This document shows positions 1 to 33,717 of a DNA stretch of 33,717 nucleotides, piece by piece; positions within the stretch are counted from its first letter, which is position 1; every line of letters starts with the position of its first letter. Origin of the DNA: an uncultured Verrucomicrobiota bacterium (GTDB taxonomy: Bacteria; Verrucomicrobiota; Verrucomicrobiia; Limisphaerales; UBA9464); the NCBI GenBank assembly GCA_903880005.1, contig CAIRNV010000274.1, forward strand, positions 1-33,717, written 5' to 3'. A program made the translations under genes and the position numbers. The notes under the pieces were generated by a model, which saw nothing but the letters and a program-made list of their open reading frames with translations, was not told the origin of the DNA and ran no database searches.

Positions 1-8
1 GCCCTTCG

Positions 9-111
9 GGTTGCTCCAAGATTGCCCCGGGGCTTCGTTGTTCGTCCGTCACAGACCGCTGCGGGTATGCTCCGTCCTCACGCCTTGCCCCGGGGCATTC
101 TTGGAGCAACC
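9..111. repeat. Large inverted repeat (hairpin element) downstream of the tolC-like gene
   Basis: A 25-base arm at 9-33 (starting GGTTGCTCCAAGATTG) is matched in reverse complement by 87-111 with one mismatch, around a 53-base loop. Each arm contains the self-complementary core GCCCCGGGGC. It lies 28 bases beyond the stop codon of the secretion operon, so it could end transcription of that operon, although no T-run follows. It could equally be a mobile or REP-like repeat: its loop faintly resembles the centre of the element at 33439-33605 (GCTTCGT, TTCG and CTCAC blocks in similar order). The fold is visible; the function is inferred. Confidence 0.7.
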
Positions 112-139
112 AAACACCAGCGATTTGTGAGACACGACA

Positions 140-1642
140 CTAGGGCTGGGGCGGCCGAGCAATGGCGGTGTCGTAGTCGGCGCGGGCGCGGAAGTACTCG
201 GCGAGAGCGTCGGCCTCGAGCACGCGGGCCTCAAAGGTGGCTTGCTCGCGAATCTGCAAGGCCAGCAGGTCGGCGGCGCCGCGCTCGAAAAGGGTCTTCT
301 CGGCCTCTTGCAAGTCCGAGGCCAGCTCGACGTTGAGACGCGTTTGACGGGCTTGCTCGAAGGCGGCCTCCCACGCGGAAAAGGCATCGCGGATGTCGGC
401 GGCGATTCGGTCGCGGGCGAAGGCCTCCTCGGCGCCGATCCGCTCGATTTGCGCCTCGACGGCCTCCAGCCGGCCCTGGGCCTCGCGCCGTTGCAGGGGC
501 AGCTTGAACTCGATCCCGGCCTCGACCTCGAGCTGGCTCTTGTCCTTGTATCGCTCGGCCCCGAAGTCCTGGCTCACGGATGCACCGACATCGAGGTTGG
601 GAAGCAGGTTGTTCTTGGCGAGGCGGCGGTCGATGTCGGCACGGTCGCGTTGGAGCCGAAGGCGACGCAGCTCGGGGCGTTGCACGCGGGCCGCGACCAT
701 GTCCGGTTCGACCCGCGCAGGATCCGGGGCAAGAACGACAGGGAATGCCTTGGGCAGGCGGTCCCGGCCCGGTGGCATGGGGTTGCCAAGGCCGTCGCGG
801 TGGAAAAGGGAGAGGGCGATGGCAGAGGCCTCGAAGCGGCGACGCGACTGGACCACGCCGATCTGCCGCGAGACCACCAGCCGTTGGTTGTCGGTGAGGA
901 CAATGGGGCGAATGAGGCCGGCATTGGCCTGGTTGGTGAGGGCTTGGCCACGATCAATGGCCACACGGAGAAGCTCCTCGGCGATCCCAAGGCGTTGACC
1001 GGCGCCGAGCCATTGCCAATACGCAAAGGCGGCAGCCCGGATGAAATCAAGCTGCTGCCGCTGGATGAAGGGATCGGCCAGCTCGCGATCGAGGCGGGCC
1101 TGGAGAAGGGCGGCCCGACGCCGGTCGATGGAGCCATCCCGCAGCAAGGGGATGCGGACGCCGACGCGCGGCTCGCCATCCGCCTGCGTCCGGTTCTTGT
1201 CGTAGTCAGGCAAGGTGCCACGCGTGAGACGGTAGCCGCCAAAGACAGAGCTTCCCCATGCGCCCAGGAACTGCTCGAAGCCGGCATCCAGCGTGCGGCT
1301 CTCGTAGTAGCCGGTGGGGTTTCCAAACGCCTTGGCGAACACGTTGAAGTCGAAGACGCCCTGGGCGCTGCGGAGTCGCCCGTTGGCGATGTCGCGCTCG
1401 ATCAAGGCCGCCAGGAGTGGCGGGTACTGATTGGTGACCGACCGCAGCACGTCGCCCAAGGCCAGCGGGCCTTCGACGCCCGGCGCGGCCGGGATGACGA
1501 CCGTCGGCACCTTGCCGGGGATCGCCGTCGCGTTGGTGGCGCCGGCATCCGCCGCCGTGTCACCGCTTGGGAAAGGTGCCGCCAAGGCCGCCCACGTGGC
1601 GGCGAGGAGCAAGGGCAACGTCGTGGCGAGGGGGTTCAACAT
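140..1642 (-). CDS. TolC-family outer-membrane efflux/secretion channel
   Basis: Outer-membrane factor of about 500 residues, the usual size for TolC-like proteins. Residues 1-21 form a signal peptide (a leucine/alanine-rich stretch ending ALAA). A proline/alanine linker follows, then the two-repeat, mostly helical outer-membrane efflux fold: alternating beta-strand segments (e.g. VFGGYRLTRG, VEAGIEFKLPL) and long amphipathic helices with heptad-like Leu/Ala/Arg spacing around residues 170-250 and 385-490. It is the last gene of a tight three-gene minus-strand operon, starting 3 bases after the adaptor gene stops. It should form the trunnion through which the ABC/HlyD pair exports its substrate. 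No substrate gene is visible beside it. The family call is firm; the substrate is unknown. Confidence 0.87.
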   Translation of the reverse strand: MLNPLATTLPLLLAATWAALAAPFPSGDTAADAGATNATAIPGKVPTVVIPAAPGVEGPLALGDVLRSVTNQYPPLLAALIERDIANGRLRSAQGVFDFNVFAKAFGNPTGYYESRTLDAGFEQFLGAWGSSVFGGYRLTRGTLPDYDKNRTQADGEPRVGVRIPLLRDGSIDRRRAALLQARLDRELADPFIQRQQLDFIRAAAFAYWQWLGAGQRLGIAEELLRVAIDRGQALTNQANAGLIRPIVLTDNQRLVVSRQIGVVQSRRRFEASAIALSLFHRDGLGNPMPPGRDRLPKAFPVVLAPDPARVEPDMVAARVQRPELRRLRLQRDRADIDRRLAKNNLLPNLDVGASVSQDFGAERYKDKSQLEVEAGIEFKLPLQRREAQGRLEAVEAQIERIGAEEAFARDRIAADIRDAFSAWEAAFEQARQTRLNVELASDLQEAEKTLFERGAADLLALQIREQATFEARVLEADALAEYFRARADYDTAIARPPQP

Positions 1643-1645
1643 GGT

Positions 1646-2998
1646 TCACCGCTTGATAGAGCCCGAGAACTTGTCGGGCTCGCGCACGTCCACCACGGGC
1701 GGGAAACCATTGATGCGGCGCCACACCTCGAACCACAACGGGACGCGTCGGAGAAGGACCCAACCGTTGGCGCGCACGCCCTGTCGGAGCCACCGGGTGC
1801 CCGGCCAACGCCTTTCGACGGACTTTCCGTCCTCCTCCACGACGTCGGGGTTGGGGGCCACCAGGACCCTGAACTGCCCCTTGCCGTTGTCCGTGGGATC
1901 CACCAGCACGACCTCGCCGCCAAACGTCCCCACGGCCACCGAAGGCCAACCCACGAACTGGATCGCAGGCCAGCCCTCGAATTGAACTCGCACCGGGCTG
2001 CCTTCGTGGACCACGCGACCGTTCGCATCCGTCTCCCGGGCCGTCACCAGGGGCATGTCGTTTCCATCCAGCCAAACCTCCACCATCCGGCTCTCCGTCT
2101 CCGGGATGATGGTGCAGAGAGGTGATCCCGCCCGCAGGAAGGTCCCCTCGGTGGCCTGCACCCGGAACACGATGCCGTCCCGGGGGGCCACCACCCGCTG
2201 CATGGACGTCTGCTGGATGAGGATGTCGAGGCTCACCACGGACTGCGCGGCCAAGGCGAGGTCCGACCGCGCGGATTCACGCGCCGCCTTGCTGGCATTG
2301 ATGGAGGCGAGGGCATCGGTCTCCGTGCGCTTCAGGTCCGCGTCCGCCCGGGCGAGCTCGGCCGCCGTGCGATCCCGCTCCAGGGTGGCGAGCTCGAACT
2401 CGCGCTGGGAGGCTAGCCCGCGCTTGTCGCGGTACAGCGACTCGATCCGGTCGAATTGAAGGCGTGCGGCCTCCGACGCGAATCGCGCGGCGTCCAGGCG
2501 CGTCTGCGCCGCGTCCATCGAGAGCGACAAGGATCGTTGCTGCTCGTCGATCTGCCGCCCCAGGGCGTCCAGCCGCTCCTGCACCGCCGCCTTGCGCGAG
2601 ATGGCCTCGGCCCGTTGCAGTTCAAGCCGCCCAAGCAGGTTGGGATCGTTGTCAACGATCTCGAACAACACCTCGCCCTGCTTCACCGAGTGTCCTTCCA
2701 CGACGTAGGACTTGGCCACGCGCCCGGGAAGCGGCGCCTCCACCGTCTGCACTCGGTCCAGCGGATCGTAGGCCACCACGCGCCCGCTGCCGCTCACGAA
2801 CTGCTGCCAGGGCAGGAACACCAAGCCCACGATGACGAGGAGGAAGAAAAGCCCCAGCAGCCGGGCCATGATGCGCGCGAACCGCACCGATCCCACCAGG
2901 GCAAGCGCCGGCAGATGCCCCCCCGTGTCGCCCAACGGCATCCCATCCAGCCCGGTCGCCGCCGCCTTCCCAAAACCCTGCCTTGGCATCGTCTTCAT
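1646..2998 (-). CDS. HlyD-family periplasmic adaptor (membrane fusion protein)
   Basis: Membrane-fusion protein of 450 residues. A cytoplasmic N-terminus of about 44 residues precedes one transmembrane helix (about 45-65, LLGLFFLLVIVGLVFLPW). Then comes the first half of a biotinyl-lipoyl-like domain (VQTVEAPLPGRVAKSYVVEGHSV region) and a long charged coiled coil (about 120-270) rich in Arg, Glu, Ala and Gln. The second lipoyl half follows (QRVVAPRDGIVFRV at about 285-300, then AGSPLCTI), with a beta-barrel domain at the end. This is the classic HlyD/EmrA layout that bridges an inner-membrane ABC exporter to TolC. The ATG lies one base after the ABC gene's TGA, so translation is probably coupled. 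The C-terminal 100 residues are longer than in a minimal adaptor. The role is inferred from the fold and the operon. Confidence 0.88.
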   Translation of the reverse strand: MKTMPRQGFGKAAATGLDGMPLGDTGGHLPALALVGSVRFARIMARLLGLFFLLVIVGLVFLPWQQFVSGSGRVVAYDPLDRVQTVEAPLPGRVAKSYVVEGHSVKQGEVLFEIVDNDPNLLGRLELQRAEAISRKAAVQERLDALGRQIDEQQRSLSLSMDAAQTRLDAARFASEAARLQFDRIESLYRDKRGLASQREFELATLERDRTAAELARADADLKRTETDALASINASKAARESARSDLALAAQSVVSLDILIQQTSMQRVVAPRDGIVFRVQATEGTFLRAGSPLCTIIPETESRMVEVWLDGNDMPLVTARETDANGRVVHEGSPVRVQFEGWPAIQFVGWPSVAVGTFGGEVVLVDPTDNGKGQFRVLVAPNPDVVEEDGKSVERRWPGTRWLRQGVRANGWVLLRRVPLWFEVWRRINGFPPVVDVREPDKFSGSIKR

Positions 2999-2999
2999 C

Positions 3000-5213
3000 T
3001 CAGTTCGATGGGTTGGTGGCCGGGGCCGGAGGCGTGCCGCCCATCCGCGCGAGGACGTTGCACCGGCGAATCACGTCGGGGTCGCGGCTAGCAACCACCA
3101 GGGTCCACGGGGCCTCCTTGCCAAAGATCGCCGGGGCCAGGGCATCGAGCGTGGCGGGCTCCAGTCCGTCCAACACCTCATCCAGCAAGAGGACGCCCGG
3201 CCGCCCCGCCAGGGCTCGCGCCAACACCAACCGCGTGCGCTGATGCCTCGACAACGGCCTGCCTCCCAGCATCAGCGGCGTGGCCAAGCCGGCTGGCATC
3301 GCCAGCACGTCCTCCAGCAAACCCACCGCGCGCAAGGCCTCGCGCGCCTCCTCGTGCCCCACGTCGCCCCGGCCCATCCGGACGTTGTCCTCAATGGAGG
3401 TGCTGATCACCTCATCCTGCCGCACAAACGCCACGCGCTGGCGCAACGCGGGCAATGACCATTGCCGGACGTCGATCCCATCCACGTTCACATGGCCCTC
3501 GGACGGCGACCGAAGCCCGAAGATCAACTCCAGCAAATCCGAGGCGCCGCCCCCTTGCGGGGACACCACGGCGGCGCGCTCGCCGGGTTGGATCACCAAG
3601 GACACCTCGTGCTCGGTTCCATGACGGAAGCCGCGCACCTCGATGCGACCCGGTCCCGACATCGTGACCGCCGACTCGCCGCCCACGCGCTCGACGCCGA
3701 GATCCACCAGGTAACCCAGCTTGTCGGCCGCCGTCAGGGCATCGTACCACGCTTCGAGGTGCTTCCCCAGCTTGGCGACCGACGCGAGCACCGCGTTGAC
3801 GATGAGCTCCGACGCCACGAGTTGCCCGAGGGTCAGCTCGCCTTCCAGGACGAGCATGCCGCCCACGACGAGCAGGGCCGACGACGCCAACGCTTGGATC
3901 AAAAGCAAGCCGCAGACCTGTCGCATCAACACGCCGAAGTGCTCCCTGCGCCGGGACAGGTACTCCCGCGCGAGGTGGTCGGCCCGCTCCGTCGCCATCC
4001 GGCTGCCACCCGGCGTCTTGAACACGTTCGGGAAGTGGGCCAACTCCTCCAGCCATCCCGCGATGGCGTACTTCGACATCGACTCCTTCACGCTCGTGCG
4101 CACGGCCCGTCGGCCGAGCGCGAACACCACCACCACGACCGCCGCCAGCATCACGAGGTCGAAGGCCAGCAACGAAGGATGGTAGAACGCCAGCACCACC
4201 ATCCCGATCACCGCCGACAACACCAAGTTGATGCCATCCAGCAAGAGCAACGACGCGCTCTTCTGAACCGTGGTCACGTCGAAAAAGCGGTTCACCAGCT
4301 CCGGTCCATGGATGTGATCCATCGCCTCGGCCGTCACCCGGGGCAGCCGGCAGGCAAGGTCGGCGACGATCCGGACGAACACGCGCCGCTGGATGACCTC
4401 GGCAAGATAGTGTTGCACGGCCCTCACGAAGGCCATCAGGCCCAGGAAAACCAACAGCGCCACCGCCAGCACCACCAGGGCCTGGATGAACAACGGTTGC
4501 TGCCCCCCAAACGCGATGTTGTTGACCGCCGCGTCCACCGTCAGCGGAACCGCCAGGTACAAGACGCCCGTGATGACCGAGAACAACAGGATCGCCCACA
4601 CGTCTGGCAACTCGGCACGCATCAGCCGGAACAGGCGCTGATGCGGCTCCGGATGCCCGTGACCGTGACCGTGCCCGTCGTCATGGCCTGGATCATGATG
4701 ACCCTCCAAGGGAGCGACCGGCATCGCAGGATGCACGACCAGGAAGTCCGTGGACTCGCGCGCGCTCGACAACCCCAAACGTCGCGCCAAGGCAACGCGC
4801 CCCACGTTCTCCCAGCCTGGCTGCCCATCCGAGCGACTCACGCGCGCGTCGAAGAGGCTCCTTCCCGCCAGCACGACCCAATCTCCGGCCGCCGTGACTG
4901 CGACGAAGGGATTGCTGGAGGTCGCCCGCCACACGGCGTCGGCCAACGGCATGCGAACCAAGGTCCCGCGCATCCCGCACGCCTCGGCCGCCGTCGCAAG
5001 ATCCCCAAGACCCCGAGCAGGATCATCGTGGTGCTCCGACGGGGAACGATCCAACCCGCGCAGCCCGTGGTCGGCGGCCGCCAAGGCAGGCACCGAACGG
5101 AATGGGATGCCGAGCAACCCCGCCAATTGCTCCAGGACGCGGGACAACCGGTGCGTTGCCGCAGGTCGTTGCGAGTCGTCGCCTGATTGCTTCGCCTTCG
5201 AGCCCGTTTCCAT
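3000..5213 (-). CDS. ABC exporter, type I secretion-like, with degenerate ATPase and C39-like domains
   Basis: A 737-residue fusion in three parts. Residues ~20-165 resemble the C39-like domain of peptidase-containing exporters (ATAAEACGMRGTLVRMPL, then a GDWVVLAG strand), but the usual His before the VVL strand is Asp and no catalytic Cys is seen. A linker at 172-191 carries eight histidines. Five or six membrane helices (about 205-475) form an ABC exporter core. The ATPase domain (about 520-725) has clear degeneration: the Walker A position reads SPQGGGASD (551-559) with Ala for the essential Lys; the signature is LSRHQ (654-658) rather than LSGGQ; the H-loop His is Ser709. The Q-loop Gln599 and Walker B Asp678/Glu679 remain. 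First gene of the operon with HlyD and TolC partners. It should reach the membrane, but whether it hydrolyses ATP is doubtful. Confidence 0.85.
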   Translation of the reverse strand: METGSKAKQSGDDSQRPAATHRLSRVLEQLAGLLGIPFRSVPALAAADHGLRGLDRSPSEHHDDPARGLGDLATAAEACGMRGTLVRMPLADAVWRATSSNPFVAVTAAGDWVVLAGRSLFDARVSRSDGQPGWENVGRVALARRLGLSSARESTDFLVVHPAMPVAPLEGHHDPGHDDGHGHGHGHPEPHQRLFRLMRAELPDVWAILLFSVITGVLYLAVPLTVDAAVNNIAFGGQQPLFIQALVVLAVALLVFLGLMAFVRAVQHYLAEVIQRRVFVRIVADLACRLPRVTAEAMDHIHGPELVNRFFDVTTVQKSASLLLLDGINLVLSAVIGMVVLAFYHPSLLAFDLVMLAAVVVVVFALGRRAVRTSVKESMSKYAIAGWLEELAHFPNVFKTPGGSRMATERADHLAREYLSRRREHFGVLMRQVCGLLLIQALASSALLVVGGMLVLEGELTLGQLVASELIVNAVLASVAKLGKHLEAWYDALTAADKLGYLVDLGVERVGGESAVTMSGPGRIEVRGFRHGTEHEVSLVIQPGERAAVVSPQGGGASDLLELIFGLRSPSEGHVNVDGIDVRQWSLPALRQRVAFVRQDEVISTSIEDNVRMGRGDVGHEEAREALRAVGLLEDVLAMPAGLATPLMLGGRPLSRHQRTRLVLARALAGRPGVLLLDEVLDGLEPATLDALAPAIFGKEAPWTLVVASRDPDVIRRCNVLARMGGTPPAPATNPSN

Positions 5214-5619
5214 TCGTAGGATGCACTTCCCGTTTCGACCCCGCCGTCGGCTGGCAAGCCAAACGCCCTGAAGCAGGGCGCTCGCTTCCCGAAATAATTC
5301 CCTTCGACGAGCCTGATGGACGGCTTCAACCCCTCATGCCGGCCCAGCCCGCAACGATGAATCCAATCCCTCGGGGTTTGATTTCATGCCCGTCTGCCAG
5401 CCTGGAATGGGATCTGCCGCGCCTTCATTCCCAACCAAAGGAATCACCTCGGCCGGGTCGGTTCGAGGCGAAACGCGCGGCAAGCTGCTGGTGATCGCAT
5501 CGGTGTCAAGGAATCGGGCCTTCCGGCGGCCGCCGGGAGGAAGGCCCTGAGTTATCAGCACTGCGAAGACGGCCTCGACGCACGTGGTCGAATGGCGGTG
5601 CCGCGCCGCCAAAAACGAT
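5214..5619. other. Intergenic leader of the secretion operon, no gene seen
   Basis: No convincing coding region: the open frames here show no recognisable protein pattern. A small perfect hairpin (CGCCCTG, loop AAG, CAGGGCG) lies at 5264-5280, within the probable untranslated leader of the minus-strand secretion operon and about 50 bases before its start codon. A short AT-richer patch (CCGAAATAATTCC, near 5289-5301) could be part of the promoter, but I cannot match a convincing -35/-10 pair. Confidence 0.5.
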
Positions 5620-5694
5620 TGGTGCCAGGGGGGAGAATCGAACTCCCGACCAAGGGCTTATGAGTCCCCTGCTCTACCGCTGAGCTACCCTGGC
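5620..5694 (-). tRNA. tRNA-Met (anticodon CAT), with encoded CCA
   Basis: On the minus strand the sequence folds as a complete 75-base cloverleaf. It has an acceptor stem GCCAGGG/CCCTGGC, D arm GCTC...GAGC with GGT in the loop, anticodon loop CTCATAA, T arm GGGAG-TTCGATT-CTCCC, discriminator A and an encoded CCA (5620-5622). The anticodon is CAT. A paired first acceptor base and no run of three G-C pairs next to the anticodon loop argue against the initiator. A lysidine-modified isoleucine tRNA cannot be fully excluded, but the CTCATAA loop is typical of elongator methionine tRNA. Positions 31 and 39 would form an A-G mismatch. Confidence 0.93.
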
Positions 5695-6581
5695 GACCGC
5701 GCGGCGGGTCGTAGGGCACGACCCGCGCGAGGCGCAAAAAATGCGCGGGATCACGCCGCCGCGGCAAGCCCGTTTTGCGAGATATGGAAATGGCGGGCAG
5801 GAACCCCTCGCCGAGCCTGATACCTTTCCCGCCTCTCCGGCGATGGCCCGCTCACCTGCATGATGAGGGAGCTGGGCCCAGCCCGGACAACGCGGTCGGA
5901 TCGGTGGTGCTGGCTGGATCTCCTTCCCCCCCACGCTCTGTACCTTGCCGATCATCCCGCAGACGCGGGAACGGTCGCCCACGCCTCGTCCGGGTGAAGA
6001 GTCTGCCGCCCCCCAAAAACGGAATTGTTCCAGCCCGGGCGTGAGAAGGCACGGAAGGCACCGGCGTGATCACCCTGGCGGACGGACTCGTGAAGGATTC
6101 ATGGGAATCCCGGCGATAGGCGCACGGACGCGTGCGTGCAGGCGCGGGAACGCCCGCCATGCCGGAAACATGGCCTGTGCCGCTCCTTGACACGATCGGT
6201 CGCGGTTGGGGCATGATGAAGGAGTGTTAGCCATGCGGCGCAGGGGATGAAGGCGGCCCGGCTTGGAAGCTTTCCGCGGCAAAAAACTTGATGGCGCGGC
6301 AAGGAATCCAACAAGACGGAGAGTCAGCGGGGCATTCAAGCCCAAGGTGGGCCAGACACGAACACCGGAGATGTGGCACGAGAGGATCCAGCGAACATGA
6401 CCTGCCCCGGCGCGTCGCCCCGGCCACGGGTCATGGCATCCTTGGATCGGTGCCCGTCACATTTGCCGTCACATACTTATCCATGACAAAGCAGGGACCC
6501 AGCCCAGGACAGGACCCCAAGAGTTCCACGTCCAAGACCGGGCGCAGCGGCGCGCGGCGGACCCCGCGCGGGAGTGGTGGC
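5695..6581. other. Long intergenic region without a recognisable gene
   Basis: About 890 bases between the tRNA and the helical-repeat gene. The several short open frames on both strands are proline/arginine/serine-rich and look like high-GC noise. An open frame runs in phase with the downstream gene from 6288, but its residues before 6582 look non-coding. I looked for tmRNA, RNase P and SRP RNA landmarks and saw none. A short GCGC-A/T-GCGC palindrome lies near 5732-5746. An unrecognised small RNA is possible but unsupported. Confidence 0.5.
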
Positions 6582-8582
6582 ATGCGCAAACGTCGTCGCC
6601 AATGGCAGGGCATGCGGCGCGGCCTGATGATGTATTTCGGCAGCTACGGGGGGGGTGAGTTCGGCTTCGAGGTTTCCAATCCGGGAGTGATCTTGCCGGA
6701 ATTGGAGGTGATCACAGAAGTCAAGCGGTGGGTGGAGCAAACGAAAGAGAGGCTGAAGGACCCGAGGTTCCTGGCTATCGCGTCGGGGGTGTTGGCATTG
6801 TTCGCGGGTTTTCTCGTCCTGGGGTTCTCGTCTTGGCCCGTATCCAGGGCGGCGGGAGAGGCTGGGAACCGGGTTTCGGGCTTTCGGTGGATTCAAGCCA
6901 GCGCGGCTGTCTTGGTGGCGGAGGTGACCACGTCCGACGCCAGCAATGCCTCCAGCATCCAGACCTGGAAGGCGGCCACCTTGGCGCACCGGCTCAACCC
7001 CAAGGCCAGCGCGCGATTCCTCGCGGCGGTGGCCCGTCACCCCGGCATGCTGGACGAAGTCACGGCTCAATTGGTGAGCGCCCGGGCGCTTGCGGTCCTC
7101 AATGGGGAACTGGGGCCCGAGGCCGGCCAACCATGGGCGGCACGAGCCCTTTGGGCGGCAGGTCGGTTCGATGAGATTCCCGGTGCCTGGGCGGTGAGCG
7201 AAGCCTCGGAGGGGGAGACCGCGCGGATGGGGGTCGAGGCGGCGTTGGAGGTGGGTCATCCGGAGTTGGTCCCCGAGCTTTGGAATCGGTTGCCAGCAGG
7301 GATGCGGGAAGATCCTTTGGCACAGGAGTGTCATCAGGCCTGGGAGGCGGGATGGGGGGAGCCTCCGGGTGGGCCAGGGTTGCGCAAGGTCCGCGAGTGG
7401 GTGCGGCAAAAGGAGGAGGAGGAAGAGGAAACGGCAAGACGGGCCCACTGGGCGATCCTGGCGGCCAAGGGCGCTGGGGATGTGCGGTTGGCCGAGGCAG
7501 GCCTGCGGTCCTTGCTGCGGATGAAGAAGGATCATCCCCGGGATCACGTGGCGTATTGGCGGACGTTGGACAGTGGCGGACGCAGCGAGGAAGCCCGGGA
7601 CCTTGCCGCCGCCTACGGGATGGTCGCGGCGTCCACGTCCTCGTCCCAGGACGTGGTCGCGGCCTGGACACGACTGGGGATGCCGGAGCTTTCGATGGAG
7701 TTCCTGCTGAGGTTCCGGGACACGGCTCGGTCGTCGTTGCCGCTGGCGGCCGCGATCACACGGAGCTTGGTCGAGGCCGGGCGATGGACAGACCTGAACC
7801 TGTGGTCATCGGCGCTGCGCGGCTCCGGGGGGTTTCCCGAGTCCAATGCCTACGCCGACTTCCTGGAGTTTGTGGCCCTCAACGGGATGGCCTTGGACGA
7901 GGGCCATGGAAGCACGGAGGCCAGGCGTGAACTAGCAGAGCAACGGTACCGGCGGGTGATCGACGCGATGCCCAAGGACGCACGGATGGCGGAGGACATG
8001 GCATGCACGTTCGATCTGCTGGGCTACGAGGCCTTCGGGGCGAGGGCGAGGGACCTGTCGCGAAAGATGGAGCCCGGCACCCTGGGGGAGTGGCGAAAAC
8101 TGGCCCTCGTGGCGCGGGGCGCGGGGATGGATGACCTGATGCTGGCGGCGGCCCTGAGGATGTTCGAGTTGGGCGGCGGCGACACGATGAGCCGGATTTA
8201 CGTGCTGGAGGCGTTGGCCGAGGGCGTTCGGGTGCGCGACGGCATTCAGCCAAAGGCCTTGGATCGGGATTCCGGCCGGGAGGCTGTGGTGATCGAGGAA
8301 CTCCACCGCGCGGTGGTGATGGCGGTGATGGGACGCAAGTCGGAGGCGAGGACCTTGCTCAAGGGCTTGCCGTCCGAAGGCCTTGGGCCAAGGGAGCGGA
8401 CATGGCGGCATGTGGCCTTGGTCGAGAGCGCCTCCCCCACGGAACCCACATCGACGGTGCGAGCCTGGGTGCAGGCCATTGAGCCTGGTTGGCTTGGGAA
8501 GAATCGGCGCGCTTGGTTGGCCGGGTTGCTGGCCACGCCGGAGACCAAGGCTTCCAGCCCGAAGGGCGGATCCCCCCGTTAG
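6582..8582 (+). CDS. Membrane-anchored helical-repeat (TPR-like) protein of unknown function
   Basis: I chose the ATG at 6582 because GGAG sits seven bases upstream (6571-6574); the frame stays open to 6288, and an ATG at 6627 is another option. The 666-residue product begins with a very basic cytoplasmic tail (MRKRRRQWQGMRRG). One transmembrane helix follows at about 62-83 (FLAIASGVLALFAGFLVLGF). The remainder is alanine/leucine-rich and almost wholly helical, with repeated 30-40 residue helix pairs (e.g. ALWAAGRFDEIPGAW, TLDSGGRSEEARDLAAAYG, AVMGRKSEARTLLKG), as in degenerate TPR/Sel1-like solenoids. A run of five glutamates (about 313-317) sits mid-protein. The bulk should lie in the periplasm as a protein-binding scaffold. 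It stands alone and converges on the PQQ-propeller gene. I do not recognise a named family. Confidence 0.75.
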   Translation: MRKRRRQWQGMRRGLMMYFGSYGGGEFGFEVSNPGVILPELEVITEVKRWVEQTKERLKDPRFLAIASGVLALFAGFLVLGFSSWPVSRAAGEAGNRVSGFRWIQASAAVLVAEVTTSDASNASSIQTWKAATLAHRLNPKASARFLAAVARHPGMLDEVTAQLVSARALAVLNGELGPEAGQPWAARALWAAGRFDEIPGAWAVSEASEGETARMGVEAALEVGHPELVPELWNRLPAGMREDPLAQECHQAWEAGWGEPPGGPGLRKVREWVRQKEEEEEETARRAHWAILAAKGAGDVRLAEAGLRSLLRMKKDHPRDHVAYWRTLDSGGRSEEARDLAAAYGMVAASTSSSQDVVAAWTRLGMPELSMEFLLRFRDTARSSLPLAAAITRSLVEAGRWTDLNLWSSALRGSGGFPESNAYADFLEFVALNGMALDEGHGSTEARRELAEQRYRRVIDAMPKDARMAEDMACTFDLLGYEAFGARARDLSRKMEPGTLGEWRKLALVARGAGMDDLMLAAALRMFELGGGDTMSRIYVLEALAEGVRVRDGIQPKALDRDSGREAVVIEELHRAVVMAVMGRKSEARTLLKGLPSEGLGPRERTWRHVALVESASPTEPTSTVRAWVQAIEPGWLGKNRRAWLAGLLATPETKASSPKGGSPR

Positions 8583-8778
8583 TGGCGCAGCTTTGGAGCC
8601 GAGGGACGGCGTTCGGGCATGAGATCGGCATGGATGGCCGACGGATCCCAAGGCTTTTCCCCACGCTGGCGGGCAAGGGACCGGGTTCCCTCGTCTTGCG
8701 GCGCGGTCCAACAGCCGTCTTCAGGATGAAGCGTCATCGCGACGTCGTTCTCGCTCCCGCGGCACGGCCTGGAGCCGC

Positions 8779-10158
8779 CTAACGCCGCGCCTCCAGGCAG
8801 ACCAACTGGTCCTCGGAGCGAAGGTACAACTTCTTCCCCGACAAGACGGGGCCGGCCCAGCAGGGATAATGCAGCGATGGAACCTGCCATCGGCCGAGTT
8901 CGCGGCATTGCATGGGATCCGGCGCGAACAATCCCAGCAAGCCCCCCTCCCCCAGCGCAATCAGGCGCCCCTCGGCAAGGATGAACGAACCACGCCCAAA
9001 CACCGGCGGTTGCTCCCCGCCGTGCTTGGGCCATCGCTCGTTGCGTTCCCATTTCACCGCGCCGCCCTGCCACTCGACGCAACGCAGGACGGCGTCGGGT
9101 TCGTTGCGTCCCGAGAACCCGTACAGGTGGCCCTGGTGCAGGACGGGTTGGCTCCAGTGCATTTCGAGCGCGAGGCCCTTCCATGCCTGGACGTGGTTCG
9201 TTCCCCCGGGCTGCACGTCGAGGGCGATGCTGCCCGACCGGAAGTACGCGCTCGAAATCAGCACGCGGTTGCCCAGCACCACCGGCGTCATTGCGTTGAC
9301 CGAGTCGTCCACCCGGGCACGGAACCAACGCGAAAAAAGGACCCGGCCATCCGATGGGTCCAACGCCACCAATCCCTGGCGCATGCACGTGAAGACCACT
9401 CGGCGCCCGTGGATGTCGGCGGGCCGGAACGAGCAATAGCTCGCCGACTTCTCCCAATCACGCCACGTCACCACCTGGTCGCCCGGCCAGTCGTGCATGG
9501 GTTGCCCCTCCCAGTTGGCCTTGCCCACGGACTGCCAAAGCGTCTTCCCCGTCGCCGGATCCAACGCCACCACGCCGGAATTCGGCTGCCCTCCCACCAT
9601 CACCAGCAAGCGTCCCCCCTCCAGCACCGGCGTGCTCCCCACCCCGAAGAACGCCTCGGGAACGGTGAAGTCCGCCGCCGTGTCCCGCTGCCACACGCGT
9701 TGGCCCGTCGCCAGGCTCACGCACGTGAGCTTGCCCTCCGCGCCGTACGCATACACGCGGTCCGCCGTGACGATCGGCGTGCAACGCGGCCCATTGTTGT
9801 ACCCGTACGGATCCTGGTATCGGCTCGGGTAGGCATGCCTCCACATCGTCTTCCCGTCCCCAGCCTGCATGCACTCCAACACTTCCTCGCCGCCCTCGCG
9901 GTGAAACAACACCAACCGATCCCCACGCACGGACGGGGCCGAATAGCCCGTGCCCACCCGCCGTTGCCAGGCCACCGGCAACCCATTCGTGCCCAACGTG
10001 TCGAACAACCCCGTCTCCAAGGACGTGGCATCCATGCGAGGCCCGAGGAACTGCGGCCAATCCTCCCCCAGCGCCACCCCGCCAAGCCCCGTCGCAAGAG
10101 CAACAGCCAGCATGATCTCCCTCGCCCACGGCATTCCCAACGGCTTCATGCAGGCCAT
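8779..10158 (-). CDS. Secreted PQQ-binding-like beta-propeller protein
   Basis: 459 residues from the ATG at 10158. The longer open frame upstream has no coding character, whereas this start gives a clean signal peptide (REIMLAVALATGLGGVALG at about 14-32) and mature N-terminus EDWPQFLGP. The WPQFLGP opening is characteristic of the PQQ-repeat propellers abundant in Planctomycetes and Verrucomicrobia. Repeated blades show the A-x-D/W-x-G-T-L-W pattern: GDGKTMWRHAYPS, ATGQRVWQRDT, ATGKTLWQSVGK, DGRVLFSRWF. The propeller fold resembles BamB and quinoprotein dehydrogenases, but I see no dehydrogenase active-site features, so an enzymatic role is not supported. It may be a periplasmic binding or scaffold protein. 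It follows the prepilin peptidase gene by 89 bases on the same strand. Confidence 0.83.
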   Translation of the reverse strand: MACMKPLGMPWAREIMLAVALATGLGGVALGEDWPQFLGPRMDATSLETGLFDTLGTNGLPVAWQRRVGTGYSAPSVRGDRLVLFHREGGEEVLECMQAGDGKTMWRHAYPSRYQDPYGYNNGPRCTPIVTADRVYAYGAEGKLTCVSLATGQRVWQRDTAADFTVPEAFFGVGSTPVLEGGRLLVMVGGQPNSGVVALDPATGKTLWQSVGKANWEGQPMHDWPGDQVVTWRDWEKSASYCSFRPADIHGRRVVFTCMRQGLVALDPSDGRVLFSRWFRARVDDSVNAMTPVVLGNRVLISSAYFRSGSIALDVQPGGTNHVQAWKGLALEMHWSQPVLHQGHLYGFSGRNEPDAVLRCVEWQGGAVKWERNERWPKHGGEQPPVFGRGSFILAEGRLIALGEGGLLGLFAPDPMQCRELGRWQVPSLHYPCWAGPVLSGKKLYLRSEDQLVCLEARR

Positions 10159-10247
10159 GCTTTGACGTCCCGCCCGGGAATCAAGGACCAATCCCGCACG
10201 CATGCCCCGTCCGGGCCTTGCGTAATTCTTCGACACCGGAGCTCGCT

Positions 10248-11366
10248 CTAGCCGGCAAACATCCGCCCCCACCAACGCGCGCCGCCAAACACCCAGGCCA
10301 TGGCCCCCAACGCCAAGTAGGGACCGAAGGGAAGCCGCGACGACCATTCCCGACGGCCAATCCCAATCAACGTCACCCCCACCACCGCCCCCACCATCGA
10401 AGCAAACCCCAACGTGAAAACCGTCGCCTGCCATCCCAGGAACGCCCCGATCGCCGACATGAACTTCACGTCGCCAAAGCCCATGGCCTCGCGCGGCAGC
10501 ACCAGCTCCTGCGCCTCCGCAGAAAGGTAGGGCTCCGTGGCCGGGTCCATCACGTCGCCTCCCACCCGAAGCTCGCCCTGCGTCAATGAAACGTCCGCCT
10601 CCGGGTAGCATCGGTCCGCCAACTCCACCCGCCTCCCACGAAGCCGGATCGTGTCCGAGGCCCGGTAGAAGATGTCCCCGAACGGCACGTCACGGTCAGG
10701 CATCCGCACGCCTTCCTCGTGGAAGACCACCCGCGCGCCCGCCGGGAGGGCGATCTTCTCCCGACCGAACAAGAGCTTGCCGAGTCGTACCACCCCATAG
10801 ACGGCGCCAAAGCCCACCGCGATGCCCACCGCGCTCCGCCGAAGCGCGGCCGGCATCGACGCCGTCCCGTGCAACCCTGGTGCCACGGCCGACAACACGA
10901 ATCCGGCCAAGGTCCCTCCCAGCGTGATCTCGTCGGGGATGATGAAGTGCTCGAAGTCGATGAACGTGGCGACGATGAACGATGCAAATAACGCGCACAG
11001 CGCGAGGGCCATCGCGGGGTCGTCATGCCCAAAGCCCAGCCATGCGAGGACGAACGCCCCGGACGTGAGGGCCTCGACGACCAGGTAGCGGGCGGGGATG
11101 GGCTCGCGGCAGGAGCGGCATCGGCCCCGGAGCCAAAGCCAGGTCACCACCGGGATGTTCAGCGAAAAAGGGATCCGGTACCCGCACCGGGGACAATGCG
11201 AGGGCGGGGACACCACGGACTCGCCCAGCGGCATGCGATGGATGCAGACGTTCAGGAAGCTGCCCACGAAGGCGCCCAGGATGGCCAGCACCCCCGTCCA
11301 GAAATGGAACGGCATGCCCAGCAGGCTGGGATGCTCCAGCCACCATTCCACGAAGCGCGGGTTCAT
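10248..11366 (-). CDS. Prepilin peptidase (A24 aspartic protease / N-methyltransferase type) with inserted segment
   Basis: 372 residues; membrane-embedded leader peptidase for type IV pilin or type II secretion pseudopilin precursors. The ATG at 11366 overlaps the aroE stop (ATGA). The N-terminal cytoplasmic domain (about 30-100) has the GSFLNV motif and two Cys pairs, Cys58/Cys61 and Cys83/Cys86, typical of bifunctional PilD enzymes. Catalytic aspartates are Asp137 (FIDFEHFIIPDE) and Asp299 (MGFGDVKF). Between them lies an extra polar segment of about 90 residues (200-290, charged, beta-like) where ordinary PilD proteins have only a short loop. Hydrophobic helices flank both motifs. No pilus genes are adjacent; the neighbour aroE is a common but unrelated partner. 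The enzyme call is secure and the function of the insert is unknown. Confidence 0.92.
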   Translation of the reverse strand: MNPRFVEWWLEHPSLLGMPFHFWTGVLAILGAFVGSFLNVCIHRMPLGESVVSPPSHCPRCGYRIPFSLNIPVVTWLWLRGRCRSCREPIPARYLVVEALTSGAFVLAWLGFGHDDPAMALALCALFASFIVATFIDFEHFIIPDEITLGGTLAGFVLSAVAPGLHGTASMPAALRRSAVGIAVGFGAVYGVVRLGKLLFGREKIALPAGARVVFHEEGVRMPDRDVPFGDIFYRASDTIRLRGRRVELADRCYPEADVSLTQGELRVGGDVMDPATEPYLSAEAQELVLPREAMGFGDVKFMSAIGAFLGWQATVFTLGFASMVGAVVGVTLIGIGRREWSSRLPFGPYLALGAMAWVFGGARWWGRMFAG

Positions 11367-12280
11367 CCGTGGACCTCGTGCTCCAGGGCCGCCCGCATCA
11401 CGTCGCGCGGCGCGGCCTTGCCCGACCACAATTCCAGCGCATCCGCGCCTTGGTGCAGCAGCATGCCCAGGCCATTCGCGACGCGGCATCCGGCCGCCCG
11501 CGCGGCCGCGAGGAGCGGCGTCACGGCGGGCCGGTAAACCATGTCATAGACGCCATCGACCCGGTTGATCGGATACATCCCCAGGTCCAGGGGCAGCGGA
11601 TCGTCCGGGCGCAGCCCCGCCGACGTCGCGTTGAGAAGGATCTCAATCGACTCATCCGGGTAGCCGGCCTCCGCATGCACGGCGGGGAATCGATCGTTGA
11701 TCTCGCCGGCGAGGTCCTCCGCCTTCGCCTGCGTTCGATTCACGATCCACAGCCCAGCGACGCCCTCGTCCGCCAGACGCAACGCGGCCGCGCGCGCCGC
11801 CCCGCCCGCACCCAGCAGCAGGATGCGGGCACCCCGTGGCTCGATCGCGAGGTCGTCGCGCAGCGACCGGACGATGGCGTCGGCGTCGGTGTTGTGCCCC
11901 ACGCTGCGGACCGGCCCCTCGGGCTTTTCCAATTGCCCAAGCGGCCTCCACTGGCCCTCGGCGTCGCGTGACTCGAACACCACCGTGTTCACCGCGCCCC
12001 ACTCGCGGGCGGACGGGGCGACCTCGTCCACGAACTCCATCGCGAGCAACTTGTGCGGGACGGTGAGGTTGAGGCCCACGAAATGCATCGCCTTGGCCCC
12101 CTCGATGGCCTCGCGCAATCGCGTGGGAGGCACGTCGCACGCGACGTAACGCCAATCCAGCCCCAGCGCCGCCATGCCGGCGTTTTGCATGGGCGGCGAC
12201 GCCGAGTGACGGACCGGATGCCCGTAAACGGCAACCAAACGGGTCGTCGCGCGGATCGGCTTGTCGAAATCAGGTGCCAT
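11363..12280 (-). CDS. aroE: Shikimate dehydrogenase
   Basis: NADP-dependent reduction of 3-dehydroshikimate to shikimate, in the cytoplasmic aromatic amino acid pathway. 305 residues from the ATG at 12280; a TTG twelve bases further upstream is an alternative start. Seen in the sequence: the substrate-binding HSASP motif (Ser26 and Ser28), the NLTVPHK motif with catalytic Lys77, the NTDADA motif with catalytic Asp132, the dinucleotide-binding loop GAGGAAR (157-163) and the NRTQAKAEDL segment that reads the NADP phosphate (Asn/Arg/Thr pattern). Near the C-terminus, GVYDMVYRP is the family's YD-Y-P motif. It is followed with a four-base overlap by the prepilin peptidase gene, so the two are translationally coupled. 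Confidence 0.95.
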   Translation of the reverse strand: MAPDFDKPIRATTRLVAVYGHPVRHSASPPMQNAGMAALGLDWRYVACDVPPTRLREAIEGAKAMHFVGLNLTVPHKLLAMEFVDEVAPSAREWGAVNTVVFESRDAEGQWRPLGQLEKPEGPVRSVGHNTDADAIVRSLRDDLAIEPRGARILLLGAGGAARAAALRLADEGVAGLWIVNRTQAKAEDLAGEINDRFPAVHAEAGYPDESIEILLNATSAGLRPDDPLPLDLGMYPINRVDGVYDMVYRPAVTPLLAAARAAGCRVANGLGMLLHQGADALELWSGKAAPRDVMRAALEHEVHG

Positions 12281-12434
12281 GGCCTTGGACAAACGCTACC
12301 GGCCCATCGCCACGGCGGGGAGCCCCAAGTTGAACCACAGGGTTTCCCGGCCACGACACCAGCCAAGCCCACCCTCGCGAGCGTCGCTCCGCGCTGCGAG
12401 TCAGGTCACCCCGCCGGAAGAGCCCCGCGTCGGC

Positions 12435-12986
12435 TCAAGGAGTGGCGCTCGCCCCGTCGTGATGGGTCTCGACCCAACGGGCCAACAACCACAGCAGGTC
12501 GCTCAGGCGATTGAGAAACACGAGCACGACCTCGGATGCCGGCTCGCCGGACGCCCCCAGCGCATGCACGCGGCGCTCGGCCCTGCGGCAAGTCGTGCGC
12601 GCCACGTCCAAGGCCGCCGAGTCCGTCGTCGCCCCGGGCGTCGCCCAGCCCTTGTAGGAAACGCCCTCGGCCTCCACCCGCCGAATCACCGCCTCCACCC
12701 GCTCGATGAACCCCTGGTCCGTGACCTTGAAGCCGTCCTGCTGGTACCGGGCCAAATCCGAGGGCAGCGTCGCCAACTCGCCCATCACCAGCACCAGGTC
12801 CCTTTGGATGGCGAGCAACGCCTCCTGGATGAACGCGTGAGGCGTGAGGGAACGCGCCATGCCAAGCGTCGCGTTGAGCTCGTCGATCGTCCCGTACGCC
12901 TCGACCCTCGGGGCGGACTTCGGGACCCTCCGGTTGTACATCAGGCCCGTGGTGCCGTCGTCGCCCGTTCGTGTGACAATGCTCAT
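12435..12986 (-). CDS. Corrinoid (cob(I)alamin) adenosyltransferase, PduO type
   Basis: 183 residues, the normal length for the PduO/MMAB family. It converts cob(I)alamin and ATP into adenosylcobalamin in the cytoplasm. The start at 12986 puts the ATP-binding N-terminal motif TRTGDDGTTGLMY right after MSIV, as in the family; the frame runs further upstream without family features. Other hallmarks are AYGTIDELNATLG (about 30-42) and the RRAERRVHAL helix carrying the conserved arginine and glutamate. The rest is a four-to-five helix bundle ending LNRLSDLLWLLAR. It is divergently arranged with pckG over about 250 bases. I saw no cobalamin riboswitch upstream. Adenosylcobalamin-dependent partners are not in the window. 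Confidence 0.93.
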   Translation of the reverse strand: MSIVTRTGDDGTTGLMYNRRVPKSAPRVEAYGTIDELNATLGMARSLTPHAFIQEALLAIQRDLVLVMGELATLPSDLARYQQDGFKVTDQGFIERVEAVIRRVEAEGVSYKGWATPGATTDSAALDVARTTCRRAERRVHALGASGEPASEVVLVFLNRLSDLLWLLARWVETHHDGASATP

Positions 12987-13237
12987 CCGGCCGCGAGGGT
13001 GGACGCGATCGTCCAATGTGCAACCGGCGCATGGAACGGGTCGCAACGACCCCATGGCATCGTCCCGGCTCCAGCACGAAACGGCGCCGTTTCGGCAAGG
13101 AATGGACGGGTTGAAGGACGCACGGGCCCCACGATTCAGGCGGGCGAGGCTTGACCTTGGGGCCGTGCCTTTGGTCTTTGGATGCCATCGCATTGGCCCG
13201 TTCACGGGTCGCCTCACGAAATTAGAACGAGCACGCC

Positions 13238-14995
13238 ATGTCATCGCACACGACCAACCTCCATGTCCTCACTTGGGTCCAGGAACAGGTACGCCTCTGC
13301 CAACCCGACCGCGTGGTGTGGTGCGACGGGTCGGAGCCGGAGCGGGACCGCTTGCAGGAGCAGGCCGTGCGCGAGGGCATCCTGGTCCGGTTGAACCCGG
13401 ACAAGCACCCGGGCAGCTTCTATCACCGGTCCAACCCGAACGACGTCGCGCGGGTCGAGCAACTGACATACCTCTGCACGCCCACGGAGGAAGAGGCCGG
13501 CCCCACGAACAACTGGGCCGAGCCCCGGGCGATGTATCGACGCCTCGAAGGCCTGACGCGCGGCGCGATGAAGGGGCGCACCCTCTTCGTGGTCCCCTAC
13601 CTCATGGGGCCCCCGGGCTCCCCGCTCGCCAAGGTCGGGGTCGAGCTCACCGACTCCATCTACGTCGTCCTCAACATGCGCATCATGACGCGCATGGGCG
13701 ACGTGGCGTGGCAGCAGCTGGGCGACTCGGACGACTTCAACCGCGGGCTGCATTGCATGCTCGACCTGAACCCGGAGCGCCGCCTCATCTGCCATTTCCC
13801 CCAGGACAACACCATTATCTCGGTGGGCAGCGGCTATGGCGGCAACGTGTTGCTGGGCAAGAAGTGCCTCGCCCTCCGGATCGGATCCTACCTCGGCCGG
13901 CGCGAGGGCTGGCTCGCCGAGCACATGCTGATCCTGGGCGTGGAGTCGCCCGACGGCGAGAAGACGTTCGTGGCCGCCGCGTTCCCGTCCGCCTGCGGCA
14001 AGACCAACTTCGCGATGCTGGTCCCGCCCACGAGCTTCCAAGGCTGGAAGATCTGGACCGTCGGCGACGACATCGCGTGGATGTACCCCGGGGCCGATGG
14101 ACGCCTCTGGGCCATCAACCCCGAGGCCGGCTATTTCGGCGTCGCGCCCGGCACCAACGGGAGCACCAACCCCAACGCCATGGCCACGTTGTCCCGCGAC
14201 ACGATCTTCACCAACGTGGCCTTGAAGCCCGACGGCACGGTTTGGTGGGAAGGCCACGATGATCCCCCGCCCGCCGAGTGCATCGACTGGCAGGGACGGC
14301 CATGGACGCCGTCGTCCAAGGACAAGGCCGCGCATCCCAACTCACGCTTCACGGCGCCCATGGCCAACAACCCGTCCCTGGCGCCGGAGGCCAACCTCGC
14401 CCAGGGAGTCCCCATCTCGGCCATCATCTTCGGCGGTCGCCGCGCCAGCACGCTCCCCTTGGTCTGCGAGGCCTTCAACTGGGTCCATGGCGTGTATCTC
14501 GGGGCCACCATGGGCTCCGAGACCACGGCGGCGGCGGCCGGGTCCGTCGGGCAGGTGCGGCGCGATCCCATGGCCATGCTGCCCTTCTGCGGGTACAACA
14601 TGGGGTGGTACTTCCGTCACTGGCTGAACATGCGCCGCCGCGTGAAGCTCCCGCCCCACATCTTCCAGGTGAACTGGTTCCGGAAGGGCGCCGACGGCCG
14701 CTACCTGTGGCCGGGTTTCGGGGAGAACATGCGCGTGTTGAAGTGGATCATCGATCGCGCGGCCGGCCGAGTGGGCGCATGGGAGACGCCCTTGGGTTGG
14801 GTCCCCCGCACGCAGGACTTCCCCTTGGAGGGCATGGAGGGCTTCTCCGCGGCCGACTTCGAGGCGCTGCAAAACATCAACATCGAGGAATGGCGCCGCG
14901 AGGTGCTGTCCCAGGACGAGCTCTTCATGAAGCTCTACTCGTTCCTGCCCAAGGAGATGATCTTCCAGCGCGAGTTGCTGGTGGCTCGCCTTTGA
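13238..14995 (+). CDS. pckG: Phosphoenolpyruvate carboxykinase (GTP)
   Basis: GTP-dependent interconversion of oxaloacetate and phosphoenolpyruvate, the entry step of gluconeogenesis. 585 residues, close to the ~600 of bacterial GTP-type enzymes. Motifs seen: the oxaloacetate/PEP-binding YYLR-equivalent region, SVGSGYGGNVLLGKKC (about 195-210), the P-loop-like kinase-1a sequence FPSACGKTN (249-257) whose Cys is the GTP-type hallmark, the kinase-2 metal site VGDDIAWM (275-282), and NPEAGYFGVAPGTN (295-308). The C-terminal GETTA-equivalent mobile lid reads SETTAAAAG. Divergent from the adenosyltransferase gene. A TTGACC hexamer at 13151-13156 could be a -35 box, but no good -10 follows at the right distance. 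Confidence 0.97.
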   Translation: MSSHTTNLHVLTWVQEQVRLCQPDRVVWCDGSEPERDRLQEQAVREGILVRLNPDKHPGSFYHRSNPNDVARVEQLTYLCTPTEEEAGPTNNWAEPRAMYRRLEGLTRGAMKGRTLFVVPYLMGPPGSPLAKVGVELTDSIYVVLNMRIMTRMGDVAWQQLGDSDDFNRGLHCMLDLNPERRLICHFPQDNTIISVGSGYGGNVLLGKKCLALRIGSYLGRREGWLAEHMLILGVESPDGEKTFVAAAFPSACGKTNFAMLVPPTSFQGWKIWTVGDDIAWMYPGADGRLWAINPEAGYFGVAPGTNGSTNPNAMATLSRDTIFTNVALKPDGTVWWEGHDDPPPAECIDWQGRPWTPSSKDKAAHPNSRFTAPMANNPSLAPEANLAQGVPISAIIFGGRRASTLPLVCEAFNWVHGVYLGATMGSETTAAAAGSVGQVRRDPMAMLPFCGYNMGWYFRHWLNMRRRVKLPPHIFQVNWFRKGADGRYLWPGFGENMRVLKWIIDRAAGRVGAWETPLGWVPRTQDFPLEGMEGFSAADFEALQNINIEEWRREVLSQDELFMKLYSFLPKEMIFQRELLVARL

Positions 14996-15026
14996 CCCCA
15001 TGCGCGCCGTGGGCAGGATGCCGGCC

Positions 15027-15719
15027 ATGGGAACCCATCGGTCAATGGGGGCGCGGCTCCGTGCGCTCGTGACCCCGGCCTTGGCCGCAGTCATCGCGAG
15101 CCTCGGCGTGGTGATGGGGCGGGCGTTCGCGGAGGACGTCGCCGTTGCCAAGCGTCGGCTGGTGGTCCTGGGCGATTCCTTGGCGGCCGGCTATGGCGTC
15201 GATCGGGGCGAGGGCTGGCCCGAACGCGTCGGTGCCCGCATCCAGAAGGCCGGGCTGCCCTTCGACGTCGTCAATGCCGGCGTCTCGGGCGACACCACCG
15301 CCGGCGGGTTGCGACGCCTCGACTGGGTGCTCCGCAAACCCGTGGACGTCCTCGTCATCGAGCTCGGCGGCAATGATGGGCTTCGCGGCATCGCCCCGGC
15401 CGCCACCAAGTCCAACCTGGTCTCGATGGTCCGGCGCACGAGGGCGCGTTGGCCGGCCGCCACCGTGGTGGTCGCCGGCATGCAGATGCCGCCGAGCATG
15501 GGCGCCGATCACGCCGAGTTGTTTCGCAAGGTTTTCCCCGAGGTGGCGCGCGAGGAAAAGACGGAGTTGATACCGCACTTGCTGGAGGGCGTGGGCGGGG
15601 TGCCGGACCTGAACCAGGAGGACCTGATTCATCCCACGCCCGCGGGACACGACTTGGTGGCCAGCAACGCGTGGGTCACGCTCGAGCCCGTGCTGCGCCG
15701 GCTGCATGCCAAGCCATAA
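15027..15719 (+). CDS. Secreted GDSL/SGNH arylesterase (TesA-like)
   Basis: An SGNH hydrolase that cleaves esters or acyl-thioesters in the periplasm. I chose the ATG at 15027 because AGGA lies eight bases upstream; in-frame ATGs at 15000, 15018 and 15045 also exist. With this start the protein has 230 residues, a basic start and a signal peptide (LVTPALAAVIASLGVVMGRAFA). The four SGNH blocks are complete: VVLGDSLAAGYG (nucleophile Ser), NAGVSGDTTAGG (block II Gly), ELGGNDGLRG (block III Asn) and the C-terminal DLIHPTPAGH pair supplying Asp and His. It follows pckG by 31 bases and may be cotranscribed. Its last two codons and TAA stop are built from the end of a short repeat element (15712-15794). 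Confidence 0.92.
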   Translation: MGTHRSMGARLRALVTPALAAVIASLGVVMGRAFAEDVAVAKRRLVVLGDSLAAGYGVDRGEGWPERVGARIQKAGLPFDVVNAGVSGDTTAGGLRRLDWVLRKPVDVLVIELGGNDGLRGIAPAATKSNLVSMVRRTRARWPAATVVVAGMQMPPSMGADHAELFRKVFPEVAREEKTELIPHLLEGVGGVPDLNQEDLIHPTPAGHDLVASNAWVTLEPVLRRLHAKP

Positions 15720-15794
15720 CGATTCCGTTGGGAGGGAAGCGATTGCGCAAGCGGATCGATCCAGCACGACCGATCCAATCGAATCGTCCCGGTT
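15712..15794. repeat. Short, internally deleted copy of the inverted-repeat element family
   Basis: About 83 bases. The left 36 bases match the left end of the element at 33439-33605 almost base for base (CCATAACGATTCCGTTGGG versus CCGTAACGATTCAGTTGGG, followed by AGGGAAG and GATTGCG). The right 30 bases match its right end (AGCACGACCGATCCAATCG versus AGCACGACCGACCCAACTG). The central long hairpin of the larger copy is missing, so this is an internally deleted or simpler relative. Its terminal inverted repeats are imperfect. It overlaps the last codons of the GDSL gene and contributes that gene's stop codon. Confidence 0.8.
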
Positions 15795-15995
15795 AAGCCC
15801 GCCGTGCCCGCGCCCGCGCCGTGAGGCTGGCCCTCCTGGATGGCCCCCTGCGACAGGGAATGAAGATCGCGTTCGGGGGGACGCGGACCGCGAGGGCGAA
15901 GCGCGCGAAAAACCGCTTTGCCTCAAGGCCCGGATTTGATACCACCTTTGGTTCTTGGCCTTTGGGGCCTGAACGAGTTCATCCCATTTCAGTTT

Positions 15996-16154
15996 ATGTC
16001 GCAGCATCGCAGCCTTCGTGCGGCGGCCGGAACCACCGGCGCCAAGCGCAACGTCCTCAAGCGTTTCGAGCGCGTCGCCGTCCTCAAGTCCCGTGGCCAA
16101 TGGAAGGACGGGGACCGCGTGACCAACCTTCGCAAGACCTTGCCTCCGGTTTGA
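15996..16154 (+). CDS. Small basic protein of the Verrucomicrobia/Chlamydiae conserved family
   Basis: A 52-residue, strongly basic protein. The start is placed at the ATG at 15996, which gives the family's MSQH opening. The core NVLKRFERV, then LKSRGQWKDGDRVTNLRKT, matches from memory a very conserved small-protein family of Verrucomicrobiae and Chlamydiae described only as 'small basic protein' and presumed to be ribosome- or nucleic-acid-linked. The function is not established. The gene lies 19 bases before the pseudouridine synthase gene on the same strand, so the two are probably cotranscribed. It is a good taxonomic marker for the window. Confidence 0.88.
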   Translation: MSQHRSLRAAAGTTGAKRNVLKRFERVAVLKSRGQWKDGDRVTNLRKTLPPV

Positions 16155-16173
16155 CGGCTTGCCGTCCCCGCCC

Positions 16174-16893
16174 ATGGCATTGGTGCGGCTCCAAAAATTG
16201 CTCGCCGACGCAGGCATCGCCTCGCGTCGGGCCTCCGAGAAGCTGATCACGGGCGGTCACGTCACGGTGAATGGTGCCGTCGTGGACGCCTTGGGCTACA
16301 AGGTCCAGCCTGACGCCGTCGTCGTGGCCGTGGATGGCCAACCCGTCCGTGCCCGGCGCAAGGTGTACATCGCCCTGAACAAGCCGCGCGGCGTCTTGTG
16401 CACCCGATCAGACCCCGAGGGCAGGCCCACCGTGATGGACCTGCTGCCGAGGGAATGGAGCGTCCTCTTCCCCGTCGGCCGACTGGATCGGGAGAGCGAG
16501 GGCCTGCTGTTCCTCACCAACGACGGGCATTTCAGCCTTCAACTGACCCATCCACGTTACGGGGTGCGCAAGCGCTACGTGGCGGTCATCGAGGGCAAGT
16601 TGATGGAGTCTGCGCTCGGCCAGTTCACGACCGGCATCGAGGACGAAGGCGAGATCCTCAAGGCCGAGCGAGCCCGGTTGCTGGCATCCAACAACAGCCA
16701 CAGCACCGTGGAACTGGAGTTGGCCCAGGGCAGAAACCGCGAGGTGCGCCGGCTCTTCGCGGCGCTGGGACACGAGGTCGTGGAACTCCGCCGCACGCAG
16801 GTCGGCCCCATCCGACTGGGGGAATTGCCCGTGGGCAAGTGGCGCGTGTTGACCCCGACCGAGGTCAAATCGCTCTTGCCGGGTCACGCCTGA
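16174..16893 (+). CDS. Pseudouridine synthase, RsuA/RluB/RluE family
   Basis: 239 residues from the ATG at 16174; an in-frame TTG at 16159 is less likely. It isomerises specific uridines in rRNA to pseudouridine. The N-terminal S4 RNA-binding domain (about 3-60) shows LQKLLADAGIASRRASEKLI and GHVTVNG. Then comes the family's LNKPRGVLCTRSD segment and the catalytic motif GRLDRESEG (102-110) with catalytic Asp105. The later LTHPRYGVRKRYVAVI and GRNREVRRLFAALGHEVVELRR blocks are typical of RsuA/RluB. Whether the target is 16S or 23S rRNA cannot be settled by eye. The S4 domain and length fit RluB slightly better than RluE. It follows the small basic protein by 19 bases. Confidence 0.94.
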   Translation: MALVRLQKLLADAGIASRRASEKLITGGHVTVNGAVVDALGYKVQPDAVVVAVDGQPVRARRKVYIALNKPRGVLCTRSDPEGRPTVMDLLPREWSVLFPVGRLDRESEGLLFLTNDGHFSLQLTHPRYGVRKRYVAVIEGKLMESALGQFTTGIEDEGEILKAERARLLASNNSHSTVELELAQGRNREVRRLFAALGHEVVELRRTQVGPIRLGELPVGKWRVLTPTEVKSLLPGHA

Positions 16894-16942
16894 AAAAGGA
16901 ACGTTGCCAAGCTCGGGCGGTCGCCCGGGCCTCATTGCGCTG

Positions 16943-18097
16943 ATGAAGCTAGCACTCTCCCTACTGGGCGCCTTCGCGCTCGTCTCCTCGTACCCCAACG
17001 CCTGGGCCGCCGGGAACCGCGTGGCCCTCACGGGCAACGCCAACCTCCGGTCCAAGCCGTCCCTGGACGCGGAGATCCTGGCTTCCCTGAAGAAGGGCGA
17101 CGTCCTGGAGGCATCCCCCAACGTCGTGGCCAATCCCAAGGCCACGTCCGACGAACCCACGGAATGGGTCGAGCTCACGGCCCCGGCTTCCGCCAAGGTT
17201 TGGATCGCCGCGGCGCTCGTGGACGTGCCCTCCAAGAAGGTCAAGGCCGAGCGCGCCCACCTTCGTGCCGGTCCCGGCACCAACTTCGCCGAGGTAGGCC
17301 ATGTGCCGAAGGGGACGGAGGTGGACGTGGCCAATCGCCTGGACGGTTGGATCCGGATTTCCGCGCCTGCGGGCGCCGTCAAGGGATACGTCGCCGCCAG
17401 CCTGACCCGGCCCGTGGACCAAGGCCCCACCGACCCCGCCAACGCGTCCTCGGGCAAGGTTGCTCCCGCACCCACGAATCCCCCGATGGCCCGCATGGTG
17501 CCTCCGCCGCCTTCACGCCCGCCCGCCCTTCGGCCTGGCACCACGCCCTTGCCGCCGAACGCCAGCCGACCAGTGGTGATGGCTGGGCGCGTCGTGCCCC
17601 CGGGCTCCAGCGTCGCGGCACGCCCCATCGTGGTGCCGCCGCCCGTGCCCGCGAGCCAGCCCGTGGCCAACACCGTGCCAGCCCTCCCAGCGCCTGTTCC
17701 CACTCCGGCTGAAACGGCCAACGCGGCGGCCGTCCCCACGGAATCCGCGCCCCCCACACCGTCCCTGCCGTCCGCGGCCCCGGTGGAACCTTCGATTCCC
17801 GTGACCTCGGGGTCTGGTCGCCAGGCGGAACTTGTCTTCATGAACGAAAAGCCGCGCCAAGTGGTTCGCCAAGGCGTGGTGGCGTTGGCCGTGAGCCCCC
17901 AAGCACCCGGTCGTTATCAACTCGATAGCTTCCGCCGCGGCGAGGGCACGCTGGGTTTCTTGATCAGCGACGACGCGACCCTCGACTTCGAGAAATGGCG
18001 CGCCAAGCAGGTGGTCATCCAAGGCGAGGAATACCGTGACGCGCGGTGGCGCACCCGCAGCGTGATCAAGGTCAAGTCCATCGAGGCCGTCCCCTGA
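16943..18097 (+). CDS. Secreted protein with two bacterial SH3 domains and a proline-rich linker
   Basis: 384 residues from the ATG at 16943; the TTG at 16904 would place extra polar residues before the signal. Residues 1-23 are a signal peptide (LALSLLGAFALVSSYPNAWA). Two SH3b domains follow: one at about 25-95 (NANLRSKPSLDAEILASLKKGD) and one at about 98-155 (AHLRAGPGTNFAEVGHVPKGTE). These commonly bind peptidoglycan or peptides in the envelope. Residues ~160-290 are Pro/Ala/Val-rich and low complexity, probably a flexible cell-wall-spanning linker. The last 95 residues form a separate small domain (VVRQGVVALAVSPQAPGRYQ ... VIKVKSIEAVP) that I cannot name. It converges on the MsbA-like gene with a 31-base gap. 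An envelope role is inferred. Confidence 0.85.
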   Translation: MKLALSLLGAFALVSSYPNAWAAGNRVALTGNANLRSKPSLDAEILASLKKGDVLEASPNVVANPKATSDEPTEWVELTAPASAKVWIAAALVDVPSKKVKAERAHLRAGPGTNFAEVGHVPKGTEVDVANRLDGWIRISAPAGAVKGYVAASLTRPVDQGPTDPANASSGKVAPAPTNPPMARMVPPPPSRPPALRPGTTPLPPNASRPVVMAGRVVPPGSSVAARPIVVPPPVPASQPVANTVPALPAPVPTPAETANAAAVPTESAPPTPSLPSAAPVEPSIPVTSGSGRQAELVFMNEKPRQVVRQGVVALAVSPQAPGRYQLDSFRRGEGTLGFLISDDATLDFEKWRAKQVVIQGEEYRDARWRTRSVIKVKSIEAVP

Positions 18098-18105
18098 ACC
18101 GGCGC

Positions 18106-18118
18106 GCCGAGGCTCGGC
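18106..18118. terminator. Weak hairpin between two convergent genes
   Basis: GCCGA-GGC-TCGGC forms a five-base-pair stem with a three-base loop in the 31-base gap between the convergent SH3-domain and MsbA-like genes. Pyrimidine-rich TTCCTTCC follows on the plus strand, but there is no true T-run. It could serve as a modest terminator; the evidence is only position and symmetry. Confidence 0.3.
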
Positions 18119-18128
18119 TTCCTTCCCG

Positions 18129-19940
18129 CTAACCCCCGGACTGCAATTGATGCAGTCGAGCGTAGAGGCCTCCCAGGGCGATCAACTCCGCGTGCGTCCC
18201 CTGTTCCACGATCCTTCCATCCTCCATCACCACGATGCGATCCGCCTTTTGAACGGTGGACAGTCGATGGGCGATGCAAAGCGTCGTGCGCCCCGTCATG
18301 AGTCTTTCCAGGGCGTCCTGGACCAACTTCTCGGACTCTGAATCGAGCGCGCTGGTGGCCTCGTCGAGGACCAAGACCGGGGCGTCCCGCAGGATGGCCC
18401 GCGCGATGGCGATGCGTTGACGCTGGCCGCCCGACAACGCGGACCCGCGGTCGCCGACCTGGGCGTCGTAGCCGCCGGGACGTTCGATGATGAAGTCATG
18501 GGCATTCGCCATGCGCGCCGCCTCCTCGATTTCCCGGGCCGTCGCCCCCGGCCGCCCAAGCCCGATGTTGGTGGCAATGGATTCGGAGAACAGAACGGGA
18601 TCCTGCGTCACGATGGCAAACTGCGCCCGGACCTCGGCCATGCGGGCATCGCGCAGGTCGGTGCCCCCCAACCGGATGCACCCCTGTCGCGGGTCATGCA
18701 ACCGCAGCAGCAAGGCCGCGAGCGTGCTCTTGCCCGATCCGCTCGGTCCAACGACCCCCACGAAGCTCCCGGCCGGTATCGTCAGCGACACGTCCCGCAG
18801 CACGGGCCTCTCGTCGTAGGCGAACGTCACCCGGTCGAGGACGATGTCCCGGCCTCGTGCCGACACCGGGACCGGGTGAGCCGGGTCCGCGAACTCGGGT
18901 TGGGTGGCCAGGAGCTCGAACACGCGTTCACTGGCGGCGCGGGCCTGCTGCAACAGGGCTTGGAGGCGGCTCAGCTCCTTGATGGGCTTGTACAGCATGA
19001 ACAGCCCCAGCACGAATTGCAGGAAGTCCCCGGCCGTCACGCCCGTGGATGGCGTCAAGGCGACGTAGGCAAAGACCCCCGCCATGCCGAGTGATCCGGC
19101 GAACTCGATCATCGGCCCCGGCAATTCCACGCCGCGCACCGTGCGCATGGTCTCGGAGACGAATCGACGCGACGCCCGCGCGAAACGCCCGACCATGAAG
19201 TCCTCCAGCCCGTAGGCCTTCACGACCCGTTGACCGGCGAAGCTCTCGTTCATGGTCGAGGCCTGCTCGGCCAGGTGCGACTGCGACGCCTGGGCCGCCT
19301 TGCGGACCTTTCGCCCATACACCACCACCGGCACCACGCACACCGGCAACAACGCCAGCGACAGGACCATCAGCTTGGGTTGCTGCGTGGCGAGCAACGT
19401 CGCCAGCACCAGCACTTGCACCGGGTCCCGCACGGCCACCGAGAAGCCATGCGCCACCGCATGCCGCAACATGGAGGGGTCGTTTGAAATCCTCGACATC
19501 AGCTCGCCCGTCCGGCTCGCGCCAAAGAAGCCCATTGAAAGATGGTGCAAGTGGCGAAACACCGCCTGCTGCACGGCGGCCATGGTCTGGGTGGCCGCCC
19601 AATTCATGGAATACGCCCCCACGTACTCGAAGACCCCGCGCAACAACATCACCACCGGAATCAAGGCGATCCCCCAGACCATCACCCCGGGTCGTTCCAT
19701 GGCCGACAAACGCTCGATCATGCCCCGGGCCCAACCCGACATGGACGCCGGCAACGCCTCCAGGATCGCCGCGCCCGGGGCCTTCCCCGCCGTGGGAAAC
19801 ACCAGGTCCACCACCAGTCGCACCACGGTCAGCAACAGGGCGTTCGTCGCCGCAAACAGGACGCCGCTCGCAATCCCAAGCGCGACCCGGCCTCGATAGG
19901 GACGCACGAACGGCAGGAACCTGCGCAGGAACTCCATCAT
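18129..19940 (-). CDS. MsbA-like ABC exporter (lipid/multidrug, fused permease-ATPase)
   Basis: 603-residue half-transporter, expected to act as a homodimer in the inner membrane, flipping lipids such as lipid A core or exporting hydrophobic compounds. Start at 19940 because GGGAGG lies at 19951-19956; the second ATG three bases on is less well spaced. Six helices span about 15-320, with the exporter coupling segment FFGASRTGELMSRISND (about 139-155). The ATPase domain is fully canonical: Walker A GPSGSGKS (398-405), Q-loop VTQDPVLFSESI, signature LSGGQ (502-506), Walker B VLVLDEATSALD with Asp526/Glu527, and H-loop His558 (CIAHRLSTV). It therefore contrasts with the degenerate ABC protein at 3000-5213. 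The substrate is not determined by the sequence alone. Confidence 0.92.
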   Translation of the reverse strand: MMEFLRRFLPFVRPYRGRVALGIASGVLFAATNALLLTVVRLVVDLVFPTAGKAPGAAILEALPASMSGWARGMIERLSAMERPGVMVWGIALIPVVMLLRGVFEYVGAYSMNWAATQTMAAVQQAVFRHLHHLSMGFFGASRTGELMSRISNDPSMLRHAVAHGFSVAVRDPVQVLVLATLLATQQPKLMVLSLALLPVCVVPVVVYGRKVRKAAQASQSHLAEQASTMNESFAGQRVVKAYGLEDFMVGRFARASRRFVSETMRTVRGVELPGPMIEFAGSLGMAGVFAYVALTPSTGVTAGDFLQFVLGLFMLYKPIKELSRLQALLQQARAASERVFELLATQPEFADPAHPVPVSARGRDIVLDRVTFAYDERPVLRDVSLTIPAGSFVGVVGPSGSGKSTLAALLLRLHDPRQGCIRLGGTDLRDARMAEVRAQFAIVTQDPVLFSESIATNIGLGRPGATAREIEEAARMANAHDFIIERPGGYDAQVGDRGSALSGGQRQRIAIARAILRDAPVLVLDEATSALDSESEKLVQDALERLMTGRTTLCIAHRLSTVQKADRIVVMEDGRIVEQGTHAELIALGGLYARLHQLQSGG

Positions 19941-19950
19941 GGCGCGCGTT

Positions 19951-19956
19951 CCTCCC
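19951..19956 (-). promoter_or_regulatory. Shine-Dalgarno sequence for the MsbA-like gene
   Basis: GGGAGG on the minus strand, ten bases before the ATG at 19940. It is one of the few strong ribosome-binding sites in the window and fixes this gene's start over the in-frame upstream extension. Confidence 0.7.
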
Positions 19957-20237
19957 GCGGCGGGCACGCGTCATCGCCCGCCGTCGTCTTCAGTGGATGG
20001 CCCTCGTTCATGGGAAACAACTTGGCCCCGACCATGGCGTCTCGGCCACGGCGTTCCCATCCCATTCTCGGGGCGTCGCCGCGTACCGCGCATCCCAAAG
20101 TTGTGGGTGATCCCGAGAATGTCGTGGATCGCTCAACACCGGGAGATCCTCCCGCCCATTCGGGACGCCACTCCATGCCGCCCGCACGGCCGGGCTTCGC
20201 CGGTGGCAATTCACCCGACACGCGATAGCGTGCCGGC

Positions 20238-20942
20238 GTGGCGAGCAAGTACTACGTCGAAGGAACCAAGAGGGCGTCCAAGGTCGAGGACCTCTTCGCC
20301 GCCGTCGCCCCTCGCTACGACCTCATCAATGACATCCAAAGCCTCGGCATGCACCGGCTCTGGAAGCGGCAACTCGTCGAGGCCGCACGCCCGGCCCCCG
20401 GCGACGTCGCCCTCGACCTTTGCTGCGGCACGGGCGACGTCGCGTTCGCGCTCGCGGACCGGGGCGCCGTCGTCACCGGCATCGACTTCAGCGCCGCCAT
20501 GCTGGACGTCGCGCGCCGCAGGCCTGGCCGTCCTTCCGTCACGTTTGTGCAAGGGGACGCCATGGCCTTGCCGGTGGCGGATGCCTCGGCCGACGTGGTC
20601 ACGGTTGCCTATGGCCTGAGGAACGTGGCGGACATCCCGCGCGCGCTCGCCGAGTGGCGGCGCGTGCTCCGACCCGGCGGACGATTGGTCGTCCTGGAAT
20701 TCGGGAAGCCGCCCGGGCGCGCCTGGCGCTGGTTCTACTTCCAATACCTGCAATGGGTCGTGCCCGTCTTTGGGCGTCTCTTCTGCGGGGACGCCGACAC
20801 CCATGGCTACATCCTGGAGTCGCTCCTGCGCTACCCCGGGCAACGCGGCATCGACGAGCAGCTCCGCGCGCTGGGATTCCATGACACCCACGTCGTGGAT
20901 CTGATGGGCGGCGCCATGAGCCTCAACATCGCCACTCGATGA
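20238..20942 (+). CDS. ubiE: Demethylmenaquinone/2-polyprenylbenzoquinol methyltransferase, UbiE/MenG type
   Basis: 234 residues starting at GTG 20238. SAM-dependent C-methylation of demethylmenaquinol (or ubiquinone intermediates) at the membrane surface. Seen: the SAM loop DLCCGTGDVAFAL (60-72), the acidic residue at the end of the second strand (TGIDFSAAMLDVAR), QGDAMALPVADASAD, and the UbiE signature YGLRNVADIPRALAEWRRVLRPGG (125-148). The KVEDLFAAVAPRYDLIND N-terminus is also family-typical. In a verrucomicrobial host menaquinone is the likelier quinone, so menG may be the better name; the sequence cannot separate the two. Divergent from the MsbA-like gene over about 300 bases; no companion quinone genes nearby. 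Confidence 0.94.
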   Translation: MASKYYVEGTKRASKVEDLFAAVAPRYDLINDIQSLGMHRLWKRQLVEAARPAPGDVALDLCCGTGDVAFALADRGAVVTGIDFSAAMLDVARRRPGRPSVTFVQGDAMALPVADASADVVTVAYGLRNVADIPRALAEWRRVLRPGGRLVVLEFGKPPGRAWRWFYFQYLQWVVPVFGRLFCGDADTHGYILESLLRYPGQRGIDEQLRALGFHDTHVVDLMGGAMSLNIATR

Positions 20943-20943
20943 A

Positions 20944-20957
20944 GGCCCTTCGGGGCC
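20944..20957 (+). terminator. UUCG-loop hairpin just after ubiE
   Basis: GGCCC-TTCG-GGGCC begins two bases after the ubiE stop codon. It is a five-base-pair GC stem closed by the very stable UUCG tetraloop. No T-run follows, so it may be a weak terminator or an mRNA 3'-end stabiliser. The assignment rests on symmetry and position only. Confidence 0.4.
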
Positions 20958-21078
20958 ATCCGGCCGGTCCCAGCCCCGCCGGCGGCACGGGTCACCACTT
21001 CAACGTGGTGCCGGGGACGCATCGGTCCCACCCTGCGAACGCTTGAGGCGAACGAGACTTCATCCGGCGTGGCGTGAG

Positions 21079-22584
21079 ATGGCGGCGTGGTTGTGGGCAA
21101 GTTGCGCGCTCTCGGGCGCGTCGCCGGCCATGCAATCAGTCGATCCCGCCGGCCTCGGCGCGGCAGAGCAGGCGCTGTTGGCGTCGGCCCAGGGCCTCCT
21201 GAATCGCGACGGCGCGCGCGTCTGGCTCAAGGCCGGCGGCCTCCAAGCGCGCACGTTGGAAAGCCTCGTGCCCAGGCCCGTGTTGGAATCCGTCCCCGGA
21301 CCCTGGGCCGTCATCGCTTCAAACCGATCGCGCCTCGGCCCATTCATCACCTGCAACGTCGCCGATCATTCCCTGAACCTCGCGACCTCGTTGGCCGGGC
21401 AGCGGGGCTGGCTGGTGGTCGATGCCTCCCTACGGAGCCAGGCCCTCGCCCTCGGGCTGCACGAGGCCATGGATGCACGGGGCGCGAAGCCCGGCGCGTT
21501 TGCTCGGCATGGCAAGCAGGCAGCCCGCGGCATCCTGATTCATCAACCCCCGTCCAAGGCGCTGCACCTGCGCGACCTCGCGGTGGCACTTGGCGCATGG
21601 GTGGACTTCGAGCCGAGCCATCCTGATGACACCCCGCTGGCCACGATGGTTCGCGAATTGGGCCCGGGCACCGACGTCCTCGGCTGGGGCAGCGACGAGC
21701 GCGAATTCGTGGGGGCCGTGTCCCAGGGCGGCGGATGGGTCCTTCCTGCCGACTGGGCGTTGAACCTGTCCGCCCACCGCTGGCTCAAGCCCGCGACGAC
21801 GCCGCGCGTGGAATCGGCCCCGCCCCCTTCCCCGCCAAGGCTCGGGGAGCGGGTGGTTGCGTTCGTCATCTCCGACGGGGACAACCTCCAATGGCTGCTC
21901 GGCCGGTTCACGGAGGCCCCGGGGTTTTGGGCAAGCCCGCGCCGAGGATCCTTTGCCGTCACATGGGAATTGGCCCCGCAACTTCGCCGCTGGGCGCCTG
22001 CCGCCGATGGCTGGCTGCGAACCACGGCGACGGCGCAGGATGCCTTCGTCGGCGGCCCCAGCGGCGGCGGCTATTACTTTCCCCACTGGCATCCGGATCC
22101 CGTGAAGGCCGCTCACGCCTCCGCCCGGCTGCTGTCGGAGGCGGGCCTGACGGTCACCAGCGTCCTCAACGACGGGGGCGACCCCGGCGAGGTGGCGTCG
22201 TTGCTGGCCAACCCAGGCGTCGAAGGCGTCTTGTACAAGGACTACGCCCCCTACAACCGCCGACGCGGGGCGATCACCTGGCATCAGGGCAAGCCCGTCG
22301 TGGCCTATCGCTACCTCCTATGGGAGCAACGCCGCGCCGACGGATCCTTGCGACCCGACTGGCTGCCCGAGGGCGTCGCCGCCGCCGTGGCGAGCCAGCC
22401 GGCCGACCCGAAGGGTTCCGACGACGCCTACGCGTTGATCCAGGTTCACGCGTGGTCGTTCGCCAAGCAGGGAGGACCCATGGAGGCGATCCACGACACG
22501 ATCCAACGCCTGCCCCCGGGCACGCGGGTCGTCACGGCGCCCGTGTTGATTCGTTGGCTCCAGGAATTCCGGGCTCCGCGGTAA
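21079..22584 (+). CDS. GxGYxYP-family secreted protein (putative glycoside hydrolase-like)
   Basis: 501 residues from the ATG at 21079. This start gives a short signal-like N-terminus (AAWLWASCALSGASPAMQ); the upstream TTG alternative adds basic, non-hydrophobic residues. Two hallmarks of the GxGYxYP family, annotated as putative glycoside hydrolase, are visible: FVISDGDNLQW (262-272) and GGGYYFPHW (329-337), the motif after which the family is named in a slightly variant form. The N-terminal 240 residues match the family's partner domain (QGLLNRDGARVWL and a long Asp/Gly-rich core). The C-terminus carries VHAWSFAKQGGPMEAIHDT. It is probably periplasmic or secreted. Catalytic activity for this family is predicted rather than demonstrated, to my knowledge. 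Neighbours give no substrate clue. Confidence 0.87.
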   Translation: MAAWLWASCALSGASPAMQSVDPAGLGAAEQALLASAQGLLNRDGARVWLKAGGLQARTLESLVPRPVLESVPGPWAVIASNRSRLGPFITCNVADHSLNLATSLAGQRGWLVVDASLRSQALALGLHEAMDARGAKPGAFARHGKQAARGILIHQPPSKALHLRDLAVALGAWVDFEPSHPDDTPLATMVRELGPGTDVLGWGSDEREFVGAVSQGGGWVLPADWALNLSAHRWLKPATTPRVESAPPPSPPRLGERVVAFVISDGDNLQWLLGRFTEAPGFWASPRRGSFAVTWELAPQLRRWAPAADGWLRTTATAQDAFVGGPSGGGYYFPHWHPDPVKAAHASARLLSEAGLTVTSVLNDGGDPGEVASLLANPGVEGVLYKDYAPYNRRRGAITWHQGKPVVAYRYLLWEQRRADGSLRPDWLPEGVAAAVASQPADPKGSDDAYALIQVHAWSFAKQGGPMEAIHDTIQRLPPGTRVVTAPVLIRWLQEFRAPR

Positions 22585-22586
22585 CC

Positions 22587-22653
22587 GCCGAAAGCCCCGC
22601 TCGGCCGGGACGTTCCAAGGCGGAGGCCTGCCCACTTTGGAAGGGCTTTCGGC
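22587..22653. repeat. Inverted repeat after the GxGYxYP gene (possible terminator or repeat element)
   Basis: GCCGAAAGCCC at 22587-22597 is exactly complementary to GGGCTTTCGGC at 22643-22653. A second nested pair (TTCCAA near 22613 and TTGGAA just inside the right arm) can extend the stem if a 15-base bulge is tolerated on the left. It starts three bases after the GxGYxYP stop codon. It could be a long terminator stem or a dispersed repeat; no T-run is present. Confidence 0.5.
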
Positions 22654-22699
22654 GACGCGCGCGCGTCAGGATCGATGTGGATCCACGTCAGGAAGGAGT

Positions 22700-22790
22700 C
22701 CGCGCCGAGCCATTGGATTTGGCATTATCAGCGGATTGCCTTTTTCATCGTAAATAGCTGAAAAAGAGCATTTTACGATACGTCCAAGGG
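22700..22790. promoter_or_regulatory. AT-rich island with nested inverted repeats upstream of the VCBS/CRTAC gene
   Basis: A conspicuously AT-rich stretch in an otherwise GC-rich window. TCGTAAA (22748-22754) pairs with TTTACGA (22772-22778), and TTTTTCA (22741-22747) is complementary to TGAAAAA within the loop. It lies 40-70 bases ahead of the ATG at 22815. The position and composition fit a promoter or operator. I cannot assign a clean -35/-10 pair. Confidence 0.4.
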
Positions 22791-22814
22791 CATTGCCGGG
22801 TCATCGGACCCGAC

Positions 22815-25151
22815 ATGTTGAACCAGTGGGCGGCCTACGTACGGCACGGGCCGAGGCTCTTGATGTGGGCCTTGGGTCTTTTTGCAGGAACCGGCCTCGT
22901 GTCCCCACGCGTCGGGGCGGTGGACGTGCCGGGGCCCTATCAACTGGACCCCGTCTGCTACACGCCGGCGCCGCGGGCCAGCCTCACGCCCGGCAAGCGC
23001 CATCCCGGCACGATCCGCATGGCCGAGCGCCTCGCCAAAATCCACCGCGACCGCATCCCAGGCTCCACGATCTTCTTCAACGACAAGGCTGCGGAATCCC
23101 TCGCCGCCGCCCTCCCCGCCGCATCCGGCCCCGACGATCCGTTGCGGATCCGCTTCGATCTCGCGCGCGAGTCCATGCAAGCAGGTCGTCCGGACCAAGC
23201 CCTCAACCTTTACCTGGACATGGACCGCATCCTGGCGGGCGGCAGTCGTGCCCTGCCGGCCCGGGCCATGGCTGACCTCCGCTTGTCGCGGGCAGTGGCC
23301 TTCCTTCGCCTCGGCGAGCAGGAGAATTGCATCGGCAAGCCCCACGCCGAGTCCTGCTTGTTCCCTCTTTCCGATTCGGCGCGGCACCATGTTGGCCGCG
23401 GATCGCGCGGTGCCATCGAGATCCTCTCGCAGATCCTCGGGGAAAACGCCGCCGACACGCGCGCCCTGTGGCTGCTCAACATCGCCTACATGACCCTGGG
23501 CGAATACCCGGACAAGGTCCCCGAGCACTGGCTCATCCCGCCGGACACGTTCGCCTCCGAGCATTCCATGCCCCGCTTTCCCAACGTGGCGACCGGGGCC
23601 GGCCTGGATCTCCTCGACCTCGCCGGAGGGGTCGCATGCGACGACTTCGATGACGACGGACTGCTCGACGTCATGGCCTCGTCCTGGGGCTTGGACGGGC
23701 AGCTTCGGTTCTACCACAACAACGGCGACGGCACGTTTGTGGAACGTACGTCGGAGGCGGGCTTGGTCGGCTTGCTGGGCGGGTTGCAGGTGTATCCGGC
23801 GGACTACAACAACGACGGCCGGCTCGACCTGTGGATCCCGCGAGGCGCGTGGCTCGGCAAGGCGGGTCGCATCCCGGGCTCGCTGCTGCGCAACGAGGGC
23901 CATGGCACCTTCGCGGACGTGACCGAGGAGGCCGGCGTCCTTCGCGCGCGCCCCACCCAGGCCTGCCGTTGGCTGGACTTCGACCTCGACGGCGACCTGG
24001 ACCTTTTCGTGGGCAACGAAACCACGGACCCGAACGACCCCGAGCCCTGCGAGCTGTTTCGCAACAACGGCGACGGCACCTTCACCGAGTGCGCGGCGGA
24101 CGTCGGCCTCGCCCTCAAGCTCTTCGTCAAGGGCGTGGCCTGCTCCGACTACGACAACGACGGCGACCCCGACCTTTACCTCTCCGTTCGGGCGGGACCC
24201 AACGTCCTCCTCCGCAACGACGCCACCGCACCCGTCCCATCCCCATCCTCGCCCACCAAGGCTTCCCGCCGGGTCTTCACCGACGTCAGCATTCCGGCAC
24301 GCGTCACCCAGCCCAACTTAAGCTTCGCAACGTGGTTCTTCGACTTCGACAACGACGGATGGGAGGACCTGTTCGCATGCGGCTACGGGATCAACCACGT
24401 GGGGGACGTGGCGGACGACTACTTGCATCGGCCCAGCAAGGGCAGCACGCCGCGCATGTATCGCAACCTGGGGGACGGCACCTTCACCAACGTGACGGCA
24501 GAGGTGGGGCTGCGCCGCGTCTGCCACACGATGGGCTGCTCCTTTGGCGACCTCGACAACGACGGATGGCTCGACTTCTACCTCGCCACGGGCGACCCCG
24601 ACCTGGCCACCTTGATCCCGAACCGGATGTTTCGGAACGACCGCGGCCTTCGCTTCCACGACGTCACCACCGCCACGGGCACCGGCCACCTGCAAAAGGG
24701 CCACCAGGTGTCCTTTGCCGACCTCGACAACGACGGTGATCAAGACGTGTACGTCAGCCTCGGCGGGGCCTACTCCGGCGACATTGCGCGGAACGCCCTG
24801 TTCCTGAACCCGGGCTCGTCCAACCGTTGGGTCACGCTTCAACTCGTTGGAACCCGCGCCAACCGGTCCGCCATCGGCGCCCGCGTGCGCGTGGATCTCA
24901 AGACGCCTGCCGGACCGCGATCCATCCAGCGCACCGTGGGAGCCTCCGGAAGCTTCGGGAACAATCCCCTGCGCCAGGAGATCGGGCTCGGCGACGCCCT
25001 GGCCATCGACAAGGTCACGATCCAATGGCCCGGGGACCCAGCGCCGCAGGTGGTCCCTGGCATCGAGCCCGGTGCCTTCTGGCGCATCACGCAAGGAACA
25101 ACCCAACCCGCCCGCCTCGCCCTCAAGGCCCTGCGCCTGTGCGCGCGGTAA
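22815..25151 (+). CDS. Secreted VCBS/FG-GAP repeat protein with ASPIC/UnbV domain (CRTAC type)
   Basis: 778 residues with an N-terminal signal segment (LLMWALGLFAGTGLVSPRVGA). Residues ~60-240 are helical with a TPR-like block (REILSQILGENAADTRALWLLNIAYMTLGEYP-like region). From about residue 277 the protein has seven calcium-binding FG-GAP/VCBS loops with the D-x-D-x-D-G pattern: DFDDDGLLD, DYNNDGRLD, DFDLDGDLD, DYDNDGDPD, DFDNDGWED, DLDNDGWLD and DLDNDGDQD, predicting a beta-propeller. The final ~100 residues (from about 674, NRWVTLQLVGTRANRSAIGARV, and VTIQWPG) form the ASPIC/UnbV domain. Such CRTAC-like proteins are common in Verrucomicrobia and Planctomycetes and are usually extracellular or periplasmic. 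Their biochemical role is not established. It appears monocistronic. Confidence 0.93.
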   Translation: MLNQWAAYVRHGPRLLMWALGLFAGTGLVSPRVGAVDVPGPYQLDPVCYTPAPRASLTPGKRHPGTIRMAERLAKIHRDRIPGSTIFFNDKAAESLAAALPAASGPDDPLRIRFDLARESMQAGRPDQALNLYLDMDRILAGGSRALPARAMADLRLSRAVAFLRLGEQENCIGKPHAESCLFPLSDSARHHVGRGSRGAIEILSQILGENAADTRALWLLNIAYMTLGEYPDKVPEHWLIPPDTFASEHSMPRFPNVATGAGLDLLDLAGGVACDDFDDDGLLDVMASSWGLDGQLRFYHNNGDGTFVERTSEAGLVGLLGGLQVYPADYNNDGRLDLWIPRGAWLGKAGRIPGSLLRNEGHGTFADVTEEAGVLRARPTQACRWLDFDLDGDLDLFVGNETTDPNDPEPCELFRNNGDGTFTECAADVGLALKLFVKGVACSDYDNDGDPDLYLSVRAGPNVLLRNDATAPVPSPSSPTKASRRVFTDVSIPARVTQPNLSFATWFFDFDNDGWEDLFACGYGINHVGDVADDYLHRPSKGSTPRMYRNLGDGTFTNVTAEVGLRRVCHTMGCSFGDLDNDGWLDFYLATGDPDLATLIPNRMFRNDRGLRFHDVTTATGTGHLQKGHQVSFADLDNDGDQDVYVSLGGAYSGDIARNALFLNPGSSNRWVTLQLVGTRANRSAIGARVRVDLKTPAGPRSIQRTVGASGSFGNNPLRQEIGLGDALAIDKVTIQWPGDPAPQVVPGIEPGAFWRITQGTTQPARLALKALRLCAR

Positions 25152-25217
25152 ACCGACGGAAGCCGGGCAGAGCACGCGCCCAAGGGAGGGATCCCGGCCG
25201 AGGGGCTATGACCACGC

Positions 25218-25246
25218 AAAAGGGCCGCCGTGTTGCACGGCGGCCC
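25218..25246 (-). terminator. Intrinsic terminator of rpmB
   Basis: On the minus strand GGGCCGCCGTG, loop CAA, CACGGCGGCCC gives a perfect eleven-base-pair stem, immediately followed by TTTT. It lies 53 bases beyond the rpmB stop codon. It is the clearest rho-independent terminator in the window. It may also shield rpmB from readthrough of the convergent VCBS gene, whose plus-strand transcript would form the same stem without a T-run. Confidence 0.9.
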
Positions 25247-25299
25247 GATTCACCCACCACGATGGCCGGGACGGCACGCGTGGGCGTGCCGGCGGCACG

Positions 25300-25563
25300 T
25301 CAGGCGGCCTTCGCCTTCTTCCAGGTGCGGGGAGGAGCCTTCGTCACCAGGCCCTTCTTGATCGCCGAGGCGGCCACGCGGATGAACTTCACCTCGCCCG
25401 AGGGCAAGAGGACCTTCACGCGCTGGAGGTTGGGAAAGAAGCGGCGCTTGGTCATCGCCGTCACGTGCGTGCCGATGCCGCCCTTCTTCTTGGCCTTGCC
25501 GGAACGCCAAATGTGGTGGCCCTTGGAGGGCCGCTTGCCGGTCACGCTGCAAATCCGAGACAT
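25300..25563 (-). CDS. rpmB: 50S ribosomal protein L28
   Basis: 87 residues from the ATG at 25563, preceded by AAGGA about eight bases upstream; the longer open frame is not needed. L28 is a small basic large-subunit protein. The N-terminus [17 protein letters not shown] and the central [14 protein letters not shown] are characteristic. The C-terminus is lysine-rich ([10 protein letters not shown]). Only one cysteine is present in the N-terminal motif, so this is the zinc-less form. It stands alone, with its own terminator at 25218-25246 and a possible promoter at 25595-25622; the frequent partner rpmG is absent. Confidence 0.96.
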
Positions 25564-25594
25564 AACTTTGGTTCCTTTACTGCAAAGCCCATTT

Positions 25595-25622
25595 CCTATC
25601 GAAGATCCGGTGCCTTCGACAA
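25595..25622 (-). promoter_or_regulatory. Possible rpmB promoter
   Basis: On the minus strand TTGTCG (25617-25622) resembles a -35 box and GATAGG (25595-25600) a weak -10 box, 16 bases apart, about 32 bases before the rpmB start codon. The spacing and position are reasonable but the -10 match is poor. Confidence 0.3.
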
Positions 25623-25735
25623 GCATGATTTCAAGCCGCGCGAAGGGCGGGACGATTCAACGGGATCATTCCTGCCCGGCAAACCATCCCAAGGGTTGGC
25701 TCCGGCTCGCCGCCGTGGCATAACCCTCCCCGCTC

Positions 25736-27160
25736 ATGGAATACGAAGCGGTCATCGGCCTCGAAACGCACGTCCAGCTCAAGACCCGCTCCAAGATGTG
25801 GTGCGGCTGCGCCAATGCCTTCGGCGCCGACCCCAACACCCACGTCTGCCCCACCTGCCTGGGACTCCCCGGCGCCCTCCCCGTCGCCAATGCCGAGGCC
25901 CTCCGCCTCACCGTCCTCACCGGCCTCCTCCTCGGCTGCGACATCCCCGGCTACGCCAAGTTCGACCGCAAGAACTACTTCTACCCCGACTCCGCCAAGA
26001 ACTACCAGATCACCCAGTACGACCAACCCTCCACCCGGGGGGGGAGACTCGAGTTCGAGCTCGACGGCGCCGTCCACGCCGTGCGCATCACCCGCGCGCA
26101 CCTCGAGGAGGACGTCGGCAAGAACGTCCACTTCGACCGCCATTCCGGCGTTGATTTCAACCGCGCCGGCGTCCCGCTCCTCGAGATCGTCTCCGAGCCC
26201 GACATCACCTCCGCCGACATGGCCCACGCCTACCTCAACGCCCTCGTCGAGGTGCTCGTCCGCGGCGGCATCTCCGACTGCGACATGGAGAAGGGCATGG
26301 TGCGCTGCGACGTCAACGTCTCCGTCCGGCCCAAGGGCTCCCCAACGCTGGGGGCAAAGATCGAGATCAAGAACATGAACACGTTCTCCGGCGTCCGCCG
26401 CGCGCTCGACTACGAGATCCCCCGCCAGATCGCCGCCGTCCAACGCGGCGAAACCCTCCGCCAGGAAACCCGCCGCTGGGACGACGTCGCCGGCATCACC
26501 GAGCCCATGCGCTCCAAGGAGGACGCCCACGACTACCGCTACTTCCCCGACCCCGACCTTCTCCCCTTCACGCCCGCCGCCGACTGGGTCGAGTCGCTGC
26601 GGTCCCTCGTGCCGGAGCTTCCCCTCGCACGCAAGCAACGGCTGGCTTCCCAATACGGCTTGCCGGCCGGCGACGCCGAGGTCCTCAAGTCCAACCCCGA
26701 CCTCTGCGCCCTCTTTGAGAAGGCCGCCGAGGGCTATCCCCACCCCAAGGCCATTGCCAACTGGGTCATCAACAACCTCCCCGCCCAGCTCGCCGCCTCC
26801 GGCCTTTCGATCTCCAACCTGCGCTTCCCGCCCGCCCACCTTCGCGAGCTCGGCTCCCTGGTCGAATCCGGCCGCATCAGCTCCAAGATCGCCCAGGACG
26901 TCTTCGCGGACATGTTCGCCACGGGCGAGGCCCCGGCGGCCATCGTCGAGCGCAAGGGCCTCGCCCAGGTCAGCGACACGTCCGCCATCGAGGCCTTCTG
27001 CGACCAAGCCATCGCCGCCAACCCCGGCCCGGCCGCCGACTTCAAGGCCGGCAAGGACGCCGCCCTCAACTTCCTCAAGGGCCAGGTCATGAAGCTCTCC
27101 AAGGGCAAGGCCAACCCGGGCCTCGTGGGCGACATCCTCGCCCGCAAGCTGCGCGCCTGA
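25736..27160 (+). CDS. gatB: Aspartyl/glutamyl-tRNA amidotransferase subunit B
   Basis: 474 residues. The tRNA-binding kinase subunit of GatCAB, which activates Glu-tRNA(Gln) or Asp-tRNA(Asn) with ATP for amidation. The start MEYEAVIGLETHVQL is family-typical. Seen: zinc-site cysteines in MWCGCANAF and VCPTCLGLPG, the DRKNYFYPDSAKNYQITQYD block (about 80-99), EEDVGKNVHF, DFNRAGVPLLEIVSEPDI, the KIEIKNMNTFSGVRRALDYEI region, and the C-terminal helical tail (KGQVMKLSKGKANPGLV) typical of the GatB/YqeY domain. GatA and GatC are not adjacent. Codon bias is extreme toward C at third positions, which also keeps a 603-residue antisense frame open. Confidence 0.97.
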   Translation: MEYEAVIGLETHVQLKTRSKMWCGCANAFGADPNTHVCPTCLGLPGALPVANAEALRLTVLTGLLLGCDIPGYAKFDRKNYFYPDSAKNYQITQYDQPSTRGGRLEFELDGAVHAVRITRAHLEEDVGKNVHFDRHSGVDFNRAGVPLLEIVSEPDITSADMAHAYLNALVEVLVRGGISDCDMEKGMVRCDVNVSVRPKGSPTLGAKIEIKNMNTFSGVRRALDYEIPRQIAAVQRGETLRQETRRWDDVAGITEPMRSKEDAHDYRYFPDPDLLPFTPAADWVESLRSLVPELPLARKQRLASQYGLPAGDAEVLKSNPDLCALFEKAAEGYPHPKAIANWVINNLPAQLAASGLSISNLRFPPAHLRELGSLVESGRISSKIAQDVFADMFATGEAPAAIVERKGLAQVSDTSAIEAFCDQAIAANPGPAADFKAGKDAALNFLKGQVMKLSKGKANPGLVGDILARKLRA

Positions 27161-27501
27161 CATGCGCCCACGGCAGCCCCGCCACCCGCGACCGGCCGCG
27201 GGACCGCCCCTCACCGTCCAGCGGGAGCAACGCAACAAGCGGTTGGGTTGAAGCCAGCCTGCGGCGCGGTGCTCCATCGCCCGCTCCCATTCCCGTCCCT
27301 GCGCCCTCCAGGTCGGAAGAAAGTTGAAACCCAACCCTTTGGGAGCGGGTTGCTTCCCAGAGAATGAGCACAAGAGCCCGCGGTACGGACCCCGCACGAC
27401 TTCATGCCGATGCTTCACCATTCGGGGGCGAAGCCGGACCATCCCGCACTACGGTGCGTGGCCTCACACGCGTGGCGGTGTCTCGCCGCTGATGCGTGCC
27501 G
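27161..27501. other. Intergenic region between gatB and the ABC ATPase gene
   Basis: About 340 bases with no supported gene. An imperfect inverted repeat pairs GGTTGGGTT (near 27241) with AACCCAACC (near 27328), and a second GC-rich palindrome-like patch (CCCTTTGGGAGCGGG) follows. The region probably holds the promoter of the ABC ATPase/permease pair, but I cannot identify convincing boxes. Confidence 0.45.
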
Positions 27502-28485
27502 ATGTCCGAATCAAGCCAAGGCGACTTCCACCCACCCTCCCCACCCATGATCCCAGCATCTCCCCCAGACTCCCCGGCGGCGGCGTCCGCCCTCCTCCTC
27601 GACCGCGTCTCCCACGTGTATCCGTCCGGTGTCCGCGCCCTGTCGGACGCCAGCCTTGCGATCCCCACGGGGATGTTTGGGTTGCTCGGGCCCAACGGCG
27701 CCGGGAAGTCCACGTTGATGCGATGCATCGCCACGTTGCAGACGCCCACGTCCGGTGGGATCCGGTTCGGTGACCTGGACGTGTTGCGGCAACCGGAGTC
27801 GTTGCGCGCCATGCTCGGCTACCTGCCCCAGGACTTCGGCGTGTACCCACGGGTCTCGGCGGTGGACCTGCTCGACCACCTCGCCGTGCTCAAGGGCATC
27901 TCCCAACGCGGCGAACGCCGCGAGATGGTGGAACGACTCCTCCGCCAGGTGAACCTGTGGGACGTCCGCAAGCGCGCCGTCGCCGGCTACTCGGGCGGCA
28001 TGCGCCAACGATTCGGCATCGCCCAGGCGCTGCTCGGCTCCCCGCGCCTCGTCATCGTGGACGAACCCACGGCGGGCCTCGACCCCGAGGAACGCAACCG
28101 CTTCAACAACCTCCTCGCCGAGATCGGGCAAAACGTCGTCGTCATCCTCTCCACCCACATCGTCGAGGACGTCGCCGACCTCTGCCCTCGCATGGCCATC
28201 ATCGACCGCGGCGAGATCGTCCTCCACGGGGCGCCTCCAGAGCTGGTCCGGGGCCTCGCGGGCAAGGTGTGGCGACGCGTGATCGACCACGGCGACCTCG
28301 CCCGTTGCCAGGCTTCCCATCGCGTCATCACCCATCGTTTCCGAAGCGGGCGAACCGTGATCCATGTGCTATCGGAGGCCTCCCCCGCCGACGGCTTCGA
28401 GCCGGTCGAGCCCTCCCTCGACGACCTCTACTTCGCGACGCTCGCCGCGCGTCGCCAAGGCAACCCCAGCCCGAACGCCCGATGA
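27502..28485 (+). CDS. ABC-2 type transporter ATP-binding protein
   Basis: 327 residues from the ATG at 27502; a GTG six bases earlier and an ATG at 27547 are alternatives, and the first ~35 residues are Pro/Ser-rich and poorly conserved in appearance. The nucleotide-binding domain is complete: Walker A GPNGAGKST (63-71), Q-loop LGYLPQDFGVYP, signature YSGGMRQRFGIAQALL, Walker B RLVIVDEPTAGLD and H-loop ILSTHIVEDVADL. A C-terminal extension after about residue 240 resembles DrrA/CcmA-type ATPases. Its stop overlaps the start of the downstream permease gene by four bases (ATGA), so the two form one transporter. The substrate is unknown. Confidence 0.92.
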   Translation: MSESSQGDFHPPSPPMIPASPPDSPAAASALLLDRVSHVYPSGVRALSDASLAIPTGMFGLLGPNGAGKSTLMRCIATLQTPTSGGIRFGDLDVLRQPESLRAMLGYLPQDFGVYPRVSAVDLLDHLAVLKGISQRGERREMVERLLRQVNLWDVRKRAVAGYSGGMRQRFGIAQALLGSPRLVIVDEPTAGLDPEERNRFNNLLAEIGQNVVVILSTHIVEDVADLCPRMAIIDRGEIVLHGAPPELVRGLAGKVWRRVIDHGDLARCQASHRVITHRFRSGRTVIHVLSEASPADGFEPVEPSLDDLYFATLAARRQGNPSPNAR

Positions 28486-31400
28486 TCTTCCGCACGCTGG
28501 TCGCCTTCGAGCTCCGACACCAGGTCGCGTCGCCGCTCTTCCTCGTGTCGTTCGCCATCTTCTTCCTGCTGAGCTTCGGCGCGACGACCCTCGACGAGAT
28601 CCAGATCGGCAGCCGCGGCAACGTCTGGAAGAACAGCCCGTTCGCCATCGCCCAGGCCGTCGCCGTCCTCAACCTGTTCGCGATGTTCGTCACCACCGCG
28701 TTCGCCGCCAACGCCGTCGTGCGCGACGACGAGACCGGCTTCTCGCCCATCCTCCGGTCCACGCGAATCCGCAAGACGAGCTATCTCGCCGGACGATTCG
28801 TGGGCGCGGGCATCGTGTCCGCCTTGGTATGCCTCGCCGTCCCCATGGGCATCCTCGTCGGCAGCCTCATGCCATGGCAGGACCCCGAGAAGATCGGGCC
28901 CTTGATCCCGGGCCACTACGTCCATGCCGTGCTGGTGTTCGGCCTTCCGACGCAGGTGGTGCTGGCGGCGTTCTTCTTCGCGGTGGCCACCGCCACGCGC
29001 TCCATGATGTGGACCTACGTGGGCGTCGTGGCCTTCCTCGTGGGCTACACCGCCAGCCGCTTCCTGCTTCGCGAGGACCAACACGAGGTGCTGTCGGCCT
29101 TGCTCGACCCGTTCGGCCTCGGGGCGATGGGCCGCGCGACCCAGTACTGGACCGCCAGCGACCGCAACCGTCTCGTGGTGCCGTTCGAGGGCCTGCTGCT
29201 CTGGAACCGCGTTCTATGGCTCGGGCTCGCAGCCATCGCGTCGGGCGTCGCGCTGAAGGTGTTCCGGATGGAGGAACGCCCGGCCAAGGGCGCCTCGTCG
29301 AGGAACCCCGCTCCCGAGGAGGCAACGGACGCCACGACCAAGGCGAGGCCGTCCACCACCCAGGCCCGACTCGTCCCCGCGACGGCAGGACGGCCGGGAG
29401 GCGCCTGGGCGCAATGCCTCGCCTTGGCGCGCATGGAGACGTCGCTCGTCCTGCGCAGCCCCGCCTTCCTCGTGCTCGTGGCCCTCGGCGTCTTCAATTC
29501 ACTCGGGGGCCTCAGCGGCGTCGCGGAGTTCCGCGGCGTCGCGTCCCTGCCCGTGACGCGGGAGGTCGTCTCCGCGTTGCTCGGCTCGTTCACGCTGTTC
29601 CCCGTCATCATCGCCATCTACTACGGCGGCGAATTGGTGTGGCGGGACCGCCAATGCCGCATGCACGAGATCGTGGACGCAACGGCCGCGCCCAACTGGG
29701 CGTTCCTGCTTCCGAAGGTCCTCGCGGTCGCGTGGGTGTTGCTGGGGACGCTCGTGGCGGCGGCTCTGACCGGGATCGTGTTCCAGGCCGCCCACGGCTA
29801 TTTCCAGTTCGAGTTCCAAGGCTACGCGCTGTGGTTCCTGCTGCCCTCGTGGATCGTCGCGACCCAACTGGCGGTGTTGTCGGTCGCCGTGCAGTCCATC
29901 GTGCCGTCCAAGCCGTTCGGCTGGGCGGTCATGCTCGCCTATCTCGTGGCCGAGACCTCGCTGCGAACGCTCGGCTTCCAACACGCCCTCTATAACTTCG
30001 GAGACGCCGCCGCCGTGCCGCTCTCGGACATGAACGGGATGGGGCATTTCTGGGTGGGCCGCGCATGGCACCAGGCCTACTGGACGGCGTTTTGCGTGCT
30101 GCTCCTGGCCGGCGTCCACGTCGTTCGCGTGCGCGGGGCCGAGTCGCGCTGGCGCCCGCGCTTGCTGGGCGCGCCCCGTCGCCTCCGGGGCCCGGCGGGG
30201 GCGGTCATGGCCGCCGCCACGCTCGCCTGGGCAGGCCTCGGTGCATGGATCTTCTTCAACACCAACCTCCGAAACCCCTACATCCCCTCGACCGAGCAGG
30301 AACGCATCACGGCCGAGGCCGAGAAGGCGCTCCTGCCCTTCGAGAAGGTCCCGCAACCCACCATCCGCCACGTCGATCTCGCCGTGGAGCTATGGCCTGC
30401 CAAGGCAAGGGCCCGGACCGTGGGTCGGTATCGCCTGGAAAACCGCCACGAGACACCCGTGGACACGCTCCACGTGGAGACGCCATCGACGCTGCAAGTC
30501 CACCGCATGGAGATCGCCGGCGGCTCCCTCAAGCAGGCCATGACCAACTTCGGCCATCGCATCCTGACGTTGTCCCCGCCGATGCAGCCCGGCGAGCAAC
30601 GCGACCTGGCCTTCGAGACCGTCCAGGAGGAACCCGGCTTCGTGAACGCCTCGCCCGCCACGCGCGTCGTGGGCAACGGCACCTTCCTCGACAACGCCTC
30701 CATCGCCCCCACGCTCGGCGTGTCCCGCGGATCCTTCCTCCAGGACCGCGCCCGCCGCAGAAAGCACGGCCTGCCTGCGGACCTCCGCCCGCCCGCCCTC
30801 GAGGACCGCACCGCCAACCGGCACCACTACCTGCGCCACGACAGCGACTGGGTCACCGCCGACATCACCGTCACCACCGACGAGGACCAGGTCCCCATCG
30901 CCCCGGGCCGCATGGAACGTGAGGACGTCCGCAACGGCCGGCGCACCCGCGTCTTCAAGGCCGACGCCCCCATCCAAAACTTCTTCTCCATCCAGTCCGC
31001 CCGCTACGCCGTGCGCTCCGAGACCTGGTCACCGCCGTCGGGAAAACCCATCCAGCTCGCCATCTTCCATCACCCGCCTCATGCCCGGAACGTGGACCGC
31101 ATGCTCGCCGCCATGAAGGCCTCGCTCGCCCTCTTCGCCGAGCGCTTCTCCCCCTACCCATTCGAGCAGTTCCGCATCCTCGAGTTCCCGGCCTACGCCT
31201 CCTTCGCCCAGTCCTTCGCCAACACCGTCCCCTACTCGGAGGCCATCGGCTTCATCCAGGCCTTCGACGACAAGGACTCGGCGGAGAAGATCGACATGGT
31301 CACCTACGTCACCGCCCACGAGATCGCGCACCAATGGTGGGCGCACCAGGTGATCGGGGCCGACAAGCAGGGAGCCACCCTCCTCTCCGAGTCCTTCTCC

Positions 31401-32114
31401 CAGTACTCGGCCCTCCTCGTCATGGAGAAGCTCTACGGCCGCGAGCAAATCTGGAAGTTCCTCAAGCACGAACTCGACTCATACCTGCGCGCCCGCGGTT
31501 CCGAGGCGCGGGAGGAGGTGCCCCTCGCACGCGTCGAGGACCAGCCCTACATCCATTACCAAAAGGGCGCCCTCGCCATGTGGTGGCTCAAGGAGGCGGC
31601 CGGCGAGGTGGCCGTCAACCGCACCCTCCAACGCCTCATCCGCGAGTTTGGCCTGAAGCCCGCCCCCTACCCCGACGCCCTCGACTTCCTCCGCATCCTC
31701 CGGGAGGAATGCGGGCCCCAGCACGCCGAACTCATCACGGACCTCTTCGAGCGCATCACCCTCTACGACCTCTCCGTGCGCTCGGCCAAGGCCACCCGCC
31801 GGCCCGACGGTCGCTTCGACGTCGTCATGACCGTCGAGGCCAGGAAACTCCAGTCGGATGGCCAAGGGGCCGAGAAGGAGGCGCCCCTCGACGAACCGTT
31901 CGAGATCGGCCTTTTCGCCGAGAAGCCCGGCGCCAAGGGCTTCGGCAAGGCCTCCATCCTCGCCCTCGAGCGCCGTCGCCTCCACTCCGGCTCCCAGCAA
32001 CTGGAATGGATCGCCGACAAGCCCCCGCGCTTCGTCGGCGTGGACCCTTTCCACTACCGGATCGACCGCAAGTCCGACGACAACCTCCGCGAAGTCGATG
32101 CGGCCGCGAAGTAG
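28482..32114 (+). CDS. ABC-2 permease fused to M1-family aminopeptidase domain
   Basis: 1210 residues; the start at 28482 overlaps the ATPase gene. The open frame extends upstream inside that gene but is noise there. Two blocks of membrane helices (about 15-270 and 310-600, separated by a polar Ala/Thr/Pro linker near 270-305) resemble ABC-2 permeases. After about residue 640 the protein becomes a soluble, probably extracytoplasmic, M1 (gluzincin) peptidase. It has zinc motif HEIAH at 946-950 followed by QWW, the distal Glu in LLSESFSQY (Glu970), and a catalytic-Tyr-like YIHYQKGALAMWWL block (about 1023-1036). This permease/aminopeptidase architecture is known in databases but its transport substrate is not. 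The peptidase may process a peptide as it is exported or imported. Confidence 0.9.
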   Translation: MIFRTLVAFELRHQVASPLFLVSFAIFFLLSFGATTLDEIQIGSRGNVWKNSPFAIAQAVAVLNLFAMFVTTAFAANAVVRDDETGFSPILRSTRIRKTSYLAGRFVGAGIVSALVCLAVPMGILVGSLMPWQDPEKIGPLIPGHYVHAVLVFGLPTQVVLAAFFFAVATATRSMMWTYVGVVAFLVGYTASRFLLREDQHEVLSALLDPFGLGAMGRATQYWTASDRNRLVVPFEGLLLWNRVLWLGLAAIASGVALKVFRMEERPAKGASSRNPAPEEATDATTKARPSTTQARLVPATAGRPGGAWAQCLALARMETSLVLRSPAFLVLVALGVFNSLGGLSGVAEFRGVASLPVTREVVSALLGSFTLFPVIIAIYYGGELVWRDRQCRMHEIVDATAAPNWAFLLPKVLAVAWVLLGTLVAAALTGIVFQAAHGYFQFEFQGYALWFLLPSWIVATQLAVLSVAVQSIVPSKPFGWAVMLAYLVAETSLRTLGFQHALYNFGDAAAVPLSDMNGMGHFWVGRAWHQAYWTAFCVLLLAGVHVVRVRGAESRWRPRLLGAPRRLRGPAGAVMAAATLAWAGLGAWIFFNTNLRNPYIPSTEQERITAEAEKALLPFEKVPQPTIRHVDLAVELWPAKARARTVGRYRLENRHETPVDTLHVETPSTLQVHRMEIAGGSLKQAMTNFGHRILTLSPPMQPGEQRDLAFETVQEEPGFVNASPATRVVGNGTFLDNASIAPTLGVSRGSFLQDRARRRKHGLPADLRPPALEDRTANRHHYLRHDSDWVTADITVTTDEDQVPIAPGRMEREDVRNGRRTRVFKADAPIQNFFSIQSARYAVRSETWSPPSGKPIQLAIFHHPPHARNVDRMLAAMKASLALFAERFSPYPFEQFRILEFPAYASFAQSFANTVPYSEAIGFIQAFDDKDSAEKIDMVTYVTAHEIAHQWWAHQVIGADKQGATLLSESFSQYSALLVMEKLYGREQIWKFLKHELDSYLRARGSEAREEVPLARVEDQPYIHYQKGALAMWWLKEAAGEVAVNRTLQRLIREFGLKPAPYPDALDFLRILREECGPQHAELITDLFERITLYDLSVRSAKATRRPDGRFDVVMTVEARKLQSDGQGAEKEAPLDEPFEIGLFAEKPGAKGFGKASILALERRRLHSGSQQLEWIADKPPRFVGVDPFHYRIDRKSDDNLREVDAAAK

Positions 32115-32116
32115 GG

Positions 32117-32902
32117 CTAGCGCGTCGCCTTCGCGACGGAGCGCACGCGACGGAAACTGCGGGCGAGGCCCCAGGCACCGAGGGGCATCAAGGCCACAAC
32201 GGCCCACTCTTCAGGCTCGGGAATGGGAGGCCCCGGAGGCCCTGGGATCTTGACCAACTCATACGTCTCGTATCCCTGGGCGCCGTCGCCGCTGACCGAG
32301 AGAGACACCGTGGCTTGGGCCCAAACATTCCCAGGATAGACTCGCGGTGCATAAATGTAGGTGGAAACCTGTCCCGAGAGGGAGAACGAGCCTCCTGGAG
32401 CCAACGTGTAGTTCTTGTCGTGGCTGTAGCTGAACTGATGGCTTACATCGAAGATTTGGGCCGTGAAGCTGAAGCCTGTCAGGGTTGCTCCGGCCGTGGC
32501 GGCTGCATGCGTGTCCTCGGCAGGAACAGTGAGGGTCAGGTTTCCGGACCAAGAGGCCGTGACCGTCAGGTCGATGGAGATATCGGTGGGTGGGACGCTC
32601 TGCCCGGGCCGATATTCCCACATCCAGCCCTCGGGTGCATCAGGCACGGGAGCAGAATAGACCACCTGACCGACCGAGATCGTGGCTAGGATGGATTGTG
32701 AGTCCGATGCATCGGGGCCCGACGTGTTCGCATAAAATCCCTCGATGGAACTGGTCACGGTGGAGGTCCCGGAGATGACCGGCTTCGCCACGGTCCAAGT
32801 CTGGGTGAATGTTTGCGCGGATGCCTTGCCCAATGCGAGGGCTAGAAGGCCTCCAGCCAAGGCCAGGTAGGACCGAGCGGCGGAACAACGAGGGGATTTC
32901 AT
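32117..32902 (-). CDS. PEP-CTERM sorting-domain secreted protein
   Basis: 261 residues from the ATG at 32902; an ATG at 32923 would add seven residues. A signal peptide is clear (SYLALAGGLLALALGKASA). The mature part is Thr/Ser/Val-rich with alternating beta-strand patterns and no recognisable enzyme motif. The C-terminus is a PEP-CTERM sorting signal: PEPEEWAVVALMPLGAWGLA, a hydrophobic helix, then the basic tail RSFRRVRSV. Such signals are cut and anchored by an exosortase, which is not in this window. Proteins of this kind are exported and often associated with exopolysaccharide or the cell surface. The gene converges with the permease-aminopeptidase gene with only 2 bases between their ends. 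Molecular function unknown. Confidence 0.9.
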   Translation of the reverse strand: MKSPRCSAARSYLALAGGLLALALGKASAQTFTQTWTVAKPVISGTSTVTSSIEGFYANTSGPDASDSQSILATISVGQVVYSAPVPDAPEGWMWEYRPGQSVPPTDISIDLTVTASWSGNLTLTVPAEDTHAAATAGATLTGFSFTAQIFDVSHQFSYSHDKNYTLAPGGSFSLSGQVSTYIYAPRVYPGNVWAQATVSLSVSGDGAQGYETYELVKIPGPPGPPIPEPEEWAVVALMPLGAWGLARSFRRVRSVAKATR

Positions 32903-33133
32903 AGCCTGCTTTAACTTGCGCATTCAAGCCGGCGGCAAGTCAAGTCCAAACCCAGAGCGCCAGCCGGCATTGTCGCCGGGCCCGTCGGTGCAGGTGGGTC
33001 CTTCATCGGCCATGGCCCCCCGCTCGCTGGTCGCCCACGCGAGCATGGCTCACGCCTCGACGGAACAAGCCCATGCCACGCGCACAGCATCGATGGGGCA
33101 GCCGCAGCCCATCCGCCCCTCCATGCGCCGGCC

Positions 33134-33436
33134 TCACGCCCCATGCCTTCGACGTGCCACGTCGCCGAGGTACCGCAGGACCAAGGCGGTCCAGCCCGTC
33201 TGGTGGTTGGCGCCGCAACCGCGCCCGGTCTCGTCATGGAAGTACTCGTGGAACTGCACCAACCCCCGCCAATGCGGGTCCTCGCTGAACACCGGATGCC
33301 CGGACATCGCGGGCCTGCGTCCATCGGGTCCCGGCAGGAAGAGGGAGGCCAGGCGTCGCTCGATCCCCAACGCCGCCTCGCGGAGCGTCATGAACCGGCT
33401 CGAGCCCGTCGGGCACTCCACCTTGAATTCATCACC
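33134..33436 (-). pseudogene. C-terminal remnant of a GH63-like glycosidase, truncated by a repeat array
   Basis: One hundred codons in frame with no start of their own; the coding likeness begins exactly at GGT 33436 (GDEFKVECPTGS). The residues match from memory the C-terminal end of bacterial GH63-type glucosidases: MTLREAALGIERRLASLFLP, then FSEDPHWRGLVQFHEYFH and GCGANHQTGWTALV, the family's HEYFHGD...ASHQTGWT signature. Immediately upstream an in-frame TAA (33437-33439) straddles the junction with the element at 33439-33605. The rest of the enzyme, several hundred residues including the catalytic core, is absent from the window. A rescue start at the in-frame GTG 33421 would leave about 95 residues, unlikely to be active. 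It is an interrupted gene or decaying fragment. Confidence 0.8.
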
Positions 33437-33438
33437 TT

Positions 33439-33605
33439 AGCCGTAACGATTCAGTTGGGAGGGAAGTGATTGCGCCGCAGATTCTTTCGCAAGACGAGGA
33501 GTGAGCGAGGCGCGGGCCGGTACGTGGCCCGTAACGAGCGAAGGACGAAGCTCTTGCGAAAGAAGATCAAGCAAGCACGACCGACCCAACTGAATCGTTA
33601 CGGCT
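33439..33605. repeat. 167-bp structured element with perfect 21-bp terminal inverted repeats
   Basis: AGCCGTAACGATTCAGTTGG, extended by one G at 33459, is matched exactly by the reverse complement at 33585-33605. Nested inside are a perfect 12-base inverted repeat (TCTTTCGCAAGA 33483-33494 and TCTTGCGAAAGA 33552-33563) and a central GGGCC/GGCCC hairpin at 33514-33530. The whole unit can therefore fold as one long branched hairpin. It carries no open frame of note, so it looks like a MITE-like or REP/BIME-like repeat needing a transposase supplied elsewhere. It breaks the GH63-like gene on its left and abuts a diverged copy on its right. Confidence 0.9.
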
Positions 33606-33606
33606 T

Positions 33607-33717
33607 AGCCGGAACGCTGCTGTTGGCTCGGTCGTGCTTGCTCGATCTGCTCCCGCACATCCCTCGTCGTTCGCTCGTGAGGGGCGGGGCGCGCGGCGCG
33701 ATCTCGATGCTGGACCC
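33607..33717. repeat. Third, diverged copy of the element, cut by the window end
   Basis: Starts two bases after the previous element as AGCCGGAACGCTGCTGTTGG, matching its terminal repeat with substitutions. CGGTCGTGCTTGCTCGATCT then matches the reverse complement of the right half of the preceding element (GGTCGTGCTTGCTTGATCT), and TCGTCGTTCGCTCG matches TCGTCCTTCGCTCG. So it is a relative in the opposite orientation, joined head-to-head. Its far end lies outside the window. Confidence 0.72.

Follow-up and report, generated by a model that had tools for sequence, protein, structure and literature searches.

The 33,717-nt stretch of DNA analysed here (the window), taken from a metagenome-assembled verrucomicrobial genome (G000:C274), carried a three-gene operon that probably encodes a T1SS-like tripartite assembly of an ABC dimer, an HlyD adaptor and a TolC duct, in which the ABC protein would be a conserved pseudo-ATPase and transport would not be driven by its own ATP hydrolysis. 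The genes followed the order ABC, HlyD, TolC, with intergenic gaps of 1 bp and then 3 bp (Table 1). As demonstrated at the sequence level, the fold, the operon and purifying selection were retained, while an entire family from several phyla has lost the Walker A Lys, Q-loop Gln, second signature Gly and H-loop His, the residues predicted to be needed for gamma-phosphate binding, for the onset of hydrolysis and for closure of the ATP sandwich.

Table 1. Features of the operon, motifs of its ABC protein and other annotated genes of the window; counts refer to the 94 non-redundant ABC homologues of the family.
Feature	Position	Strand	Basis or remark
ABC protein, C39-like domain + TMD + degenerate NBD, 737 aa	3000..5213	(-)	HlyB/PCAT1-like fold, full length
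N-terminal C39-like domain, residues 15-165, without peptidase Cys	4719..5171	(-)	AF2 model of lone domain
His-rich linker GHHDPGHDDGHGHGHGHPEPH, residues 172-192	4638..4700	(-)	between C39-like domain and TMD
ABC exporter TMD, residues 190-503	3705..4646	(-)	PF00664 above cut-off; AF2 helices
Walker A SPQGGGASD (551-559), Lys position = Ala557	3537..3563	(-)	Lys in 16/94, none close
Q-loop position Gln599, then one-residue deletion	3417..3419	(-)	Gln in 2/94
Signature LSRHQ (654-658) replacing LSGGQ	3240..3254	(-)	second Gly retained in 8/94
Walker B LLLDE (675-679), intact	3177..3191	(-)	Asp 92/94, Glu 60/94
H-loop His position = Arg710	3084..3086	(-)	P-gp alignment; His 4/94, Arg 69/94
HlyD-type adaptor, 450 aa	1646..2998	(-)	
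TolC/OEP outer membrane factor, 500 aa	140..1642	(-)	PF02321, E 6e-23
GTP-dependent PEP carboxykinase	13238-14995	(+)	Pfam
GxGYxYP putative glycoside hydrolase	21043-22584	(+)	Pfam
FG-GAP/ASPIC protein	22815-25151	(+)	Pfam

The ABC gene was an uninterrupted frame of 737 codons, as a preliminary description of this DNA had stated, and the open reading frames and Pfam domains bore out its claim that the membrane domain, HlyD and TolC were intact and open. Pfam detected both ABC_membrane (39.9 bits, cut-off 28) and ABC_tran (66.6 bits, cut-off 25) in one chain. The AF2 model of the protein had a pLDDT of 86.7 and a Z of about 26 against ABC exporters; PCAT1 was the top match of a Foldseek search with this model, and PCAT1 and HlyB were the best full-length matches. 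The AF2 model of the C39-like domain gave a Z of 12.2 against 3b79 and of 11.6 against the HlyB CLD (3zua). No Cys was found ahead of helix 1, so that the domain had the C39-like fold without catalytic Cys that characterizes an HlyB-type CLD. The operon also contained the complete T1SS gene set, with the ABC protein, the HlyD-type adaptor and the TolC-type duct encoded together. Compared with HlyB/LssB-type T1SS, the ABC protein shared the C39-like, TMD and NBD fold over about 725 columns, and the operon likewise included HlyD and TolC, with a putative RLS-type adaptor tip whose spacing was two residues longer in the window protein. Unlike in those systems, every ATP-site motif of the window protein but Walker B was degraded, the curated NCBIfam T1SS models scored far below cut-off (TIGR03375, the LssB score, 170.8 against 693.1; TIGR01843, 63.7 against 208.65; TIGR01844, 32.4 against 225.15), and no RTX or other cargo gene was recognised for the operon. 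The protein resembled PCAT1 in its C39-type N-terminal domain but differed from it in the missing catalytic Cys and in being predicted to have no functional ATP site.

The Walker A Lys, the Gly pair of the signature and the H-loop His of a functional ATPase were all missing from the window protein. The preliminary description had read the Walker A Lys as Ala, the signature as LSRHQ and Walker B as intact, and all three readings held (Table 1). It had also placed Ser709 at the position of the H-loop His; this was off by one, because the profile alignment to P-glycoprotein, gapless from Thr704 and made likewise to canonical exporters, puts Arg710 there. The Q-loop had been called intact: Gln599 was indeed present, but a one-residue deletion followed it, and Gln was itself atypical of the family.

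We then considered how far these changes extended beyond the window. Searching 96 relatives yielded orthologues of about 45-68% identity; 29 of these were aligned, and the Walker A Lys was absent from all of them. An HlyD-based scan of GTDB genomes brought up related loci, at least 578 in number. The best 80 were retained; these came mostly from Verrucomicrobiota, and also from Planctomycetota, Acidobacteriota, Myxococcota and some bins labelled Longimicrobiales or Burkholderiales. All but one of 86 loci (85) contained an ABC homologue of the degenerate family, in most cases immediately upstream of HlyD, and the gene order ABC-HlyD-TolC recurred. Motifs were counted over 94 non-redundant ABC homologues adjoining the same HlyD type. 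The Walker A Lys was found in 16 of them (all distant), the Q-loop Gln in 2, the second signature Gly in 8 and the H-loop His in 4, and the Walker B Asp-Glu pair was retained in 60. No member had all five motifs; the best had three, and 80 of the 94 had at most one. The verrucomicrobial clade was entirely without the Walker A Lys. As a control, the canonical exporters of the same genomes all matched GxxGxGK[ST], and nearly all had the H-loop His. In the tree, the degenerate family stood apart from canonical ABC exporters with an SH-aLRT of 100. The Lys-retaining members all lay to one side of a branch, which, with the reservation that long outgroup branches leave the rooting inside the family unsettled, suggests early loss of the H-loop and Q-loop residues and later loss of the Walker A Lys as the parsimonious order. 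More divergent relatives on sphingomonad and Bacteroidota plasmids retained the gene order ABC-HlyD-TolC with motifs still more degenerate, and further order-level members were likewise degenerate. Culturable bacteria with a homologue include Brevifollis gellanilyticus and Novosphingobium aromaticivorans DSM 12444 (SARO_RS19820). In Aureibacter, Pfam detected the TMD and no longer the NBD. As judged from these alignments, the degenerate pattern is old, family-wide, spread over several phyla and far beyond chance. The preliminary description had proposed an alignment of homologues as a check on whether the substitutions were conserved across a clade with HlyD and TolC neighbours, and the pattern was conserved family-wide. 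It had also named close homologues with both canonical residues as the mark of a lone decaying copy; no close homologue had the Lys, and two congeners (L010 and L011) had the His only. One divergent relative (L057, 5301-7025, minus strand) is a point against the pseudo-ATPase reading in that it had both the Walker A Lys and the H-loop His, although the glycines of its P-loop, the Gln of its Q-loop and the Asp of its Walker B were changed.

The selection analysis bore directly on the alternative that the ABC gene is decaying under relaxed constraint and becoming a pseudogene. In one genus-level orthologue set, the median dN/dS values were 0.079 (NBD), 0.088 (TMD), 0.092 (HlyD) and 0.115 (TolC). 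The value of the NBD was similar to that of the TMD, and the dead NBD therefore appears to be needed. Constraint was distributed unevenly within this domain: the nucleotide-site columns were relaxed (mean entropy 1.47 versus 0.41 in canonical exporters), and the remaining NBD columns were near normal (1.79 versus 1.54). Decay would agree with broken copies in two relatives, L067 and L063, and with the comparison to the closest congener, in which the ABC proteins were 64.5% identical while HlyD reached 87% and TolC 89%. However, an NBD dN/dS of about 0.08 is well below 1 and largely refutes it, the frames were intact in nearly all orthologues, and the degenerate pattern was ancient and common to several phyla. 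These results indicated that pseudogene formation is scarcely credible as an explanation, and they strongly supported the view of the preliminary description that the clean frame does not reflect simple decay, as did the retained operon. A lone decaying gene was thus ruled out by clade-wide conservation and dN/dS, and a sequencing or frameshift artefact was ruled out by the same features in many independent assemblies. As for the two broken copies, the ABC gene was in pieces and HlyD had two stops in G024, and the ABC gene had two TAG codons and HlyD was disrupted in G035.

Previous studies have reported that ABC heterodimers commonly occur in which one site is degenerate, and that site 1 of Pdr5, like the window protein, has no Walker A Lys and no H-loop His (PMC7756269). 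In addition, the atypical MARTX T1SS employs two ABC proteins (PMC3034196). On these grounds, the window protein could be the pseudo-ATPase half of a heteromer whose separate active ABC half is encoded elsewhere, as in RtxB/RtxE, TmrAB or Pdr5, which was one of the two alternatives of the preliminary description. The conserved operon neighbourhoods held no second ABC gene. A search of the operon's own genome identified three other fused exporters, which occurred in 50, 49 and 42 of 50 taxonomic-family genomes, and the operon's HlyD occurred in 30 of these 50; being present regardless of the operon, none of the three tracks it or is a dedicated partner. The ABC gene at 18129-19967 of the window was rejected as a partner, being canonical (GPSGSGKS, LSGGQ, AHRLST) and widespread in the taxonomic family irrespective of the operon, and so was the gene conserved upstream in one genus, a pseudouridine synthase. 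The motifs of the chain itself also argue against a heteromer. In Pdr5, the chain deficient in Walker A and H-loop leaves the degenerate signature to its partner, so that NBD2, not NBD1, has the changed signature (PMC7756269). The window chain combines Walker A/H-loop defects with a signature defect, and either composite site of a heterodimer would therefore be impaired. Pdr5, TmrAB and TM287/288 retain one consensus site, unlike the window chain, whose operon encodes no partner. The four-component MARTX T1SS would be comparable in its atypical energisation but has two ABC proteins per locus, RtxB and RtxE, both required for secretion (PMC3034196). Collectively, an active heteromeric partner was disfavoured by a comparison that covered fused TMD-NBD exporters and neighbourhoods, and we regard it as unlikely.

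The other alternative of the preliminary description, an export or envelope-bridging machine that does not depend on its own ATP hydrolysis, thus appears better supported than a partner half. In the mechanism that we propose, the ABC protein would form a homodimer with neither of its composite ATP sites functional. The TMD would serve as an inner-membrane gate or as an anchor for HlyD-TolC, and the NBD and C39-like domains might act as structural or docking parts for cargo or another factor. Any transport would draw on something other than the protein's own ATP hydrolysis, for example a concentration gradient, the proton motive force or a factor that acts in trans from the cytosol. Secretion through HlyB depends on the proton motive force in addition to ATP (PMC3034196), and this precedent makes another energy source plausible, if unproven.

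The residues that remain leave room for a different reading, in which the ABC protein is an ATP-gated or slowly hydrolysing channel, the leftover glycines and the Walker B Asp bind nucleotide, and binding alone gates the TMD. According to column entropy, G554 and G556 of Walker A and D678 of Walker B were still conserved, so that weak nucleotide binding by the window protein is possible, and in other ABC proteins ATP binding is often retained at a degenerate site (PMC7756269). The 16 relatives with the Lys and the 60 with Glu679 are likewise consistent with such a channel, and the distant Lys-retaining members may bind ATP. Nevertheless, position 557 (76th percentile of entropy), Q599 (88th) and position 657 (78th) were among the more variable NBD columns, the verrucomicrobial clade had lost every Lys, and most ATP-site motifs were gone in the Aureibacter and sphingomonad relatives. 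Nucleotide-dependent gating therefore seemed quite improbable, and a non-hydrolysing ABC protein that acts as a structural or gating subunit of a widespread 'pseudo-T1SS' is, from the sequences at hand, the best reading. The broader proposal, that such loci constitute phylum-spanning tripartite exporters in which ATP hydrolysis has been replaced entirely, the ABC dimer is a non-hydrolysing gate and HlyD-TolC export is powered by a gradient, a trans-acting factor or the proton motive force, is offered tentatively.

Transport powered by ATP is the defining property of ABC exporters. If the proposed reading is true, the T1SS scaffold does not need its engine in order to function or to be gated, and the family would provide a natural experiment that separates the ATP-requiring parts of ABC transport from those inherent in the TMD-HlyD-TolC conduit itself. 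Active export is perhaps overstated in the annotations of these phyla, because such genes carry plain ABC-transporter labels. A literature search, in which most subscription papers were beyond reach, found no description of a T1SS ABC family with both sites dead; the degenerate ABC sites covered by a review are located beside a working site (PMC7756269). The nearest report concerns the SecA_DEAD-HlyD-M50 loci of Planctomycetes and Verrucomicrobia (PMC4452313), which come from the same phyla as the present operon and resemble it in having T1SS-like adaptors that lack the usual ABC motor. However, a SecA-like ATPase is encoded at those loci and an ABC transporter is not. Identity with the SecA-HlyD locus that Kamneva et al. 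described was ruled out, since that system is distinct and includes no ABC protein.

The adaptor family had the C-terminal pattern LRQGVRANGWVLLxRVPLWxEVWRxxNGFPP. In the window HlyD, the putative tip consisted of R184, L188 and G-L-A-S197, an RLS-type arrangement two residues beyond the standard spacing RxxxLxxxxxxS; the tip R, L and S were conserved, and many relatives had the standard RLS/RLT spacing. A His-rich, GHGHGH-type linker recurred in many verrucomicrobial members, including L009, L010, L011, L095 and L096, and the linker of the relatives had a median of 12.5% His versus 2.5% overall; metal binding by the linker is possible. At 11 wider loci from four phyla (L095, L096, L099, L102, L109, L112, L127, L134, L141, L143 and L145), the gene immediately upstream of the ABC gene encoded an NhaR-type LysR regulator and was mostly in divergent orientation, and three of the four regulators tested exceeded the NCBIfam NhaR cut-off. 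Together, the NhaR-type neighbour and the His-rich linker are tentative leads towards a role connected with ions or metals. Elsewhere in the window, long open frames at 25631-27442 (-), 16408-17841 (-) and 6288-8582 (+), with no Pfam match at E 1e-5, were putative genes. The 1385-aa product of the frame at 27957-32114 (+) had a peptidase M1 domain at its C-terminus and a region resembling an ABC-2 permease, the latter scoring below its Pfam cut-off.
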